Origin: Acrocarpospora macrocephala | Lineage (GTDB): Bacteria > Actinomycetota > Actinomycetes > Streptosporangiales > Streptosporangiaceae | Reading direction: 5' to 3' | Length of the DNA: 64,000 nt | NCBI RefSeq assembly: GCF_009687865.1 | Contig: NZ_BLAE01000004.1 | Span: 1-64,000, forward strand | Shown: positions 1 through 64,000 of the stretch, in pieces | Layout of the letters: the number at the start of each line of letters is the position of its first letter | Numbering within the stretch: position 1 is the stretch's first letter | The notes under the pieces: generated by a model | What the model was told of the DNA's origin: nothing | The model's database searches: none | The model's input: only the letters and a program-made list of their open reading frames with translations | Made by a program: the position numbers and the translations under genes

Positions 1-232
1 CCCATTCCCGCGCCCATTCCCGCACGTGCACCAGCGGAGCCGGAGAGGTCAACCGGTTGGCCACCAGCGTCTCGATCACCTGTCCGTGGGTGAGTCCGGC
101 CAGGTCACGCACCGGGCAGGCGGCATCGACCACATCACGGATCTTCAACCGGGAGCAGAAACCGGCCACCACCGGCAACGCCCCCAGCAGTTTCTCGACC
201 GACGGGATACCGAACTGCGCGGGTTGTCTCAC
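1..232 (-). mobile_element. IS1634/DUF4277-type transposase, N-terminal fragment cut by window edge
   Basis: On the minus strand a frame opening at a GTG near 232 runs off the left edge without a stop. The roughly 77 visible residues include VEKLLGALPVVAGF, CPVRDLAGL, THGQVIETLVANRLTSP and VREWAREW. This is the arrangement of the DUF4277 N-terminal domain found in IS1634-type DDE transposases. The catalytic domain would lie outside the window, so I cannot tell whether the element is intact. The exact start is uncertain because the frame stays open further upstream. No terminal inverted repeat could be identified with confidence to the right of the gene. Confidence 0.6.
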
Positions 233-401
233 ACGCCAGCAGGCTGCCGACTGCTGAGCCCACGACCAACCCGACACACCGAAGAATCCCAAAGATCCTC
301 ATGTGCGGAAAACGGGGCTAGACCCCGCCGCGCTCTGTGGCCCGTCTCACGCCGGGCCCCATCGTCAGCGACCTGGAGGTGTGCTACATTTCCCGCGTAC
401 T

Positions 402-414
402 GAATACACTATTC
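402..414. promoter_or_regulatory. Inverted repeat GAATA-N3-TATTC upstream of the 432 gene
   Basis: The arms GAATA and TATTC are perfect complements separated by CAC, in an AT-rich patch ending 17 bases before the GTG at 432. The ribosome-binding GGAGG (421-425) lies just downstream. The position fits an operator or a promoter element for the 432-6181 operon. No regulator gene is adjacent, so the binding protein is unknown. Confidence 0.35.
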
Positions 415-431
415 ACCTGCGGAGGGTCGCT

Positions 432-1256
432 GTGAGCGGGAGCGAACACCAACCAGCGCGGCGGGTCGGCACGCTGGGCAGCGAACTCACGTTCGCGGGG
501 CAGGCGACGCAGGCGCTGCTCGAGCACCGGCCCGGACTGGGCGGGCCGGAGTACTTCCCGACCATGGACGACGTCGTCGCCGCCGTGCTCGACGGCCGGA
601 TCGAGCTCGGGGTGCTGACGTCGGAGACCTCCAACACCGCGTGCACCGAGACCGCCGCGCGCATCCTCGCCGGAGAGAAGCTCTTCATCGGCGACGAGAT
701 CGTGGTGCCCTACCACTGCGCCCTGCTGGCCAAGCCGGGCACCCGTCTGGACGACATCACCCATGTGGGCGGGCACGGCTCCATCCGCCAGTGCCGCCGC
801 TTCCTGGCGGAGCGGCTGCCCGCCGCGACGGTCGAAATCCACAGGCAGAACTCCGTGGCCGCGGCGCGCGAGGTGCTCGAGGGTGACGGCTCGATGGCCT
901 TGATCGGCACCGAGGCCGTGGCGCGGGCGCTCGGCCTGGACATCCTCGAGCGCGACGTCGACGGCGGCAGCGTCGGCGGGTGGTGGGCGCTCTCCTCGGC
1001 ATTGGCGGTCTCCCCCGGCGCCGACCTGCTGGCGGTCCGCGTCGACGGCAGTGCCGAACTCGACGAGACGCTGGCGCTCCTGGCCCCGCTCGGGCTGGCC
1101 GTGCGCACGATCACGAACGCGCCCACCGGCGAGATCTTCCGCTACCGCTACCTCCTGGTGCTCCGTACGCGCGATGGCGAGCCCCTCACCGGCCAGGCGA
1201 TCGACGCCTTCGGCTCCCGGCTGGTCGGCGTCTTCACCACCTCGACCGCTTCTTGA
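432..1256 (+). CDS. Prephenate-dehydratase-like protein lacking the TRF motif
   Basis: The 274-residue product has the two-lobed ligand-binding fold of prephenate dehydratase. GSELTFAGQAT resembles the opening GPxGTFS motif, LGVLTSETSN replaces the VPIENS loop, CRRFL matches the QCRxFL helix, and NSVAAAREV matches the STAAAA helix. The catalytic Thr-Arg-Phe expected near residue 180 is absent; the sequence there is GSVGGWWAL. No regulatory ACT domain of the usual form is obvious, although the last 80 residues (RTITNAPTGEIFRYRYLLVL) could be a diverged one. GTG at 432 is chosen because GGAGG sits 6 bases upstream; an ATG at 303 lacks such a site. It is the first gene of a six-ORF run. I infer a ligand-binding or altered catalytic role rather than phenylalanine synthesis. 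Confidence 0.7.
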   Translation: MSGSEHQPARRVGTLGSELTFAGQATQALLEHRPGLGGPEYFPTMDDVVAAVLDGRIELGVLTSETSNTACTETAARILAGEKLFIGDEIVVPYHCALLAKPGTRLDDITHVGGHGSIRQCRRFLAERLPAATVEIHRQNSVAAAREVLEGDGSMALIGTEAVARALGLDILERDVDGGSVGGWWALSSALAVSPGADLLAVRVDGSAELDETLALLAPLGLAVRTITNAPTGEIFRYRYLLVLRTRDGEPLTGQAIDAFGSRLVGVFTTSTAS

Positions 1257-1302
1257 CCATTCCGCCCGCCGTCGCGGCGGGCATGACCATGGAGGTGATG
1301 AG

Positions 1303-2265
1303 ATGTCCGATTTCCGCGGCGCGGATGTCCTCGAGCGCTACATCAAGCAGTGCACGAACTGGGGACGCTGGGGCGAGGACGACTCGCTCGGGACGATGAA
1401 CTACGTCGGGCCCGAGCAGGTACGGCACGCCGCGGCCCTCGTCGAGCACGGCGTCACCGTCTCCTGCTCGCTCCCCTATGACCAGCGAGGCCCCCAGACC
1501 GGCAGCTTGCGGGCCAACCCGCGCAACGTGATGACGGCGACCGGGGCCGATCACCTGGCCGGAGCGCAGGAGATCCTTCCTGCCGGGTTCGGCCCGGCCA
1601 AGGGGTACGGGCGCTCGGACGACATTCTCATCGTGCCCAACCAGGCCGGCACCCAGTGGGACTCGCTCTCCCACATCTTCTGGAAGGGGAAGATGTGGAA
1701 CGGATACTCCGCGGGTCTCGTCTCCTCCAACGGGGCGGCCAGGAACGGCGTGGAGAACTACGCGGGCAAGTTCGTGATGCGCGGCGTGCTGCTCGACGTG
1801 GCCCGGCACCTGGGCGTGGACGCTCTCGAACCCGGTTACGCGATCTCCGTCGAGGAGCTGGAGGCGACCGCGCAAGCCCAGGGCGTGCGGATCCAGCGCG
1901 GGGACGCGGTGCTGATCCGCACCGGCTTCCTCGAGGCTCGCCGGCACGCGTGGGGCGACTACGCGGGCGGCGCCGCCCCGGGGGTGTCGCTGCACACCGC
2001 CCCGTGGTTCCACGAGCGGGAGATCGCCGCGGTCGCCTCCGACACCTGGGGCGTCGAGGTCCGTCCCAACGAGATCGACTGCTTCCAGCCCTTCCATGTC
2101 GTGGCACTGGTCCACATGGGACTGGCCATCGGCGAGATCTTCGACTTCCACGACCTCGCGACCGCCTGCGCCCGCTACGGGAAGTACGAGTTCCTCTTCA
2201 CCGCGCCCGCGTTGCCCATCACCGGCGCCTCCGGGTGCCCCGTCGGTGGTGTCGCGGTGCTGTGA
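1303..2265 (+). CDS. Cyclase-family (kynurenine-formamidase-like) metal-dependent hydrolase
   Basis: This 320-residue protein belongs to the PF04199 cyclase family, whose members hydrolyse amides or lactones such as N-formylkynurenine or isatin. The metal-binding motif appears as GTQWDSLSHIF, the actinobacterial variant of the classical HxGTHxDxPxH. Further family signatures are SCSLPYD near residue 65, RGVLLDVA, RGDAVLIRTGF and the C-terminal HVVALVHMGLAIGE. ATG at 1303 is preceded by GGAGGTGATGAG with good spacing. It starts 46 bases after the dehydratase-like gene and 42 bases before the aldehyde dehydrogenase, so co-transcription is likely. The substrate cannot be inferred from sequence; the company of an FAH hydrolase and an aldehyde dehydrogenase suggests ring-cleavage or lactone chemistry. 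Confidence 0.8.
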   Translation: MSDFRGADVLERYIKQCTNWGRWGEDDSLGTMNYVGPEQVRHAAALVEHGVTVSCSLPYDQRGPQTGSLRANPRNVMTATGADHLAGAQEILPAGFGPAKGYGRSDDILIVPNQAGTQWDSLSHIFWKGKMWNGYSAGLVSSNGAARNGVENYAGKFVMRGVLLDVARHLGVDALEPGYAISVEELEATAQAQGVRIQRGDAVLIRTGFLEARRHAWGDYAGGAAPGVSLHTAPWFHEREIAAVASDTWGVEVRPNEIDCFQPFHVVALVHMGLAIGEIFDFHDLATACARYGKYEFLFTAPALPITGASGCPVGGVAVL

Positions 2266-2307
2266 GGCAGCGCCGACCGTCTTGATACTGCACGAGAGAA
2301 GGAATCG

Positions 2308-3774
2308 ATGACCGCGTTCGCCATGCCCGCCCTCGCCCCGTCGCTCCCGGCCGTCCCGTCGACGCTGCTGGTCGGAGGGCGATGGCGCCCGGCAGCGGGT
2401 GGAGCGACGTTCCCGGTGGACAACCCCGCGACCGGCGAGACGCTGATCGAGGTCGCGGACGCCGACGCGCGGGACGCGCGGGACGCGATCCGGGCCGCCG
2501 CCGACGCGCAGCCCGCCTTGGCGGCCTTGTCCCCCGCGCGGCGCGCCGCGCTGCTGCGCCGGGTCGAGGCCGCGCTGCGCGAGCGTGCGGACGAGCTCGC
2601 TCTGCTCATCACCCTGGAGATGGGCAAGCCGATCACCGAGTCCCGCGGGGAGGTGGCCTACGCCGCCGACTTCTTCGGCTGGTTCGCCGACGAGGCCCTG
2701 CGCATCGGAGGCGACTACCGGCTGTCACCGTCCGGGCTGACCCGCATCCTGGTCCAGCACAAGGCGGTGGGGCCCTGCCTGCTCGTCACCCCGTGGAACT
2801 TCCCGCTGGCGATGGGGGCGCGCAAGATCGCCCCCGCGATCGCGGCCGGCTGCCCGTCCGTCCTCAAGCCGGCCGAGCAGACGCCCCTGACCAGCCTGCT
2901 CCTCGCGCGGATCATCGAGGAGTCCGGTGCTCCGGCCGGCGCGGTCAACGTCGTCACCACGTCCCGTCCCGCCGAGGTCGTCAGCACGGTGATCGGGTCC
3001 GGGCTCGCCCGCAAGCTCTCCTTCACCGGGTCGACCGAGGTCGGCAAGCTGCTCCTGGCCCAGTGCTCGGCCCACGTCATGAGAACCTCGATGGAGCTGG
3101 GCGGGAACGCGCCTTTCATCGTGTGCGAGGACGCCGACCTCGACGCCGCGGTCGAGGGCGCGTTGCTGGCCAAGATGCGCAACGTCGGCCAGGCCTGCAC
3201 GGCGGCCAACCGCTTCATCGTCGCGGAGTCCCTCGCCCCCGAGTTCACCCGCGGGCTCGCGGACCGCATGGGAGCGATGACGGTCGCCGCCGGCTGGCAG
3301 GACGGCGCCGAGGTCGGGCCGCTCATCGACGACGCGGCGGTCGCGAAGTTCGAGCGGCTGGTGGCCGACGCTCTCGACCGGGGCGCCGCCATCGAGGTGG
3401 GAGGCGGGCCGTCGAACGGCCGGTTCGTGGCGCCCACCGTCCTGAGCGACGTCGCGCCGGGTACGGCACTGCTCGACGAGGAGATCTTCGGACCGCTCGC
3501 CCCGATCACCACCTTCCGCGAGGAGGAGGCGGCGGTGAACGCGGCCAACGGCACCCCCTACGGGCTGGTGAGCTACGTCTACACGCGCGACCTGGAGCGT
3601 GCGCTGCGCATGGTCGGGAACCTCGCCAGCGGCATGGTCGGGGTCAACGTCGGCGTCGTGTCGAACGCGGCCGCGCCCTTCGGCGGCGTCAAGCAGTCCG
3701 GGCTCGGCCGCGAGGGCGGCCTCGAAGGCCTCGCGGAGTACCTCGACACGACCTACGCCGCGATCCCTGTCTGA
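2308..3774 (+). CDS. NAD(P)-dependent aldehyde dehydrogenase (succinate-semialdehyde type)
   Basis: The 488-residue length and motif order are those of the ALDH superfamily, closest to succinate-semialdehyde dehydrogenase. TPWNFPLAM is the cofactor-site loop, FTGSTEVGK the Rossmann turn, MELGGNAPF carries the general base Glu263, and GQACTAANR the nucleophile Cys297. EEIFGPLAPI and FGGVKQSGLGREGG complete the family pattern. It would oxidise an aldehyde to a carboxylic acid in the cytoplasm. It lies between the cyclase gene and the FAH-family gene with gaps of 42 and 18 bases, consistent with one operon. The true aldehyde is probably a pathway intermediate released by its neighbours rather than succinate semialdehyde itself. 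Confidence 0.9.
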   Translation: MTAFAMPALAPSLPAVPSTLLVGGRWRPAAGGATFPVDNPATGETLIEVADADARDARDAIRAAADAQPALAALSPARRAALLRRVEAALRERADELALLITLEMGKPITESRGEVAYAADFFGWFADEALRIGGDYRLSPSGLTRILVQHKAVGPCLLVTPWNFPLAMGARKIAPAIAAGCPSVLKPAEQTPLTSLLLARIIEESGAPAGAVNVVTTSRPAEVVSTVIGSGLARKLSFTGSTEVGKLLLAQCSAHVMRTSMELGGNAPFIVCEDADLDAAVEGALLAKMRNVGQACTAANRFIVAESLAPEFTRGLADRMGAMTVAAGWQDGAEVGPLIDDAAVAKFERLVADALDRGAAIEVGGGPSNGRFVAPTVLSDVAPGTALLDEEIFGPLAPITTFREEEAAVNAANGTPYGLVSYVYTRDLERALRMVGNLASGMVGVNVGVVSNAAAPFGGVKQSGLGREGGLEGLAEYLDTTYAAIPV

Positions 3775-3792
3775 CGGTCAAGGAGACAACGA

Positions 3793-4665
3793 ATGCGCGT
3801 CGTGGGACTGCGCCACACCGACGGTTCGGTCCTCGCGGGGACCCTCACAGACGACGGCCGCCAGGTCGGAGTCCTCGCGGCCCTGGAGGAGTTCTGGGCC
3901 GAACCCCGGCGCTGGCTGACCGGTGAGCCGGCCTTCGAGCACGTAATGGTGGACGATGTCCAGCTCGTACCCCCGGTGCTGCCGGGCGCGAGGGTCATCT
4001 GTATCGGGCTGAACTACCTCAAGCACATCGCGGAGGGTTCCTACGCGAGCGAGGGCGTGCCGCAGTACCCCACCTTGTTCGCGCGGTGGCCGAGCTCGCT
4101 CACCGTCGCGGGCGTGGGCATCCCGGTGCCGCCCGACGAGGATGGGGTGGACTGGGAGGGCGAGGTGGTGGCCTGGGTCGGTGCGACCCTCGTGGACGCC
4201 ACGCCCGAGGACGCCCTGGCGGCCGTGGTCGGCTACTCCACGTTCAACGACGTGACCTCACGCCGGGCACAGAAGCTCACCTCCCAGTGGACGCTGGGCA
4301 AGAACGGAGACCGTTCCGGTGTGCTCGGGCCGCTGGTACCGGCTGCCGAAGTGGGCGACCTGCGGGACGGGCTCAAGGTGGAGACGCGCGTGAACGGCAC
4401 CGTGGTGCAGCAGGGCCGTACCGACGAGATCGTCTACACGGTCGGTGACACGCTCTCGCTCATCAGCCGGACCCTCACCCTCCGCCCTGGCGACCTGCTC
4501 GCCACCGGAACCCCGTCGGGGGTCGGCTACTCCCGGACACCGCCGTGGCTCCTGCGACCCGGCGACGAGGTCGAAGTCGAGGTGGAGCGGCTCGGGGTGG
4601 TGCGGAACCCGGTCGTTTCCCACCATGCGCGCCACGAGGCGCTTGGCTCGGGCGCGTCCGCATGA
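3793..4665 (+). CDS. Fumarylacetoacetate-hydrolase-family protein
   Basis: This 290-residue protein has an N-terminal regulatory-like segment (MRVVGLRHTDGSVLAGTL) and the FAH catalytic domain from about residue 75. GLNYLKHIAE, DWEGEVVAWVG (metal-binding glutamates), GYSTFNDVTSRRAQ and LATGTPSGVG are the standard family motifs. Members hydrolyse C-C bonds in beta-diketo acids or catalyse related hydratase and decarboxylase reactions on ring-cleavage products. GKNGDRSGVLGPLVP replaces the common KxxDTFxPxGP, so the substrate pocket is somewhat diverged. AAGGAG lies just upstream of the ATG. The TGA overlaps the ATG of a 27-codon ORF, which suggests translational coupling downstream. It differs from the true fumarylacetoacetase at 23215. 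Confidence 0.85.
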   Translation: MRVVGLRHTDGSVLAGTLTDDGRQVGVLAALEEFWAEPRRWLTGEPAFEHVMVDDVQLVPPVLPGARVICIGLNYLKHIAEGSYASEGVPQYPTLFARWPSSLTVAGVGIPVPPDEDGVDWEGEVVAWVGATLVDATPEDALAAVVGYSTFNDVTSRRAQKLTSQWTLGKNGDRSGVLGPLVPAAEVGDLRDGLKVETRVNGTVVQQGRTDEIVYTVGDTLSLISRTLTLRPGDLLATGTPSGVGYSRTPPWLLRPGDEVEVEVERLGVVRNPVVSHHARHEALGSGASA

Positions 4666-4745
4666 GCGCGCCTCTTGAGGGCGTGCTCGTCGTCGACGCC
4701 TACGGCGAGCCGGTACGGCGCTGGGTCGGCGACGTGGTCCGGTGA
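4662..4745 (+). CDS. 27-residue micro-ORF coupled on both sides, possible CoA-transferase remnant
   Basis: ATG at 4662 overlaps the stop of the FAH-family gene (ATGA), and its own TGA overlaps the GTG of the carboxyltransferase (GTGA at 4742). The peptide begins MSAPLEGVLVVDAYGEPV. The segment PLEGVLVVD resembles the N-terminus of family III (CaiB/BaiF) CoA-transferases, after which the resemblance stops. It may be a relic of a deleted gene or simply a coupling leader. No function is claimed. Confidence 0.4.
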   Translation: MSAPLEGVLVVDAYGEPVRRWVGDVVR

Positions 4746-6181
4746 CGCGCCGGCTGGGTGCCCTCGAACTGATCGAGGCGAACGTCGACCCGGGCTCCTG
4801 GCATTCGTGGGACGGGCCCATCGCACCCGCCGACCGGGATCCCGAGTATGAGAAGGCACTGCTCCAGGCTCGGGAACGTGCCGGCACGGACGAGGCCGTC
4901 CTCACCGGCCGGGCCAGGATCGAGGGCCACGACGTGGCGCTCATCGTGAGCGAGTTCCGCTTCCTCGGCGGGTCGATCGGTCGTGACGCGGCCGAGCGCA
5001 TCGTGACGGCCGTGCGCCGCGCGACGGGCGAACGGCTGCCCCTCATCGCCGCGCCCTCCTCCGGCGGCACCCGGATGCAGGAGGGCACGCCGGCCTTCGT
5101 CACGATGGTGGACATCTCCCGGGCGGTCGTCGAGCACAAGGCGGCCGGCCTGCCGTACCTGGTGTATCTGCGGCACCCGACCACGGGAGGGGTGTTCGCG
5201 TCGTGGGGGTCGCTCGGGCACGTCACCGTGGCGGAGCCGGGCGCCTTGATCGGCTTCCTGGGGCCCTCCGTTTACGAGGCACTCAACGGCCATCCGTTTC
5301 CCGACGGGGTCCAAGTGGCCGAGAATCTGGTCGCCAAGGGAGTCATCGACGCGGTCGTGACCTCCGACCGGCTCGCCGTCGTCGCCGCGAACGCACTCGC
5401 CTTGCTGGCCAGACCTGCGAAGGTGAGCCAGGCGTGGGTGCCGGACACCGCCGTGGTGACCCTCCCGAGGGATCCCTGGGACTCCATTCAGCTGAGCCGT
5501 CACCCTGACCGCCCAGGAGTCCGCGAGCTCTTGCGTTACGGGGCCGGCGATGTGGTCGCCCTGTCCGGGACGGGTGCGGGTGAGCCCGGCCAGGGCATGT
5601 TGTGTGCCCTGGCGTCCTTCCAGGAGGTCGCGTGCGTCGTGATCGGTCAGGACCGGCGCGCTCAGGCTAGCGGAGGCCCGCTCGGCCCCGATGACCTGCG
5701 TGCCGCGCGCCGCGGCATTCATGTCGCCCAGCAGCTGGGGCGCCCGCTGGTCTGCGTCGTCGACACCCCCGGGGCCGAGCTCTCGGCGGAGGCGGAGGAG
5801 CGGGCGCTCGCCGGAGAGATCGCACGCTGCCTGGCCGACCTCGTCCAGCTCACCGTGCCGTCAGTGTCGGTACTCCTCGGAGAGGGGTGCGGCGGGGGCG
5901 CCCTCGCCCTGCTCCCCGGCCGAACGCGCATCGCCGCCGAGCACGCGTGGCTCTCGCCCCTGCCGCCAGAAGGTGCGAGCGTGATCCTGCACGGCCACAC
6001 CCGGCTGGCGGCCGACATGGCACGCAGGCAACGGGTCGGCTCCCACGAACTGCTGACGGACGGGGTGGTGCACGCGGTCGTGCCCGAACCCGTTCCCGCG
6101 CACGAGAACCCCGAAGACTTCTGCCGGAGAGTGTCCGCGGCGATCGGGTCGCAGCTACTCCAGCAGCTCCCCACCCACTAG
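4742..6181 (+). CDS. Fused carboxyltransferase (AccD-AccA / MdcDE-like)
   Basis: The 479-residue product contains two crotonase-fold carboxyltransferase halves. The N-terminal, beta-like half (about 1-230) has SSGGTRMQEGTPAF and TTGGVFASWGSLGH. The alpha-like half (about 240-479) has GGPLGPDDLRAARR, VDTPGAELSAEAEERALAGEI and LLGEGCGGGALAL. The AccD-type CxxC zinc finger is missing, and no biotin carboxylase or carrier protein is encoded nearby, so it must borrow those subunits or act as a decarboxylase or transcarboxylase component. The GTG start at 4742 overlaps the previous stop. Its TAG stop overlaps, on the opposite strand, the stop of the convergent 6178-6678 gene. It probably acts on a CoA thioester made by the upstream genes. 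Confidence 0.75.
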   Translation: MTRRLGALELIEANVDPGSWHSWDGPIAPADRDPEYEKALLQARERAGTDEAVLTGRARIEGHDVALIVSEFRFLGGSIGRDAAERIVTAVRRATGERLPLIAAPSSGGTRMQEGTPAFVTMVDISRAVVEHKAAGLPYLVYLRHPTTGGVFASWGSLGHVTVAEPGALIGFLGPSVYEALNGHPFPDGVQVAENLVAKGVIDAVVTSDRLAVVAANALALLARPAKVSQAWVPDTAVVTLPRDPWDSIQLSRHPDRPGVRELLRYGAGDVVALSGTGAGEPGQGMLCALASFQEVACVVIGQDRRAQASGGPLGPDDLRAARRGIHVAQQLGRPLVCVVDTPGAELSAEAEERALAGEIARCLADLVQLTVPSVSVLLGEGCGGGALALLPGRTRIAAEHAWLSPLPPEGASVILHGHTRLAADMARRQRVGSHELLTDGVVHAVVPEPVPAHENPEDFCRRVSAAIGSQLLQQLPTH

Positions 6182-6678
6182 GTCCGATGTCGTGGTGAAG
6201 ACACTCGGCCCCGGGTCGTCAGATAGCCGGCGCCCGTGCCGGTGAGCAGGAGCAGCAGCACCAGCACCGCGTGCACCACGCCGCCGCCGGGCACGGCCCC
6301 CGGGTCCGGGATCTCGTCGATGTCGGTCGAGCAGACCAGGGGCTTGCTCAGATCCCCCGCGAAGACACACGCGGTGGCCGCCATCGCGGCGCCCGGATCC
6401 CCGCGCAGGATTCCGCTCACCTCGTAGGTGCTCTCCCCCGGCGGCATCATGACCAGCCAGGACGCGTGCGTCTCCCCGACCGACGCCCCCGCCGCCTCGA
6501 CCTCCCGCAGTCCGGGCGGGAACGTGATCCGCACATTGGCCGACAACGGCGTGGATTCGTAGTTGACGGCCGTGATCACATAGGTGGTCCTCCGGTCGAT
6601 CTCGGTGACGCCGTTGTCCAGGCCGATGGAGACCTGCGGCGCGGCCAGCAGAATGGCGCCAAGAATCGCGATCATCAT
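6178..6678 (-). CDS. Predicted secreted or membrane-anchored protein, unknown
   Basis: The 166-residue product starts at an ATG (6678) preceded by a run of G (CGGGGGG) that can serve as ribosome-binding site. MMIAILGAILLAAPQV is a hydrophobic N-terminal segment. Residues 20-100 look like a beta-sandwich of conserved-repeat type (NVRITFPPGLREVEAAG, YEVSGILRGDPG). HAVLVLLLLLTGTGAGYL near the C-terminus is a membrane helix followed by a basic tail, giving an extracytoplasmic domain anchored at the end. It is convergent with the carboxyltransferase gene and the two stop codons overlap. I do not recognise a specific family. Confidence 0.65.
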   Translation of the reverse strand: MMIAILGAILLAAPQVSIGLDNGVTEIDRRTTYVITAVNYESTPLSANVRITFPPGLREVEAAGASVGETHASWLVMMPPGESTYEVSGILRGDPGAAMAATACVFAGDLSKPLVCSTDIDEIPDPGAVPGGGVVHAVLVLLLLLTGTGAGYLTTRGRVSSPRHRT

Positions 6679-6762
6679 TCCCCCCGGCCAAAGGATCGCA
6701 GGCAGCGGGGCCTCCTGGCGCGCCGCATTGCCGGGACGGCGGGAAGTCCCGCAGGATGAGGC

Positions 6763-7974
6763 ATGGACATTCAGGACGAGCTGGTACGCCTCCGCCACTC
6801 CCTCCACGCCGAACCCGAGCTGGGCCTGACCCTCCCCCGGACTCAGGAGAAGCTGCTCGCGGCGCTGGACGGGCTGCCCCTGGAGATCTCCACCGGCGAG
6901 GCGCTGTCGTCGATCACCGCCGTCCTGCGCGGGGGACGTCCGGGTCCGACCGTCCTGCTGCGGGCCGACATGGACGCGCTGCCCATCCAGGAGCGCGTCG
7001 CGGTGCCGTATCGCTCGAAGATCGACGGGCGGATGCACGCGTGTGGCCACGATCTGCACATGGCCATGCTGGTCGGGGCGGCGCATCAGCTCAGCGTGAG
7101 CAGGGACAGCCTCGCCGGGGACGTCGTCTTCATGTTCCAGCCCGGCGAGGAAGGCTACGAGGGTGCCCGGCTGATGATCGAGGAAGGCGTGCTGGGCGCG
7201 TCCGGCTGCCGGCCCATCGCCGCGTACGGCATGCATGTCTTCGCCACCGCCGTCCCGACCGGCCTGTTCCTCACCAAGGGCGGCCCGATCCTGGCGGCGG
7301 CCGACACCTTCCAGGTGATCGTGCGCGGGCGTGGCGGCCACGGTTCCGCGCCGCATCGCGCGCTCGACCCGATCCAGGTCGGTTGCGAGATCGTGTCCCA
7401 GCTCCAGACGTACGTGACCAGGAGCTTCGACGTCTTCGACCCGGTAGTGATAACCGTCGGGCAGTTCCACGGCGGCACCGCGGACAACGTCATCCCGGAT
7501 GACGCCCGCTTCGACGCCACCATCCGCTCCTTCTCCGCCGAGACCCGCGCCCAGGTCAAGGAAGGCGTCGTACGGCTCGCGCGCGGCATCGCCGAAGCGC
7601 ACGGCCTGACGGCGGAGTGCTCGTTCGGCATCGGCTACCCGGTGACGGTCAACGACGAGGCGGAGGCGGAGTTCGCGGCCGAGACCGTGCGGGAGGTCCT
7701 GGGCCCGGAGCGCTACGTCGCGATGGCGCAGCCGGCGACCGGCTCGGAGGACTTCTCGTTCGTGCTGAACGAGGTGCCGGGGACGTTCCTGGTGCTGGGG
7801 GCCTGCCCGGCCGGGCAGAATCCGGTGGGGGCTCCGGCGAACCACTCGGCTGAGGCGGCCTTCGATGACGGGGTGCTCTCCGACGGGGCGACGCTGCTGG
7901 CGGCGCTGGCGACGCGCCGCCTGGCGGCGGCCTCGGCGGTGCCCGCCGGGGAGCTGAGCGAGCTCACCGGTTGA
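6763..7974 (+). CDS. M20D-family amidohydrolase (peptidase)
   Basis: The 403-residue product matches the M20 metallopeptidase/amidohydrolase family, which includes IAA-amino acid and hippurate hydrolases. RADMDALPI, ACGHDLHMA and FQPGEEGYEGA carry the zinc ligands and the catalytic Glu. RGRGGHGSAPHRALDPI is the dimerisation-domain signature, and GSEDFSFV supplies the last ligand region. It likely cleaves N-acyl amino acids in the cytoplasm. It is transcribed away from the 6678 gene, from which it is separated by 84 bases, and it overlaps the convergent PGPGW protein gene by 11 bases at the 3' ends. Confidence 0.9.
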   Translation: MDIQDELVRLRHSLHAEPELGLTLPRTQEKLLAALDGLPLEISTGEALSSITAVLRGGRPGPTVLLRADMDALPIQERVAVPYRSKIDGRMHACGHDLHMAMLVGAAHQLSVSRDSLAGDVVFMFQPGEEGYEGARLMIEEGVLGASGCRPIAAYGMHVFATAVPTGLFLTKGGPILAAADTFQVIVRGRGGHGSAPHRALDPIQVGCEIVSQLQTYVTRSFDVFDPVVITVGQFHGGTADNVIPDDARFDATIRSFSAETRAQVKEGVVRLARGIAEAHGLTAECSFGIGYPVTVNDEAEAEFAAETVREVLGPERYVAMAQPATGSEDFSFVLNEVPGTFLVLGACPAGQNPVGAPANHSAEAAFDDGVLSDGATLLAALATRRLAAASAVPAGELSELTG

Positions 7975-8434
7975 ACAGGAGCTGCGCTTCCTGGATCAGG
8001 TCGATCTTGAGGGTGAGCTTCAGCGAGAGCCAGACGATGGCGAAGGCGAGCAGGAAGGTGAGCGTGCCCGCGACGATGCGGACGAACCAGTTCTGCCGTT
8101 TCAGCCAGGCGGTCGCCGCGCCGACCACGCGCTTGGCGAAGTCCAGGACGCGGCTGGCCCAGTGGAACTCGGTGGCGAGCACGGCCAGGCCGCCGAACAC
8201 GATCAGCCAGCCGGGGCCGGGGAACGGGACCATGATCAGGCCGCCGATCACCATGGCACCGCCGATGACGCCGACGATGATCTTCAGGGTCAGCCGGCCG
8301 GCCGCGGTGGAGCGCCATCGGTCGAGCCACTTCATCGGCCCCCTCGCCTCCCCGTTGCGCGTGTATTCCGCTAGTTTCGCCTCCTCCCCGCTCTCGGTCC
8401 GTCCCTGTTCCTGCGCGTTCTCGGTAGTCGACAC
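7964..8434 (-). CDS. TIGR02611-family (PGPGW) transmembrane protein
   Basis: The 156-residue product has two membrane segments around LKIIVGVIGGAMVIGGLI and PGPGWLIVFGGLAVLATEF, then a third, RIVAGTLTFLLAFAIVWLSL. The PFPGPGW loop is the hallmark of the PGPGW/TIGR02611 family, a small actinobacterial membrane protein of unknown function. The start is a GTG at 8434 with a G-rich site upstream. It follows ackA by 50 bases on the same strand and may be co-transcribed with pta-ackA, although nothing links it to acetate metabolism beyond position. Confidence 0.8.
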   Translation of the reverse strand: MSTTENAQEQGRTESGEEAKLAEYTRNGEARGPMKWLDRWRSTAAGRLTLKIIVGVIGGAMVIGGLIMVPFPGPGWLIVFGGLAVLATEFHWASRVLDFAKRVVGAATAWLKRQNWFVRIVAGTLTFLLAFAIVWLSLKLTLKIDLIQEAQLLFNR

Positions 8435-8483
8435 GGTTCACCCCCACACCTACGATAACCAGCGGGATCTTCCGGGCTCCTCA

Positions 8484-9665
8484 TCAATGCGGAGGAGTTC
8501 TCCCTACGCCGGCAGTATTGACGGTCTGTTCGGCGATCTCCAACTCCTCGTCGGTCGGGATCACCAGGACCGTCACCTCGGAGCCGTCCTTTGAGATCGT
8601 CCGGGCTCGGGCGGAGCGCGCGGTGTTGCGGGCGGGGTCGATCGTGATGCCGAGGCGGTCGAGGCCGGTGAGGGCGAGTTCGCGGGTCCGCGGGTCGTTC
8701 TCCCCGACGCCCGCCGTGAACACGATCGCGTCTACATGTCCGAGGACGGCGTAATAGTTGCCGATATATCCGCGTATGCGGTGGGTGTAGACGTCCATGG
8801 CCAGGCGGGCGGCCTGGTCTCCGTCGTCGGCCTTGCGCCAGACCTCGCGCAGGTCGTTGGCCCCGGCGAGCCCGCGCAGGCCGCTCTCCCGGTTGAGGGC
8901 GGAGTCGATCTCGTCGAGGGTGAGTCCGGTCAGCCGCGCGACGTAGGGCAGCACTCCGGGGTCGACGTCCCCGGATCTGGTGCCCATGACCAGCCCGGCC
9001 AGCGGCGTCAGGCCCATCGAGGTGTCCACGCTCCGCCCGCCCCGGACCGCCGTCGCGCTCGCGCCGTTGCCCAGGTGCAGGACGATCGTGTTGACCTCCT
9101 CGTACGGCCGTCCGAGCAGTTCGGCGGCTTTCCGGGAGACGTACGCGTGCGACGTCCCGTGAAAGCCATATTTGCGGACATCCCACTCAACGGGCACCGC
9201 ATACGTATATGCCGCCGGTGGCAGCGTCTGATGGAAGGCCGTGTCGAAAACGGCCACGTGCGGAAGCGTGGGAAACGCCCGCCGAGCGACCCGGATCCCC
9301 TCCAGATTCGCCGGATTGTGCAGCGGCGCGAGCGGGATCAGCTCCTCGATCGCCGCCTCCACCTCGTCGTCGATCAACTCTGGCCGCGCGAACCGGCTGC
9401 CCCCGTGCACCACCCGATGCCCGACCGCGCCAACCTGATCCAGCGCGGGCCCTCGCGCGGCGAACGCCTCCAGCACCGCCCGCAGCCCGGCCTCATGATC
9501 GGCGAAACCGTCGGCGCCCACATCCTCGCCGTTGTGGATCAGCCGCCCGGACCGCTCCCCGATCCGATCCACCAGGCCGGTCGCCAGCCGCGACCGCGTG
9601 TCCATGTCCAGCAACTGGTACTTGATCGACGACGACCCGCTGTTGAGCACCAGGACGTGCATCAT
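8484..9665 (-). CDS. ackA: Acetate kinase
   Basis: The 393-residue product carries the acetate kinase signatures: LNSGSSSIKY at the N-terminus, GHRVVHGG, FDTAFHQTLP, KYGFHGTSHAY, LHLGNGAS, DTSMGLTPLAGLVMGTRSGD and FTAGVGEN. It converts acetyl phosphate and ADP to acetate and ATP in the cytoplasm. ATGATG at 9665/9662 gives two adjacent starts. The first overlaps the TGA of pta, so translation is coupled to the preceding gene. The pta-ackA order on one strand is the standard overflow-metabolism operon. Confidence 0.97.
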   Translation of the reverse strand: MMHVLVLNSGSSSIKYQLLDMDTRSRLATGLVDRIGERSGRLIHNGEDVGADGFADHEAGLRAVLEAFAARGPALDQVGAVGHRVVHGGSRFARPELIDDEVEAAIEELIPLAPLHNPANLEGIRVARRAFPTLPHVAVFDTAFHQTLPPAAYTYAVPVEWDVRKYGFHGTSHAYVSRKAAELLGRPYEEVNTIVLHLGNGASATAVRGGRSVDTSMGLTPLAGLVMGTRSGDVDPGVLPYVARLTGLTLDEIDSALNRESGLRGLAGANDLREVWRKADDGDQAARLAMDVYTHRIRGYIGNYYAVLGHVDAIVFTAGVGENDPRTRELALTGLDRLGITIDPARNTARSARARTISKDGSEVTVLVIPTDEELEIAEQTVNTAGVGRTPPH

Positions 9666-11722
9666 TCTCCCTGCGCCTGAATCGCGGTGATCGCCACGGT
9701 GTTGACGATGTCGTGCACGGTCGCCCCTCGCGACAGGTCGTTGACCGGTTTGCGCAATCCCTGCAGCACCGGCCCGACCGCGACCGCCCCCGCGCTCCGC
9801 TGCACGGCCTTGTACAGGTTGTTCCCGGTGTTGAGGTCCGGCACGACGAACACCGTCGCCCGCCCGGCGACCTGGCTGCCGGGCATCTTGGTCCTGGCCA
9901 CGCTCGGCTCGGCGGCGGCGTCGTACTGGATCGGGCCCTCCACCGGCAGGTCCGGCCGCAGCTCGCGGACCATCGCGGTGGCCGCGCGCACCTTCTCCAC
10001 CTCGGGTCCCGCGCCGGACTCGCCGGTCGAGTACGACAGCAGCGCCACCCTCGGCTCCACCCCGAACCTGGCCGCCGTGGCCGCCGAGGAGATCGCGATG
10101 TCGGCCAGCTGGTCCGCGGTCGGGTCGGGGACCACGGCGCAGTCGCCGTACACCAGGACGCGGTCGGCCAGGCACATGAAGAACACGCTGGAGACCACGC
10201 CGACGCCGGGGCGGGTTTTGATGATCTCGAAGGACGGGCGGATGGTGTGCGCGGTGGTGTGGATCGAGCCGGAGACCATGCCGTCGGCCAGGCCGAGGCC
10301 TACCATCAGGGTGCCGAAGTAGGACACGTCGGTGACGGTGTCGCGGGCCCGCTCGACGGTGATGCCCTTGTGGGCGCGCAGGCGCGCGTACTCGACCGCG
10401 AAGCGTTCGCGGAGTTCGGGGTCGAACGTGCTGAGCACGCGGGCTTCGCCCAGGTCCAGGCCCAGCCGCGCCGCCTGGGAGCGGATCTCGCGCTCGTCGC
10501 CGAGCAGGGTGAGGTCGGCGACGCCGCGCCGGAGCAGGATGTCGGCGGCGCGCAGGATGCGGGGTTCCGCGCCTTCGGGGAGCACGATGTGGCGGCGGTC
10601 GGCGCGGGCGCGTTCGAGCAGGTCGTATTCGAACATGAGCGGCGTGACCACGGTCGCGGGGGTCACGTGCAGGCGGTCGAGCAGGGCCGAGCCGTCCACG
10701 TGCGCGGCGAACAGGCCGAGCGCGGTGTCGATCTTGCCGTCGGCGTCGGGGGTGAAGCGGCCTTCGACCCGGGAGAGGCGGGTGGCGGTCTCGAAGGTGT
10801 CGCCGGGGGTGGTGATCACGGGGAGGCTGATGTCCATGCCGGTAAGCAGCCGCAGCACCGGCTCGGGGAGCAGCATGCCGCCGTTGAGAATGATCGCGGA
10901 CAGGGCGGGGAAGGTGTCGGCGTTGTGCGCGGCCAGCAGGCCGGGGAGCAGGGCGGCCGCGCGGTCGGCGGGGGTGATCACCGCGACGCCCTCGGTGAGA
11001 CGCTCCAGGATGTTGGGGAGCGTCATCGCGCCGACCATCAGGCCGCCGACCTCGCGGCCCAGCTGCTGCTCGTCGCCGAGGAACAGGGTGCCGCCGCAAC
11101 CGGCGAGCAGGTCCGCGACCGTAGGCGCCGACAGCCTCGCGACCTCCGGGAGGACCCAGACCGGAGTCGGGCAGTCCTGTACGGCTTCCGCCACCTCACC
11201 CAATCGCGCCGGATCGACCCGGGTGACCACGACCGCGATGCCGAAGGTGTGCTCCTCCGCGAGTTCCTTCGCCGACAGCTCGACGGCGGCGGCGATCTCC
11301 TCCGGGGTCCGCCGCAGGCCGGTGACCACGTTGAGCACGGGCGTGCCCAGGTTGGCGGCCACCTGGGCGTTGAACTCGAACTCGGTGGGCGCGCCGACGT
11401 CGGTGTAGTCGGTGCCGATCACCACGACCGCCGCGCAGCGGGCCGCCACCGCGCGGTATCCGGCCACGATGTCGGCGATGGCCTGCTCGGGGTCGGCGTG
11501 CACGTCCTCGTAGGTGACGCCCGCGCAGACTTCGTACGACAAATCCATTTTGAAGCGGATCCGGGCGGTGTTGATGAGGTTGTCCTCGGCACCGGCCCGA
11601 ACCACCGGCCGGTAGACGCCGACCACGCCCACCTGCCGGGAAAGCAGTTCGATCAGTCCGAGGGCGACCGCGCCCTTGTTGCTCCTGGCGTCGCTCGCCG
11701 CGACGTAAACGCCGATCGCCAT
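9662..11722 (-). CDS. pta: Phosphate acetyltransferase, long form
   Basis: The 686-residue length identifies the long bacterial form. An N-terminal AAA/P-loop-like domain (GVYVAASDARSNKGAVALGL) is followed by a DRTGG domain near residues 215-330 and the C-terminal PTA_PTB catalytic domain from about 360 (LPEGAEPRILRAADILLRRG, SYSTGESGAGPEVEKV, PDLNTGNNLYKAVQRS). It interconverts acetyl-CoA and acetyl phosphate, which ackA uses next. The N-terminal Walker A is degenerate, as is common in this family. ATG at 11722 lies beyond a strong hairpin (11732-11772), so its promoter must sit in or beside that short interval or overlap the end of the GH74 gene. Confidence 0.96.
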   Translation of the reverse strand: MAIGVYVAASDARSNKGAVALGLIELLSRQVGVVGVYRPVVRAGAEDNLINTARIRFKMDLSYEVCAGVTYEDVHADPEQAIADIVAGYRAVAARCAAVVVIGTDYTDVGAPTEFEFNAQVAANLGTPVLNVVTGLRRTPEEIAAAVELSAKELAEEHTFGIAVVVTRVDPARLGEVAEAVQDCPTPVWVLPEVARLSAPTVADLLAGCGGTLFLGDEQQLGREVGGLMVGAMTLPNILERLTEGVAVITPADRAAALLPGLLAAHNADTFPALSAIILNGGMLLPEPVLRLLTGMDISLPVITTPGDTFETATRLSRVEGRFTPDADGKIDTALGLFAAHVDGSALLDRLHVTPATVVTPLMFEYDLLERARADRRHIVLPEGAEPRILRAADILLRRGVADLTLLGDEREIRSQAARLGLDLGEARVLSTFDPELRERFAVEYARLRAHKGITVERARDTVTDVSYFGTLMVGLGLADGMVSGSIHTTAHTIRPSFEIIKTRPGVGVVSSVFFMCLADRVLVYGDCAVVPDPTADQLADIAISSAATAARFGVEPRVALLSYSTGESGAGPEVEKVRAATAMVRELRPDLPVEGPIQYDAAAEPSVARTKMPGSQVAGRATVFVVPDLNTGNNLYKAVQRSAGAVAVGPVLQGLRKPVNDLSRGATVHDIVNTVAITAIQAQGE

Positions 11723-11731
11723 GCGGGTAAT

Positions 11732-11772
11732 GGTATGGCTCCCGCCGCTGGGCGGGCGGCGGGAGCCGTACC
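11732..11772 (-). terminator. 17-bp stem hairpin downstream of the GH74 gene
   Basis: The arms 11732-11748 and 11756-11772 pair over 17 positions with a single G-T wobble around a 7-base loop. The hairpin begins five bases beyond the GH74 stop codon and ten bases before the pta start codon, both genes being on the minus strand. It is well placed to end the xyloglucanase transcript and insulate pta. There is no U-tract, as is usual in actinobacteria. Confidence 0.7.
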
Positions 11773-11776
11773 GGAC

Positions 11777-14533
11777 TCAGAGGGCCGTGCAGGTCACCGG
11801 AGTGGGGACGTTGTTGGTGCCCGGCGCGGCTGCGTTGAACCCGAACGTTGTCGTGGCGTTGGGGTTGAGGTTGCCGTTATAGCTCATGTTGTTCACCGTG
11901 ACGTTCGCGCCGCTCTGGGTGTGGCTGCCGTTCCAGAGGGACGAGATCGTCTGGCCGTTGGCGTAGGTCCAGCGGACCTGCCAGCCGGTGATCGCGACCG
12001 TGCCGCTGCTGCGGACGGTCACGGTGGCGCTGAAGTTGCCCGGCCACGTGTTCGTGATCGCGTACGTGGCGGTGCACGCCTTGCCGACGCCCGGACTGGG
12101 GCTAGGGCTTGGCGACGGGCTTGGCGACGGGCTGGGACTCGGGCTGGGGCTTGGTGAAGGGCTGGGGCTTGGTGAAGGGCTGGGGCTTGGTGAAGGGCTG
12201 GGGCTCGGCGACGGGCTGGGTGACGGCGACGGGGGTGCGCCCGTGCGGTCGCCGTAGATGATGCCGCGGCCGTTGGTGCCCAGGTAAACCCGCCCATACG
12301 TGCGCGGGTCACCCGTGATCGCCTCGCCGATGTTGCCGTACTGGTGGGTGTCGTCGTTGATCCGCACCCAGGTGCCGCCCGAGTCGTCCGACCGGTACAC
12401 GCCGCGCACGTTGTCGATCTTGGCGATGGTGAACAGCGCCGGGTAGCTCTGCCCCGGAGCCGCCCGCCCGAAGCCGACGTTGTCCGCTTCCTGGACGTTC
12501 GCCAGCTTGGTGAACGACGCACCCGAGTTGGTGGAGTGCCACAGGCCGTAGGTCGCGCCGGTGCCGCCCGCCAGCCAGATGTCACCCTCGCGTCCGGGCA
12601 CCGCCTTGAACCGGCCGGTGGTCGGCAGGCCGGTCGCCGCGGTCGCCGTGAAGGCCGCGCCGCCGTTGGTGCTGACGTAGAACCGGCCGTTGGAGAAGGC
12701 GTAGAACTTCTGCGAGTTCACCCGGTCCGACTCGATCCGCGAGTTGGCCGGCACGCCCGTCGCGGTCTGCCACGAGTTGCCGAACCCGACCGAGTAGACG
12801 ACCTGGATGCCGCTGTCGCCCGGCGCCCAGACGAACCTGCTGCCGTCGGCCGCCGCGGCCACCGTGCCGCCGTTGTTGACGCCGCCCGGCTCGCCGCCCT
12901 GGAACCAGTTCGCGCCGCCGTCGGTGGAGAAGGACACATGGCTGTCGTTCGGCCGGTCGGAGTCGGTGAAGTTGCCCGATCTGACCATCACGCTCGGGTT
13001 GGTCTCCGCGTAGTCCAGCGAGGTGGTCGAGGTGAAGGTGGGCGCCGTGAACATCATCGGCGGCACCGCGTCCAGGTTGGTGTGCCGGAAGCCGCCGATG
13101 TCTCCCAGGCCGCTGACCAGCGGCGCCGCGCCGGACGGCGGGCTGATCAGGTCGAGTACGGCGGTCTCCTCCAGCCCCTTCACCATCGGTTTGATGGTGA
13201 ACTGGCCGCCGGTGTCCCAGAGTTTCAGGTCGGTGCTGCCGTAGATGGTCGCGCCGGTGCCGTACATGAAGCGGTTGCCGTTGAACGGGTCGATCTCCAG
13301 CGACTCGACCATCCAGCCCAGCTTGGGCGTGACCTCCGGCGGCTGCGGGTTCGACCCGAAGGTGAGCCACGGCGCCGAGGTGATGTCCATCTTGTAGCGG
13401 AAGCTCCGGTTCGGGTAGGAGGTCCAGTCCCACACCCGGGTCCAGGTCGCGCCGCTGTCGGTGGACCTGAAGAAGATCACGTCCGGCCACCAGGACATCT
13501 GGGTGGACACCATGATCGTGCCCGGGTTCTGCCGGTCGATGGTCAGGCCGCTGTAGCCGAAGTAGTCGTCGGCGCTGCTGGACGGGATCGGGCTGATCTG
13601 GGTCCAGGTGCCGGTGGCGGTGGCGTACCGCCAGACGTCGCCCTTCGCGCCGTCGTAGGGGCCGCCGGTGTCGCTGGTAGCCAGGTAGAGGTAGCCGTTG
13701 ACGGTGTCGAGCACGCCCTTGTGAGCGATGTAGCCGGTCGGCTGCCCGGCCACCCGCTCCCAGCTGGTGCCGCCGTTGGTGGTCCGGTAGACCGTGTTCT
13801 GCTTGTCGGCCACGCCCACGTAGATGGTCTGGGTGGCGTTGCCGGAGGTGCCGGTGCGCTTGTCGAACGTCACCCAGACGACGCCCGGCTGGTGGGTGCC
13901 GTAGCCGTTCGGGTCGCTCGGGTCCGAGGCGTAGTTGCCGGCGTTCGGGAAGGAGGTCACCTTGGCCCAGGTGGCGCCGAAGTCGAGGCTCCGCCACAGC
14001 CCGTTGCCGTTGGGCGCGCCCAGGTAGAGCGTGCTGTTCCGGTTCGGGTCGATGGCCAGCCGCTCGCCCATGCCGCGGCCCGGCATGTTGCCGCCCATTT
14101 TGAACGGCAGCGGGGTGACCGACCAGGAGTCACCCTTGTTGGTGGAGCGCAGGATCGCGCCGTTGTTCGGGTCCCAGCTGTTGGTGTACATGCCGACGGC
14201 GGCGTACACACGGTTCGTCTGCACCGGGTCGGTGGCGATGCTGTCGACGCCGTTGTAGCCCCAGTTGGTGAACCCGACCCAGTCGAGCAGCGGCTTCCAG
14301 CTCTGGCCGGCCTGGTCCCAGCGGTACATGCCACCGATGTCGGTGCGCGCGTAGATGAGGTTCTGTTCTGTCTGGTTGAAGACGATGCCCGGCACGAAGC
14401 CGCCACCGTCGATCCGCACGTTCTTGAAGTTGTACGGGTCGGACGCGGCGGCACCCGCCGGCGCGTTTCGCACGACCACCGTGACCAGGGCCACGGCGAC
14501 GAGCGCGAGCATGCTGAGCAGCTTTCTTCGCAT
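11777..14533 (-). CDS. Secreted GH74 xyloglucanase with C-terminal CBM2
   Basis: The 918-residue product opens with a signal peptide (MRRKLLSMLALVAVALVTVV, cleaved near APAGAAA). Residues about 32-760 form the twin seven-bladed propeller of GH74. Asp65 in ARTDIGGMYRWD and Asp478 in LGDIGGFRH are the expected catalytic pair. A Pro-Ser linker of about 48 residues leads to a CBM2 cellulose-binding module (about 818-918, starting CTATYAITNTWPGNF and ending PVTCTAL) with its paired end cysteines. It should cut xyloglucan outside the cell. ATG at 14533 is preceded by GGGAGAC. Single-gene unit: a terminator follows, and a promoter with palindrome precedes it near 14650. Confidence 0.93.
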   Translation of the reverse strand: MRRKLLSMLALVAVALVTVVVRNAPAGAAASDPYNFKNVRIDGGGFVPGIVFNQTEQNLIYARTDIGGMYRWDQAGQSWKPLLDWVGFTNWGYNGVDSIATDPVQTNRVYAAVGMYTNSWDPNNGAILRSTNKGDSWSVTPLPFKMGGNMPGRGMGERLAIDPNRNSTLYLGAPNGNGLWRSLDFGATWAKVTSFPNAGNYASDPSDPNGYGTHQPGVVWVTFDKRTGTSGNATQTIYVGVADKQNTVYRTTNGGTSWERVAGQPTGYIAHKGVLDTVNGYLYLATSDTGGPYDGAKGDVWRYATATGTWTQISPIPSSSADDYFGYSGLTIDRQNPGTIMVSTQMSWWPDVIFFRSTDSGATWTRVWDWTSYPNRSFRYKMDITSAPWLTFGSNPQPPEVTPKLGWMVESLEIDPFNGNRFMYGTGATIYGSTDLKLWDTGGQFTIKPMVKGLEETAVLDLISPPSGAAPLVSGLGDIGGFRHTNLDAVPPMMFTAPTFTSTTSLDYAETNPSVMVRSGNFTDSDRPNDSHVSFSTDGGANWFQGGEPGGVNNGGTVAAAADGSRFVWAPGDSGIQVVYSVGFGNSWQTATGVPANSRIESDRVNSQKFYAFSNGRFYVSTNGGAAFTATAATGLPTTGRFKAVPGREGDIWLAGGTGATYGLWHSTNSGASFTKLANVQEADNVGFGRAAPGQSYPALFTIAKIDNVRGVYRSDDSGGTWVRINDDTHQYGNIGEAITGDPRTYGRVYLGTNGRGIIYGDRTGAPPSPSPSPSPSPSPSPSPSPSPSPSPSPSPSPSPSPSPSPSPSPSPSPGVGKACTATYAITNTWPGNFSATVTVRSSGTVAITGWQVRWTYANGQTISSLWNGSHTQSGANVTVNNMSYNGNLNPNATTTFGFNAAAPGTNNVPTPVTCTAL
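12094..12235 (-). repeat. Pro-Ser linker, tandem GC-rich repeats
   Basis: The linker between GH74 and CBM2 is encoded by alternating CCN-AGC/TCG codons. On the plus strand an 18-base unit of the type GGGCTTGGTGAAGGGCTG recurs almost identically several times between about 12145 and 12200. Such arrays can gain or lose units by slippage without breaking the frame, so linker length may vary between strains. Confidence 0.85.
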
Positions 14534-14646
14534 GGACGGTCTCCCTCGTGAATGGTTAACCGCCATGCACGATCAGGTGGGGACCCTGACCGTCCGCCCA
14601 GCGCGTGCATGGAACTGCCGAGAGATTCACACAGCCGCCAAGCCCC

Positions 14647-14665
14647 CGTCAATAGTTTGAACTAT
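14647..14665 (-). promoter_or_regulatory. GH74 promoter -35 with overlapping palindrome
   Basis: On the minus strand TTGACG (14652-14647) is followed 17 bases later by TGAATC, a plausible promoter for the xyloglucanase. A perfect inverted repeat, ATAGTT-N2-AACTAT (14652-14665), abuts the -35. A protein bound there would block polymerase. The -10 is weak, so the call is tentative. Confidence 0.4.
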
Positions 14666-14678
14666 AAACGAACTCTGG

Positions 14679-14697
14679 CGTCTCAGCTTGTGAGACG
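14679..14697. promoter_or_regulatory. Inverted repeat CGTCTCA-N5-TGAGACG in divergent intergenic region
   Basis: The perfect 7-base arms flank GCTTG between the divergent GH74 and deazaflavin-oxidoreductase genes. It lies 14 bases from the ATAGTT palindrome. It could be a second operator for either gene. The stem is too short to be a convincing terminator. Confidence 0.35.
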
Positions 14698-14777
14698 TAC
14701 GCTTGTCAGGCACGCTTTTACCTGGAAGATCCGATAGCTGACACATGATGGCAGGATTTCTGGTGATTATTTCGGTC

Positions 14778-15188
14778 ATGGACGATATGCGCGTGATCAA
14801 TACAAGGACTATCGAGGACTTCCGGGCCGCCAGGGGCGGCGGTTCGTTCGCGGGCCGCCAGCTCCTCCTGCTCACCACCCGCGGCCGCGTCACCGGCCGC
14901 CCGCACACCACCCCGATGATGTACGTCCCCGACGGCGACCACCTGGTGGTCCTCGCCTCGAACGCGGGCGCCACCGAGCCACCGGAGTGGTATCGCAACC
15001 TGCTGGCCCAGCCCACGGTCACCGTTGAGGCGGGCGCGGAGGTCTACATCGCCACCGCCCGCCCGACCGAGGGCGAGGAATACGCCCGGCTCTGGCGGTC
15101 GATCACCGAGCAGTTCCCGTTCTTCCTCGAACACGAGCAGAAGGCGGGCCGGACGATCCCGATCGTCACCCTGGCCCGGGTGAGCTGA
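14778..15188 (+). CDS. Deazaflavin-dependent nitroreductase-family oxidoreductase (DUF385)
   Basis: The 136-residue product belongs to the Ddn-like F420-dependent family. LLLLTTRGRVTGRPHTTPMMY is the flavin/F420-binding signature (given here as LLLTTRGRVTGRPHTTP), followed by LVVLASNAGATEPPEWYRNL and PTVTVEAGAEVY. These enzymes use reduced F420 and are typical of actinobacteria. An in-frame ATG at 14745 would add a hydrophobic 11-residue leader (MMAGFLVIISV); I prefer 14778 because the family begins near here, but the site is not settled. The ATG-rich start lies in the divergent region shared with the xyloglucanase gene. Confidence 0.82.
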   Translation: MDDMRVINTRTIEDFRAARGGGSFAGRQLLLLTTRGRVTGRPHTTPMMYVPDGDHLVVLASNAGATEPPEWYRNLLAQPTVTVEAGAEVYIATARPTEGEEYARLWRSITEQFPFFLEHEQKAGRTIPIVTLARVS

Positions 15189-15198
15189 GCTGGAGATC

Positions 15199-16092
15199 GT
15201 GGTGCCGCCCACGCTGGCGGCTCTGCATGTCCGCTACGAGCGGGACGCGGGGCCCGCGTGGACTGCCTCGCTGCCTGGCTTGGCCGAGCGGATGCTTGAG
15301 CGCTGGAGGCTGCGGGTGGACGGGGGCGCGATGCACGGGGTCATCGCGCTCGTGCTCCCCGTCCTGCGGGCCGATGGGAGTCCGGCGGCGCTCAAGCTGC
15401 AGCCGGTCACCGAGGAGACCCGGGGTGAAGGGCCGGTGTTGCGGGCGTGGGCGGGAGACGGCGCGGTGCTGCTGCTCGACGAGGATCCGGCCAGTGGGTC
15501 GCTGCTGCTTGAGCGGCTCGATGGGGGGAGGTCGCTGGAGAGCCTGCCGGATTCGTGGGAGGCGCTCGAGATCCTGACCGGGTTGCTGGCCCGGCTCGTT
15601 TCCGTGCCCGCGCCGGCGGGGTTGCGGAGTCTGGGCGATATCGCCGCCGGCATGCTGGCCGCCGTACCCGAGGCGGTGGTCGGGGCCGATGATCGGCGGT
15701 GGCTGGGGGTTCTCGCGGGAGCCGTACGGGAAGTGGCCGGGGAGCCCGGTGATCGGCTCCTGCACTGGGATCTGCACTACGGGAACGTGCTGGCCGGGCA
15801 GCGCGAGCCGTGGCTGGCGATCGACCCGAAGCCACTGGCCGGGGATCCTGGATTCGAACTGTTGCCCGCGCTACACAACCGCTGGGACGACGTGCAAGCA
15901 ACCGGAAATATCCGGATATCCGTGCTGAAACGGTTTGATCTCATGACCGAGATGCTGGGCCTGGATCGGGGACGTGCGGTCAGCTGGACACTCGGCCGCA
16001 TTCTCCAGGACGCCCTCTGGGACATCGAAGACGGGAACCCGGCCAAGGACCCGACCCATCTCGCCATCGCCGACGCCCTTCTTTCCCGCTGA
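15199..16092 (+). CDS. Aminoglycoside/hydroxyurea phosphotransferase family protein
   Basis: The 297-residue product matches the APH(6)/hydroxyurea-kinase family (PF04655), a protein-kinase-like fold that phosphorylates antibiotics such as streptomycin. LLHWDLHYGNVLAG (residues about 189-202) is the catalytic loop with Asp as base, and WLAIDPKPLAGDPGFELLP is the family version of the DFG metal-binding segment. Two GTG codons at 15199 and 15202 compete for the start; the GGAG at 15192-15195 is better spaced for the second. It begins ten bases after the DUF385 gene. A resistance role is inferred from family only. Confidence 0.85.
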   Translation: MVPPTLAALHVRYERDAGPAWTASLPGLAERMLERWRLRVDGGAMHGVIALVLPVLRADGSPAALKLQPVTEETRGEGPVLRAWAGDGAVLLLDEDPASGSLLLERLDGGRSLESLPDSWEALEILTGLLARLVSVPAPAGLRSLGDIAAGMLAAVPEAVVGADDRRWLGVLAGAVREVAGEPGDRLLHWDLHYGNVLAGQREPWLAIDPKPLAGDPGFELLPALHNRWDDVQATGNIRISVLKRFDLMTEMLGLDRGRAVSWTLGRILQDALWDIEDGNPAKDPTHLAIADALLSR

Positions 16093-16197
16093 CTCCAACA
16101 TGTGCTTGCTCCTCGCCGCGATCTCCGGCAGAGATGAGGGCTGTTTTCTATGGATTTGTCCCGTTAAGGTGACCTCCACGGATCCGTGGGAGGAAAT

Positions 16198-17226
16198 GTG
16201 CCGATCTTCGTGGCGCGTCTGCTCAGCCGGATCACGCTGCTGGGCAGCTGGTGGACACCCGTACTGGTGCTGACCGTGGTGTTCGTGACCAGCTGGCCGC
16301 TGATGGCCCTGGCCGAACCCGCGGGAAGCGAAATCGTCGAGCCGGGCAATTTCTGGTGGTATTTCGTGGTGACCTCGGCCACGGTCGGCTATGGGGACCT
16401 CTATCCGGAATCAGCCGCCGGGCACGTCGTCGGGGCGTACGTGATCGTGGGCGGGATCGCCACGCTGACCACGGTCTTCACCCGGCTGGCCGCCCGCCTG
16501 GAGCAGGCCAAGGGACGCAGGATGCAAGGAGCCATCACGGTGGATACATCAGGTCACATCGTGCTGCTCGGCTACACGCCCGGGCGGACCGAGCACATCG
16601 TGGACGAACTCATCGCCGATGGCACAACCCGGGTCGTGCTCTGCGCCTGGGACGAGGTCGGCGCGCACCCGATGCCCGACCGCGATGTGGAGTTCGTCCG
16701 AGGCGACCTGACCGACGCGGGAGTGCTCCGGCGCGCCGGCGTCCACCGGGCGTACAGCGTGCTGGTAGACGCCCGCGACGACAACGAGGCCCTGACCGTG
16801 GCGATCACCGCCGACCACGTCGCGACGGACGCCCACCTGGTCGTCGCCCTCCGCGACATCGCCCGGGTCCGCCACCTCCGCTACGTCGACGAAAACCTCC
16901 GCTGCGTCCAGTGGCACACCCCCCACATGATCACCGAAGAACTCAAAGACCCAGGCATCACCGAGATCTACACCCAACTGATGACCCACGGCGGCGCCGA
17001 CACCTATTCAGTACGCCTACCGGAATCCCTCGGCCCGATCTCGGTGGACAAATGCCAGACCACCCTCGGCAGACAACACGGCGCAACCCTCCTCGCCGCC
17101 CACACCGGCGAACAACTCCTGGTCAACCCCAGCTGGCAAGCCGAACTCCCACCCGGAGCCGTCCTGTACTACGTCGGCTCCCACCGACTGACCCCAGAAC
17201 AGGTCGCCGAAACCCTCCGGACCTAA
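16198..17226 (+). CDS. Two-TM potassium channel with TrkA-N (RCK) domain
   Basis: The 342-residue product has a first membrane helix (LLGSWWTPVLVLTVVFVTSW), a pore loop with the selectivity filter TVGYGD at residues 62-67, and a second helix (VVGAYVIVGGIATLTTVFT). A Rossmann RCK/TrkA-N domain follows (HIVLLGYTPGRTEHIVDEL, VRGDLTDAGVLRRAGV), then a TrkA-C-like end. It would be a ligand-gated K+ channel in the plasma membrane. GTG at 16198 is selected because GGAGG (16189-16193) lies just upstream; an earlier GTG at 16186 overlaps that site. It stands alone between other genes. Confidence 0.9.
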   Translation: MPIFVARLLSRITLLGSWWTPVLVLTVVFVTSWPLMALAEPAGSEIVEPGNFWWYFVVTSATVGYGDLYPESAAGHVVGAYVIVGGIATLTTVFTRLAARLEQAKGRRMQGAITVDTSGHIVLLGYTPGRTEHIVDELIADGTTRVVLCAWDEVGAHPMPDRDVEFVRGDLTDAGVLRRAGVHRAYSVLVDARDDNEALTVAITADHVATDAHLVVALRDIARVRHLRYVDENLRCVQWHTPHMITEELKDPGITEIYTQLMTHGGADTYSVRLPESLGPISVDKCQTTLGRQHGATLLAAHTGEQLLVNPSWQAELPPGAVLYYVGSHRLTPEQVAETLRT

Positions 17227-17271
17227 ACCAGCCACCCAACGATCCAGATATCCAGGCCCCCAACGCACCGC

Positions 17272-17883
17272 TCAGATGCCGACGGCGATGCTCACTCCGA
17301 GCACGACCAGCACAGCGCCCGAGAGCGCGCCGATGCCGCGCTGCATCCATGGCCGGGTGACCAGCGAACGGCCGCGCGCGACCAGCATCACGAAGAGCAG
17401 GTACCAGGCGGCGGTGACCGCCGACCAGATCAGACCGAGCGCGACCGTCGAGGCGAACGAGGGGTCCGCGCCCACGAAGCGCGGCAGTAGCGAGAGCGCG
17501 AAGACGCCGGCCTTCGGGTTGCCGAGGTTGGTGGCCAGCCCCGCCAGGTAGGCGTGCCGGCGGTCCGCGCCTCCCGCTCGATCGGTGGTGGGGAGCGCGG
17601 GCGTCGAGCGGGTCGCCGACCAGAGCGTGCGGAGTCCGACGTACGCCAGGAAGGCTCCGCCGAGGGCAAGCAGCACGCGGTACGCGAGCGGGTTGGCGAG
17701 CACGACCGCGGAGACACCCGCGGCCGCCGCGGTCGCCCAGAGGACGAGGCCGGTGGCGGTGCCACCGATAGTCGCGACCGCGACCCCGGGACCGTGCAGC
17801 AGCGTCTGCCGCAGCATCAGCGCCTGCCCGACGCCCGGGAGCATGGCGAGCAGCCAGGTGGTGACGACGAAGGTGACGAGCAC
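17272..17883 (-). CDS. LysE/RhtB-family amino acid exporter
   Basis: The 203-residue product has six predicted membrane segments and the LysE opening pattern, here LLAMLPGVGQALMLRQTLLHGPG. YRVLLALGGAFLAYVGLRTLW and GLATNLGNPKAGVFALSLLP (the conserved NPKA motif) confirm the family. It should export amino acids or homoserine-lactone-like compounds. The GTG start at 17883 has GAGGAGGA directly upstream. It is divergent from a LysR-type regulator with 72 bases between, the classic LysE/LysG arrangement in which the regulator senses the exported amino acid. Confidence 0.9.
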   Translation of the reverse strand: MLVTFVVTTWLLAMLPGVGQALMLRQTLLHGPGVAVATIGGTATGLVLWATAAAAGVSAVVLANPLAYRVLLALGGAFLAYVGLRTLWSATRSTPALPTTDRAGGADRRHAYLAGLATNLGNPKAGVFALSLLPRFVGADPSFASTVALGLIWSAVTAAWYLLFVMLVARGRSLVTRPWMQRGIGALSGAVLVVLGVSIAVGI

Positions 17884-17955
17884 GGGGTCCTCCTCGGGGG
17901 TGTCTCTGTCCCGAGGGTCGCTCGCCGTACGGCCTGAAGAAAATCAAGCACTCCT

Positions 17956-19005
17956 GTGTTTGAATTAAAGATTGTGAAGGGTGATCTGGCCGAGCACCTG
18001 CGGCTGCTGGCGTTGATCGAGGAGCACGGCACGCTGGCGGCGGCCAGCGACGTGCTCGAGCTGAGCCCCGCCGCGGTCACCCAGCGACTGGCCCGGGCCG
18101 AGGAGCTGTGGGGCGTCGCCCTCGTCGAGCGCGGACCACGCGGCGCCCACCTGACCCCCGCCGGCCAGGCGCTGGCCCGACACGGGTCCCGGATCGAGCG
18201 CGAGGTCGCCGAGGCCACCCATGCCTTCGCCGCGTACCGGCAGGGGCTGGTCCGGCGGCTGCGGGTGGGCGCGTTCCAGGCGGCGGCGCTGCACCTGCTG
18301 CCGCCGGCGATGACCGCGCTGCGGCACCGGGTCCCGGACGTCGACCTCTCCGCGATCGACCTGCAGTCCAGCGACGCGCTCGGCCTGGTGGCCGGGGGCG
18401 ACCTCGACCTCGCGGTGCTCGCGTCCTGGGACGTCCCGCCGGCGCCGGCCCCCGAGGTCGACGTGGTCACGCTGCTGGAGGATCCGATGGTGGTCGTCTT
18501 CGCCGACGACCACCGGCTCGCCGGCAGCCCGCGGCCGGTCGCGCTGGCGGACCTCGCCGAGGAGTCCTGGGTGGTGATCCGCGGCGGCACCGCGGCCCGC
18601 CACCAGTTCGACCGGGTCACCCACGAGGCCGGCTTCGACCCGCGGATCCGCTTCGAGACCGAGTCGTACGACGTCGCGCAGGCCCTCGTCGGAACGGGCT
18701 ACGGCGTCGCCCTGGTCTCCCGGATGGCGCTCCGCCCCGGCACCGCCCTGGCCCACCGCCCGCTCGCCGGGACCGGCGCGCACCGCACCATCCACGCGGC
18801 CACCCCGCACGGCGACCGGGCGACACCGCTGGCGGTCACGTTCCGCGACCTGCTCGCGGACGTCGCCCGGGACCTGGCCTCGGTACCCCTGTCGCATCTG
18901 ATCGTGGATAGTCGAACCGAGAGTGCTGGTCCGGCTGGTGAGCGTCGCGATATGCAAGGACGCCTCCGCTGGGCAGATCAGGCAGTGGGTGACAGCTGGC
19001 TGTAG
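17956..19005 (+). CDS. LysR-type transcriptional regulator, likely controls the divergent LysE exporter
   Basis: The 349-residue product has an N-terminal winged helix (LLALIEEHGTLAAASDVLEL then SPAAVTQRLARAEE) and a LysR substrate-binding domain from about residue 95. It lies 72 bases from the divergent LysE-type gene, which is its probable target. The last 40 residues (after SHLIVDS) extend beyond the usual LysR length and overlap the 3' end of the convergent SDR gene by 28 bases, so the tail may be a recent read-through. GTG at 17956 lacks a clear ribosome-binding site. Confidence 0.87.
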   Translation: MFELKIVKGDLAEHLRLLALIEEHGTLAAASDVLELSPAAVTQRLARAEELWGVALVERGPRGAHLTPAGQALARHGSRIEREVAEATHAFAAYRQGLVRRLRVGAFQAAALHLLPPAMTALRHRVPDVDLSAIDLQSSDALGLVAGGDLDLAVLASWDVPPAPAPEVDVVTLLEDPMVVVFADDHRLAGSPRPVALADLAEESWVVIRGGTAARHQFDRVTHEAGFDPRIRFETESYDVAQALVGTGYGVALVSRMALRPGTALAHRPLAGTGAHRTIHAATPHGDRATPLAVTFRDLLADVARDLASVPLSHLIVDSRTESAGPAGERRDMQGRLRWADQAVGDSWL

Positions 19006-19688
19006 AACTGGCTGGGGTCGTTGGCCAGGGTGGCTTTGATCATGGCGCTCCAGTCGTCGACGAGGACTTCGAGCTTGCCCGCCTCGGCACCGTCGAGCGC
19101 GGCCCGTGCGACATCGGCGGGATCGATCTTGTCTCCCTCGTAGCCGGCGGACAGGTCGGTGTCGGCGGCGCCCAGATGTACGGCGGTCACCAGGGTGCCC
19201 TGTCCGGCGAGTTCGAGGCGGATGCCGTTGGTCAGGCTCCACTGGGCCGCCTTGGCCGCGGCGTAGGCGTTGGATCCGTCGTAGGAGAACCATGACAGTG
19301 CGGACAGGACGTTCACGATCGTCCCGCCGCCGCCTGCCGCCAGGACGGGGGCGAAGGCGCGGACCACGCCCAGAGTGCCGTAGAAGTGCGTGTCCATCTC
19401 AAGCCTGATTTTCGCCATGTCCCCCGTGACCAGATTGGCGTCGGTCATGATGCCGGCGTTGTTGACCAGCAGCGTCACGTCGGACGCGGTGGCCGCCGCC
19501 GCGGCGATGGAGGCCGGATCGGTGATGTCCAGCCGCAGCGCTTCCACTCCGGGGATGTCGACGCTCTCGGGATTACGTGCGGCCGCGTACACCTTGGCCG
19601 CGCCCCGCTCGACCAGTTGTGCGGCGAAGTGCCGCCCGATGCCACGGCCCGCGCCGGTGACGAGTGCGACCGAGTTGGCGATCTTCAT
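18978..19688 (-). CDS. SDR-family NAD(P)-dependent oxidoreductase
   Basis: The 236-residue product is a classical short-chain dehydrogenase. TGAGRGIGRHFAAQL (residues 11-25) binds the cofactor, NNAGIM (76-81) stabilises the core, and Tyr142 and Lys146 in NAYAAAKAAQ form the YxxxK pair, with serine at 129 or 132. The absence of an acidic residue after the second strand together with AAARNP suggests NADP preference. It is divergent from a MerR regulator and carries a MerR-style promoter (19746-19777), so it is probably induced by the ligand of that regulator. The substrate is unknown. Confidence 0.9.
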   Translation of the reverse strand: MKIANSVALVTGAGRGIGRHFAAQLVERGAAKVYAAARNPESVDIPGVEALRLDITDPASIAAAAATASDVTLLVNNAGIMTDANLVTGDMAKIRLEMDTHFYGTLGVVRAFAPVLAAGGGGTIVNVLSALSWFSYDGSNAYAAAKAAQWSLTNGIRLELAGQGTLVTAVHLGAADTDLSAGYEGDKIDPADVARAALDGAEAGKLEVLVDDWSAMIKATLANDPSQFYSQLSPTA

Positions 19689-19745
19689 ACGTGGGGCCCT
19701 TCGTTCAGGAGTGCCTCGGATGCTCGGCGAGCACCCGCGCCGACT

Positions 19746-19777
19746 ACGCTAGAAGCTGACGCTGACGTCAGGTGCAA
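19746..19777 (-). promoter_or_regulatory. MerR-type promoter with operator palindrome for the SDR gene
   Basis: Reading on the minus strand, TTGCAC (19777-19772) and TAGCGT (19751-19746) are separated by 20 bases rather than 17. The spacer contains CTGACG-N4-CGTCAG (19756-19771), a perfect inverted repeat. An over-long spacer holding the operator is the signature of MerR-family activation by DNA distortion, and a MerR gene starts 32 bases away on the other strand. Confidence 0.6.
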
Positions 19778-19808
19778 GTCATGCGGCGTCTCGAACGAGG
19801 AGGCACTG

Positions 19809-20177
19809 GTGCGGATCGGCGAGGTCGCCGCGCAGGCTGGGGTGAGCGTCAGGGCCCTGCGCTACTACGAGGAGCAGCACCTGCTCGATGCGACGCGTAG
19901 CTCCGGCGGGCAACGGCAGTACCCGGACACCGCGGTCGAACGCGTCAAACTGATCCAGCAGCTCTACGCCGCGGGCCTCCCGAGCAGAACCATCCGCGAG
20001 GTGTTGCCCTGCGTCGCCTCGGGCGAGGTGACTCCAGCGCTGCTGAAACGGCTGGCCGCAGAGCGTGCCCGCATTGATCAGCAGGTCAGGGAACTTCTAA
20101 GCGTGCGCGACAGACTCGACGACGTGATCGCCACGGCAGAAAAACCTGGCCCTGGCTGCACTCACGTGGACGCCTGA
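19809..20177 (+). CDS. MerR-family transcriptional regulator
   Basis: The 122-residue product starts MRIGEVAAQAGVSVRALRYY, the MerR winged-helix signature, then EEQHLLDATRSSGGQRQY. A coiled-coil dimerisation helix follows (about residues 75-110), and the tail contains a single cysteine in GPGCTHVDA. No metal-site cysteine cluster is present, so an organic or redox ligand is more likely than a metal. GTG at 19809 is supported by GAGGAGG just upstream. It probably controls the divergent SDR gene and itself through the palindrome at 19756-19771. Confidence 0.9.
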   Translation: MRIGEVAAQAGVSVRALRYYEEQHLLDATRSSGGQRQYPDTAVERVKLIQQLYAAGLPSRTIREVLPCVASGEVTPALLKRLAAERARIDQQVRELLSVRDRLDDVIATAEKPGPGCTHVDA

Positions 20178-20349
20178 ACACTCGTCCTACCCCGCCGCTT
20201 CGTAGCTTGTCACGAACACACTCGGTCGACGCCCACGTCGCGGCGGTGCTCGCGGCCCCGACCGCGGCCGAGGTGAGGGCGGCCCTCGCCAGCGCGACCG
20301 CCCGCCCCGCCTGACATCCATCCGAGCGTCACGGCCATAAGATTGCCCT

Positions 20350-20901
20350 GTGATCCCCGCGAACGAGCAGAACCCGGTCAGCCCCGCCGACCTGGACTTC
20401 TGGTCGTTCGTGGCGTTGGCCAACCGCAAGCTGGCCACCGAGTACGGGTTCGCCCACCAGCTGGCCACCCAAGTGCTGATCACACTCAACCGGGCGTCGG
20501 ACCTGGTGACCTACGACCTGGAGGCGTCGGTGCACCGGCCGCGCGGCCGGTCGTGGTCGGCGTTCCGGCTGCTGTTCGTGATCTGGCTGGCCGGCCCGAT
20601 GGAACCTAGCACGGCGGCCCGATTGACGGGGATGAGCCGGGCGGCCGTGTCGAACCTGACCAAGACGTTGATCGGCGACGGCCTGCTGGCGCGCACCGCG
20701 GCCGAGCGCGACGGCCGCTCGGTCACGCTGTCGCTGACCGACGCCGGGCAGGCCGAGATGGTCGACGTGTTCCGCGAGCACAACGAGCGCGAGTTCGAGT
20801 GGGCCGACGCGCTGACCGAGGCCGAGCAGCGCACGCTCATCTCGCTGCTGGACAAGCTGATCACGGCGGAGCGTGCCATCGAGGTCCGCGGGCGGGCGTA
20901 G
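20350..20901 (+). CDS. MarR-family regulator next to homogentisate genes
   Basis: The 183-residue product has a winged-helix core: SWSAFRLLFVIWLAGPM, then TAARLTGMSRAAVSNLTKTL as recognition helix and RDGRSVTLSLTDAG as the wing. A longer-than-usual N-terminal helix (SFVALANRKLATEYGFA) would form the dimer. It lies 158 bases upstream of hmgA on the same strand. MarR or IclR regulators commonly repress homogentisate genes, so control of hmgA-X-fahA is a reasonable inference. GTG at 20350 is the start; no strong ribosome-binding site is visible. Confidence 0.85.
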   Translation: MIPANEQNPVSPADLDFWSFVALANRKLATEYGFAHQLATQVLITLNRASDLVTYDLEASVHRPRGRSWSAFRLLFVIWLAGPMEPSTAARLTGMSRAAVSNLTKTLIGDGLLARTAAERDGRSVTLSLTDAGQAEMVDVFREHNEREFEWADALTEAEQRTLISLLDKLITAERAIEVRGRA

Positions 20902-21020
20902 GACGCGATCCGCGTCACCACCCTCCCGCGCCCGAGGCCTGCCAGCGCGCGGGCCGGGGAGCCGCATGCGTCCGAGCTCTTTCGCTCAGTGCCGCTGCGC
21001 GCTACGCTGGCCATCGAAAT

Positions 21021-21036
21021 AGTTAACGCTTTAATC
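21021..21036. promoter_or_regulatory. Imperfect palindrome upstream of hmgA, candidate MarR operator
   Basis: AGTTAA-N4-TTAATC has its four inner positions per arm complementary and lies in the only AT-rich patch between the MarR gene and hmgA. It ends 24 bases before the hmgA ATG. The position and form fit a MarR-type site, but symmetry is weak. Confidence 0.35.
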
Positions 21037-21059
21037 AGTTCTTGCGAGGAGGTGACGAT

Positions 21060-22256
21060 ATGGCGTACTACCGCTCCGTGGGCTCCGTCCCGCACAAGCG
21101 GCACACCCAGCACCGCACGCCCGAGGGCGGCCTCTACGCCGAGGAGCTGATGGGCGAGGAGGGGTTCTCGGCCGACTCGTCGCTGCTCTACCATGCGGGC
21201 ATCCCATCGGCGATCATCGACGCCACGCTGTGGGAGCTGCCCGACCAGACGCTGACGGAGAACCGTCCGCTGATCCCGCGCCACCTCAGGCTGCACGCGT
21301 TGACGAGCGACGACTGGAAGGCCGTCGATGTGGTCACCGGGCGGCGCCTGGTGCTGGGCAACGCCGACGTCCGCATCTCCTACGTCGCGGCGGGCGAGTC
21401 CTCGCCGCTGTACCGCAACGCGATCGGCGACGAGTGCGTGTACATCGAGTCGGGCACGGCGACGGTAGAGACGGTGTTCGGCACGCTGCAGGCGGCGCAG
21501 GGCGACTACGTGATGCTGCCGCGGGCCACCACCCACCGGTGGCTGCCGGTCGGCGACGAACCGCTGCGGGCGTACGTGATCGAGGCCAACTCGCACATCG
21601 CGCCGCCGAAGCGCTACTTGTCGCGGTACGGCCAACTGCTGGAGCACGCCCCGTACTGCGAGCGCGACCTACACGGGCCGACCGAGCCGCTCGTGGTGGC
21701 GGGCAATGACGTGGAGGTGCTGGTGAAGCACCGCGGGTCGCGTGGGGTCACCGGTACCCGCTACGTGTGCCCGACACACCCGTTCGACGTGGTGGGCTGG
21801 GACGGTTGCCTGTATCCGTACACGTTCAACGTGGCCGACTTCGAGCCGATCACCGGGCGGGTGCACCAGCCGCCGCCCGCGCACCAGGTATTCGAGGGCC
21901 ACAACTTCGTGATCTGCAACTTCGTGCCACGCAAGGTCGACTATCACCCGCTGGCGGTCCCGGTGCCGTACTACCATGCCAACGTCGACTCCGACGAGGT
22001 CATGTTCTACTGCGGCGGCGACTACGAGGCCCGCAAGGGCTCGGGGATCGCGCAGGGCTCGATCAGCCTGCACCCCGGCGGGCACTCGCACGGGCCGCAG
22101 CCGGGCGCGGTGGAGCGGTCGCTGGGCATCGAGTTCTTCGACGAGCTGGCCGTCATGGTCGATACGTTCCGCCCGCTGGAGCTGGGTGAGGGCGGGCTGG
22201 CCGCCGAGGACCCCGCGTACGCCTGGACGTGGGCGGGCCGGGGGCCCGCGTCGTGA
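21060..22256 (+). CDS. hmgA: Homogentisate 1,2-dioxygenase
   Basis: The 398-residue product opens the aromatic ring of homogentisate to maleylacetoacetate with an Fe(II) centre. Cupin-fold signatures are present: GDECVYIESGTATVETVFGT, YVMLPRATTHRW, HPFDVVGWDGCLYPYTFN, EVMFYCGGDYEARKG and SLHPGGHSHGPQPG, the last two carrying metal-ligand Glu and His. ATG at 21060 follows GAGGAGG at good spacing; the family begins MAYYRSVGSVP. The product GTGA overlap at 22253 couples it to the next gene. It is the first enzyme of the tyrosine/phenylalanine catabolic operon here. Confidence 0.96.
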   Translation: MAYYRSVGSVPHKRHTQHRTPEGGLYAEELMGEEGFSADSSLLYHAGIPSAIIDATLWELPDQTLTENRPLIPRHLRLHALTSDDWKAVDVVTGRRLVLGNADVRISYVAAGESSPLYRNAIGDECVYIESGTATVETVFGTLQAAQGDYVMLPRATTHRWLPVGDEPLRAYVIEANSHIAPPKRYLSRYGQLLEHAPYCERDLHGPTEPLVVAGNDVEVLVKHRGSRGVTGTRYVCPTHPFDVVGWDGCLYPYTFNVADFEPITGRVHQPPPAHQVFEGHNFVICNFVPRKVDYHPLAVPVPYYHANVDSDEVMFYCGGDYEARKGSGIAQGSISLHPGGHSHGPQPGAVERSLGIEFFDELAVMVDTFRPLELGEGGLAAEDPAYAWTWAGRGPAS

Positions 22257-23218
22257 CGGGCGCGCCGGCGCCGGGGCGCATCCCGGCCGTCGTCGCGGGG
22301 CTGTGCGACGACGCGGCGATCTTCCCGCCGGGGCTGGCCCCGCTGCCCGCCGCGGTGCGGGCCCACGACGCCGCGGCAAGGGAGTGGTACGCGCCGCTGG
22401 TCGGCCCCCTCGTCATCGGCGCGGCCGCGGTGCCGTCGCTGCCGCCGCTCGTGGCCGGGCGGGCCGAGCCCCTACCGGTGTCGGTGACGTTCCCGGCCGG
22501 CCCGGGCATGGTCGCCGAGGTGCTCGCGGCGCTGGCCGGGATGCCCGTGGCCGTGCGCGCGATCGAGGTCGCCGTGCCCGACACGGCGACGGTAACCGAC
22601 TTCCTCGCCGCGCTCGCCACCGCCGTGTCCGCCGAGGACCGACGCGACACCGCCGGCACCCCGCCCGATGACATCGAGGCCGGCGACCGCCCCACCCCCG
22701 CTGCGACCCGGCCGGCCCGTGGCGTCGACGTCTACGTGGAGATCCCCCGCGACGAGCGCGGCCCGCAGTTGCTCGCGGCCCTGCCGCCGGGCTACCGCGC
22801 CAAGTTCCGCACCGGCGGCGTGCGCGCCGACCTCTACCCGGACGAGGTCGAGCTGGGCCGTTCGGTCGCCGCCGCCGTCGCGGCAGGGGTGCCGTTCAAG
22901 GCCACGGCCGGGCTGCACCACGCGGTGCGCAACACCGACCCGGCCACCGGCTTCGAACAGCACGGCTTCCTCAACCTGCTGCTCGCCACCGACACGCTCG
23001 CCCGCGGCGGCAGCGAGGCCGACGCCGACGCGCTTCTCGCCGAACGCGACGGCGCCACCGTCGCCGGACTGATCGTCGGCCTGGACGCGGAGGTGCGGTG
23101 GCGGTTCGTCTCGTTCGGCACCTGCAGCATCACCGACCCCGTCTCCGAACTGGTCGAGCTGGGCGTCCTCACCGCCCCTGCCGCGACCGGCCCGATCGTG
23201 CCAGGAGCACCCCGATGA
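22253..23218 (+). CDS. Uncharacterised conserved protein between hmgA and fahA
   Basis: The 321-residue product begins with GTG at 22253, overlapping the hmgA stop, and its TGA overlaps the fahA ATG, so it is translationally coupled to both. I recognise no characterised enzyme family. Distinctive stretches are LCDDAAIFPPGLAPLP near the N-terminus, then VDVYVEIPRD, YRAKFRTGG, PFKATAGLHHAVR, HGFLNLLLATDTLA and RWRFVSFGTCSI. Alternating hydrophobic strands ending in charged loops (VEIP, KFRTGG, FKATAGLHH) look like a TIM-barrel, with conserved Lys, Arg and His. The pathway needs maleylacetoacetate isomerase at exactly this step and none is otherwise encoded here, so that role is a hypothesis, not a demonstrated function. 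Confidence 0.85.
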   Translation: MTGAPAPGRIPAVVAGLCDDAAIFPPGLAPLPAAVRAHDAAAREWYAPLVGPLVIGAAAVPSLPPLVAGRAEPLPVSVTFPAGPGMVAEVLAALAGMPVAVRAIEVAVPDTATVTDFLAALATAVSAEDRRDTAGTPPDDIEAGDRPTPAATRPARGVDVYVEIPRDERGPQLLAALPPGYRAKFRTGGVRADLYPDEVELGRSVAAAVAAGVPFKATAGLHHAVRNTDPATGFEQHGFLNLLLATDTLARGGSEADADALLAERDGATVAGLIVGLDAEVRWRFVSFGTCSITDPVSELVELGVLTAPAATGPIVPGAPR

Positions 23219-24387
23219 CCACCGTCGACGTCCCGGCCGGATCGCCGTTCGGGCCGGAGAACCTGCCGTACGGCGTCTACTCCGTGGGAGGTGGCGCACC
23301 GCGCGTCGGCGTCCGGCTCGGCGACTCCGCCGTCGACCTCGCGGCGCTGCTCGGCGACGACGTGTTCGCCGCGCCCTCGCTCAACCCGTTCCTCGCGCAG
23401 GGCGCGGCCCGGTGGGCGGCGGTGCGCGCCGCGATCACCGAACGGGTTGCGGGGAAGGTGCCTGCCGCCGCGGTGCACCCGATCGGCGAGGTAGCGCTGC
23501 ACCTGCCGTTCGAGGTGGCCGACTACGTCGACTTCTACGCCTCGGAGCACCACGCCTCGAACCTGGGCAGGCTCTTCCGTCCCGGCTCGGAGCCGCTGAT
23601 GCCGAACTGGAAGCACCTGCCGGTGGGCTACCACGGCCGCTCGGGCACGGTCGTGGTGTCGGGCACCGACATCGTGCGGCCGTCGGGCCAGCGCAAGGCC
23701 CCCGACGCCGACGCACCGGCGTTCGGGCCGAGCGTGCGGCTCGACATCGAGGCCGAGCTAGGGTTCGTGGTCGGGGTCGGATCGCCAATCGGGACGTCGA
23801 TCCCGACGTCGGCGTTCGCCGAGCACGTGTTCGGCGCGTTCCTGGTCAACGACTGGTCGGCCCGCGACCTGCAGGCCTGGGAGTACGTGCCGCTGGGCCC
23901 GAACCTGGGCAAGAGCTTCGCCACCTCGGTCTCGCCGTGGATCGTGCCGCTGGCCGCACTGGAGGCCGCGCGCGTGCCGCTGCCGGGCCAGGACCCGCAA
24001 CCGCTGCCGTACCTGCGGGAACAGGAGCCGTGGGGCCTCGACATCGACCTGGTCGTGGAGTGGAACGGCGAGGAGGTCGCCCGGCCCTGTTACCGGGAGA
24101 TGTACTGGTCACCCGCGCAGATGCTCGCGCACATGACCGTCAACGGGGCCTCGGCGCGCACGGGCGACATGTTCGCCTCCGGCACCATCTCCGGCCCCGG
24201 CAAGCACGAGCGCGGCGCGTTCATCGAGCTGACCTGGGGCGGGAAGGAACCCGTCACGGTCAAGGGCGAGGAGCGCACCTTCCTCCTCGACGGCGACGAG
24301 GTGACCATCAGCGCCACCGCGCCGGGTCCGGACGGCACGACGATCGGCTTCGGCGAGGTGACCGGACGGATCCTCCCGGCGCGATAG
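23215..24387 (+). CDS. fahA: Fumarylacetoacetase
   Basis: The 390-residue length and motifs are those of true fumarylacetoacetase: an N-terminal SH3-like part (NLPYGVYSVG), then VADYVDFYASEHHASNLG, PVGYHGRSGTVVVSG, EAELGFVVGVG, NDWSARDLQAWEYVPLGP, and GTISGPGKHERGAFIELTW. It cleaves fumarylacetoacetate to fumarate and acetoacetate, ending tyrosine breakdown. The ATG overlaps the TGA of the preceding gene. It is distinct from the shorter FAH-family protein at 3793. Confidence 0.96.
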   Translation: MTTVDVPAGSPFGPENLPYGVYSVGGGAPRVGVRLGDSAVDLAALLGDDVFAAPSLNPFLAQGAARWAAVRAAITERVAGKVPAAAVHPIGEVALHLPFEVADYVDFYASEHHASNLGRLFRPGSEPLMPNWKHLPVGYHGRSGTVVVSGTDIVRPSGQRKAPDADAPAFGPSVRLDIEAELGFVVGVGSPIGTSIPTSAFAEHVFGAFLVNDWSARDLQAWEYVPLGPNLGKSFATSVSPWIVPLAALEAARVPLPGQDPQPLPYLREQEPWGLDIDLVVEWNGEEVARPCYREMYWSPAQMLAHMTVNGASARTGDMFASGTISGPGKHERGAFIELTWGGKEPVTVKGEERTFLLDGDEVTISATAPGPDGTTIGFGEVTGRILPAR

Positions 24388-24488
24388 CCCGGCCTGCCCC
24401 GCAGCTGGAGAACCGCAAGCAGGCAGACCGCCCGCCGCGACGCCCGTCCCGCTCTCCTTGAGGGCGAAGTATCCCGGCATACGGGCGA

Positions 24489-25493
24489 TCAACGATGGGT
24501 GCTCTCGTGAATTTCGAGGGTGAAGGGGACCGTGACGTCCTGTGGCTGCTGGCCGTCGTGGTCCAGTTGTCGCTTGACGAGGTCGATCGCCGCTTCGGCT
24601 ATGGCTAATTTGTCGGGTGCGATGGTGGTGAGGCGGGGGGCGCTGTAATTGCCCTCCTCTATTCCGTCGAACCCCACTACGGCCAGGTCCGCGGGGACGC
24701 GGAGGCCGCGATCCCGGGCTGCGCTGATCGCTCCGATGGCGAGCAGGTCGTTGAAGCAGAAGACCGCGTCCGGCGGGTTCGGCGCGTCGAGGAGGCGGCG
24801 CATGGCTCCGGCGCCCTCGGCGCGGCTGTAGGTGGGCGTCGGCACGGTCAGGGCGGGGTCGTCCGGCAGGCCGGCCGCGCGGAGGGCGCCTCGGTAACCG
24901 GCGAGTCGCAGCATCGCGGTTCCGTTCTGTCCGGGCTGATCGCCGATCGCCGCGATGCGGCGCCTGCCGAGGCCGATCAGATGCTCGGTCGCGACCTCGG
25001 CGGCTTTGACGTTGTCGATGGCGACGTGGTTGACGCGGGCCCCGAGAGCCCGTTCGCCGAGCAGCACGAGCGGGCTGTTCGGGGCGCTGTCCGTGGCGAG
25101 GTCCGCGGGATGCATGCCGATCGGGCTGAGGATGACGCCGTCCACCAGCGATCGGTGGGCGGCGTTGATGACGGCGAGCTCGCGCTCGCGGGCGCCCGCG
25201 GTCTGCTCGATGAGCACGGTCCAGTCGTGCCGGGCGGCCGCGGTCATGACGAGCCCGCAGAGCTCGGCGAAGTAGGGGTTGGTCAGTTCGGGTACGGCGA
25301 GCGTGAGGAATCCCGTGCGACCTCGCCGGAGGTTTCGCGCGCCGATGTTGGGCACGTAGCCGAGCTGCTCAATGGCTTCCTGAACCCGGCGGCGGTTGTC
25401 GGCGGCGACGAAGGAGTAGCCATTGACCACATTCGACGCGGTCTTGACCGAGACGCCGGCGCGCGCGGCGACGTCCTTCAATGTCACGGCCAT
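24489..25493 (-). CDS. LacI-family regulator of the arabinose-polymer locus
   Basis: The 334-residue product starts MAVTLKDVAARAGVSVKTAS, the LacI helix-turn-helix, followed by the hinge helix NRRRVQEAIEQLGYVPN and a periplasmic-binding-like sugar domain (TNPYFAELC, DGVILSP, VVGFDGIEEGNYSAPRLTTI). It is divergent from the ABC importer genes, and two matching operator sites lie in the 218-base intergenic region. It should repress the importer and the GH51 genes until an arabinose-containing sugar binds. The gene is convergent with fahA, 101 bases apart, with no clear terminator between. Confidence 0.93.
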   Translation of the reverse strand: MAVTLKDVAARAGVSVKTASNVVNGYSFVAADNRRRVQEAIEQLGYVPNIGARNLRRGRTGFLTLAVPELTNPYFAELCGLVMTAAARHDWTVLIEQTAGARERELAVINAAHRSLVDGVILSPIGMHPADLATDSAPNSPLVLLGERALGARVNHVAIDNVKAAEVATEHLIGLGRRRIAAIGDQPGQNGTAMLRLAGYRGALRAAGLPDDPALTVPTPTYSRAEGAGAMRRLLDAPNPPDAVFCFNDLLAIGAISAARDRGLRVPADLAVVGFDGIEEGNYSAPRLTTIAPDKLAIAEAAIDLVKRQLDHDGQQPQDVTVPFTLEIHESTHR

Positions 25494-25532
25494 CGATGAT
25501 CCTCACCTGGGCGGCTCTGTCAGGCTTGACGA

Positions 25533-25544
25533 TACAACGATGTA
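25533..25544. promoter_or_regulatory. LacI operator 1, TACA-ACGA-TGTA
   Basis: The perfect 4-base arms around ACGA share the core CAACGATG-N-AAC with operator 2, 44 bases away. It overlaps a candidate minus-strand -10 GTTAC/TGTTAC (25547-25542) that lies 17 bases from TTGTAA (25570-25565), which would serve the regulator gene. Confidence 0.55.
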
Positions 25545-25563
25545 ACAAGACTGAACAGAGGTA

Positions 25564-25592
25564 TTTACAACGTCGTTCCAACGATGGAACAT
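25564..25592 (+). promoter_or_regulatory. ABC importer promoter with LacI operator 2 (GTTCCA-ACGA-TGGAAC)
   Basis: TTTACA (25564-25569) and GAACAT (25587-25592) are spaced by 17 bases. The perfect inverted repeat GTTCCA-N4-TGGAAC at 25575-25590 covers the spacer and the -10, an ideal repressor position. It shares its central ACGA and flanks with operator 1. The promoter assignment is weaker than the operator assignment. Confidence 0.55.
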
Positions 25593-25711
25593 GTCCTCAG
25601 CCTGACCCCGGGCAAGCAGACTAGCGCGGGGACCTGCGGCGCAACACAGATCTGATACGGCTCTGCCGTACGAATCCCCCCGGTGCTGAGCTGGGACGGA
25701 AGGTCAACCTC

Positions 25712-26965
25712 ATGAGATCCTCGCTGAAAATCGGCACCGCCCTCGTCGCCGGACTCCTCCTGGCGGCGGGATGCGGCTCGCCCGCCACGAGCTCCGACCC
25801 CGACGCCGTGGTCGAGTTGAGCCTCTGGACCGGCTTCACGGGTCCGGACCGCCCCGCGTACGAAAACCTGGTCAAGCAGTTCAACGCGAGCCACCCCAAG
25901 ATCAAGGTGACCATGGACGTGCAGCCGTGGGACGCCATCGCCCAGAAGCTTCCCGGCGCCTGGGCCACCGGCCAGGGGCCCGATCTGGCGACGCCGAACT
26001 TCGACCCCGGCGTGCTGTTCAACTACGTCAAGACGAACTCGCTGCTCCCGCTGGACGAGGCGGTGGGCGCCGGGGACGGCAAGCTGAACGCCGACACCTT
26101 CCCGGCCGCGGTGAACACGGCCTTCACGATCGACGGCAAGCTCTACGCGGCCCCGGCGAACATGGCCACGCTGGTCCTGTACTACAACAAGGCGATGTTC
26201 GCCGAAGCGGGACTCCAGGAGCCGAAGACCGCCGACGAGTTCGCCGCGGCGGCCAAGCAGCTCACCAAGACCGAGGGCGACAAGGTAACCCAGTACGGCA
26301 TCTCGCTGGCCGATCACGCGACGATCCAGATGTGGCCGATCCTGCAGTGGATGAACGGCGGCGACATCGTCGACGCGAAGGGCTGCGCGACGATCGCCCA
26401 GCCCGCGAGCGTGCAGGCCCTGACGACCTGGGCCGATCTGGTCGTGAAGGACAAGGTGAGCCCGATCGGCCAGACAGGCGCCGACGCGGACACGCTGTTC
26501 TCGGCGAAGAAGGCGGCGATGGAGATCAACGGCCCGTGGGCCGCAGCCGGCTTCAAGGAGGCCGGGATCGACCTCGGGATCGCCGCGGTCCCGGTGGGCG
26601 CCGGGGGTCCCGTGACGCTGGCGTCGACGGTGCCGCTGGCGGTCGGCAAGTCGACCAAACACAAGGCGCAGGCGCTGGAATTCCTGAGCTGGTGGACCGG
26701 GAAGACCGCGCAGGCGGCCTTCTCCGACGCCTCGGGCTTCCCGCCCGTGCGCACCGATGTGACGTCGAGCAACCCGGTCGTGGCGCCCTTCGCGGCGGGA
26801 CTGCCGCACGCCCGGCTCTACCTGCCCGGGCTGCCCACCTCACCGAAGATCGACGCGGACGTCTACGTGCCGCTGATCGGCAAGATCACGCGAGGTGAGC
26901 CGGTCGAGGCGGCGGCGCAGGCCGCCGCCGATGCGATCAACCAAATCACCGGCTGTACGGCGTAG
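25712..26965 (+). CDS. Sugar ABC transporter substrate-binding lipoprotein
   Basis: The 417-residue product has a lipoprotein signal (MRSSLKIGTALVAGLLLAAG then Cys22, lipobox LLAAGC) and a family 1 extracellular solute-binding domain. VELSLWTGFTGPDRPAYENL, KLYAAPANMATLVLYYNKAMF and MEINGPWAAAGF are typical of arabinose-oligomer or cellobiose-type binders. It would capture oligosaccharides at the membrane surface. It is followed by a long hairpin (26975-27004) before the two permeases. No ATP-binding subunit is encoded in the operon, so a shared MsiK-type ATPase is expected. Confidence 0.93.
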   Translation: MRSSLKIGTALVAGLLLAAGCGSPATSSDPDAVVELSLWTGFTGPDRPAYENLVKQFNASHPKIKVTMDVQPWDAIAQKLPGAWATGQGPDLATPNFDPGVLFNYVKTNSLLPLDEAVGAGDGKLNADTFPAAVNTAFTIDGKLYAAPANMATLVLYYNKAMFAEAGLQEPKTADEFAAAAKQLTKTEGDKVTQYGISLADHATIQMWPILQWMNGGDIVDAKGCATIAQPASVQALTTWADLVVKDKVSPIGQTGADADTLFSAKKAAMEINGPWAAAGFKEAGIDLGIAAVPVGAGGPVTLASTVPLAVGKSTKHKAQALEFLSWWTGKTAQAAFSDASGFPPVRTDVTSSNPVVAPFAAGLPHARLYLPGLPTSPKIDADVYVPLIGKITRGEPVEAAAQAAADAINQITGCTA

Positions 26966-26974
26966 CCGAAGCTT

Positions 26975-27004
26975 CCGGTCCACCGCCCGCGCGCGGTGGA
27001 CCGG
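26975..27004 (+). terminator. 12-bp perfect hairpin between binding protein and permease genes
   Basis: The arms 26975-26986 and 26993-27004 are fully complementary (CCGGTCCACCGC and its complement) around a 6-base loop, 10 bases after the binding-protein stop. Hairpins here typically attenuate or stabilise mRNA, giving excess binding protein over permease. No U-tract follows. Confidence 0.6.
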
Positions 27005-27030
27005 ACCGCATCGTGCCTGAAAGGAATGGA

Positions 27031-27918
27031 ATGACGACGGCCACGCTCACCGGGCGGCGCTGGTTGAACCCCGCATACATGTATCTGGCGCCCAGCCTGC
27101 TGATCATCGCGGTTTTCATCGCGGAGCCGATCCTGCGCTCCGGCTGGATGAGCCTGCACGACTGGACGGTCGGCGAGGAGACCCACGAATGGGTCGGCCT
27201 GGGCAACTACCTCGAACTGTTCGCCGACGAGCGGTTCCGCAACGCGCTGACCGTCACCGGGGTCTACACCCTGGTGACGGTAGCCGGGCAGGTGGTGGCC
27301 GGGCTGGCGCTGGCGATGTGGCTGCGCCGTACCACGTGGTTGTCGTCGCTGCTGCGATCGGCGTTCTTCTTCCCGACGGTGGCGTCGTTCGCGGTGGTCG
27401 GCGTGGTCTGGAAGTTCCTGCTCGATCCGCAGGTGGGCCTGGTCAACGCGTGGCTGGAGAAGGCCGGCACGACCGGTCCCGGCTGGCTCACCGACACCGG
27501 TCTGGCGCTGGTGACGGTGATGGGCGTCGGGATCTGGAAGGGCGTCGGCTTCAGCATGATCGTGCTGCTGGCCGCGCTGCAGGGCGTTCCTGACCAGCTG
27601 ATCGAAGCGGCCAAACTGGATGGCGCGGGCCGGTGGCACCAGTTCAGAGCCGTGATCCTGCCGGAGTTGCGGCCCGCGCTGCTGTTCACCACGGTCATCG
27701 CGACGGTCACCTCGCTCCAGCTTTTCGACCTGGTCTATGTGATGACCGGGGGCGGGCCGCTGTTTCACACCGAGTCCATCGTCGCCTATCTCTACCAGCG
27801 CGGCTTCGTCGAGTTCCGGCTGGGATACGCGAGCGCCATCGCCTGGGTGCTCTTCGTGATGATCCTGATCGTGTCGATGATCCAGCTTCGGATCGCGAGG
27901 AGTCACGATGGCGGCTGA
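27031..27918 (+). CDS. Sugar ABC transporter permease (MalF type)
   Basis: The 295-residue product has six membrane segments beginning PAYMYLAPSLLIIAVFIAEP. The cytoplasmic EAA loop reads EAAKLDGAGRWHQFRAVILP and would contact the ATPase. TGGGPLFHTESIVAYLYQRGF is the conserved MalF-type periplasmic loop. ATG at 27031 follows AAGGAATGG. It overlaps the next permease gene by 11 bases. With the partner permease it forms the channel for the sugars bound by the 25712 lipoprotein. Confidence 0.93.
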   Translation: MTTATLTGRRWLNPAYMYLAPSLLIIAVFIAEPILRSGWMSLHDWTVGEETHEWVGLGNYLELFADERFRNALTVTGVYTLVTVAGQVVAGLALAMWLRRTTWLSSLLRSAFFFPTVASFAVVGVVWKFLLDPQVGLVNAWLEKAGTTGPGWLTDTGLALVTVMGVGIWKGVGFSMIVLLAALQGVPDQLIEAAKLDGAGRWHQFRAVILPELRPALLFTTVIATVTSLQLFDLVYVMTGGGPLFHTESIVAYLYQRGFVEFRLGYASAIAWVLFVMILIVSMIQLRIARSHDGG

Positions 27919-28759
27919 CGCCCGGTCCGGGGTGGCGCGCGGGCTCCGGCGCACGGCGGCGGCCGCCTCGTGGCTCGTGCTGATCGTGGCGGCGCTGGCG
28001 ACGATCCTGCCGTTCGTGTGGATGGTGGGCGTGTCGCTGCGTACACCGGCCGACCTGTACGCCGATCCCGCCCAGCTGTGGCCGAGCACGATCAGCCTGG
28101 ACGGTTACCACGCGGTGCTCACCCAGTTGCCGTTCGTGCGGCTGGTGTTCAACACGTTCGTGTTCGCCGGCGGGACGACCGTGATCCTGGTCTTCCTGGA
28201 TTCGCTCGCGGGATACGCCCTGGCGCGGTTGCGGTTCCGCGGCCGGCAGGCGATCTTCCTGCTGATCCTGGCCACGCTGATGGTGCCGTTCCAGGTGACG
28301 CTGATCCCCGTGTTCCTGACGCTCTTCGACCTGGACTGGCTCAACACCTTCCAAGGTCTGATCATCCCCAGGGCGACCAGCGCTCTCGGCATCTTCATGC
28401 TGCGCCAGTTCTTCCTGACGCTCCCCCGCGAACTCGACGAGGCCGCGCACATCGACGGGGCCAATTCATTCCAGATCTACTGGCGGGTGATCATGCCGCT
28501 GGCGAAACCCGCGCTGGCGTCGCTGTTCGTCATCCAGTTCATGGCGCTGTGGAACGACTTCCTCTGGCCGCTGGTCGTTTCCAGCACGATCGAGATGCGG
28601 ACCCTGCCGTCCGCGCTGACCCTCTTCTCCAGCCAGTCCGGCGTCGACCACGCCGCGCTCATGGCCGGCGCCGCCATCTCCCTGGCCCCGCTGGCCGTGG
28701 CCTTCCTGCTCGCCCAGCGCTTCTTCGTGCAGGGCATCGCCACCACCGGCCTCAAATAA
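27908..28759 (+). CDS. Sugar ABC transporter permease (MalG type)
   Basis: The 283-residue product has six membrane segments (ASWLVLIVAALATILPFVWM first) and the EAA loop EAAHIDGANSFQIYWRVIMP. The ending VQGIATTGLK is the family's usual C-terminus, thought to touch the ATPase. Its start overlaps the previous permease gene by 11 bases. The gene leads directly into the GH51 gene 17 bases downstream, so import and intracellular hydrolysis are co-expressed. Confidence 0.93.
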   Translation: MAADARSGVARGLRRTAAAASWLVLIVAALATILPFVWMVGVSLRTPADLYADPAQLWPSTISLDGYHAVLTQLPFVRLVFNTFVFAGGTTVILVFLDSLAGYALARLRFRGRQAIFLLILATLMVPFQVTLIPVFLTLFDLDWLNTFQGLIIPRATSALGIFMLRQFFLTLPRELDEAAHIDGANSFQIYWRVIMPLAKPALASLFVIQFMALWNDFLWPLVVSSTIEMRTLPSALTLFSSQSGVDHAALMAGAAISLAPLAVAFLLAQRFFVQGIATTGLK

Positions 28760-28776
28760 CCAACGACAGGAATATC

Positions 28777-30297
28777 GTGCTCACTTGCCACGTCACGCTC
28801 GATCCCGCGTTCCGGATCGGCACCGTCAACCCGCGCCTGTTCGGCTCCTTCGTCGAGCACATGGGCCGATGCGTCTACGGCGGAATCTTCGAGCCCGGCC
28901 ATGAGGAGGCCGACACCGACGGCCTGCGGCTGGATGTGCTGAAGCTGAGCCGCGAGCTGGGGGTGACCGTGATCCGCTACCCCGGCGGGAATTTCGTCTC
29001 CGGGTACCGCTGGGAGGACGGCGTCGGCCCGGTGGAACAGCGCCCGCGACGGCTGGACCTCGCCTGGCGGTCGGTTGAGACCAACGAGTTCGGCTTCAAC
29101 GAGTTCATGACCTGGGCGCGCCGCGCCGAGGTGGAGCCCATGATGGCGGTCAACCTGGGCACGCGCGGCATTCAGGAAGCCTGTGACCTGCTCGAGTACG
29201 CCAACCACCCCGGTGGCACCTATTGGTCGGACCTGCGCGTGTCCCACGGCGTGGCGGAGCCGTACGGCATCAAGCTGTGGTGCCTGGGCAATGAGATGGA
29301 CGGGCCGTGGCAGGTCGGGCACAAGAGCGCGGACGCCTACGGCGCGCTGGCGGCGGAGACCGCGAAGGCCATGCGGCAGGTGGATCCCAGCGTCCAGCTC
29401 GTGGCCTGTGGCAGCTCGAACGACCGCATGCCCACGTTCGGCTCGTGGGAGGCGACGATCCTCGATCACACCTTCGAGCATGTGGACTACATCTCGCTGC
29501 ACGCCTACTTCGAGAAGGCCGGCGATGACCGGGCGAGCTTCCTGGCGTCCGGGGTGGCGATGGATCGCTTCATCGAAGGCGTGGTGGCGACCGCGGATCA
29601 CGTCGCGGCGAAGAAGCGGTCCCGGCGCAAGCTGATGCTCTCGTTCGACGAGTGGAACATCTGGTACGAGAGCCGCTTCGCCGGATACACCAACCTGGAG
29701 TGGGCACAGGCCCCCCGGCTCATCGAGGACGAGTACACGACCGAGGACGCGGTCGTCGTCGGGTCGCTGATGATGAGCCTGCTCCGGCACGCGGACCGGG
29801 TGGGCGTCGCCTGCCTGGCCCAGCTGGTCAACATCATCGCGCCCATCCGCGCCGAACCCGATCGCCCGGCCTGGCGGCAGACCACCTTCTACCCGTTCGC
29901 GCTCACCGCCCGGCACGCGCGCGGCGAGGTGCTGCGCGTCGAGCCGATCACGCCCACTTACGACACGGCTCAGCACGGCGACGCTCCGGTCGCCGATGTC
30001 GTCGCCACTCATGATGCCGAAAGCGGCCAGGTCACCATCTTCGCCGTCAATCGCAGCGAGACCGAAACCGTCCTGCTCGAGGCCGCGTTGCGCGCCCTGC
30101 CCGGGCTGCGGATCGTCGAGCACCTCGTGCTGGGCGGCGTTCCCGGCGAGCTGCTCGAAGGCAACTCGGCGGACGCGCCCGAGCGGGTCGCGCCGCGCGG
30201 CGGTACCGGCGCCGCCATCGACGCCTCCCACCTGCTGACGGCTCCGCTGCCGCCGGCCTCCTGGACCATGCTCCGGCTAGCTCAGCCCATCGCCTGA
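28777..30297 (+). CDS. Intracellular GH51 alpha-L-arabinofuranosidase
   Basis: The 506-residue product has no signal peptide. The start GTG at 28777 is preceded by ACAGGA. NPRLFGSFVEHMGRCVYGGI and VIRYPGGNFVSGYRW open the family 51 barrel. Glu173 in LGNEMDGPW is the acid/base and Glu292 in SFDEWNIWY the nucleophile, positions matching characterised GH51 enzymes almost exactly. A C-terminal jelly-roll completes the fold. It should release arabinose from imported arabino-oligosaccharides. It follows the two permeases and precedes the large secreted GH51-like gene by 21 bases, making one catabolic operon. Confidence 0.95.
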   Translation: MLTCHVTLDPAFRIGTVNPRLFGSFVEHMGRCVYGGIFEPGHEEADTDGLRLDVLKLSRELGVTVIRYPGGNFVSGYRWEDGVGPVEQRPRRLDLAWRSVETNEFGFNEFMTWARRAEVEPMMAVNLGTRGIQEACDLLEYANHPGGTYWSDLRVSHGVAEPYGIKLWCLGNEMDGPWQVGHKSADAYGALAAETAKAMRQVDPSVQLVACGSSNDRMPTFGSWEATILDHTFEHVDYISLHAYFEKAGDDRASFLASGVAMDRFIEGVVATADHVAAKKRSRRKLMLSFDEWNIWYESRFAGYTNLEWAQAPRLIEDEYTTEDAVVVGSLMMSLLRHADRVGVACLAQLVNIIAPIRAEPDRPAWRQTTFYPFALTARHARGEVLRVEPITPTYDTAQHGDAPVADVVATHDAESGQVTIFAVNRSETETVLLEAALRALPGLRIVEHLVLGGVPGELLEGNSADAPERVAPRGGTGAAIDASHLLTAPLPPASWTMLRLAQPIA

Positions 30298-30318
30298 ATC
30301 ACTCCGAAGGAGTCGGCC

Positions 30319-33300
30319 ATGCGCACCCGCTATTTATTAAGAACCCTACTCATCTTATGCATCGTCGCGATGTCGGCAGCCGTGCCCGGCTCGGCCAGCG
30401 CCGCCGGCGCCAACACCATCTCCATCGACGCCTCCGCACCCGTCGGCGTGGTCCAGCCCGGGGTCACCGGCCAGATGATGGAGTGGGCGACGGACGGGAT
30501 GAACGAGTCCTGGGCCGAACGGGTCAAGGACCGCTCGTTCGAAACCGAACGGGTCTCCTCCGCGCGCAGCACCCTCTACGACGGATTCACCGGCACCACG
30601 CTCGACGCTTCGAAATGGCAGCCGACCAGCCTGGACACCGCGCCCGCCGGAACCGTCACGGTCTCCGGCGGGAACGTCGCGGTGGCGGGCAGCACGCCCG
30701 GCCGGTTCGGCATCATGAGCAACACGGTGCCGGACACCCGGTATGCGACCGTCAGCGTCGAAACGAAGATCGTCTCTTACAGCGGCACGAACGCGGTCCT
30801 GAGCGTCTACGGCGGCACCGGCGCGGGGGACTTCAGCCATTTCGCCGAATTCGCCATCGAGGGCGGGTCGCTCAAGGTGTTCGCCGACGGGCAGCCCACC
30901 TGGGTCGGGGGCGCGGCGACCACACCGGCGACGTTGCGGATCGACGTCTCGGGGCTGGCGGGCTCGGCGCGTACCCTCAACTTCTTCTACAACGGCACCC
31001 TGGTGCACACCCTCTCCGGCTTCACCATGCTGCCGGGCACCTACCGTGCCTTCCTGTACGGCTGGACGGGCACCGTCACCGCCGACTACCTGGCGCAGAC
31101 CCCGGACGCCACCTATGACGCCTTCGAGGGGACGGCGCTCTCCCCGCGCTGGACGCCCACCAGGCTCGAGGGCGCCACGAACGGATCGGTCTCCGTGTCC
31201 GCAGGCAAGGTCACGGTGACCGGCGGCGCGAATTCCCGGTACGGCGTGCTTTCCGACCACATCCGCAACAGCGCGGTCGACTGGACCACGATCGACGCCC
31301 GGCTGAGCAGCGTCAGTGGCGTCAACGGCCTGCTCAACATCTACGGCGGAACAGGTGCCGGAGATTTCACGAAATTTATGGAATTCGGGGTTGAAGGTGG
31401 CGTCGCCCGCGTCTTCACCAGCGACGGCACCGGCAACTTCACCGGCTCCGCTGTCAGCCTGCCGGCCACGTTCACCGTACAGATCAGTCCCTACTGGTCC
31501 AACGGACGGCTCTTCAGGTTCTTCGTCAACGGCGTGAAGGTGCATGAACTGGCCACCCGCTTCGACGTGCCCGCACCGGACTTCCGGCTCTTCCTGTACG
31601 GCTTCGGCGCCTCGACCACCAGCTGGGACTACGTGAACGTCCGCCAGGTGCACATGCTCGACCGCTGGGACAACCACTTCGAGGGCGGGCCCGGCATCAG
31701 CGCGGCCTGGACCAACTCCACCCTCGCCGGAGGCTGGGGCACGTCCAGCATGTCCAACAGCCAGCTGGTGATCAACGGGGCCGCGAACAGCCGCTACGGC
31801 ATCATGTCCGCACCCGTCGGCGAGAGCGATGTCTACGACTACACGGTCGAGGCCAAACTCGACTCCGTCACCGGCGTCAACGGCCTCCTCAACATCTACG
31901 GCGGAACAGGGCGCGGCGACTTCTCGAAATACCTCGAGTTCGGCGTCGAGGCCGGCACCCTGCGCGTGTTCGGGGACGGCGTGACCCCGTGGACGGGCGC
32001 CGCGATCAGCCTGCCCGCCGTGCTGAGGATCGAGGTCGGGCGCTGGAACGGCACCGGCAGAAACGTGAACTTCTTCGCCAACGGCCGCCTCGTGCACAGC
32101 CTCACCAACACCGCGGCCGTACCCAACGGCGACTACTCCGCCTTCCTGTACGGCTTCGGCACCTCGGTCACCCAATGGGACTACCTGACCTGGTGGCGCA
32201 CCGACGGCTGGACCGAGGACGGCCACGCCGACCAGGCCACCTACTCGCAGGACCGGACCGGCTTTAACGGCGCCTACGCGCAACGCGTCGACATCACCCA
32301 GCACACCACCGGCCGCAAGGGCGTCAGCCAGGGCGCCATCGCGGTGACCGCCGGCCGGTCGTACCAGGTCAGCGCATATCTCAAGCAGTCCGGGCTGAGC
32401 ACACCCGTGACGGTCACCCTCGGACCGGACATCGGCGACAGCCCGTCCTACCCCGCCTACGCGAGCACCACCTTCACCGGCGTCGGCGCGGGCTGGACCA
32501 AGTTCACCGCCACCGTCACCCCGTCGACCACCGATCCCTACGCCAAGCTCTTCATCGGTACGGCGAGCACCGGCACGCTGTGGATCGACATGGTCGGCGT
32601 CATGCCGCTCGACCCGGCGGAGGTCACCCTCGGGGGCTGGCGGAAGGACTTCGTCGATCACCTGACCGCGCTCAAGCCGGGCGCGATCCGCTGGCCAGGC
32701 GGCATCATCGCCGACAGCTACACCTTCACCGACGGCATCGGCTCCCGCGACAACCGCCCGCCGATGCACTACAACCAGTGGGACGCGCTCTGGATGACCA
32801 ACGACGTCGGCACCGACGAGATCCTCGGGCTCGGCGAGGCGCTGGGCATCCCGGTCTACCTGAACGTCAACTGGGGCAGGGGAACCGCGACGACCGCGGC
32901 CAACTGGGTCGAGTACACCAACGGCTCGACCGGCACGCCGTACGGCGCGCAGCGTGCGGCCAACGGACGCAGCCAGCCCTGGGCGGTGCGCACGTGGGAG
33001 ATCGGCAACGAGGTGTGGGGGTCGTGGACCCCCGGCTGGACCAGCGCGGCCAACTACGCCGCCAGCTACAACACCTTCCGCGACGCCATGGCGGCCAAGG
33101 ACGCGACGATCGCGTTCATCGCCGAAGGCGGTGACGGCACCAACAACGACCAGGCGTGGAACACCACGGTCCTGACCACGTCGGGCAGCCGGATGGATCA
33201 CCTGTCCATCCACTACTACAGCCCGCAGCCGTTGCCGGCCCAGTACGACAGCACGGCCGTCTACCAGGCGTCCGTCGGCGCGCCGGCGGTGATCGCGGAC

Positions 33301-34230
33301 CGCATGAACACCGCCACCGACACGATCCTCGCCAACGGCGGCGGCCGGGACATCAAGATCGCCGTGACGGAGCACAACGCGATGTACTTCAACGAGGAGC
33401 ATCGCCGTACCCGCACCGTGGAAGGCGCCCTGCAGGAGGCCGGACTGCTCAACCTGTTCATGCGCCGAGCCGACGTCAACGAACTGAACGCGGCCTCGGC
33501 CCTGGTCAACTTCTGGGACGGCAGCGCCATCCGCCTGGCCAACCGGGGCAGCTTCGTCACCCCCGGCTACCTGGTGCAGAAACTGGTCGCCGACCGGCAC
33601 GGCCCGCTCCTGCTGCCGACCACCCTGAGCGGACCGACGTACAACGCACCGGCCCTGGGCAACCTACCCGCGCGCGCCAACATCCCGATGCTGGACATCA
33701 CCTCCACCCGATCAGCGGACGGAACGAAGCTCTACATCTCGGTGATCAACCGGGACCCGTCCGCCATCCAGACCTCCACCATCAATCTGACCGGAGCCGG
33801 AACCATCGGCTCCACCGCGACCGTGAGCACGGTCAACTCGGCCGGTTACCTGGACCAGAACACCTGGCAGAACCCGACACTGATCCAGACGGCCACCAGC
33901 ACCATCACCGGAGTCGGAGCGACCTTCGACTACAACTTCCCCGCACACTCCTACACCGTCCTAACAGTCAACATCGGCGCGAGCGCGATAAGCGCCCCAA
34001 TCATCATCGGCCGCGTCACCACAACCGCCGGCGCCGCAATCCCCGCAGCCACGGTCGACGCCGGCGGCGGCATCACCGGCACAACCGACACCAACGGCTA
34101 CTACCGGCTACCCGCACCGACCGGCACCTACTCACTAACCGTCTCCAAGCCAGGCTTCACCACGAAGACCCGCACCAAGGTCGAGGTCTCCAGCCTCGGC
34201 GCCACTCCCCTACCGGTCCGCCTCTCCTAA
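30319..34230 (+). CDS. Secreted 1303-residue GH51-like enzyme with three tandem jelly-roll-like repeats
   Basis: A signal peptide (about 1-29, ending GSASA) precedes a short N-terminal GH51 piece (VTGQMMEWATDGMNESWAER). It is then interrupted by three repeats of about 180 residues (about 87-265, 266-451, 452-627) sharing the core NxYGGTGxGDFxKxxEFGVEGG. A carbohydrate-binding-like domain follows (about 628-770), then the catalytic barrel with RWPGGIIADSYTF, acid/base Glu898 in WEIGNEVWGS and nucleophile Glu1018 in AVTEHNAMYF. The C-terminus (about 1225-1303) is a carboxypeptidase-regulatory-like domain, GTTDTNGYYRLPAPTGTY. GAAGGAG precedes the ATG. It likely debranches arabinoxylan or arabinan outside the cell and feeds the importer. 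Confidence 0.88.
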   Translation: MRTRYLLRTLLILCIVAMSAAVPGSASAAGANTISIDASAPVGVVQPGVTGQMMEWATDGMNESWAERVKDRSFETERVSSARSTLYDGFTGTTLDASKWQPTSLDTAPAGTVTVSGGNVAVAGSTPGRFGIMSNTVPDTRYATVSVETKIVSYSGTNAVLSVYGGTGAGDFSHFAEFAIEGGSLKVFADGQPTWVGGAATTPATLRIDVSGLAGSARTLNFFYNGTLVHTLSGFTMLPGTYRAFLYGWTGTVTADYLAQTPDATYDAFEGTALSPRWTPTRLEGATNGSVSVSAGKVTVTGGANSRYGVLSDHIRNSAVDWTTIDARLSSVSGVNGLLNIYGGTGAGDFTKFMEFGVEGGVARVFTSDGTGNFTGSAVSLPATFTVQISPYWSNGRLFRFFVNGVKVHELATRFDVPAPDFRLFLYGFGASTTSWDYVNVRQVHMLDRWDNHFEGGPGISAAWTNSTLAGGWGTSSMSNSQLVINGAANSRYGIMSAPVGESDVYDYTVEAKLDSVTGVNGLLNIYGGTGRGDFSKYLEFGVEAGTLRVFGDGVTPWTGAAISLPAVLRIEVGRWNGTGRNVNFFANGRLVHSLTNTAAVPNGDYSAFLYGFGTSVTQWDYLTWWRTDGWTEDGHADQATYSQDRTGFNGAYAQRVDITQHTTGRKGVSQGAIAVTAGRSYQVSAYLKQSGLSTPVTVTLGPDIGDSPSYPAYASTTFTGVGAGWTKFTATVTPSTTDPYAKLFIGTASTGTLWIDMVGVMPLDPAEVTLGGWRKDFVDHLTALKPGAIRWPGGIIADSYTFTDGIGSRDNRPPMHYNQWDALWMTNDVGTDEILGLGEALGIPVYLNVNWGRGTATTAANWVEYTNGSTGTPYGAQRAANGRSQPWAVRTWEIGNEVWGSWTPGWTSAANYAASYNTFRDAMAAKDATIAFIAEGGDGTNNDQAWNTTVLTTSGSRMDHLSIHYYSPQPLPAQYDSTAVYQASVGAPAVIADRMNTATDTILANGGGRDIKIAVTEHNAMYFNEEHRRTRTVEGALQEAGLLNLFMRRADVNELNAASALVNFWDGSAIRLANRGSFVTPGYLVQKLVADRHGPLLLPTTLSGPTYNAPALGNLPARANIPMLDITSTRSADGTKLYISVINRDPSAIQTSTINLTGAGTIGSTATVSTVNSAGYLDQNTWQNPTLIQTATSTITGVGATFDYNFPAHSYTVLTVNIGASAISAPIIIGRVTTTAGAAIPAATVDAGGGITGTTDTNGYYRLPAPTGTYSLTVSKPGFTTKTRTKVEVSSLGATPLPVRLS
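30577..32196 (+). repeat. Three tandem ~180-codon repeats inside the secreted GH51-like gene
   Basis: Repeat units start near 30577, 31114 and 31672. Each carries the sequence YGGTGxGDF, followed by an EF(A/G)(I/V)E segment, a VF(A/T/G)xDG segment and a closing FxxFLYG(W/F) strand. Units 2 and 3 are closest, sharing GLLNIYGGTG. They look like LamG/concanavalin-type beta sandwiches and probably bind polysaccharide. Confidence 0.85.
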
Positions 34231-34237
34231 GCCAGCA

Positions 34238-34269
34238 CGCGGTGCCCCGGCACATCCCGGGGCACCGCG
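34238..34269 (+). terminator. 13-bp hairpin after the GH51-like gene
   Basis: The arms 34238-34250 and 34257-34269 pair perfectly around a six-base loop, beginning seven bases after the stop at 34230. It lies between convergent genes (the SEC-C protein gene ends at 34331), so it probably ends the arabinose operon transcript. Confidence 0.75.
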
Positions 34270-34330
34270 CCAGTCAGACGACCTTCTCACCAGATTCCGT
34301 CCCGGCGAGTATCGGTGCCTGAGATCGCTC

Positions 34331-35287
34331 TCAGGCCGTAAAACCGCGAGGGCGGCAGCACTGCTTGTACTTGCGACCGGAGCCGCACCAGCACCTGGCG
34401 TTGCGCTCAGGCGGCCAGCGCGTTGTCGCTCCCTGTCGATGGAGTTGGTTGATGTAGCCGTCGAGTGTTTCCTTGGGGGGTTCGTCGACGATGTCCGGGG
34501 CGAAAGCCGTGAACGAGGCGTAATCGGCGTGGCACAGCACCGCAGGGATCCCTCTGGCGGTGAAGGCAGCACTCGCCTTCTCCGTACGTGTGCGATGCTC
34601 GTCCCAGTCGGCGCCGATCCGCTCGGCCAGACCAGGCCAGCGAGTGAGAAGTCGCCCGAAGTCGGCCTGTGGCCAGTGCAGAACTCCCCCGGTGAAGATC
34701 TCTCGGACGTCGGGTTCGTCGTCCCATTCCTCCCAGTCGTCCTGGTCGACAGGTTCATCGACGGGCAATCCCATAGCCCGCTGCACTCGGCTGAGCGGAA
34801 CCGCGAGAATCTCCGCCCCACGCCGGTGACCTTGGCGGAGCAGACGGTCCTGTCCGCTCAGGAGGATCTTCAACGCGCCCGCGAGGTCGTTGCCGATCTC
34901 CAACTGCTCGGCGTAGACCTCGTAGGCGGTCCAGTCGGCGCGGCCCGCTTTGACCAGCTCACGGAAGGCGGCAGCGGCTTCTTCGTAACGACCCAGCCGG
35001 TGCAGCATCGGGGGCACCCAGACCGCTGGATCCAGATACTCGCCGCGGATGCCCTCGGCGTCGGCTCGCCGCAGGACCGCCAGCGCTTCATCGAGCCTGC
35101 CGGCGTCCTCCAGGATCTCGCTAACCACCACCATCGCCTGCCCCGCGTCGAAATCCCTGGTCCGAAGGGCGGGATCTGCAACCGCCGCGAGGAACCTGTC
35201 GACCAGCGCATCAACGGATGTGCCGGAACTGATGGCACGGCGGGCGTACTCAAGTTCGCCGAGACTGACGAGGTCGTTGCTACTCAC
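34331..35287 (-). CDS. Tetratricopeptide-like protein with C-terminal SEC-C motif
   Basis: The 318-residue product has helical repeats (about 60-150) containing RLDEALAVLRRADAEG and RYEEAAAAFRELVKAG, which resemble TPR pairs. The C-terminus carries CWCGSGRKYKQCC, the SEC-C zinc-binding motif found at the end of SecA and in many small regulators. A middle acidic region (DQDDWEEWDDEPD) links the two. The family has no single known function; SEC-C mediates protein or ribosome contact. It is convergent with the GH51-like gene and has no operon partners. Confidence 0.85.
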   Translation of the reverse strand: MSSNDLVSLGELEYARRAISSGTSVDALVDRFLAAVADPALRTRDFDAGQAMVVVSEILEDAGRLDEALAVLRRADAEGIRGEYLDPAVWVPPMLHRLGRYEEAAAAFRELVKAGRADWTAYEVYAEQLEIGNDLAGALKILLSGQDRLLRQGHRRGAEILAVPLSRVQRAMGLPVDEPVDQDDWEEWDDEPDVREIFTGGVLHWPQADFGRLLTRWPGLAERIGADWDEHRTRTEKASAAFTARGIPAVLCHADYASFTAFAPDIVDEPPKETLDGYINQLHRQGATTRWPPERNARCWCGSGRKYKQCCRPRGFTA

Positions 35288-35416
35288 CCCGACGAGCGTA
35301 GGGCGGGTGACCGTTGGCAGGAGCCGGTTTCCCCGAGATGATCATTTATCCCCTGACTGGTGCCTCCAGGACAGCGAAGGCGAGATCCAACGAGCTGTCG
35401 GCTGGTGGGAAAAGCG

Positions 35417-35441
35417 AGGCCCCGTCCACTGGGCGGGGCCT
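35417..35441. terminator. 8-bp GC hairpin in the gene-free 35288-35506 interval
   Basis: AGGCCCCG and CGGGGCCT (35417-35424, 35434-35441) pair around nine bases. It lies between the end of the GntR-like gene and the start of the SEC-C gene, both minus-strand, and could terminate the former. I see no other feature in this interval. Confidence 0.4.
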
Positions 35442-35506
35442 GCAACCACTCGACCAGAAGCCGGTGGCGGGTTCGCACCTATTAGACAGGTCCGCATGAG
35501 TAACCG

Positions 35507-36490
35507 TCAAATTACCGAACGCATCTGTCCCTTTCGGTTGGATGTGGGTGGCCGACATCTCTCTCGTGGTTTCGCCGACTCATACCCTGACCTGGCTAGC
35601 TGGTTGCCCTCATGATCGGCCGCATCCGCGTTCGAAGATCCGCCGAAGGACGTTGACTTCGCTCGACTAGTACCCCTAGGCGCTGGGGGTGGTCTCGCCT
35701 TGGGGCGGCGGGAATTGGGGAGGTGGTCGGTGGGTGGCGGCGGGTTGGTTAGGGAGGTGCCGGGTGAGGGCCACTTGTGGCGGGGTGCGGCTCGGGTGGT
35801 CTGGTAAGGGGTGTCGTAGGCCCAGCCTCGGGACCTGAGACGGGACAGGACGGCGCTGGCGGCCTCCCTGGAGATGGTGTGTTCGATCATCAGCCCGCGC
35901 AGGGTTGCCGGCTGATGCGTGCCGATCTGGCCGGAGGCGATCTTCTCGGCCAAGCTGGTGGCGATCTGGGTGATCTGATCCTGTACGGGTATGCGCGGCG
36001 GCTTGGGGGTACGGTCGGGAGCGCCGACGACGTAGCCCAAACCGGGCACCAGGCGGATGATTCGCCGGTCTCGTAGTTCACGCTGGACGGAGCGGGCAGC
36101 CGACGCCGGGATGGAGTAGGCGTCCATCAACCGCCGGACGCTCGTCACCCGGGCTCCTTCTTCAAGTTCACCGCTTGCGATCTGCCCGGCCAGGTTGTCG
36201 ATGATCTCCCGCCGGCGCAGGGCGATGACGGCTCCGTGTGGCCCGCCGGTCCGCGCGGGAGAGCGCGCCTCATTTCGATCGGCCCGCGAGGGTGGATCCG
36301 CTCGGCTGGTACGGGTAGGAGGGGACGCCTCGCTTTCGTTGGCCCGCGAGAGAGGAACGCGCAAGTCTCGACCGGTTCGCACGGGAAGCGGCTGGCTTCC
36401 GCTGGCAGCTGGGGTGGCGATCTCGGGAGGGATGGTTGCCTGCTGGGACCACGCGTCCGGCGTGAGTTCCGTCCGTTCGGGGGGCATCAT
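35507..36490 (-). CDS. Double winged-helix GntR-like DNA-binding protein with low-complexity ends
   Basis: The 327-residue product has two successive GntR-type winged helices. The first (about 95-160) is IIDNLAGQIASGELEEGARV then SVRRLMDAYSIPASAARSVQ and LVPGLGYVVG. The second (about 170-235) is IATSLAEKIASGQIGTHQPA then TISREAASAVLSRLRSRGWA. The first 85 residues are Ser/Arg/Pro-rich, with repeated RTxR and SRAD-like units, and the last 90 are Pro/Arg-rich and probably disordered. Tandem wHTH proteins of this kind occur on actinobacterial mobile elements. The 5' end overlaps by two bases the truncated DUF5753 gene on the other strand, a sign of rearrangement. Confidence 0.7.
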   Translation of the reverse strand: MMPPERTELTPDAWSQQATIPPEIATPAASGSQPLPVRTGRDLRVPLSRANESEASPPTRTSRADPPSRADRNEARSPARTGGPHGAVIALRRREIIDNLAGQIASGELEEGARVTSVRRLMDAYSIPASAARSVQRELRDRRIIRLVPGLGYVVGAPDRTPKPPRIPVQDQITQIATSLAEKIASGQIGTHQPATLRGLMIEHTISREAASAVLSRLRSRGWAYDTPYQTTRAAPRHKWPSPGTSLTNPPPPTDHLPNSRRPKARPPPAPRGTSRAKSTSFGGSSNADAADHEGNQLARSGYESAKPRERCRPPTSNRKGQMRSVI

Positions 36491-37010
36491 GCCCGGGCCG
36501 GTTGGTCCCTGGGCCTGGGCGTTCCAGACCGAGGCATATGCGCGGGCCGTATTCCTCGGTCGTTTCTCGACGCCTGAATCAGAGATAGAAGAGCAGGTCG
36601 CCGCCCGGATGGAGCGTCAGCAGATCCTCAGCCGGGAAAATCCCCCAGAGCTGTACGTACTCATGGACGAGTGGGTTCTCAAGCGCCCGATCGGGAGCCG
36701 AAAGATCATGTACGACCAGCTCCGGCATCTGGCAACGGTCGCCCGTCGCCGCCGAGTGACGGTGCAGATCGTCCCCTTCGACACAGCTTGCACGGACGGT
36801 CTGTCTTCCTCGTTCGTCATCGCGGAACTTGAAGACGCGCCAATCACCGTATCCGTAGACTCCGCAGGCGAAGGGGAGGTATCGGCAGAGCGTGGAGTGG
36901 TCTCTCTGATCTTGGACCGATATGACAAGCTACGGACAGAGGCCTACCGTGCGGGTGAGTCTCTCGAAATGATCGAGGAAGCAGCGGAGCTATGGAAGCC
37001 AGAGACCTGA
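36489..37010 (+). pseudogene. 5'-truncated DUF5753 regulator, helix-turn-helix missing
   Basis: The frame encodes the DUF5753 domain from its first helix onward: AFQTEAYARAVFLGRF, ARMERQQILSRENPPELYV, LMDEWVLKRPIG, VTVQIVPFDTACTDGLSSSF and SLILDRYDKLRTEAY. Intact relatives start with about 90 more residues holding an XRE helix-turn-helix. Here that part is replaced by the coding region of the opposite-strand GntR-like protein. An ATG at 36489 could still give 173 residues, but DNA binding would be lost. It overlaps the DUF397 gene by 19 bases, the normal arrangement for this pair. Confidence 0.65.
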
Positions 37011-37243
37011 GCTCAACAGACCTCGCCGGGGCCGTGTGGAAGAAGAGTTCTCGCAGTGGCAACAACGGCGGGAACTGCGTCGAGGTCGCCAACAACCTCC
37101 CCGGACTCGTCGCGGTCCGGGACAGCAAGAACCCCGACGGGCCGGCTTTGATCTTCACTCCGGCGGAGTGGCGGGCCTTCGTCGGCGGAGTCAACCTGGG
37201 AGAGTTCGACCTGCCCACCGACCCGACCACAAGCCTGCAATAG
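36992..37243 (+). CDS. DUF397-domain protein
   Basis: The 83-residue product begins MEARDLSSTDLAGAVWKKSS and continues with GNCVEVANNLPGLVAVRDSK and FTPAEWRAFVGGV, the complete DUF397 pattern. Such proteins are nearly always encoded directly after XRE/DUF5753 regulators in actinomycetes and are thought to act as their partners or antitoxin-like modulators. Here the partner has lost its DNA-binding half, so this gene may be an orphan survivor. Confidence 0.88.
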   Translation: MEARDLSSTDLAGAVWKKSSRSGNNGGNCVEVANNLPGLVAVRDSKNPDGPALIFTPAEWRAFVGGVNLGEFDLPTDPTTSLQ

Positions 37244-37354
37244 CCCTATACATCCATCCGGGCGACGGCCGGTTCCGAGAATCCAGCCCCACAGAGCCTA
37301 GGATCAGCGCGAGCATCGAGACCGTGTCGGTGAAGCTGTCACGTGCCTGTCATA

Positions 37355-37777
37355 TCACTGCGGCACGTTCGCCCCTTGCCAGTTCGCGCCGAAAGAAGAC
37401 GGCTGCAGTCGGTCAGCCAGAAGTCCCTGGAAATGCGGGCACGTCATGATGTCGTCGTGCGGGCATTCCAAGCCGCCCTCGAGCATGTCGAGTGCGGCCC
37501 GCGCCCGGGCGATCCGTGCCAGCAACATCTCGCGGTGGCGGGCCATCACCTCATGGCGGGCCGGTGCGGACTGGGCGGCCAGCATCGTCCGGATGTCCGC
37601 GAGTCCGAAGCCCGCCTCCTTCGAGATCAGGATCGCCGCCACCCGGTACAGGTCCGCGTCGGTGTAGCGGCGGCGGTCGCCCGCGCGGGCCGGTGTCAGC
37701 AGTCCTTCCGCCTCCCAGTGCCGCAGCGCGTGTGTCGGCAACCCGAACTGAGCCGCCACCTCGCCGATTGACTTCAT
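37355..37777 (-). CDS. MerR-family regulator, self-regulating with the divergent methyltransferase gene
   Basis: The 140-residue product starts MKSIGEVAAQFGLPTHALRH with WEAEGLLTPARAGDRRRYTD, a MerR N-terminus. The coiled coil follows (RHREMLLARIARARAALDML). The C-terminus has a possible metal or redox site, LECPHDDIMTCPHFQG, with two cysteines and two histidines; such a CPH/CPH pattern suggests ligand or metal sensing. An in-frame ATG at 37807 would add ten residues not typical of the family. The ATG at 37777 lies inside the operator palindrome, so this gene is likely to be autoregulated. Confidence 0.87.
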   Translation of the reverse strand: MKSIGEVAAQFGLPTHALRHWEAEGLLTPARAGDRRRYTDADLYRVAAILISKEAGFGLADIRTMLAAQSAPARHEVMARHREMLLARIARARAALDMLEGGLECPHDDIMTCPHFQGLLADRLQPSSFGANWQGANVPQ

Positions 37778-37798
37778 GTCGACATTAAGTCGCACAAT
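37768..37798 (+). promoter_or_regulatory. MerR-type 19-bp-spacer promoter with 22-bp palindrome, driving the methyltransferase gene
   Basis: TTGACT (37768-37773) and CACAAT (37793-37798) are separated by 19 bases. A 22-base inverted repeat with one mismatched pair (37770-37791, arms GACTTCATGTC / GACATTAAGTC) fills the spacer. The methyltransferase ATG (37806) lies seven bases beyond the -10, where transcription should start, implying a leaderless mRNA. The MerR start codon on the other strand lies inside the same palindrome. Confidence 0.65.
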
Positions 37799-37805
37799 GA
37801 CGGCC

Positions 37806-38492
37806 ATGTCCACGTTGCTTACCATCCTCGACGCCTTTGACGACCTACCCCAGGCTCGTAACCTGCGGGAACACACCTACCAAGCGCTGGGCGACACCGT
37901 CGTCGACGTCGGCTGCGGGGGCGGGCGCGCCGTCGGCGAGCTGGCCGCCCGTGGGGTGAGGGCCATCGGCATCGACCTGGACCCCACCATGATCGAGATC
38001 GCCATCGAACGCTGGCCCACAGGCGAGTTCCATGTCGCCGACGCCACCGCGCTGCCTCTCGACGACGGCTCGGTCACCGGCTACCGCGCCGACAAGGTCC
38101 TGCACACCCTCGCCGAGCCCGACCGAGCCGTCGTCGAGGCCCGCCGGGTCCTGGCCAGAAACGGCCGCGCGGTGCTCGTCGGCCAAGACTGGGACACATT
38201 CGTGATCGACTCCGACGATCCCGAACGCACCCGCACGCTCATCCACACACGCGCAGACAATATGCCAAACCCGCAGGTCGCCCGCCGGTACCGGAACCTC
38301 CTGCTGGACAACGGGTTCGTCAACGTCACCGTCGAGGTCCACACGATCGTGTGGACAGACGCCACGTGCCTGCCGATGCTCGCCACCATCGGAGAAGGCG
38401 CCTGGCTCGACGACCAAGCCGCCAGAGCACGCGACGACCGGCTGTTCGTCGCCGTCCCGATCTTTCTCTCTTCCGGAACTCGCGCCGATTGA
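37806..38492 (+). CDS. Class I SAM-dependent methyltransferase
   Basis: The 228-residue product has VVDVGCGGGRAVGELAARGV (motif I, SAM binding), IGIDLDPTMIEIA (motif II) and FHVADATALPLDDGSVTGYR (motif III), then KVLHTLAEPDRAVVEARRVL and NGRAVLVGQDWDTFVIDSDD of the Methyltransf_11 type. It is close to ubiquinone/menaquinone or small-molecule methylases, but the substrate is unknown. An in-frame ATG at 37776 lies inside the operator and is rejected. Control by the divergent MerR protein is strongly suggested by the shared promoter, so it is probably induced by a toxic or signal molecule and may detoxify it. Confidence 0.88.
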   Translation: MSTLLTILDAFDDLPQARNLREHTYQALGDTVVDVGCGGGRAVGELAARGVRAIGIDLDPTMIEIAIERWPTGEFHVADATALPLDDGSVTGYRADKVLHTLAEPDRAVVEARRVLARNGRAVLVGQDWDTFVIDSDDPERTRTLIHTRADNMPNPQVARRYRNLLLDNGFVNVTVEVHTIVWTDATCLPMLATIGEGAWLDDQAARARDDRLFVAVPIFLSSGTRAD

Positions 38493-38665
38493 GTACCAAC
38501 TCGGCGTCGACGGCGATCGTCGGAAATGTAGCGGGCGATGCCCAGCTGTTGGGCCTTGCTCGGGAGAGCAGCGAAAGCGAAGTGTGTCAAAAGGTCCGCA
38601 AACCTTAGTCTGACGTTCCTCGAAGGCCTCCGACTCGGTGCGTCCGCCCCACGTCCAGTTGGCTA

Positions 38666-39265
38666 TTACAGCTGGCTGCGGACGACGAGGCTGACGCCGG
38701 CGGCGATCAGTGCGACCAGCGCGGTCGAAGTCAGGGCCCAGCCGAGGTTGACCAGGCGGTGTTTGCGCAGCACGACTCTGGCCAGGCCGTGGACGTTGTA
38801 GGTGAGTGCGATGATCTCGAACTCGTCGTCGGCGGCACGCAGTTTCTCGATGACCCATTTCCAGTGAAGTGGGGCGATATGACCGAAATACCAGAGCCCT
38901 TCCGGGCGATAGGTTTCTTTGTCGCCCGGAACTATGCCCAGCTGTGCGTAATCCGTGCGGATGTTGTGGTTGTGTCGCGATTGCAAGCACGCCGTGGCGA
39001 ATCCGATCGAACCGCAGAGTGCGACAAGCGCTATCGCTAGGAAGACCCACGTCTCCGGCCCGATAGAGGCACGGGATTTACGCAGCTCGGAGACGCCGCT
39101 GGACAACAAGCCGAAGGTGATCGTCGCGAACACGCCGTTGACAGTGAGGATGTGTTGTGCCTTCGACTCGGCGACCTTGTACCAGTCGATGGTGCGGTCG
39201 TACATGCGGCGCGTGTACTCCATATTGGGTGCGGACGAAGATCTTCCTTCCGGCACATCGCTCAT
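38666..39265 (-). CDS. Pycsar-effector-like (PycTM) transmembrane protein, solitary
   Basis: The 199-residue product has three hydrophobic segments: ILTVNGVFATITFGLLSSG (about 45-63), WVFLAIALVALCGSIGFATA (about 78-97) and LGWALTSTALVALIAAGVSL near the C-terminus. The first is preceded by DWYKVAESKAQH, which resembles the ADxKAxxLL segment of the Pycsar effector transmembrane family (PF18967). The soluble stretch between helices 2 and 3 contains YRPEGLWYFGHIAPL. In Pycsar systems such proteins open membranes when a cyclic nucleotide is made, but no cyclase gene flanks this one. Related orphan homologues exist. ATG at 39265 is used; a longer form from 39304 is possible. Confidence 0.6.
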   Translation of the reverse strand: MSDVPEGRSSSAPNMEYTRRMYDRTIDWYKVAESKAQHILTVNGVFATITFGLLSSGVSELRKSRASIGPETWVFLAIALVALCGSIGFATACLQSRHNHNIRTDYAQLGIVPGDKETYRPEGLWYFGHIAPLHWKWVIEKLRAADDEFEIIALTYNVHGLARVVLRKHRLVNLGWALTSTALVALIAAGVSLVVRSQL

Positions 39266-39432
39266 GCGATCAGAGTAAGTCGTCGATCCCACGAAATAAA
39301 TCAATCGGCCTATTTCGTCATCAAATGAAGTTTGTCGTGGTTTTTTAAGCGACGTTGTCAGCTCTTGCTTCAGGCGGCCACCGATGAGTCAGCCGAACTT
39401 CGGAATTCCTGCCAGGCGGGTCGCGCTTGGGA

Positions 39433-40419
39433 CTACGGCGCTGGATTACTGTTCAGTGCCTTGATCGCCAGTTCGGCGATGTGCTCGACTGTGGCGATGC
39501 CGTCCGCCATGGAGGAGTTTCGCCGGGAAATGACGGCGATCAGGTAGTCGTGTCCGTCGCCGTGGATGCGGCCGATGCTGTTGATCGTCCAGCGTCCGCC
39601 GTCGGCCGTACGGGAGAGCCAGCCGTTCTTGACCGCCGTCGTGTCGTCGTTGCCGGCGGCCGCGCTGATGCCCCAGGCCTGCGCGGGGGCGACGTCGGCC
39701 ATCAGTCCCAGGATGTAGCGGCGGCTTTCGGCGTTGAGTGGGCTGGTTTTGGAGGTGAGGGATCGCAGGATGCGGATCTGGTCGGCGGCGCCGGTGGTGG
39801 TCGAGCCCCAGTAGCCGCCGGGGCCGGGTGTCGTGTCGCGCAGGCCGAGCTTGCGGTTGGCGGTGGCCAGGCCCGGTGCGCCGCCGATCTGGTTCCACAG
39901 TGTGGTGGCCGCGTCATTGTCGCTGAGCGTGATCATGAGTTTGGCCAGATTCCGCTCGGTCGCGGTGATGCTCCGGCTATCTCGCTGTGCGCGCAGCAGG
40001 AGTGCGGCGAGAATGTCGACCTTGACGATGCTCGCGGTGACGGTCCGCAGGCCGGTGTTGTAGCCGTAGGTGATGCCGGTGGACAGGTCGTGGATCTGCA
40101 CCGACGCCTGGCCGGAGCGGTCCTTCAGATAGGCGCCGAGTTTCCGGGTCAGCTTGGCGCGCGCCGATGTGGAGAAGGCCACGGTGGCCACCTTGGGGTC
40201 GGGAGCGGGCGGCGTGACGGACTGTGTCGGCTCGGCGGTCGTCGCCACGGCGGAGACGGAGTAGGCGTCAAGGGCCTGGGAGCGAGCCCCGGTTAACGCC
40301 ACCGCGCCCGGGACGCCGGTCACGACAGTGATCACTGACGCGGCGGGCAACACCATTTTCCGCCAGAGCCCGCTCCACCGGCCGATTCCGGGGGGCTCAC
40401 CCGACCGTCGAGACATCAT
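39433..40419 (-). CDS. Class A beta-lactamase-like serine hydrolase, secreted
   Basis: The 328-residue product has an N-terminal signal or membrane anchor (MVLPAASVITVVTGVPGAVA) and a Pro/Thr-rich spacer. SIVK (in TASIVKVDIL) supplies the catalytic Ser and Lys, SDN appears in LSDNDAATTLW, and KNG in AVKNGWLSR replaces the usual KTG/KSG. The Omega-loop Glu is not evident. This pattern is common in actinobacterial beta-lactamase-related hydrolases acting on the cell wall or of unknown substrate rather than true resistance enzymes. It is a single gene; the 5' region up to the SecDF gene has no other ORF. Confidence 0.8.
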   Translation of the reverse strand: MMSRRSGEPPGIGRWSGLWRKMVLPAASVITVVTGVPGAVALTGARSQALDAYSVSAVATTAEPTQSVTPPAPDPKVATVAFSTSARAKLTRKLGAYLKDRSGQASVQIHDLSTGITYGYNTGLRTVTASIVKVDILAALLLRAQRDSRSITATERNLAKLMITLSDNDAATTLWNQIGGAPGLATANRKLGLRDTTPGPGGYWGSTTTGAADQIRILRSLTSKTSPLNAESRRYILGLMADVAPAQAWGISAAAGNDDTTAVKNGWLSRTADGGRWTINSIGRIHGDGHDYLIAVISRRNSSMADGIATVEHIAELAIKALNSNPAP

Positions 40420-40567
40420 GCAGGTCAGCGTGATGCCCGCACATCTACCCAGCCTTTGACAAAGCTATAGATCTCCTGACAATTCACTTTGCCGAGACAA
40501 ATCCCTAAAAGGATCACAACCGTAGGGCTCCGTACACCAGGGAGCAGGTGACGGAGCCCGATTGAGG

Positions 40568-42784
40568 TCAGCGGGTGCTTCGGGGCCGAGAAGGGGGTGG
40601 ATTGCGGTCGAAGCGGTTCAGGGCGATGGCGACGGGGCCCGCGACGAACGAGGAGGACAGGGTGCCCGCCACGATGCCGGTGACCAGGGCGATGGCGAAG
40701 TCGTGGAGGGAGTCGGCGCCGAAGACGGCCAGAGCGCCGAGAATGAACAGGGCGCCGAGACCGGTGTTGATCGTCCGGGGGACGGTCTGCAGGATCGCGC
40801 TGTTCACGGCTTCGGGGAGACGGTCCTTGCTCGCCCACAGCTCCCTGACCCGATCGAAGACCACCACCTTGTCGTTGACGGAGTAGCCGACGATGGTGAG
40901 CATCGCGGCCAGGAAGATGCCGTCCACCGGCTTGCCCAGCCAGGCGAACAGCCCGAGCACCACGGCCACGTCCACCAGCAGGGCCAGCACCGCCGCCACG
41001 CCGAAGGTCCACCGGAACCGTACGGCCAGGTAGATCAGCTGGGCGGCCATGGCGACGATGAGCGCGATGGCGGCGTTGCGGCGCAGTTCCGCGCCCATGC
41101 TGGGGCCGATGAACTCGTCCCGGCGCTTGGTCACCTCGCCCGCGTGGCCGCGCAGGGCGTCCTGGATCCTGGCGACGTCCTCGGGGGCGAGCTGCCCGGC
41201 CCGGATGGAGACGAGCCCGGCCGAGGAATGCACCACGGCGGACGGGTGACCGGCGTCGGCGACCGCACGTCGGGCGACCTCGGCCGGCACGGTGCCGGAG
41301 GTGGTGAACTCGACGGCTCTGCCTCCGGTGAACTCGACGCCGAAGTTCAGGCCCTGGGTGAACGTCCCGGCCAGCGCGACCGCGACCAACCCGCCCGCGA
41401 GAGTCAGCCACCAGCGGCGGGCCGCCATGATCGAGGGGTTCCTGCGGGTGAGCCACGACCTGATCCGGCCGGCCGAGCCGATGCCGGCCACGTTCGGCCC
41501 GACCCGGCCGATGACCGCCTGGGTGAGCACGCGGGTGATCAGCATCGCCGAGACGAGCGAGGCCAGCACCCCGATCCCCAGCGTCACGCCGAAGCCCTTC
41601 ACCGGCCCGGAAGCCAGCCAGAACAGGATGGCGGCGGCGATCAGCGTGGTGATGTTGGAGTCGGCGATGGCGCTCCATGCGTGCTTGAAGCCCAGGTCCA
41701 GAGCGGCTCTGAGGCCGCGCCGGGGAGCGTGGCCGTACTCCTCTCTGGCGCGTTCGAAGATCAGGACGCAGGCGTCGATGGCGATGCCGATGGCCAGGAC
41801 GAAACCGGCCAGGCCGGAGAGGGTGAAGGTGGCGCCCATGGCGACCAGCACGGCGTACGAGATGAGGCCATAGCTGGCCAGGGCGACGGCGGCGAGCAGG
41901 CCGGCCAGGCGGTAGACGACGATGATGAACAGGGTGGTCAGGACGAGTCCGGTGATGGCGGCCTTGGCGCTGGCGTCGATCGCGTCCGCGCCGAGCGTCG
42001 GGCCGACGCTGCGCTGTTCGACCAGGTCGAGCGGGACCGGCAGCGCGCCCCCCTTGATGAGCACGGCCAGATCGCGCGCCGCCTCGTAACCGAAGGAGCC
42101 GGTGATGTCGGTCGAGCCGCCAGGCATGCCCGCCCCGCAAGCGAACGCGGGGTCGAGCTGCGGCGAGGAGATGATCTTCTTGTCGAGGACGATCGCGATC
42201 CTGCGTCTCGGGTCTCCCGGCTCCGCGCAGGCCACGTCGCCGGTCAGTTGTCGCCAGGCCCGGGCGTCGCGGAAGTCGATTTTGACCGACCAGCCGAGCC
42301 CACCCGCCGGGTCGGTGCGCTCGCCCGCGCCGGTGATGCCGTCGCCGCTGATCGCGGCGGGGCCGATCCGCAGTCGCTGACCGTGTTCGTCCCGCGGTGC
42401 GGCCTGGTCGGTCTCCTCGGCGAGAGCGAGTACGGGATGGATGCTCAGCTGCGCGGTCCTGCCGATGACCTCGGCGGCCTGACGGGGGTCCAGGACGCCG
42501 GGCAGCTCCACGACGATCCGCCGGTCGCCGGAACGGATCAGGGTGGGATCGACCACGCCGAGCGCGTCGGCCCGGCGGCGCAGCACGTCCAGGGCGCGGT
42601 CGGCGGATTCGGAGTCGGCTTTGACGGTCGGTGAGTCCCTCGCCTCGAAGACGAGCTGGGTGCCGCCTCGCAGGTCGAGGCCCAGGCGTGGCGAGAGACT
42701 GACGGTGATGATGATCGAAGTGACGATGACGGCCAGCGCCGCCAGCGCACGCCAAACAGGCGCACGGGACACGGAAGCCTCCAC
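40568..42784 (-). CDS. secDF: SecD-SecF fusion protein
   Basis: The 738-residue product joins SecD (about 1-430) and SecF (about 440-738), each with six predicted membrane helices. GLDLRGGTQLVFEA is the SecD D1 motif, IDFRDARAWRQLT with FACGAGMPGG the P1 periplasmic domain, and VLAIGIAIDACVLIFERAREE the D4 segment with the proton-relay Asp. FGVEFTGGRAVEF opens SecF and TIVGYSVNDKVVVFDRVRE is its D4. It uses proton motive force to help SecYEG export. Most actinobacteria encode separate secD and secF beside yajC and ruvB; this locus has none of those, so it may be an additional copy. A small secreted protein gene lies 31 bases upstream. Confidence 0.92.
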   Translation of the reverse strand: MEASVSRAPVWRALAALAVIVTSIIITVSLSPRLGLDLRGGTQLVFEARDSPTVKADSESADRALDVLRRRADALGVVDPTLIRSGDRRIVVELPGVLDPRQAAEVIGRTAQLSIHPVLALAEETDQAAPRDEHGQRLRIGPAAISGDGITGAGERTDPAGGLGWSVKIDFRDARAWRQLTGDVACAEPGDPRRRIAIVLDKKIISSPQLDPAFACGAGMPGGSTDITGSFGYEAARDLAVLIKGGALPVPLDLVEQRSVGPTLGADAIDASAKAAITGLVLTTLFIIVVYRLAGLLAAVALASYGLISYAVLVAMGATFTLSGLAGFVLAIGIAIDACVLIFERAREEYGHAPRRGLRAALDLGFKHAWSAIADSNITTLIAAAILFWLASGPVKGFGVTLGIGVLASLVSAMLITRVLTQAVIGRVGPNVAGIGSAGRIRSWLTRRNPSIMAARRWWLTLAGGLVAVALAGTFTQGLNFGVEFTGGRAVEFTTSGTVPAEVARRAVADAGHPSAVVHSSAGLVSIRAGQLAPEDVARIQDALRGHAGEVTKRRDEFIGPSMGAELRRNAAIALIVAMAAQLIYLAVRFRWTFGVAAVLALLVDVAVVLGLFAWLGKPVDGIFLAAMLTIVGYSVNDKVVVFDRVRELWASKDRLPEAVNSAILQTVPRTINTGLGALFILGALAVFGADSLHDFAIALVTGIVAGTLSSSFVAGPVAIALNRFDRNPPPSRPRSTR

Positions 42785-42815
42785 AGGCTCGGATGTGCGG
42801 GAAGGAAAGAGCTGG

Positions 42816-43151
42816 TCAGAGAGCCGTGGAGGGCGGGGCGCGGGCCGGCGGCGCGCAGCGGCGGAGAGCAGGGAGAACCCGGTCGTCGCCGGGGAGCGCG
42901 CAGGCGTGCCAGGCGACGCGCCACCGAGGCGCGCCCGAGGCGAGAACGGCGTGCCAGGCCGTGCCGGGCACTTCGTGCAGGGCGGTACGGACCTGCGAGA
43001 GGGGCACCGCGCGGCCGACAGGGTGCTGCTGGTCGGCCTGCCACGCGACCACGCTCGGCGTGGCCGTGATTCCGGTCACCCCGGAGGCGTGAGCGGTGAC
43101 GGGCAGCAGCCATGCCAGCAGGAGCAGGACGGCGGGCAACCTGGTCCGCAC
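42816..43151 (-). CDS. Small secreted protein upstream of secDF, unknown
   Basis: The 111-residue product has a clear signal peptide (MRTRLPAVLLLLAWLLPVTA, cleavage near AHASG) and a short mature part with two cysteines (ACALPGDDRVLPALRRC) ending in a Pro-rich tail. I do not recognise a family. It lies 31 bases upstream of secDF on the same strand and is probably co-transcribed, so it may be a substrate or an accessory of that export motor. It is divergent from another small secreted protein at 43226. Confidence 0.6.
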   Translation of the reverse strand: MRTRLPAVLLLLAWLLPVTAHASGVTGITATPSVVAWQADQQHPVGRAVPLSQVRTALHEVPGTAWHAVLASGAPRWRVAWHACALPGDDRVLPALRRCAPPARAPPSTAL

Positions 43152-43225
43152 GACGCCTCCTCCCGGCCGGTGACCGTCCAGCCTAGCCCGCGTCCTGGTG
43201 CCTGAAGTGGGCTATGGTCGGGAAT

Positions 43226-43582
43226 ATGTGGCTCCGGAGACCCTGTGGCTCCGCCTCCTTCACGGCGGCGGTGGGTCTTCTCCTGCTCGCACTGGTCATG
43301 TTCGCCTCCACTCCGGCGTGGGCCACGAGCGATCCCGGCCGGGAGTCCAACCAGTGCGCGACCGACGTGATCACGCCGTTCACGCAGACGTCCGCGGCCT
43401 TGGCGCTGCCACCGATCACCGGGGCGCCCGGTCACGCGTCCCGCCTGTGGCCCGTGGCCAGCTGGGCGCAACCGGTGTCCGGAACCCGGCCGGTCTGGCC
43501 CGACGCGGGCTCGGCCGACATTCGCGACCCCCAGCAGTCGGGGCATCGCGCGCCCGGCTCGCGTAGCCCGCCGACGCTCTAG
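43226..43582 (+). CDS. Small secreted protein, unknown
   Basis: The 118-residue product starts at ATG 43226 (alternative in-frame ATG 43214) with a hydrophobic signal (FTAAVGLLLLALVMFASTPA, cleavage near WATSD). The mature part is Pro/Ala/Ser-rich, with single cysteine in NQCATDVITPF and many short PxxG segments. I recognise no domain. It is divergent from the 42816 gene, with 75 bases between, and lies 100 bases before the TraR-like genes. It may be a small surface or stress protein. Confidence 0.5.
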   Translation: MWLRRPCGSASFTAAVGLLLLALVMFASTPAWATSDPGRESNQCATDVITPFTQTSAALALPPITGAPGHASRLWPVASWAQPVSGTRPVWPDAGSADIRDPQQSGHRAPGSRSPPTL

Positions 43583-43682
43583 AGGTTCTCTCCTTCCCCT
43601 GCGCGCGAACTGCGCCCGGGGCTCATCGATCTGCCGCGATCGCGCGGGATCGCTGAATTCTCACGCTAGGAGTGACACCGTC

Positions 43683-43997
43683 ATGGCGTCTTTGCACACG
43701 TTCATTCAGGACTACGAGTGGCACCTGGCCCGGCTCGAAGAACTTCGCGCCCTGCTGGAGGAGCGCCGCGCCGCCGCCAGGACCGAGCTGGAACGCGCGG
43801 CCCGGCCAGGCGCCCACGACCGCCTGGCCGCTCAGCTCGCCGCCATCGAGTCCGCCATCGAACGGATAGACCGAGGACTGTACGGCGCCTGCCGGCGCTG
43901 CGGCACGTTCATCCCGCTCACCGTCCTGTTCCAGGCTCCGCACGAGCAGCGGTGCCCCGACTGCGCCCGCCTCACCGCGAAGGAGATGGCAGCATGA
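43683..43997 (+). CDS. TraR/DksA-family zinc-finger protein
   Basis: The 104-residue product has an N-terminal coiled-coil (EWHLARLEELRALLEERR) and a C4 zinc finger from CRRCG (with CPDC following about 20 residues later). DksA/TraR proteins reach into the RNA polymerase secondary channel to alter transcription, often with ppGpp. The two acidic residues at the coiled-coil tip of DksA are not obvious here, so regulation may differ. It overlaps the next, paralogous gene by four bases (ATGA at 43994), so both are made together. Confidence 0.85.
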   Translation: MASLHTFIQDYEWHLARLEELRALLEERRAAARTELERAARPGAHDRLAAQLAAIESAIERIDRGLYGACRRCGTFIPLTVLFQAPHEQRCPDCARLTAKEMAA

Positions 43998-44317
43998 CCG
44001 GGCTCAGCCGGATCCAGACCGACGCCATCGCCGAGGAACTGCGGGAACAGCACCTGTGGCGGACCTCCCGCCTCCAGGAACTCACCACCCTGGTCGAGAC
44101 CACCGAAGGCGACGGCGACCTGCGCCAGCGCACCCTGGCCGACCTCGCCGCCACCGAACGGGCCATCGCCGAAATCGAGAAGGGCCTGGCCCGCCTCTCC
44201 GAACGCGACTACGGCCAGTGCGAGGACTGCGGAACCTCAATCCCGTACGAGCGCCTGAAGATCCGCCCCCTGACCCGGCACTGCATGCCCTGCCGCCGGG
44301 CCCACGAGTCCCGCTGA
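43994..44317 (+). CDS. Second TraR/DksA-family zinc-finger protein
   Basis: The 107-residue product resembles its upstream neighbour: a helical N-terminus (AIAEELREQHLWRTSRLQEL), then ATERAIAEIEKGLARLSERD and zinc-finger cysteines CEDCG and CMPC. YGQCEDCGTSIPYERLKIRP is the standard TraR zinc-finger strand. Its ATG overlaps the TGA of the first protein. The tandem arrangement suggests duplication and possibly a heteromeric pair of RNA polymerase modulators. A perfect 11-bp hairpin follows at once. Confidence 0.87.
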   Translation: MTGLSRIQTDAIAEELREQHLWRTSRLQELTTLVETTEGDGDLRQRTLADLAATERAIAEIEKGLARLSERDYGQCEDCGTSIPYERLKIRPLTRHCMPCRRAHESR

Positions 44318-44324
44318 CCCCCAT

Positions 44325-44350
44325 CCCGCGTGCCCACCCGGGCACGCGGG
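44325..44350. terminator. 11-bp perfect hairpin between convergent TraR and toxin genes
   Basis: CCCGCGTGCCC and GGGCACGCGGG (44325-44335, 44340-44350) pair without mismatch around ACCC. It begins eight bases after the TraR stop and lies before the end of the convergent toxin gene (44369), so it can serve both directions. Confidence 0.8.
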
Positions 44351-44368
44351 CCCACCATCTCCATCGCG

Positions 44369-44617
44369 TCAGCCGGCCCACAGGATGTCCACAACGCGGA
44401 CGATCTCAACCGAGTCCAGAATCAGGAACGTGACGAATCCGTGGTCGCCGAAGTCGGCTCGTCGTACCTGCGGGTCGTCTGTGGCCATGCTGGTGAGCGG
44501 GTCATACGGGTTCTCGCAGACGTCGGCCATGGCCTGGACCAAGGCGGTGAGCGCGTCCGTGGGAAAGCCGCCGAGCTGGCTTAGCGCCCGCTCGGATAAG
44601 TGGGGGCGGTAGGTCAC
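44369..44617 (-). CDS. RelE-like toxin of a type II toxin-antitoxin pair
   Basis: The 82-residue product has the small alpha/beta RelE/ParE layout: SERALSQLGGFPTDALTALV, NPYDPLTSM, then VRRADFGDHGFVTFLILDSV and VRVVDILWAG. The final strand motif VxVVDILW is frequent in this family, whose members cut mRNA on ribosomes or inhibit gyrase. Its ATG overlaps the stop of the DUF6247 gene (ATGA at 44614-44617), so both are translated together. The order antitoxin-then-toxin is standard. No protein evidence for toxicity exists. Confidence 0.7.
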   Translation of the reverse strand: MTYRPHLSERALSQLGGFPTDALTALVQAMADVCENPYDPLTSMATDDPQVRRADFGDHGFVTFLILDSVEIVRVVDILWAG

Positions 44618-44907
44618 CGGCGGCGGGCCAACTCGTCGGCGATGGCCTCATCAAGGGGTGTGGTCGCACCAGCACCTTCCTTGGCTTCCTGGATGGCGTC
44701 GTAATAGCCGGGCCGGTTGGTGGCGATGACCGTCAGGTGCCATCGGTGCAGCAGCCGCTTCAGAGCCGTGTAGCTGGCCAGGTCGTCACGTGCCGCCTCG
44801 ACCGCCTGACGGTACTGGCGGAGGAATTCCGGCCGCTCCCGGACGGGCAGACCGCGAAGGATCACCTGCGGGTCCTGCGGGTCCTCCTCAATGGGCTGAG
44901 CGCTCAT
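44614..44907 (-). CDS. DUF6247 protein, likely antitoxin partner
   Basis: The 97-residue product starts at ATG 44907 and reads MSAQPIEEDPQDPQVILRGL, then RPEFLRQYRQAVEAARD and HRWHLTVIATNRPGYYDAIQ. These are the landmarks of DUF6247, an actinobacterial family typically encoded directly upstream of small RelE-like proteins. The tail, TTPLDEAIADELARRR, may bind the toxin. A four-base overlap couples the two genes. DNA binding is not evident, so transcriptional autoregulation is uncertain. Confidence 0.75.
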   Translation of the reverse strand: MSAQPIEEDPQDPQVILRGLPVRERPEFLRQYRQAVEAARDDLASYTALKRLLHRWHLTVIATNRPGYYDAIQEAKEGAGATTPLDEAIADELARRR

Positions 44908-45015
44908 AGAAACAACCGTACCCCGACGTGTGTAGAGCTGGTGCTGCCCCGGGTGAAACACCCCATCGACCACCGACGCCATACCCGCATCTGCCCGGCT
45001 ATCGCCTGAAACCCC

Positions 45016-46074
45016 TCATTTATCAGGATCTTTGGCGACGAGTGTGGAATCGCGGGCCTCTGCGCGGCCTTCGTCGCGGGCGCGGGCGAGGAGGTCGGCG
45101 AGGCGGTGGCGGCGTCGGCGGGTGATGGTGCGGGAGGAGAGGAGGAGGGCTCCGAGGAGTATGGCGAGGGCCAGTTGGGGCCAGGGCAGGGTCCAGATCG
45201 TCACGTCGACCGCGGTGGGCTCGATCAGGGCGCCGGATGGGACGCCGCCCTGGACGGCAGGGGACACGGTGACGCTCGTGCTGAGTGGTCCTAGCGCCCA
45301 GACTCCTGCGATGCGGGTCTCGATCTCTCGGCTGTCGCCCGGGAATATCTGCTCGACGCCGGTCTTGGCATCCCGTTCGGCCAGGCCGGTCAGGTCGGTG
45401 ACCGTTACCCCGCCGGTGCCGGTCACCGCGATGTTGCCCTTGTTCGTCGCGGTGTATTTGACCCGGATGGTGCCGGCTGAGAAGGGGTTCCACGGCTGCT
45501 CGTACGTGGCGGTGAGGTCGTCGACGGCCACCGCCGCCGTGATCGTGCCGGTGGCCCGCATCATGACCCGGAACCCCACCCGGCTCTCGACGGCGACCGT
45601 GCCCCGGGCACTGGTGACCGTCGCCGCGATGCCGGCCGGATGGTCTCCCGGTGTGGCGTCACCGGGCACGGTGATGGTGAACGGCACCACCTTCGTCTCC
45701 TTGGCCCCGACGGTGACCTCGTCCTGGACCTTGATCCAGGTGCCGCCGTCCACCGAGGAGCGGTCGGACTGGAGCATGTTGAAGCGGCCCTTGTCGGTGA
45801 GGTAGCCGTCGGCGGCCTTCAGGGCGAAGACGGCGGCGCCGTCGCTGAAGTTCCGCACGGCCAGGTGCTCGGTCACGCTCTGACCCGGGTCGAGCGTGAG
45901 CTCGATCCACCGGCGGCCGTCCGGGCCCTGTTGGTTGGCCGGCTGGACCGACCAGGTGAGTGTTGGCTTGGCCGGTTCCGCCATGGCGCCGGTGGGCGCG
46001 ATCGGAACGGTGAGGAGCACCGCCGCCAGCACGGCGAGGAGCCGCGGCAATATCTGGTGCAATGTTCGGATCAT
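45016..46074 (-). CDS. DUF916-type surface protein with C-terminal membrane anchor
   Basis: The 352-residue product has a signal peptide (LLAVLAAVLLTVPIAPTGAMA). LTWSVQPANQQGPDGRRWIELTL is the opening of the DUF916 domain (WSVQPAN, given with its first strand), followed by a second immunoglobulin-like domain and a C-terminal membrane helix (LALAILLGALLLSS) with a strongly basic cytoplasmic tail (RTITRRRRHRLADLLARARD). In Firmicutes, DUF916 proteins bind WxL-domain proteins on the cell surface and bridge to peptidoglycan. Here the gene follows a WxL-like secreted protein and two giant glycosidases. GGAGGA lies seven bases before the ATG at 46074. Confidence 0.8.
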   Translation of the reverse strand: MIRTLHQILPRLLAVLAAVLLTVPIAPTGAMAEPAKPTLTWSVQPANQQGPDGRRWIELTLDPGQSVTEHLAVRNFSDGAAVFALKAADGYLTDKGRFNMLQSDRSSVDGGTWIKVQDEVTVGAKETKVVPFTITVPGDATPGDHPAGIAATVTSARGTVAVESRVGFRVMMRATGTITAAVAVDDLTATYEQPWNPFSAGTIRVKYTATNKGNIAVTGTGGVTVTDLTGLAERDAKTGVEQIFPGDSREIETRIAGVWALGPLSTSVTVSPAVQGGVPSGALIEPTAVDVTIWTLPWPQLALAILLGALLLSSRTITRRRRHRLADLLARARDEGRAEARDSTLVAKDPDK

Positions 46075-46094
46075 GGCGAAATCCTCCGGCATAG

Positions 46095-46118
46095 GGGGGC
46101 CGCGTCGCCGCGGCCCCC
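46095..46118 (-). terminator. 10-bp intercistronic hairpin before the DUF916 gene
   Basis: GGGGGCCGCG (46095-46104) and CGCGGCCCCC (46109-46118) pair perfectly around TCGC. It lies 11 bases after the WxL-like stop and 21 bases before the DUF916 start. It may partly terminate, so that less anchor than secreted partner is made, or stabilise the upstream mRNA. Confidence 0.6.
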
Positions 46119-46128
46119 ACCGCGCGTT

Positions 46129-46749
46129 TTATTCGAACAGGGACAGGGTCAGCGTCGAAGCGTACGAGCCCGCGGCGACATCCGCCGGGGTGCGCAGGAA
46201 CAGATCGGCGTTGACGGTGAAGGCGCCACCGGCGACGGAGCCGGAATCGAAGGTCGAGACCAGGAGCTCCTGGTCGACCAGGCCGACGTTGTTGCCGGGC
46301 TGGGTCGGCTCGTCGAGAACGGTCACGACCTCCTCACCTTCGGCGACCAGGCCGGTCTCGCCACCGTCGATCAGGTGCGGCTTCCAGCCGAGGTGGCCGG
46401 CGCTGATGGGCGCCTGACCGCTGTTGCCGGCGAAATCGGTCGCGTTGCCGAGCACGGCCCAGGCGGAGCCGGCGGGCACCTCCTCCATCGTGCGGGTGTC
46501 GGTGACCGTCACCGTCGGCAGGGTGCCGAGGAACTCGCGCGTCTCCAGGGTCGAGTCGCCCTCGGCCAGCGCGACGGAGTCGGCGGCGATCGACAGGGCG
46601 AGCACGCCGGGTTCCTTGATCTCCTCGATGTCGACCGTCACCTCCACACTGGTGCTGTCGCCGGGGTCGGCCATGGCCGGCGCCTGCAGGGCCACCGACG
46701 CGGTCAGGGCGGCAGCCGCGGCGAGCAGCCATTTGTGCTGGTTCTTCAT
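46129..46749 (-). CDS. WxL-like secreted surface protein
   Basis: The 206-residue product has a signal peptide (MKNQHKWLLAAAAALTASVA, cleavage near AMADP). The mature protein is acidic and beta-rich: SVEVTVDIEEIKEPGVLALS, PTVTVTDTRTMEEVPAGSAW, then FTVNADLFLRTPADVAAGSY and STLTLSLFE. The last strands resemble the ending of WxL domains, where a YxSTLTWTL segment closes the sheet, but the defining second WxL motif is not recognisable. It lies between the GH43 gene and the DUF916 gene, a typical WxL-locus order. ATG 46749 is preceded by GGAG. Confidence 0.65.
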   Translation of the reverse strand: MKNQHKWLLAAAAALTASVALQAPAMADPGDSTSVEVTVDIEEIKEPGVLALSIAADSVALAEGDSTLETREFLGTLPTVTVTDTRTMEEVPAGSAWAVLGNATDFAGNSGQAPISAGHLGWKPHLIDGGETGLVAEGEEVVTVLDEPTQPGNNVGLVDQELLVSTFDSGSVAGGAFTVNADLFLRTPADVAAGSYASTLTLSLFE

Positions 46750-46799
46750 GTGATGCTCCATTTTGCGTGATTGCTGGTGATGAGGATAGAGATGGGGGG

Positions 46800-49700
46800 T
46801 CAGGTGCAGGTGAGGGAGGAGTGTTCGGCGGGGTAGACCGAGGTCGTCTCCTCGCCGTCCACGGTCCCGGTGGCGCGGACGGTGACCGAGCCCGCCGCGA
46901 TCGAGGCCTCCCGGGTGGCGAACGACTGGTAGGCGTTGGCGCCCGGCGCGACGTTCGGGAAGGATCGCTCGCCGTACGCGGTCTCGACGGTGATGGTCGC
47001 CGCCGCCTCGTGGTCGTTGCGCGCCTGCACGCCTACGTACGCCTTGCCGGCGATGCACCGCGGCGCGACCGTGACCGTGACGGGGATCTTGGCCGGCTCA
47101 GTGCCCGGTTCGTCGGCGAAGACCCGCCATTCCGTGATCGCGACCGCGGAGAAGGTGGTGCCGTTGCCGTTGGCCCGGACCGTGGCCCGCACCCGGGGCG
47201 TGGTGATCGGGGTGAAGGTGACGGTGTTGAACGCGGTCGTGCTCGTGCCGTACGCGGACGCGCCGGGCACGTCACGCCAGGCCGAGGTGACCTCGTCCCA
47301 GTACTGGAGCACCCACCCGTCGGGCTGGGCGACGCCGTCGCCGGTGCCCTGGTTGGAGTCCCGCCAGAACTTCAGCTCCGACGAGATGATCCGCACGGGG
47401 CGGGACCACTCGTACTGGACCCACTGGGTCGCCGGGCGGGTGCCGGACCAGGTGCCCCAGATCTGCGCCTGGCTCGGGTTGGCCGGGTCGGCGTTGTCGT
47501 TCAGGGCGGTGACGCTGTTCCAGCCCGCCGTGTAGGAGGCGGTCGGGGTCGCGATCGGCGCGATGTTGCCGGTGAGCGGCCCGGACAGGTCCGCCGGGAT
47601 GACGACCGTCTTGGCGGTCTCCAGGTTCCCGGCCACGTCGAGCGCCCGGAACGACACGGTGTGCTTGTTGGCGTCGGGTGCCGTGATGAAGCCGCCGGTG
47701 GAGGGGGTCCATGGGCCGGTGCCGATGGCGTACTCGATGCCGGCGACCCCGGAGGTGGCGTCGGCCGCGAGCACCTTGACCGTCCGGTTGGCGGTGTTCA
47801 GGGTGCCCACGCTGACCGGCGCCGTGGCGTCGATCCGTACGGTGAGGTTCGCGGGCGCCGAGACGTTGCCCGCGCGGTCGGTCGCGGTGGCCGTGACGGT
47901 GTGCTGGCCGTCGCCGGTGACGTTGACGTCGGCCTGCCGGGTGTCCGTGGTGACGACCGGCTGGCCGCTGTCCACCCGCGACTCGATGGTCAGCCGGCCG
48001 CCGCGGTCGTCGGCACCGGTGACGCGCACCCGCACCGCGGAGCGGAACCAGCCGGCGCTGCCCGCGCTGCCGCTGGGCGTGAGCGCCAGCGTCGGCGCCG
48101 TATGGTCACCCTCGGTGTCACCGGGCGAGATGACCTTGACCTGCGCGGAGACGCGGCCGGCGGCGTAGCCGAGCACGGTGCCCTGGATCGTGAACGTGCC
48201 AGGCTCGGCGACCTGTTCCGGCGTCACCGGGTCCCAGAAGACCGGCACCCGCAGCGTTTCGCCGCCGAACGGCACGTCGACGGTGCCGGGCAACTCCCGC
48301 TCGCCCACTTCGACCGTCAGTGCCGGTGGCGTGACGGACTCCGGCTGCGCGGCGAGGATCTTCCACTCCTCGACCGCCACCGCCGAGTAGGTGCTGCCGT
48401 TGGTCGACGCGTCGAACACCGCGCGGACCTGCGTGGTGGTCACCGGATTGAACGTGGTGTTCTGGAAGCCCTGCGTGCTGGTCGGGTAGCCGCTCGGGTT
48501 CGGCACGTCGGCCCACTGCGCGGTGCCGAGGTTCCAGTACTGGATCTTCCAGCGGGCGGGTGCGGCCACGCCCACGCCGCTGCCCTGCGGCTGGTCGTTC
48601 CAGAACTCGATCTGGGAACCGGAGATCCGCATCGGCTGGTCCCAGGTGTACTGCACCCACTGCTGCGGCGGGTTGCTGCCGGTCCAGGTGCCCCACATGT
48701 CCGGCGGCAGCGGGTTGGACCGGACGATCTCGTCGTTGAGCGCCTTCACCCAGTACTGCGTGGGCACGGGCTCGTTGGAGACGGCGACCTTCGCCTCCTG
48801 CGCGATGTTCGGCCGGGGCGTGAGATCACGTCCCTTGACGGGCGTCGGCGTGACGAGCTTCATCCGCGGCGGGGTCTGCGTGTCGTCCCACTCGACCGGG
48901 TCGATCGCCACCGAACGGCGGAAGTGGCCGCCACCCACGGCGTCCGCGGTGTGGTACGCGATGTACCACTTGCCGTTGAACTCCAGGATGCCCGGGTGGC
49001 TCGTGGTCGAGGAGACCGGCCGGAGCATGGTGCCCCGGTAGGTCCATGGCCCCTCGGGCGACGCGGCCGTCGCGTAGGCGATGCAGGCGTGGTAGTTCGC
49101 CGGGGTGCACGCCGAGGTCGGGCCGGCGTTGTTCCCGGCGTACGCCATGTAGTACGTGCTGCTGCGCTTGAAGATCCAGGCCGCCTCGAAGAAGCCGGTC
49201 AGGCCGGTGACGGTGCGCTGAGTGCCGACCGGGGTCTTCATGTCCTGCTGGAGTTCCAGCATCCGCAGGTTGCTGAACGAGCCCCAGTAGATGTACACCC
49301 GCTGGTTCGGCGCCGTGCCGTCGACGAGGATCGTCGGGTCGATGTTGTGGATGGTGTTGGCCGTGGGCACCCGCTGGGAGATGATCGGCCCGCCCGCGTG
49401 GTCGGTCCACGGGCCGGTCGGGCTGTTCGAGACGGCCACGCCGATCGCGAACTTGTCAGATGCCGGACTGTCCCGCTCGTTGATCGGGACGTACCAGTAG
49501 TAGCGCCCGTCCACGCCGCGGATCACCTGGCCGGCGTACGCGCGTCCTGGCGTCGCCCAGGCGAAGACCTGTTCCGGCCGCATCAGCGAGGGGTAGTGGG
49601 TCCACTCTCCCGCTTGGACATCCGCGGTGCGGAAGGCGCCCCACTCGTTCATGATGAAGTCGTTCGTGGACGGCCCGGCCTGGTCGTGGCCGGTGTAGAT

Positions 49701-49958
49701 ATAGAGCTCGTCGCGGCCGCTCTCGTTGCCGGGGGCGCCGGCGGGCACGACGACCGGCGCCGGGTCCGCCGAGTAGTAGCTGCCGTCGCCGAGGATGGGG
49801 TTGCGGGTGTTGGTGAAGGTGACGGAGTCGGCGGCGTAGGCCGGAACGGGAACCCCGATCAGGGAGCCGGCCAGGAGAAGGGCGACCGCCGCCGGGACGG
49901 TCCTGCGTAACCGGCGCTTCAGTGATGAGACGGCGCTGCGCCTCGCGGCGTTCTTCAA
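46800..49958 (-). CDS. Secreted modular GH43 enzyme with two discoidin-like domains
   Basis: The 1052-residue product has a signal peptide (about 1-42), then a GH43 five-bladed propeller (about 43-385) with SADPAPVVV (base Asp), NIDPTILVDG (modulator Asp) and GFFEAAWIFKR (acid Glu). Two discoidin-like regions follow (about 395-540, with MWGTWTGSNPPQQWVQYTW; about 810-945, with IWGTWSGTRPATQWVQYEW). Between them are a Big_4-type domain (VTPEQVAEPGTF) and Ig-like domains. The C-terminal 90 residues form a Cys-bracketed domain shared with the upstream giant hydrolase. Arabinofuranosidase, xylosidase or galactosidase activity is possible on a complex glycan. Confidence 0.88.
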   Translation of the reverse strand: MKNAARRSAVSSLKRRLRRTVPAAVALLLAGSLIGVPVPAYAADSVTFTNTRNPILGDGSYYSADPAPVVVPAGAPGNESGRDELYIYTGHDQAGPSTNDFIMNEWGAFRTADVQAGEWTHYPSLMRPEQVFAWATPGRAYAGQVIRGVDGRYYWYVPINERDSPASDKFAIGVAVSNSPTGPWTDHAGGPIISQRVPTANTIHNIDPTILVDGTAPNQRVYIYWGSFSNLRMLELQQDMKTPVGTQRTVTGLTGFFEAAWIFKRSSTYYMAYAGNNAGPTSACTPANYHACIAYATAASPEGPWTYRGTMLRPVSSTTSHPGILEFNGKWYIAYHTADAVGGGHFRRSVAIDPVEWDDTQTPPRMKLVTPTPVKGRDLTPRPNIAQEAKVAVSNEPVPTQYWVKALNDEIVRSNPLPPDMWGTWTGSNPPQQWVQYTWDQPMRISGSQIEFWNDQPQGSGVGVAAPARWKIQYWNLGTAQWADVPNPSGYPTSTQGFQNTTFNPVTTTQVRAVFDASTNGSTYSAVAVEEWKILAAQPESVTPPALTVEVGERELPGTVDVPFGGETLRVPVFWDPVTPEQVAEPGTFTIQGTVLGYAAGRVSAQVKVISPGDTEGDHTAPTLALTPSGSAGSAGWFRSAVRVRVTGADDRGGRLTIESRVDSGQPVVTTDTRQADVNVTGDGQHTVTATATDRAGNVSAPANLTVRIDATAPVSVGTLNTANRTVKVLAADATSGVAGIEYAIGTGPWTPSTGGFITAPDANKHTVSFRALDVAGNLETAKTVVIPADLSGPLTGNIAPIATPTASYTAGWNSVTALNDNADPANPSQAQIWGTWSGTRPATQWVQYEWSRPVRIISSELKFWRDSNQGTGDGVAQPDGWVLQYWDEVTSAWRDVPGASAYGTSTTAFNTVTFTPITTPRVRATVRANGNGTTFSAVAITEWRVFADEPGTEPAKIPVTVTVAPRCIAGKAYVGVQARNDHEAAATITVETAYGERSFPNVAPGANAYQSFATREASIAAGSVTVRATGTVDGEETTSVYPAEHSSLTCT

Positions 49959-49987
49959 GGTGGTGCGTTCCTTACTCTCAGCGGAGG

Positions 49988-50020
49988 TTGGTGGCGGCGC
50001 CGCGGGGGCGCCGCCACCAA
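49988..50020 (-). terminator. 14-bp intercistronic hairpin between giant hydrolase and GH43 genes
   Basis: The arms 49988-50001 and 50007-50020 pair perfectly over 14 positions around five bases. It begins eight bases after the stop of the giant hydrolase and ends 30 bases before the GH43 ATG. It should modulate read-through or stabilise the upstream message. Confidence 0.65.
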
Positions 50021-50028
50021 GGGGGGTG

Positions 50029-53000
50029 CTAGCCGCAGTTGAGCGCGCCGTACGGCACTGCCACCGGTACGGTGACCGGCGTGCCGTCGACGGTTCCAGT
50101 GACCTTCACCGTCGCGGTGCCGGCCTGGATCGACTTGGCGCGGGTGTTGAACGCCTGGTAGGCGAACTTCCCGGGCGCGACGTTGGCCACGGTCCGCGAC
50201 CCATACGGCGTGCTCAGCTCGATGGTGAGCGGCACGTCGTCGTCGTTGCGGACGTTGAGGGTGACGTAGACGTTCGTGCCGGTGCACTGGGTGCGCGCCT
50301 GCACGTCGGTCTCCCAGATCGGGCCGCCCTCGCCCACGGTGAGCGTCAGCGTGGTCCGGATGGTGCCGGCCTCGCTGACGTAGTCGGGCAGGATCAGGTC
50401 GCCGATGACGGTGTAGGTGCCGTCGGTGTTGACGATCTCCGGGTTGAACCGCCAGTTCACCCCGATGGCCTGGTTGTCCCTGGATCCGTCGTTGTAGGAG
50501 ACCTCCACCTTGCTGGGCAGGTATGGCAGCTCGCCCACCTCGACGTGCTGCTGGAACGACTCGGCGCCCTGGATCGAGATGCCGCCCTGGGACATCTCAG
50601 GCCGCACGTAGACGCGGGCCTCGGCGATCAGGCCGTAGGCGTCGTTGGTGCCGTAGACCACGAACGGGTCGACGTTGGGCTCCGCGACCTGGTCCGGCGT
50701 GATCGGCTGCCACTTGAACCCGACGGTGCCGCGGGCGCCGCTGGCGTAGACCGCGTCCAGGGTGGCCGGCAGGGTGGGCACCATGCCCACGCCGGTGCGG
50801 ATGAGCACCGGCGAGCGCACCGTGTCGACGGTCTCGCCGTTGGCGCGCCAGCGCAGCACGCCCGTGCCGGCGCCGCCGGTCATGAGGCCCCAGATGCGGA
50901 TGCGCATCCGGCTGGTCGTCACCGGTTCGAAGTTGAAGCGGTTGTAGGTGTTGGTGGCCAGACCGTCGGCGTACGTCGATCCGTTCAGGGTCACCGGAGT
51001 CCAGGTGGTCCCGTCCGTGGAGGTCTCGATGGCGTAGGTCGTGGCCGTGGGGCGGCGGGTGCCGCCGTTGTCGTCGTACCAGTAGATGTCGGTCGAGGAG
51101 AGCCGCACCGGTGAGGTCCACTCGTACTGGATCCACGCCTCGGTCGCGGGGCTGGTGCCGTTGCGCGGCTGGCCCCAGTTGCCCCAGCCGGTTCCGGCGC
51201 CCGGGTTCGAGCTGCTCGGGGTGGTGGCCTCGTTGACCCGCGCGTGGTTCTCCCACGACGCGGTGCCGCTGGTGGTGATCGTCGCGGTGGAGCCGAACTC
51301 CGCGACGACGTCCTTCTTGGCGAGGGTCGCCGACACGGTCGCCGTCGACCGCTTCTCGCCGTCGTCGGCGAAGAACCGGAACACGTAGTCACCGGCGACG
51401 GTGCCGGTCACCCGGGTCGACAGCGCCTTGGAGTCGGCGAAGATGACGCCCGCGCCCTGCGGCGCGGAGACGGTCTCCCAGCCGAAGGTGAGCTCGTCGT
51501 CGTACGGGATGCCGTCGTCGGACGCCGTGCCGACCAGCCTGGTGGACAGGTTGCCGTCCGCCGAGCCGTCGCGCGTGGCGGTGACGGTGGGCGCCTGGTT
51601 GGAGACGTCCGGCACGTCACGCCCCGAGTTGAACACCTGGATCTCGGAGATCGCGGTGTAGAAGGTCGGGTTGTTGGTGAAGACGATGCGGACCTTGTCC
51701 GCCGTCACGGTGTCGAAGAGCGCCTCGTTGAACTTCGCCGACGGGACGGACGGGTTCTTGAACTGGCCCGGCACTTCCTTCCAGCCGCCGCTGCCGTTGG
51801 GCACCTGGACCCACCAGCGCGCGGGCTCGCGGTAACCGCCGGCCTGGCGGTCGCTGACGAAGAACACCTTCGCGTTGTCGAAGGACTTGGCCGACCCCAG
51901 ATCGAGCTCGACGTAGCCGTTCTTGTCGGTCGTGCCGTAGTTGCCCCAGTAGGGCTCGTTGGCGGTGACGCCGTCGGTCACCGCCGCCAGCGTCACGGGC
52001 TGCTCAGTCTCCTTGATGGCGCCGGGCGTGTAGTTCATCGAGGTGGTGCTGAAGCCGGGCGTGTGGAACTGCCGCCACGGCGCCGGCCGGGTGCCCTGCT
52101 GGGTGTGGGACGAGGCGAGGGTGGCGCCCTTCGCCAGGTTCGCCGCGTCCTCGGTGAGGTCGACTCCGGCCGTCTTGAGGTAGCTGACGACGCGGTCGTC
52201 CTCGATCGGGGTGTTCACCGCGGTCGGGAAGTCGCTCCCGGCGGCCGCGGTGAAGGTGACGGTCACGCCGTCCTCGGCCTGGACCTGGTTGGTCTTCGGG
52301 TCGTAGGTGAGCTTGCCGAGCTTGTCGGCGCTGGCCTTCTTCTCGCCGTTCAGGAACAGGCTGTAGCCCGCGCCCAGACCGTACTTGGTGCCGTCGGGGT
52401 CCCAGACGATGGTGACGTCCTGCCCGTGGTACCGCAGGTTGTTGACCATGAAGTGGTCGTAGCCGAACTTGATCGGCCACAGTTCGATCTTGTCGTCGGA
52501 GCGCGGCTGGATGCCCGCCATGTCCTCGACGAAGATGTAGTTCATGTTGCCGAGCATCACGTGGTTCGGGTTGTTGCGGTTGTAGGTCTTGGCCGTCGCG
52601 TTCCAGTTGGAGTAGTACTCCGACTGGTTCGGGACCCGCATGTCCGCGTTCGGGTAGATGCTCCAGGCCATCCAGTCAAGCAGCCGCTTGGCGTAGGCCG
52701 GGGTGATGTACTTCTGCTCCGGGTCGTAGTGGCGCAGCGCCGACCGTACGGCGCGGTACTGCACGGTGAAGTTGATGTTGGAGAAGTTGTTGGAGCCGCC
52801 GACCCCGTAGGCCGTCCGGTCGTACTGGTTGGCGGTGTAGAACGGGAAGATCGGGAAGTTGTCGCCGTAGGTCAGGAAGCGGTAGCCGTCGACGTACTGC
52901 TGCCACTGGTCGTACGGGATGAGGTTCTCGGCGTAGACGTCGTAGAGGTTCGACTCCTTGGCCGGGATCAGGCCGCGGGCCGCCGGGGGCAGCGGGTTGG

Positions 53001-54759
53001 CCTTGCCGTTGGAGCTGGCCCCGCTGGTGGCGCCGTGCGACGTGGCGGCCAGGAACATCCGCGTGTCGGGGCTCCACAGCCGGTTCAGGATCGCGTCGCG
53101 GATGCCGTTGGCGCTGGCCGCCATCTGGTCGACCTTGGCCTGGCCGGCGCCGGAGATCTGGTACAGCTGCCGGGCGGCGTCGAAGGCGCCCCACACGTAC
53201 GCCGACTCGGGACGCTCGATCGTCCGCGCGCCGGGCGCGCCGGCGCCGGTCTTCGGGAAGCCGAAGGAGATGGCGTCCGCGTCGTTGCCCGGCATGTAGT
53301 TGGTGTCGTAGGCGATGAGCTTGTCGTTGTTGCCGTCGTAGTGCTGGAGCTGGCCGACGCCGTCGCCCTCGAAGAAGTGGGCGAACTTCTCGGCGACCTC
53401 CTTGCCGCCGCCGTGCACGTTGTAGGCCTCAAGGCCGGCCGTGCCGATGTACTGCGAGTAGTGGTTGTTCCAGCTCGTGTGACCGGGGCTGTCGAGGAAG
53501 GCCGAGGAGCCGGACAGTTCGCCGATGTTGAGGATCTGGCCGTACGGCAGATACGGCGTGCGCAGCCACTTGGTGTCCTGCAGGTGCATCGGCTGGGTCA
53601 GCGCCACGGCGTTCTGGTAGAGGTTCACTCCCTCGATCGTCGTGGGGTACTGGTAGACGTGACCGGTCGCGTTGGCGTCGAGGGTGTTGTAACGCTCCCC
53701 CCACCAGCGGTAGACGATGGCCTTCTCGAGCGCGGGGTCGGGGACGTTGATGTAGGGCACGTCCTGCGCCCACTGGCGGTTGAACGCGGTGATGCCGGTG
53801 CGCACCGCCACGGCCGGCGCCAGCTCGGCGTACTCGTGGTAGCTCTCCACCGTCTTCGGCAGCGTGGCCGAGGAGACCGCGCCGACCACGGAGAGCGAGA
53901 CCGAGCCACCGGCGGGCACAGTGACCTCGCGGTCCAGGTTGGCGCCGGTGCGGGTGAAGCCGGCACCGGTGAGGTCGGTCCTGACCGTGTTCCACGGGGT
54001 GTCGACGAGCCCGTTGTTGGAACCGCTGGTGATGACGCGGGTGCCGGTGAGCTCGGCCGCGGTGGCTCCCGCCTGGGTGGCCAGCGGCGAGGCGGCCCGG
54101 ACCGTGAAGGTCGCCGCCGACCCACCGGGGTTGGTGAAGGTGATGGCGGTGACCGCGACGTTGTCGTAGGTGATGAACTTCGTCAGATCGGCGGTGACGC
54201 CGGTGGTGCCGATCGTGTACTGGCTCTTGGCGTGGCTCGGCGCGTTGAACCGGTTCGCGTTCACCTCGGTCACGGTCTGCCCGGGCACGGTGACGGTGTA
54301 CAGGTTGCCGAGGTTGTTGGGACCGCCGACGAAGGTGCTGCCGGCGAAACCCATGACGGTGAAGTTGTTGTTACTCGCGCCGCGCATGTAGAGGGAGCGG
54401 CCCCGAGTCATCAGCACGGTCGACCCGAGCGCTCCGCGAACGCCCAGCACGCGGTCGAGATAGTAGTCCGTGCCGCCGGCGGCCAGGTCCTTCTCGAAGA
54501 TCGACTGGTGCAGGTTCGCCGCGGTGTACGGCACGCCCGGCTTGAGCTGGTTGGCGACGTCGCCGACGTTGGCGTAGACCGGGTCGCCGATGTCCATGAC
54601 GTGGCTCTGCCCGTTGGTGTAGACCCCCACGTCGCCCTCGTTGCCGGGCAGAATCGGGCCGTCGGCGTGAGCGGCGGGTGGCAGGCCGATCACCCCTCCC
54701 GCCACGAGCGCGGCGAGAGCCGCCCACGTGGGAGCCCTCCTTAAGCGTCTGGTGATCAT
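50029..54759 (-). CDS. Giant secreted glycoside hydrolase (alpha/alpha-barrel type) with discoidin-like modules
   Basis: The 1576-residue product has a signal peptide (TWAALAALVAGGVIGLPPAA) and a beta-sandwich region to about residue 330. A helical barrel (about 335-880) contains IVYRWWGERYNTLDANAT, LQDTKWLRTPYLPYGQI, ERPESAYVWGAFDAARQLY and YAENLIPYDQWQQYVDG. This resembles MGH1/GH63-like (alpha/alpha)6 glycosidases, but I cannot assign a CAZy family. Then come a discoidin-like domain (DLGSAKSFDNAKVFFVSDRQ), an Ig-like segment (DVSNQAPTVTATRDGSADG), a second discoidin-like domain and two Big_4 domains (one with ITPDQVAEPNVDPFVVYG). The final 90 residues match the GH43 C-terminus. GGAGGAG precedes the ATG. 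First gene of the operon. Confidence 0.82.
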   Translation of the reverse strand: MITRRLRRAPTWAALAALVAGGVIGLPPAAHADGPILPGNEGDVGVYTNGQSHVMDIGDPVYANVGDVANQLKPGVPYTAANLHQSIFEKDLAAGGTDYYLDRVLGVRGALGSTVLMTRGRSLYMRGASNNNFTVMGFAGSTFVGGPNNLGNLYTVTVPGQTVTEVNANRFNAPSHAKSQYTIGTTGVTADLTKFITYDNVAVTAITFTNPGGSAATFTVRAASPLATQAGATAAELTGTRVITSGSNNGLVDTPWNTVRTDLTGAGFTRTGANLDREVTVPAGGSVSLSVVGAVSSATLPKTVESYHEYAELAPAVAVRTGITAFNRQWAQDVPYINVPDPALEKAIVYRWWGERYNTLDANATGHVYQYPTTIEGVNLYQNAVALTQPMHLQDTKWLRTPYLPYGQILNIGELSGSSAFLDSPGHTSWNNHYSQYIGTAGLEAYNVHGGGKEVAEKFAHFFEGDGVGQLQHYDGNNDKLIAYDTNYMPGNDADAISFGFPKTGAGAPGARTIERPESAYVWGAFDAARQLYQISGAGQAKVDQMAASANGIRDAILNRLWSPDTRMFLAATSHGATSGASSNGKANPLPPAARGLIPAKESNLYDVYAENLIPYDQWQQYVDGYRFLTYGDNFPIFPFYTANQYDRTAYGVGGSNNFSNINFTVQYRAVRSALRHYDPEQKYITPAYAKRLLDWMAWSIYPNADMRVPNQSEYYSNWNATAKTYNRNNPNHVMLGNMNYIFVEDMAGIQPRSDDKIELWPIKFGYDHFMVNNLRYHGQDVTIVWDPDGTKYGLGAGYSLFLNGEKKASADKLGKLTYDPKTNQVQAEDGVTVTFTAAAGSDFPTAVNTPIEDDRVVSYLKTAGVDLTEDAANLAKGATLASSHTQQGTRPAPWRQFHTPGFSTTSMNYTPGAIKETEQPVTLAAVTDGVTANEPYWGNYGTTDKNGYVELDLGSAKSFDNAKVFFVSDRQAGGYREPARWWVQVPNGSGGWKEVPGQFKNPSVPSAKFNEALFDTVTADKVRIVFTNNPTFYTAISEIQVFNSGRDVPDVSNQAPTVTATRDGSADGNLSTRLVGTASDDGIPYDDELTFGWETVSAPQGAGVIFADSKALSTRVTGTVAGDYVFRFFADDGEKRSTATVSATLAKKDVVAEFGSTATITTSGTASWENHARVNEATTPSSSNPGAGTGWGNWGQPRNGTSPATEAWIQYEWTSPVRLSSTDIYWYDDNGGTRRPTATTYAIETSTDGTTWTPVTLNGSTYADGLATNTYNRFNFEPVTTSRMRIRIWGLMTGGAGTGVLRWRANGETVDTVRSPVLIRTGVGMVPTLPATLDAVYASGARGTVGFKWQPITPDQVAEPNVDPFVVYGTNDAYGLIAEARVYVRPEMSQGGISIQGAESFQQHVEVGELPYLPSKVEVSYNDGSRDNQAIGVNWRFNPEIVNTDGTYTVIGDLILPDYVSEAGTIRTTLTLTVGEGGPIWETDVQARTQCTGTNVYVTLNVRNDDDVPLTIELSTPYGSRTVANVAPGKFAYQAFNTRAKSIQAGTATVKVTGTVDGTPVTVPVAVPYGALNCG

Positions 54760-55000
54760 TTGCTCCTCCTGGTACCGGTGGGGGTGAATGTCGGGCTTAT
54801 GCCGGCACACGCACGGGGGCGTGCCGAGGGTCGGAAACGGCTCGTGATTGGTTGGCGGCGCCGCGGCGCGGGCGTCGCTGTCGTGGGTGACTCAGCTGAT
54901 CGGGAGCCAGGCGGATGACCCGCGGGTGACAGGCGGGTGGCCGGCTTGCGTGGACACGGGGTTCGTCGATGTGGATACGGGGTTAGTCGACGACGGGCGG

Positions 55001-55147
55001 TCAGACCCGCGGTGATTCCGCACCCCGGAGCCGCCGGGGGAATCCGTGGCGGCCAGGCAGGCGGGCGGCACCCGGTCCTGCGGCGGGTAGGCGTAGCAGC
55101 GGCACCATCGTGACCAGGACCGTGTGGACCAGCGCACGTGGCTTCAT
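55001..55147 (-). CDS. Possible 48-residue leader or small peptide in the operon 5' region
   Basis: ATG 55147 has GGAGAGGG upstream and opens MKPRALVHTVLVTMVPLLRL, a hydrophobic, signal-like N-terminus, then a Pro/Gly/Arg-rich tail ending SPRV. It lies between the operon promoter and the giant hydrolase gene. It may be a leader peptide, a small membrane peptide or chance. I recognise no relative. Confidence 0.3.
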   Translation of the reverse strand: MKPRALVHTVLVTMVPLLRLPAAGPGAARLPGRHGFPRRLRGAESPRV

Positions 55148-55193
55148 GACCCTCTCCTTCCGATATCCCCCCGACGCATGCCCGAAATCACCT

Positions 55194-55206
55194 AAAAGGT
55201 TTTCGA
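55194..55206. promoter_or_regulatory. Operator copy 1 (AAAAGGTTTTCGA) at the transcription start
   Basis: The 13-base element contains AAAA-GG-TTTT symmetry and, with adjacent bases, TTTCGAAA. It immediately follows the -10 of the minus-strand promoter, so binding would block initiation. An identical copy lies 90 bases upstream. The form resembles LacI-family operators. Confidence 0.6.
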
Positions 55207-55235
55207 AACATAGAAGAAGCCTGTGACGCTGTCAA
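55207..55235 (-). promoter_or_regulatory. Strong sigma-70-type promoter of the surface-glycan operon
   Basis: On the minus strand TTGACA (55235-55230) is the perfect -35, and TATGTT (55212-55207) the -10, at 17 bases. Operator copy 1 abuts the -10. The predicted transcript would have a leader of about 440 bases before the giant hydrolase ATG at 54759. Confidence 0.7.
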
Positions 55236-55283
55236 TGGTGGACTGGCCGGTAGGCCGAGCGTCGGCCACTTCACAGCATCCTG

Positions 55284-55296
55284 AAAAGGTTTTCGA
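55284..55296. promoter_or_regulatory. Operator copy 2 (AAAAGGTTTTCGA), 90 bp upstream
   Basis: The sequence is identical over 13 bases to operator copy 1, with GAAAA-GG-TTTTC symmetry. Its 90-base offset, between eight and nine helical turns, allows DNA looping by a tetrameric repressor. The regulator is not in this window, or is the LacI protein at 24489, whose operators differ. Confidence 0.55.
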
Positions 55297-55474
55297 CAGG
55301 GCATGACCAGGCGGTTCCGCGGCAGCGACCAGGCGGCCGCCGGGGTCAACGAGGCGGCCGGAGGGCGGGAGCTCCGGCCTGCGCGCCCCGGCAGGACCGG
55401 ACATCCCCCCATTCTGGGACACCAGGGTCGCAAAGGTATATCAGTGACGTAATGACATGGATTATGTGTCGCTC

Positions 55475-55509
55475 TGATCACACATCTTGTGTTATGTCAC
55501 ATGTGATCA
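55475..55509. promoter_or_regulatory. Inverted repeat TGATCACA-N19-TGTGATCA
   Basis: Perfect eight-base arms at 55475-55482 and 55502-55509 lie in an AT-rich region 37 bases before the TTG of the relic gene at 55546. Inside, further TGTG/CACA half-sites occur. It looks like a dimer-of-dimers regulator site. Confidence 0.45.
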
Positions 55510-55545
55510 CTACGAATAGGACCGGACTACTACGTGGAGGTCCCC

Positions 55546-55767
55546 TTGCGCTTACCCATCGCCCTCGCCGTCTCGGCCGCCCTCCTCATCCCCCAGGGGG
55601 CGGCGACGGCCGATCCCACCGAGCCGGCCCAGCAGGCGGTACGGGATCGCCAATGACGTCAGGGTGGAGCACGCGAGGGCCAGGCCGCCGTCGTCAGCGG
55701 CCGGGACGAGCGGGGCGCGGCCGTGGTGCATTCGGACGCTCGTCACCAAGGGCGTGACACGACGTGA
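55546..55767 (+). pseudogene. Secreted protein relic with in-frame TGA
   Basis: TTG at 55546 follows GGAGG and begins LRLPIALAVSAALLIPQGAA, a full signal peptide, then TADPTEPAQQAVRDRQ and a TGA at 55654. The same frame continues open beyond the stop with GQAAVVSGRDERGAAVVHSD to a second TGA at 55765. The resumed segment resembles the N-terminal strand pair of secreted serine hydrolases (VxxGRDxxG). I read it as an inactivated gene, its 3' part lost. Confidence 0.5.
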
Positions 55768-55894
55768 CATGACGTGGAACAGCGCGAGCGCTGCTGGTGT
55801 GTGGTGCCTGTGAAGATTCTGCGCACTTCGTTGATCACGTTGGTCGTACGGCGCTAGCGTTCGTCTTCCGATCACGCGGAGGCGGGAGAGAACC

Positions 55895-56512
55895 ATGATC
55901 ATGGAACTGGTGCTCACGGGTGCGCTGGCGGTGGGGGCGCCGGTGGCCCCGCTGACGCAGGCGGAGATGAAGAGGGCCCTGCTGGCCGACAAGGATCTCG
56001 GCAAGGGTGTGGCCATCTTGTCGATGGACCTGGATGGAGCGTTCCTGTCCGCGTTCAGGGTGGACGAGGCGCGCTGCATGGATGCGCTGAAGGCGTACGA
56101 CAGTGTGTTCGGCGGGCAGCGGCCCTCGGCCTGGATCATCGGCAAGGTCAACGGGTTACATCAGGTGTTCACGGGTGGTCCGGCGACGATCAGGCAGCTC
56201 AAGACCGCCGCGTTGAAGGTCGCCACCGCCTGTGACGGGCAGGTGGGTTTCCGGCGGCAGAGCGAGTTCAAGAAGAAGAAGGTCGCCAACCTCGGCGACG
56301 CCACCTACGCCTTCGAGGTGACCTTCGACAGCGCTCGGTTCCCAGGGGCCGATATGAACACCTATGTGTCGGAGTTCGTGGTCGTGGCGTACAAGAGCTC
56401 GGTCGTCGTCTACCAGGGCCTGACCGACACCAAGTCGACGTGGCCGACGACGGTGAAGACCGCCAAGAAGGCCGTCGCCAAGGTCAAGAAGGTGTACGCC
56501 CGGCGCGGCTGA
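55895..56512 (+). CDS. Secreted protein of unknown function
   Basis: The 205-residue product has a short signal-like N-terminus (MIMELVLTGALAVGAPVAPL) and a mature alpha/beta domain: QAEMKRALLADKDLGKGVAI, CMDALKAYDSVFGG, IRQLKTAALKVATACDG, VTFDSARFPGADMNTYVSEF and VVVYQGLTDTKSTW. The layout resembles extracellular sensor-like domains (PknH-type) of actinomycetes, but identity is weak. Two cysteines could form a disulphide. It is convergent with the MarR gene, whose stop is one base away. Confidence 0.7.
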   Translation: MIMELVLTGALAVGAPVAPLTQAEMKRALLADKDLGKGVAILSMDLDGAFLSAFRVDEARCMDALKAYDSVFGGQRPSAWIIGKVNGLHQVFTGGPATIRQLKTAALKVATACDGQVGFRRQSEFKKKKVANLGDATYAFEVTFDSARFPGADMNTYVSEFVVVAYKSSVVVYQGLTDTKSTWPTTVKTAKKAVAKVKKVYARRG

Positions 56513-56513
56513 G

Positions 56514-56936
56514 TCACGGCGCCTCCGGCACGGCCAACGCGTTGATCAGAGGAGCCAGCCGCCGGAGTTCTTCCAGATGGGTGGCGCTGAGCAGGGCCAG
56601 CTTGCCCTTGCCGGCGCTGGTGAGCTTCAGGCGTACGACGCGGCGATCCTTGCCCTCCCCGCGGTTGCGGGCGACGAGACCGAGCTGCTCGACCCGATCG
56701 ATCAGCTGCACGGTGCTGTGATGCCGGGTGCACAGGTAGTCGGCGAGTTCTCCGATGGTGGGCCCGCGCGAGTCGTCGTGACCGCGGATCGCCAGCAGCA
56801 GCTGGTGCTGGGTGGCCGTCAGCCCCACCTCGGCCGCCCGCTCCTCACTCCACCGAAGGAAGCGGCGCACCCCCACCCGGACCGCGAGCAAGCTCGCATA
56901 CTGCCGGTCGTCGAGAGCGGTGGGTGGTGGCATCAT
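56514..56936 (-). CDS. MarR-family regulator
   Basis: The 140-residue product is a complete MarR protein: LTATQHQLLLAIRGHDDSRG, then TIGELADYLCTRHHSTVQLI as recognition helix and RGEGKDRRVVRLKLTSAGKG as the wing. It is divergent from the SPW-family membrane protein, and a perfect 15-base palindrome lies in the 118-base interval (56954-56968), 18 bases from its ATG. It probably represses itself and that membrane protein gene. Confidence 0.9.
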   Translation of the reverse strand: MMPPPTALDDRQYASLLAVRVGVRRFLRWSEERAAEVGLTATQHQLLLAIRGHDDSRGPTIGELADYLCTRHHSTVQLIDRVEQLGLVARNRGEGKDRRVVRLKLTSAGKGKLALLSATHLEELRRLAPLINALAVPEAP

Positions 56937-56953
56937 GGGGACATATCTCCTTA

Positions 56954-56968
56954 TGTGATATTATCACA
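56954..56968. promoter_or_regulatory. MarR operator TGTGAT-ATT-ATCACA
   Basis: The perfect inverted repeat lies in the AT-rich interval between marR (56936, minus) and the SPW gene (57055, plus). Its length and position are typical for a MarR dimer. Nearby CATGATATATGAG (56970-56982) may be a second, weaker site. Confidence 0.65.
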
Positions 56969-57054
56969 ACATGATATATGAGTAAGGCGGCATGTGAGCC
57001 GCGTTGCTCAACGAGCCACACGTACGCACTGCGTTCGAGAAGGTGGTGAAAGAC

Positions 57055-57474
57055 ATGGCTGGTCAGGCCATGAAGATGCACCCCGACATCCAGGAACTGC
57101 GGGCGAAGTACGAGCTCGCCGCGGAGACGCCGACCGCCAAGGCGGTCGCCGGCCTCACCTTCCTGACCGGGCTCTACCTCGCGATCTCGCCCTTCGTGGT
57201 CGGATTCAACAGGTTCCCGACCCTGACCGGGAACAACCTGATCGTCGGGATCGCCCTAGCGCTGCTGGCCCTCGGGTTCGCCTCGGCCTACGGCCGGACC
57301 CACGGCCTCACCTGGGTCGCGCCGCTGATCGGCATCTGGACGATCATCGCTCCCTGGGTCATCAGCGCCGACGTCGCCAACACGGCGACCATCTGGAACA
57401 ACGTGGTGACCGGCACGGTCGCCCTGCTCCTCGGGCTGGGCGCGATGTTCCTTGGGGGAAGCCGGGCTAGATGA
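57055..57474 (+). CDS. SPW-repeat membrane protein
   Basis: The 139-residue product has four membrane segments in two similar halves: GLTFLTGLYLAISPFVVGF and then APLIGIWTIIAPWVI, matching the SPW motif repeat (here SPF and APW). A cytoplasmic N-terminus, MHPDIQELRAKYELAAETPT, precedes them. SPW proteins are small actinobacterial membrane proteins of unknown function. ATG 57055 matches family starts; an upstream TTG at 57004 is possible. A strong hairpin follows at 57494. Confidence 0.82.
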   Translation: MAGQAMKMHPDIQELRAKYELAAETPTAKAVAGLTFLTGLYLAISPFVVGFNRFPTLTGNNLIVGIALALLALGFASAYGRTHGLTWVAPLIGIWTIIAPWVISADVANTATIWNNVVTGTVALLLGLGAMFLGGSRAR

Positions 57475-57493
57475 CTCGAGGCGACGCCTCTTT

Positions 57494-57522
57494 CCCAGGC
57501 GGAAGCCCGGCTTCCGCCTGGG
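57494..57522 (+). terminator. 12-bp perfect hairpin after the SPW gene
   Basis: CCCAGGCGGAAG (57494-57505) and its complement (57511-57522) surround five bases, 20 bases after the stop at 57474. It is a convincing terminator for the SPW gene. The rest of 57523-57693 shows no gene. Confidence 0.78.
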
Positions 57523-57693
57523 GCCGGATCTCCCGGAGGTACGGCGATGAAAGCGTTCGTCCTATGGGGCGCGGCAGGCATAGCCTGCAGCCCTCGGCCA
57601 TCCGCCGCAAGTCTCAGCTGGTGACCGCACCATTGTCGAGCAACATCACCAATTCACCAGAAAGGGGTTGATCTTTCGGCATATTGTTCCTCA

Positions 57694-58131
57694 ATGCATT
57701 CTCCGCAGCAGAAGCAGCCGGGATGGTCGCGGATCTCGACCGGCCGACGGGCGACGGTGCTGGTGGCGGGCCTGGCAGTGCTGACCGCCCTGCTGGCCGG
57801 GGCCTGCGGCGAGGACGGCCCGGCCACGGCGGCCCAGGCCCTTCCGACCCTGCCCAGCGACCTGCCGACGGCCGTCCCCACTGCCGAAGGCAACGGCTCG
57901 ACGCCGACGGACCAGCAGCGCAAGGAGTTTCTATTCTCTTTGGCTGTCGCCGCCCCATGGCTGCTGGACGAGGGGCTGGCGATGTCGGCGGCGAACAAGA
58001 CCTGCCAGGACATCAAGAAGGGCGTCTCGGACGCCGATACGGTCGCGAATGCCCAGAAGCACTTCACCGACGTGGACGCCACCCAAGCCCAGAAGATCGT
58101 CGATGCGGTCCGGGTCTGGTGCAAGCCCTGA
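57694..58131 (+). CDS. DUF732-type lipoprotein
   Basis: The 145-residue product has a lipoprotein signal (VLVAGLAVLTALLAGAC, lipobox LAGAC at about residue 38) and a Pro/Thr-rich spacer. The C-terminal domain has FLFSLAVAAPWLLDEGLAM, NKTCQDIKKGVSDADTVANA and AQKIVDAVRVWCKP, the DUF732 pattern with its two conserved cysteines. DUF732 proteins are common in actinobacteria, including mycobacteria, and uncharacterised. It is an isolated gene; no operon partner is evident. Confidence 0.8.
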   Translation: MHSPQQKQPGWSRISTGRRATVLVAGLAVLTALLAGACGEDGPATAAQALPTLPSDLPTAVPTAEGNGSTPTDQQRKEFLFSLAVAAPWLLDEGLAMSAANKTCQDIKKGVSDADTVANAQKHFTDVDATQAQKIVDAVRVWCKP

Positions 58132-58327
58132 CCAGGTCTCCCCTGGCGACCGGCCATAATCTCTCCCCAACGGGGATTTACGGGGGCAGGATGGCAGCGA
58201 CCCGGACTGTATGGGTGTGGGACTGAGCCGCGCTTGTGGATCGGATGCGCTCCAAGCTGGTCGACCGGGCGGGGAACGGGGACCCCTGACCTTGACATCA
58301 GCAGTCTGTGAGAGCGACCGTGCCTAA

Positions 58328-58525
58328 ATGGACGACCTCGACATCTCTCAGGCGGCCGACAAGCTCAACGACCTCGCGCACGGAGCACTGCTCCGAGGGG
58401 ACATCAGGTTCATCCGCGATGAGGCCGGTCGGCGAATCGCCGCGGTGGTGCCGGTTTCGATCGCGGAGCAGGCGCTGCGGCTGCGGGCGGAGGCCGAGGC
58501 AGTCGAGGTCGAGTCGCCCGTATAG
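58328..58525 (+). CDS. Phd/YefM-like antitoxin, orphan
   Basis: The 65-residue product begins MDDLDISQAADKLNDLAHGA and continues RGDIRFIRDEAGRRIAAVVP then VSIAEQAL. It follows the Phd pattern of short helix, strand RxxxRxGRxxAxxVP and helix. The partner toxin expected just downstream is absent; instead a VOC-family gene starts 12 bases later. It may neutralise a toxin elsewhere or act as a small regulator of the VOC gene. Confidence 0.65.
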   Translation: MDDLDISQAADKLNDLAHGALLRGDIRFIRDEAGRRIAAVVPVSIAEQALRLRAEAEAVEVESPV

Positions 58526-58537
58526 AAGGCCCCCGAC

Positions 58538-58843
58538 ATGATCCACACCAATCTGATCGTCATCTACACCAACCAGCTCGACGCCTGCCACGCCTTCTAT
58601 ACCGGCCTCGGCCTGGACTTCGACAGGGAGCAGCACGGCCGCGGCCCCGAGCACTATGCCACCACGCTCGGACCGATTGTCCTTGAGCTGTACCCCACGG
58701 GCACGGGCCAGCCGACCGGCCGTCTGCGTCTCGGGCTCACCATCCCCACGACCATCGGCCCCGCGCTCCCACCCGGCCAGCACACCCTGACCGACCCCGA
58801 TGGTCGCACCGTAGCCGTCACCATCACCGAGGACCTGGATTAG
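58538..58843 (+). CDS. VOC-family (glyoxalase/bleomycin-resistance-like) protein
   Basis: The 101-residue product has one VOC repeat: NLIVIYTNQLDACHAFYTGL, then HYATTLGPIVLELYPTGTGQ and HTLTDPDGRTVAVTITED. These small metal-binding folds include glyoxalase I-like and bleomycin-binding proteins, and often act as dimers. The first strand and FYTGLGLDF are typical. It lies 12 bases after the Phd-like gene, so co-transcription is likely, an odd pairing. The substrate is unknown. Confidence 0.8.
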   Translation: MIHTNLIVIYTNQLDACHAFYTGLGLDFDREQHGRGPEHYATTLGPIVLELYPTGTGQPTGRLRLGLTIPTTIGPALPPGQHTLTDPDGRTVAVTITEDLD

Positions 58844-59139
58844 GTACTGGCCGACCCCGCCAGGTAGCTGATCAGCAAATCGGCCGGGCGATCAGGCCGG
58901 ATCACCACGCGGGAGGGGGCCCCGGGTCGGCTTCCCCTCCGCCCGAGGCCGCGATCAGCTTAGCGACATCCGAACGCACGGTCGAGAATTGTCGGATATT
59001 TCAGGCCGATCCGCAGGCAGCGCGCCGTCGCCCTTCCCGCCGATCCATCCGCCGAGCACGATCTTCCAGGACACCCAACCCTAATTGATGACGAACTGGC
59101 ACAATCAGGACACCCGCCCCCGCCAGAGGTGACTCCCCG

Positions 59140-59379
59140 ATGACCAGCCCTAAACCGCGCCGTCCCACGGCCGCCCAGCGCGCGGTTCTGCTCCGGATCC
59201 GCGATGAGGTCGTACGCCACAACCCTCTCTCGCCGCGGCGGTCGGGCATCTCCGCCGCAACCTTGGCCGTCCTCTTCAAGGCCGGGTGGATCGAGCACGA
59301 CGACGCCGACGTGGACCGGGAGAACGGCCGGCGGCTGATCCTTACCAACGCGGGCCGGGGTGCCCTGGAAGCTTCCTAG
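59140..59379 (+). CDS. Small winged-helix-like hypothetical protein
   Basis: The 79-residue product reads MTSPKPRRPTAAQRAVLLRI, then SGISAATLAVLFKAGWIEHD and RRLILTNAGRGALEAS. The pattern of helix, helix ending in AGWI, then LTxAGR resembles the winged-helix tail found in MarR/PadR-like small DNA-binding proteins. It is short and basic, with no partner nearby. The 296-base interval before it (58844-59139) holds nothing I can name. Confidence 0.6.
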   Translation: MTSPKPRRPTAAQRAVLLRIRDEVVRHNPLSPRRSGISAATLAVLFKAGWIEHDDADVDRENGRRLILTNAGRGALEAS

Positions 59380-59544
59380 CGGTTGCCTTCACGCAGAGCC
59401 GATCACTACTCTGAAAGGAGCGTGCGAGGGCGCTGCCAGTCCGCGGGCAGGGATTTTCCCACCTCGAGCAGCACGTCAACGCACTGGACAAGACCAACCT
59501 CTTTCCGGCCGGGCAAGCGGACCTCGGCGACGAAGGAGGTTGCG

Positions 59545-60909
59545 ATGTCCGATCGTCATTTCGAGCTGCCGGCCCATCCGAACCTGGAGTACTACCGCAA
59601 GCAGGCCAAGCACCTGCATCACGCGTACGCGGCGGGCGATGCGACAGCCGAAGCCCGGGTTGCCGACGTGCTGAGCGATCGAGCCGCCGAGCGGTTCCTG
59701 CTCAGCGACGCCCAGTTCGTGCTCGCTCAGGAACACGGATTCCGGACCTGGGCCGAGTTTCGCGCCCACGTCGAAAGCCGCGGCACCATCGAAGAACGGC
59801 CGGTCTCCCGCCTCATGGGAATCAGACCGGGCATCTACGCCTCGATGGCCGACGCCCTCCTCGTCGAGTTGCGCCGCGACGATCCCGGCGCGCTGCGACG
59901 GTTGCGGGCCTACGTGCCCCGGCACGCCACCGCGACCTCCGCCGCGACCGCCGAGCTTCGCGACGCGGGACTGATCATCGCGCGGGAGCTCGGCTTCCCG
60001 ACCTGGCAGGAGCTCGTGTCGTACACCGAGAAATCCCGGCGCGATCTCGGCGAACGCCGGGAGAAGCGGCGGCGGCTGCACCGCGAGGCCGAAGCCCTGC
60101 TGGCCGGCGACACCGATCGGCTGGCCGGTCTGACCGCCGAGCAGGCCGACACCCTGCTGCACATGCTCGCGGGCCCCGAGACGATCCCCGGTGTCCGGCT
60201 CGAGAAGGAGCTCGGCGTGCCACGCGCCGCAGTCGATGTCCTGCTCGGCAAGGCCACCAACCTGGATCTCCCGCTCACCTGGGCTGCCCGCTTCAACCGG
60301 GTCGAGTACGTGCGCCTGCTGCTCGACGCCGGCGCCGACCCTGGCGTCCGGAAATGGGGCACCACCCCGCTGGAGAACGCCATCTACCACGACAACACGG
60401 AGGTCGTCGACCTGCTCGCCGAGCACGGAATCGTCCCGCGGGCGCTCTGGACGTATGCCGCCTGCGGCCGGCTGGATCTGGTGCGGGCCTGTTTCGACGC
60501 GGACGGCAGCCTCCGGCCGGACGCCGCGTCGGCGCGCCCCGACCTCGCCGACACCGGCGCAGGCTTTCCGTCCCGGCTGCCGCCGACCGATGACCCGGAG
60601 GAGATCGTGGGAGAGGCGTTCGTCCATGCCTGCCAGCACGGCCGGATCGAGGTCGTGCGCTGGTTCCTCGACCGCGGCGTCCATCCCGACGTCGCGCCCT
60701 ACCTCGGGCGGACCGGCCTGCACTGGGCGATCCCGGGCGGTCGTCTCCACGTGATCCGCCTGCTCCTGGAACGCGGTGCCGACCCATCCATCCGCGACGA
60801 TCTCCTCCAAACCGACGCCGACGGCTGGCTGCGCATCACCTTCGCCGCTCGCCCGCACGATCCCCTGACCCAGCAGCTCCACGATCTGATCGAGTCCCGA
60901 TCGCGCTGA
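59545..60909 (+). CDS. Ankyrin-repeat protein
   Basis: The 454-residue product begins MSDRHFELPAHPNLEYYRKQ and has two FRTWAEF/FPTWQEL segments typical of this actinobacterial family. Ankyrin-like repeats follow in the second half: EYVRLLLDAGADPGVRKWG, TEVVDLLAEHGIVPRALWT, RIEVVRWFLDRGVHPDVAPY and HVIRLLLERGADPSIRD. GAAGGAGG precedes the ATG. The gene is convergent with the BadF-type kinase gene, with 13 bases between. It is probably a cytoplasmic protein-binding scaffold; partners are unknown. Confidence 0.86.
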   Translation: MSDRHFELPAHPNLEYYRKQAKHLHHAYAAGDATAEARVADVLSDRAAERFLLSDAQFVLAQEHGFRTWAEFRAHVESRGTIEERPVSRLMGIRPGIYASMADALLVELRRDDPGALRRLRAYVPRHATATSAATAELRDAGLIIARELGFPTWQELVSYTEKSRRDLGERREKRRRLHREAEALLAGDTDRLAGLTAEQADTLLHMLAGPETIPGVRLEKELGVPRAAVDVLLGKATNLDLPLTWAARFNRVEYVRLLLDAGADPGVRKWGTTPLENAIYHDNTEVVDLLAEHGIVPRALWTYAACGRLDLVRACFDADGSLRPDAASARPDLADTGAGFPSRLPPTDDPEEIVGEAFVHACQHGRIEVVRWFLDRGVHPDVAPYLGRTGLHWAIPGGRLHVIRLLLERGADPSIRDDLLQTDADGWLRITFAARPHDPLTQQLHDLIESRSR

Positions 60910-60922
60910 GTTGCTGCTGCCG

Positions 60923-61909
60923 TCAGTCGCTCGCCGAACCGGTGAAAGTGTCCTTCACCTCCGCCAGAGTCGAGGCGTCTACGCCGATCCGGTCGAAGGC
61001 TTCGACGGCCGCACCGAAAACCGGGGGCACGCGCAGCACAGTGACCTGGGCTGCGGGCGCCCGTGCCAAGATGCCGTCGGTCACCCGGTCCAGCGGCAGG
61101 CCGTCGGCGCTCTGCAGCGTACCTCCGCCGAGGACGACCTCGACGTCGCTGCGGGTCAGACGCAGCCGCCGGACCAGAGCGTTCACCATCGTCACGACCT
61201 CGTCGGCGAAGCCGGCGATGATGCGGGTCGCCACCGCATCGCCCGCTCTGGCGGCAGCGAACACCAGGGGGGCCAGCACGTGGAGTTCGTCGTACCGGAT
61301 GATGCCGCGGTGCACCGCGACGGCCACGTCCTCCGGGCGGCGCAGGCCGTAGTGGGCCGGCACGGTCGTGGAGAGGACGGTTGCCGGCCCGCGGCCGTCT
61401 CGGTGGCGGACCGCGGCGCGCAAGCCCAGCATGCCGGTGTTCTGCCCGCCGCCCGAGTCGCCGGCGTAGTCGCCCAGCGAGAGGAAACGGGCGACCCGGG
61501 CAGAGGGGTGCACGCCTATGGCGTTGATTCCGGCGCCCGCCGTAACGGCGATCCCCCACGGCCGGCCGGCTCCCGCGCGCAGCACCGCTACCGTGTCGTT
61601 CTGTACCACGGTCACCTCGGCCTGGCCGGCGCGTTCCAGCTCGCGCCGCGCGATCCTCCGTTCGATCGGCAGGTCCACGTTGGCCAGGAAGTAGGCGGCG
61701 CACCTGGCTCGCGTATCCGCGGGTACGCCGGCGAGTTGCCGGGCCTCGTTCACCACGGTGGCCAGTCGCTGCCGCCACGCCGCGAGGTCGATCAGCGGCG
61801 AGCTGATACCGGGCCCTCGATGGCGGGCCAGCAACCGGCCGGAGGTCGTGAGAATGACGACGTCGGTCTTGGAATTGCCACCGTCGACGCCGATGACGTA
61901 CTCAGGCAT
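60923..61909 (-). CDS. BadF/BadG/BcrA/BcrD-type sugar kinase (N-acetylglucosamine-kinase-like)
   Basis: The 328-residue product is an actin-fold ATPase. IGVDGGNSKTDVVILTTSG is the phosphate 1 loop, VQNDTVAVLRAGAG phosphate 2 region, ITAGAGINAIGVH and VVLGGGTLQSADG the adenosine loop. Relatives phosphorylate N-acetylglucosamine or act as activators. It overlaps the GH4 gene by eight bases and forms one unit with it, so it probably phosphorylates the sugar that GH4 handles. Its last codons lie 13 bases from the convergent ankyrin gene. Confidence 0.88.
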   Translation of the reverse strand: MPEYVIGVDGGNSKTDVVILTTSGRLLARHRGPGISSPLIDLAAWRQRLATVVNEARQLAGVPADTRARCAAYFLANVDLPIERRIARRELERAGQAEVTVVQNDTVAVLRAGAGRPWGIAVTAGAGINAIGVHPSARVARFLSLGDYAGDSGGGQNTGMLGLRAAVRHRDGRGPATVLSTTVPAHYGLRRPEDVAVAVHRGIIRYDELHVLAPLVFAAARAGDAVATRIIAGFADEVVTMVNALVRRLRLTRSDVEVVLGGGTLQSADGLPLDRVTDGILARAPAAQVTVLRVPPVFGAAVEAFDRIGVDASTLAEVKDTFTGSASD

Positions 61910-63188
61910 CGGCGGGCTGGGTGCCGGGATGCCGCGCGAAGAACCGTGGCAGGTGCTGACGGTTGGCGTCCAGCACCGCGTCGAGCAGCGGTACCGCGAT
62001 GTCCCACTGTCGGACCAGGGGATGTGCCAGCAGCGCGCGCAGCGCCACCCGGCGGTCGCCGGTCCGGGCCGCCTCGATGGTCAGGATCTCGTACGCGGTG
62101 ACCGCCTGGACCAGGCCGAGCATCTCCGGGGCCAGCGCCGCGACCGGTACCGGATGTGCCCCAGCGGTGTCCACTGTGGCCGGTACCTCGACTACGGTCT
62201 CATCGGACAGCCCGTCGATCGTCCCGTTGTTGCGCACGTTGACGTAATGGTGGGCGCCGTCCCCGGTCAGCAGCGAGGTCGCCAGGGCCGCGGCGGCCTC
62301 GCTGTAGTAGGCGCCACCGCGCTTGTCCAGCAGAGCCGGCTTGTGGTCCAGCGCCGGGTCGGCGTACATCTTCAGCAGGGTCTGCTCGATGTCCAGAACC
62401 TCGTCGGCGCGGTGCGGTCCGCCGGCTCGCGCCTCGGTCGCGCGGTCGGTGCGGTAGAAGTAGTGCAGGTAGTAGGAGGGGATCGCACCGAGCGTGCGCA
62501 TCAGCTCGGCGGGTGCGTCGACCAGGTCGCCGATGTCATCGGACGCCAGCATCTCGGGCAGCCGGTCAATGCCGTCGACGAGTACCCGGCGGATCCAGGA
62601 GAGGTGATTGAGCCCGGCATGGTCGAGCCGCACCCGGTCCGGATCCACCCCGAGCCGGGCGGCCAGCCGGCGCTGGAGCCCGATCGCCACGTTGCACAGC
62701 CCCAGCGCGCGGTGCCCCTCGTCAAGCAGTGCCCGGGTGACCATGCCGACCGGGTTGGTGAAGTCGACGATCCAGGCATCATGCCGCGCCCGCCGCGCCA
62801 CCAGGTCCGCGATCGCCAGCACGACCGGTATCGTGCGCAGCCCTTTGGCGAAGCCGCCTGGGCCAGTGGTCTCCTGCCCCAGCAGTCCGAACCTGCCGGG
62901 CAGGGTCTCGTCAACCAGCCTGGCCCGCTGGCCGCCGATGCGGAGCTGGATCAGCACGGCCGCGGCCCCGTCCACCGCAGCGTCCGGTGACGTGGTGGTC
63001 ACGAGCCGGCCGGCGAAGCCTTGCCTGGCAAGGATACGGCGGGCCAGACCGCCGACGATCTCGAGCCGGTCGGCGGCGACGTCCTGTAATACCAGTTCCT
63101 CCACCGCCAGCACGCGCGAACGGCGGGCGAATCCTTCGATCAGTTCGGGGGTGTAAGTGCTGCCACCACCGATCACCGCAATCTTCAT
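61902..63188 (-). CDS. GH4-family 6-phospho-beta-glucosidase-like enzyme
   Basis: The 428-residue product begins MKIAVIGGGSTYTPELIEGF, the NAD-binding Rossmann loop of GH4, followed by QLRIGGQRARLVDETLPGRF, FTNPVGMVTRALLDEGHRA, LCNVAIGLQRRL, and DHAGLNHLSWIRRV, with the Asn and His used for metal binding. GH4 enzymes use NAD+ and Mn2+ and an oxidative elimination route on phospho-glycosides. It is coupled to the BadF-type kinase, so a kinase-then-glycosidase or phospho-sugar salvage route is likely. No ABC or PTS transporter is adjacent. Confidence 0.92.
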   Translation of the reverse strand: MKIAVIGGGSTYTPELIEGFARRSRVLAVEELVLQDVAADRLEIVGGLARRILARQGFAGRLVTTTSPDAAVDGAAAVLIQLRIGGQRARLVDETLPGRFGLLGQETTGPGGFAKGLRTIPVVLAIADLVARRARHDAWIVDFTNPVGMVTRALLDEGHRALGLCNVAIGLQRRLAARLGVDPDRVRLDHAGLNHLSWIRRVLVDGIDRLPEMLASDDIGDLVDAPAELMRTLGAIPSYYLHYFYRTDRATEARAGGPHRADEVLDIEQTLLKMYADPALDHKPALLDKRGGAYYSEAAAALATSLLTGDGAHHYVNVRNNGTIDGLSDETVVEVPATVDTAGAHPVPVAALAPEMLGLVQAVTAYEILTIEAARTGDRRVALRALLAHPLVRQWDIAVPLLDAVLDANRQHLPRFFARHPGTQPADA

Positions 63189-63269
63189 GGGTTCCTCGTT
63201 CGCTTTCCGTTTCCGATACTTCTTTGCCAGCCAGGTCGACGCCGGCGTTGCCGTCTATGGCGCGGTGGA

Positions 63270-63779
63270 TCACGTCGAGCGCGCCGGTCGGAGGTACCGG
63301 ATCTGGGGGGTACGCAACCGGGCATCGGTCAACCGGCCGCCGTCCGGGCGGAAACCCTCCCGCTCGTAGAGCCGGCGGGCGGCGGCGTTGCCCTCGAACA
63401 CCCAGAGCCGGACGTCCACATCGGACATCTGGTCGAGGGCGTGGCGCAGCAGGCGGCGCCCGACCCCGGCCCGCCCCGCGGACGGGTGGACGTAGAGCGA
63501 GACGAGGCAGCCGCCGCCGGGGTGCTCGTCGTCGGCGCCGTAGCTGGCGAAGCCGATCGGCCGGTCGCGATCGTCCACAGCGGCGACGGTGTGCTGTCCC
63601 GTGGTGCCCAGCCGCCGGGAGAGGGCGGCGGTCCAGTGCGCGGCGTCCAGTCCGTCGATGACGTCGTCGGGTACCACTCCCCGGTATCCGCCGCGCCATG
63701 CCGCCAGGAACACCTCGGCCAGCGCGTCCGCGTCCGCCGCTGTGGCCGGGCGCAGGGCCGCCGTCGCGGATGTCGTCAT
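63270..63779 (-). CDS. GNAT-family N-acetyltransferase
   Basis: The 169-residue product starts TAALRPATAADADALAEVFL and has the acetyl-CoA site VSLYVHPSAGRAGVGRRLLR (motif A, QxxGxG variant) and the C-terminal VFEGNAAARRLYEREGFRPD (motif B), the last being typical of small-molecule or peptide acetylases. The ATG overlaps the TGA of the anmK fragment (63776-63779), so both are co-translated. A role in amino-sugar or cell-wall metabolism is inferred from position only. Confidence 0.92.
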   Translation of the reverse strand: MTTSATAALRPATAADADALAEVFLAAWRGGYRGVVPDDVIDGLDAAHWTAALSRRLGTTGQHTVAAVDDRDRPIGFASYGADDEHPGGGCLVSLYVHPSAGRAGVGRRLLRHALDQMSDVDVRLWVFEGNAAARRLYEREGFRPDGGRLTDARLRTPQIRYLRPARST

Positions 63780-64000
63780 CGGATGCGCATCCGGCGGGGC
63801 GTCACGGTCGCCGGTTCCGGCAGTCGCAGCGGGCGGGCGCCGGGCGTGAAGGAGCCGAGGATCGAGCCGGTCCGCGCGCCGGTCGCCGACGGTATCGTGC
63901 CCGGCAGGCCGTGCACCGACAGGTACCCGAGCAGCGCCATCAGGTAGGCCTCCTTACCCTGGGGCGGCAGCCCGAAGTCGTCGATGCCACGCAGCCGGGT
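63776..64000 (-). CDS. anmK: Anhydro-N-acetylmuramic acid kinase, C-terminal fragment cut by window edge
   Basis: Seventy-four codons of the 3' end are visible on the minus strand. They encode DDFGLPPQGKEAYLMALLGY, then GLPGTIPSATGARTGSILGS and FTPGARPLRLPEPATV, the typical end of AnmK with its QGKEA(Y) catalytic-domain segment. AnmK phosphorylates 1,6-anhydro-MurNAc released from peptidoglycan turnover. The rest of the gene lies beyond 64000. It overlaps the GNAT gene by four bases, and it fits with the nearby GH4 and BadF-type kinase as a cell-wall sugar recycling group. Confidence 0.85.
   Translation of the reverse strand, partial: TRLRGIDDFGLPPQGKEAYLMALLGYLSVHGLPGTIPSATGARTGSILGSFTPGARPLRLPEPATVTPRRMRIR

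Follow-up and report, generated by a model that had tools for sequence, protein, structure and literature searches.

How two giant glycosidases might be held at the cell surface of an actinomycete is the question raised by a four-gene operon of Acrocarpospora macrocephala. By window we mean the whole 64-kb stretch of DNA that was analysed. Its open reading frames confirm what the earlier note had described, four minus-strand genes with gaps of 50-70 bases: a GH121-like gene (54759-50029, 1576 aa), a GH43 gene (49958-46800, 1052 aa), a short WxL-like gene (46749-46129, 206 aa) and a DUF916 protein gene (46074-45016, 352 aa) follow one another at distances of 70, 50 and 54 bp. The last gap narrows to 36 bp with the alternative ATG of the DUF916 gene at 46092. 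For the short WxL-like gene the 206-aa frame was taken, the 309-aa ORF being an over-extension at its upstream side. Of the 40 neighbourhoods initially retrieved around PF06030 matches, those of six other genomes show the identical gene order, and it was met again in loci retrieved later, which argues that the arrangement is not a matter of chance. A sigma-70-like promoter match lies upstream of the operon (55207..55235, minus strand), in a scan whose match count is no higher than chance and which adds nothing.

The product of the first gene (50029..54759, minus strand), which had been called simply a 1576-residue hydrolase, can be assigned as a HypBA2-like beta-L-arabinobiosidase of family GH121, with an N-terminal signal segment and F5/8C and Big_4 domains. 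It scores 556 bits against the HypBA2 model NF041578, below the equivalog cut-off of 3200 bits, and matches PDB 6m5a with an E-value of 1.6e-103. The three essential acidic residues of HypBA2, Glu383, Asp515 and Glu713, are conserved as E354, D471 and E692 (numbered on a 1554-aa model, window:50029-54693), with the catalytic-residue spacing relative to HypBA2 (132/198) exact. The second product (46800..49958, minus strand) carries an N-terminal signal segment and Big_4, F5/8C-type and OmpL47-type domains; its earlier identification as GH43 is borne out by PF04616 (93.1 bits, cut-off 32.2) and by PDB entries 3qef/3qed (E about 1e-43). No GH127 gene lies beside the window operon, though relatives have one there: in Herbidospora mongoliensis, the region upstream of GH121/GH43 encodes a GH127 protein, a binding protein and a LacI regulator.

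The third gene (46129..46749, minus strand) encodes a small WxL-like secreted protein of a short form, termed class A, whose mature form is acidic (computed pI 4.05). That this product is WxL-like holds by a two-step profile chain and fails by the HMM search that had been suggested for it: PF13731, the Pfam WxL family, gives no match to the 206-aa protein, and direct membership of that family was ruled out because the profile searches yielded none. In the chain, class A matches class B (E 4.8e-24), which in turn matches Firmicutes WxL (E 2.1e-10, probability 96.8%); the direct comparison of the short form with Firmicutes WxL reaches a probability of 3.1%. Two longer actinobacterial WxL sequences match PF13731 below its cut-off (E 4.6e-4 and 1.6e-3). 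Judged by these profiles, the 206-aa protein is a divergent small WxL protein, connected through an intermediate family. The short form shows an invariant D-x-R before the first motif, W-x-V as the first motif and L-S-L as the C-terminal motif in nearly all members; an AlphaFold2 model of the small WxL protein built from 25 sequences has a pLDDT of 40.3.

The last product (45016..46074, minus strand) is a DUF916/WxLIP-type protein with a signal peptide, a PF06030 domain (32.5 bits, cut-off 27.3), a C-terminal transmembrane helix and a basic tail. It has two hydropathy maxima, residues 8-26 and 293-311, the second of which agrees with the membrane anchor proposed from the letters alone. After the DUF916 domain, no DUF3324 (WxLIP_HBD) appears among the Pfam matches at E up to 1.

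Both glycosidases end in a domain of about 85 residues, hereafter CTD, found by HMM match at 50032..50286 in the GH121 protein and at 46803..47057 in the GH43 protein (both minus strand), the latter adjoining the small WxL gene on its upstream side. The GH43 copy is 45% identical to the GH121 copy, and the domain belongs to no Pfam or NCBIfam family. It is bracketed by a near-invariant Cys pair, and the AlphaFold2 model of the GH121 copy (pLDDT 97.6) predicts an Ig-like fold of seven strands. The domain ends no more than 8 residues before the stop codon in 248 of 252 distinct frames, and none of these 252 frames has an LPxTG in its last 60 residues. The earlier note had overlooked this shared domain, which is likely to be the physical link.

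Several candidate identities for CTD were rejected. Kinship with WxL is absent in profile comparison; a relationship to a solved fold was set aside with a best Foldseek E-value of 3.8e-3 and a TM score to the query of at most 0.54 among the 50 matches listed; and a role specific to arabinan enzymes is ruled out by the variety of proteins that carry it. CTD does not occur together with WxL or DUF916 in any single frame (271, 159 and 130 frames scanned).

Genomic neighborhoods tie this domain to the short WxL gene. A pair was counted when the short-WxL gene had an HMM score of at least 150 and a CTD gene lay upstream, on the same strand and no more than 400 bp away. On this criterion a CTD gene precedes the short WxL gene in 80/80 cases of the named set, 33/39 of a second set and 2/3 of a plasmid set, the first figure covering the relatives closest to the window protein since it comprises the best 80 of 280 confirmed stretches. 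Of ten further, more distant short-WxL genes, eight follow a CTD gene at a distance of up to 490 bp. The named and the second set overlap; with identical genes removed, 105 of 112 distinct short-WxL genes, counted without those last ten, stand directly after a CTD gene. Among the six exceptions in the 39-gene set, three lie at a contig edge (L168, L170, L171), one is a partial gene (L169) and in two the WxL-DUF916 pair precedes the CTD genes by about 5 kb (L188, L189). The others are a plasmid gene (L287) and two loci with CTD on the opposite strand, 3-4 kb away (L311, L312). Two low-scoring WxL matches with CTD upstream (L131, L134) belong to class A genes that are truncated where the contig ends. 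The CTD proteins encoded directly before a short WxL gene fall into 22 clusters, which include a peptidase, a nucleotidase and a ThuA/GSDH protein; the short WxL gene thus accompanies the tag rather than one particular enzyme. The pairing is general and extends beyond glycan hydrolases, which the earlier note had likewise missed; homology, gene order and co-occurrence support the coupling of an actinobacterial WxL/DUF916 pair to the glycosidases.

The same association is seen across genomes. In a class-wide survey of 394 genomes, the WxL search matched 43 at E 1e-4, of which 22 lay above E 1e-20 and were not counted as short WxL; CTDs occur in all 21 genomes whose short-WxL match is strong (E < 1e-20), and 20 of these also match PF06030 (E 0.001). 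In a family-level survey of 150 genomes, CTDs and PF06030 are each present in 18 of the 18 genomes with a short WxL (E < 1e-15). Fisher p-values for co-occurrence of CTD and short WxL, uncorrected for phylogeny, are 2.5e-26 (class) and 2.4e-21 (family). A strong short WxL is absent from 13 of the 34 CTD genomes of the class survey. In one of these (G425) the CTD genes end at contig edges, and another (G065) has six CTD genes with downstream room, no WxL and a DUF916 gene at a contig edge; of the remaining 11, six have a longer-type WxL match together with PF06030 and five have neither. One genome of the family survey (G084) has CTD and neither a WxL-type match nor PF06030. Such absences are soft, because the first-look candidates scored per genome were limited to at most 13 and 8 in the two class-survey searches and 20 in the family survey.

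The observed domain identities, C-terminal position of CTD, gene pairing and the short protein's homology to WxL through an intermediate family form the basis of the reading that we favour, at a probability of roughly 0.6: CTD would be a docking tag by which a small WxL protein and a DUF916 protein hold enzymes at the cell surface, in a general actinobacterial display system. In it, putatively secreted enzymes end in the previously undescribed CTD, predicted to be Ig-like. The product of the next gene downstream, the small WxL protein, would bind this domain and, in addition, peptidoglycan, the DUF916 ectodomain or both; the DUF916 protein itself would be fixed in the membrane by its C-terminal helix. 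In the window, the GH121 beta-L-arabinobiosidase and the GH43 enzyme would thereby be displayed to act on beta-arabinosides of glycoproteins in plant cell walls. The same genome has a third CTD frame, GH127-like and on another contig (C139), whose product could dock in trans. We infer both binding steps, the surface location, with the cellulosome-like retention of the glycosidases proposed earlier, and the substrate. Against this reading count the 13 CTD genomes without a strong short WxL, the weak direct match of the short form to Firmicutes WxL, its L-x-L second motif and the lack of detectable kinship between CTD and either WxL or a solved structure.

Unlikely, though the best of the alternatives, is that the enzymes are freely secreted, with CTD as a stabilising cap or a module for binding, and that WxL/DUF916 is an independent surface complex that is merely co-regulated. 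Ig-like folds are often linkers or binding modules, and at the thresholds used five of the 34 CTD genomes, as well as G084, have neither partner, while six more lack the short form. However, the pairing follows the tag over all 22 clusters, where a shared carbohydrate substrate offers no explanation, and the C-terminal position of CTD also speaks against free secretion. Improbable, in turn, is a large released complex into which CTD docks the enzymes, with WxL proteins as scaffold subunits and the DUF916 anchor as a temporary assembly site. Its precedent would be Xyl_I of Cellulosimicrobium cellulans, a 17.9 MDa complex of 27 proteins without cohesin or dockerin (PMC4562250). CTD proteins with the architecture of its key subunit adjoin WxL, and a C. 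protaetiae plasmid carries five CTD genes with WxL and DUF916; but the CTD proteins found have an extra GH43_C2 domain, unlisted in the 2015 paper, and the tie to Xyl_I and its subunit M768_06655 is a putative one, drawn from the described architecture. As improbable is a sorting or export signal, read and perhaps cleaved by unknown machinery including WxL/DUF916, with a logic comparable to type IX secretion or PEP-CTERM sorting: CTD does come last, on unrelated cargo, but it is a predicted stable fold with a near-invariant Cys pair rather than a short peptide carrying a hydrophobic or LPxTG tail.

If the display reading is correct, actinomycetes that degrade antibiotics and biomass would possess a modular tag-and-anchor system for enzymes without sortase signals. 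A new domain family would be named, an unannotated WxL branch would gain a function, it would become testable how a giant enzyme complex can assemble in the absence of cohesin and dockerin, and CTD could serve as a portable tag for surface display.

The hyp cluster of Bifidobacterium longum, in which HypAA is the GH43 enzyme, also comprises HypBA2 (GH121), HypBA1 (GH127) and an ABC importer. GH121 and GH43 thus occur in both systems, with the HypBA2 catalytic residues kept, whereas the window adds WxL and DUF916 genes and has GH127 and importer non-adjacent. Where the window GH121 protein carries CTD, Bifidobacterium HypBA2 has a FIVAR-transmembrane anchor (PMC7263609). Firmicutes Csc clusters consist of CscA (DUF916), CscB (small WxL), CscC (large WxL) and CscD (LPxTG), and mutual binding of Firmicutes WxL and DUF916 proteins is predicted (PMC10599100). 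Both systems have a DUF916 protein with a C-terminal membrane helix and a WxL protein that is acidic and small (about 200 aa), and the WxL gene lies directly before DUF916, as in several Bacillales plasmid loci. In both, the large multidomain partner has its anchoring domain last (PMC1534035, PMC9772566, PMC10599100), a role that CTD would play here. The large partners in the window are enzymes ending in the unrelated CTD rather than in a WxL domain, and the window system differs further in the L-x-L second motif of its WxL, the absent DUF3324 match and CTD tails without LPxTG.

As in the cellulosome, many enzymes share one small tag and, putatively, a surface partner, but CTD is a predicted Ig-like sandwich and no dockerin: the four operon products and 13 other tabulated CTD proteins have no cohesin or dockerin match in Pfam, 39 of 55 cluster representatives of CTD proteins being judged on the 25 commonest of 60 families. 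Xyl_I, a 'hemicellulosome' whose assembly its discoverers left unexplained, is likewise a large multi-enzyme assembly without cohesin or dockerin; it was isolated from culture supernatant, not cells, which counts against the surface-display model (PMC4562250). Its key subunit, with the order ThuA-GSDH-PKD-CBM6-PKD, is free only in forms without the C-terminal ~500 aa (PMC4562250). Compared by description, the key-subunit architecture and size of about 200 kDa in C. cellulans F16 match two CTD proteins (L305, L306). Tentatively, and at less than even odds, a general actinobacterial assembly independent of cohesin and dockerin, with CTD on dozens of kinds of protein, a WxL adaptor and a DUF916 anchor, may also build the Cellulosimicrobium complex.

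The four minus-strand genes of the operon (45016-54759), set in a 12.1-Mb actinobacterial genome, are separated by gaps of 70, 50 and 54 bp, consistent with the tight arrangement described in the earlier note. The first product (54759-50029) was assigned to GH121 by its matches to PDB 6m5a (E 1.6e-103) and to the HypBA2 model NF041578 (556 bits, under the equivalog cut-off). Mutagenesis of HypBA2 has shown that three acidic residues matter (PMC7263609), and all three are kept in the window GH121 with exactly the expected spacing. The GH43 assignment of the second gene (49958-46800) was upheld by Pfam, with PDB entries 3qef, 3qed and 3qee as the closest structures. The fourth product (46074-45016) matches DUF916/WxLIP (PF06030) above the Pfam cut-off and carries a signal segment and a single C-terminal membrane helix, in agreement with the membrane anchor proposed for it. 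By hydropathy, hydrophobic segments are N-terminal only in GH121, GH43 and the short third product (46749-46129).

Elsewhere in the window, a separate arabinoside-use cluster without CTDs (the domain described next) lies at 24489-34230, about 10 kb from the operon. It comprises genes for a LacI regulator and a binding protein, two more that look permease-like on reading, and a pair encoding proteins that bear alpha-L-arabinofuranosidase C-terminal domains. A 918-aa protein (11777-14533) combines CBM2 with a weak Sortilin/Vps10-like stretch, and we take it to resemble beta-propeller xyloglucanases.

Both GH121 and GH43 end in a domain overlooked by the earlier note, here termed the CTD, with ∼85 residues between two near-invariant cysteines. 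The genome contains three CTDs, the third in a GH127-like frame on another contig (C139). A stop codon follows within 8 residues of the CTD in 248 of 252 distinct frames, the remainder being one frame open at a contig end and three with longer tails, and LPxTG is absent from the last 60 residues of all 252. The CTD proteins form 55 clusters, with 39 of the 55 representatives entering the family tallies; the 13 scanned singly include GH43, GH127, GH95, M14 peptidase, multicopper oxidase, 5'-nucleotidase and ThuA/GSDH proteins. A scan of 106 CTDs against Pfam and NCBIfam gave no family with hits to two or more of them at E 0.01. The fold predicted by AlphaFold2 is a seven-stranded Ig-like sandwich (pLDDT 97.6), for which a Foldseek search of the PDB gave nothing with an E of 0.001 or less.

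The proposed WxL-like identity of the third product found no backing in Pfam, as PF13731 has zero matches in this protein or anywhere in the genome at E up to 10; homology was instead recovered through a chain of profiles. The closest named matches are from Acrocarpospora corrugata (88%) and then Streptosporangium subroseum (86%), and relatives split into a short class A, including the window's 206-aa protein, and a longer class B with a C-terminal version. The class B motif, V-x-D-x-R-G-T-x-A-G-W-x-L, is that described in Firmicutes WxL proteins (PMC9772566, PMC1534035). Class A matches the class B profile at E 4.8e-24, and class B matches annotated WxL proteins of Bacillales plasmids with 96.8% probability (E 2.1e-10); compared directly with Firmicutes, class A gives a weak match (3.1% probability), yet aligned on the same motif. 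Because class A leads to class B and class B to Firmicutes WxL, the third product is, by transitivity of sequence similarity, a divergent small WxL protein. Its acidic mature form (computed pI 4.05) resembles the Firmicutes CscB proteins (PMC1534035).

Genomic neighborhoods tie the CTD to the short WxL gene. In a first set of 78 loci, chosen by WxL similarity alone (the best 80 of 280 confirmed stretches), every one of the 80 short-WxL genes is preceded by a same-strand CTD gene at a distance of no more than 191 bp; DUF916 lies downstream of 59. In a second set, 33 of 39 have the upstream CTD gene; the six exceptions comprise three contig edges, one partial gene and two with CTD genes ∼5 kb further on. 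Pairing was also found for two of three plasmid short-WxL genes, and for eight of ten loci of a distant family (within 490 bp). The first two sets overlap; with identical copies removed, 105 of 112 short-WxL genes (a count omitting the ten distant-family loci) lie directly after a CTD gene, across 22 CTD-protein clusters.

Several individual loci were also recorded. Plasmid pCCh of the plant-associated Clavibacter phaseoli (L286) carries GH43-CTD, WxL (annotated hypothetical) and DUF916 genes in the same order, adjoined by a sugar importer cluster. Contigs are broken within or beside short-WxL genes at L131, L134, L170-L173, L200 and L201 (genomes G097, G119 and G425); such breaks suggest that one genome holds several near-identical copies, and with them a recent spread of the CTD-WxL cassette. 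At two loci (L255, 10642-11596; L269, 10712-11661) the DUF916 match is spread over several frames, the gene being apparently broken or misassembled. A class B WxL protein with an N-terminal HtaA domain (L038, 4194-5312) is followed by another WxL gene and by one for DUF916, implying that such pairs elsewhere have other, non-enzymatic partners.

Co-occurrence across genomes follows the same pattern. In the class survey (394 genomes), a strong short WxL (E < 1e-20) occurs in 21 genomes, all among the 34 with a CTD; in the family survey (150 genomes), the 18 genomes with a short WxL (E < 1e-15) all fall within the 20 with a CTD and within the 42 with PF06030. Fisher tests, which ignore phylogeny, were extreme. 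A strong short WxL is missing from 13 of the 34 CTD genomes. The CTD genes of G425 stop at the ends of contigs, just where a WxL gene would be expected. G065 has six CTD genes with downstream room and no WxL, and a DUF916 gene ending at a contig edge. Of the other 11, six genomes (G188, G205, G249, G274, G481, G487) have PF06030 and only a weaker, longer-type WxL match, and five (G176, G234, G287, G334, G366) have neither PF06030 nor a WxL-type match at the thresholds used. In the family survey, G084 has a weak CTD and lacks both partners. PF06030 goes undetected at E 0.001 in G326, one of the genomes that combine CTD and short WxL, and two others of these, G292 and G451, match it only beneath the Pfam cut-off. 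Because of these gaps, the CTD may have other partners or older uses.

In Bifidobacterium HypBA2, a C-terminal FIVAR-transmembrane region has been judged a cell anchor (PMC7263609), whereas the window GH121 has the CTD in its place. The C-terminal WxL domain of the large protein in a Firmicutes WxL cluster is thought to be an anchor (PMC9772566), and an AlphaFold2 prediction has a DUF916 strand completing the WxL sandwich (PMC10599100). Domains, gene order and co-occurrence are what the data show; in the simplest model, every binding step of which is inferred, the small WxL protein would bind the CTD and would in turn be secured by peptidoglycan and the membrane DUF916 protein. We infer a surface location for the window enzymes. 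If the B. longum cluster is a guide, the operon would probably serve to free beta-L-arabino-oligosaccharides from hydroxyproline-rich glycoproteins of plants, the putative substrate. Upstream of GH121 in Herbidospora mongoliensis lie genes for a LacI regulator and a binding protein, two that look permease-like on reading, and GH127.

A link to the Xyl_I complex of Cellulosimicrobium cellulans F16 is predicted. This secreted 17.9-MDa particle of 27 proteins contains glucanases, xylanases, mannases, peptidases and laccases. The authors of the study detected neither cohesin nor dockerin in the genome and described the particle's assembly as unknown (PMC4562250). The key subunit, M768_06655 (∼200 kDa, ThuA-GSDH-PKD-CBM6-PKD), also gives free forms without the C-terminal ∼500 residues (PMC4562250). 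Compared with the published description of M768_06655, three CTD proteins (L142, L305, L306) show the same domain order but have an extra GH43_C2 domain. All three end in a CTD with a small WxL gene directly next, and L305 and L306 measure 194-199 kDa. Five CTD genes, along with WxL and DUF916, are found on a C. protaetiae plasmid.

In the literature searched, which covered few subscription papers or preprints, we found no description of the CTD, no CTD-WxL pairing and no WxL/DUF916 enzyme display for Actinobacteria. Some actinobacterial DUF916 proteins are already so named in RefSeq, and one paper mentions DUF916 genes in the neighbourhood of Ang-2 metalloproteins of Actinomycetota (PMC12537917). 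Set against known systems, the window system is rated as belonging with the WxL/Csc kind, but with a new putative docking domain, the CTD.
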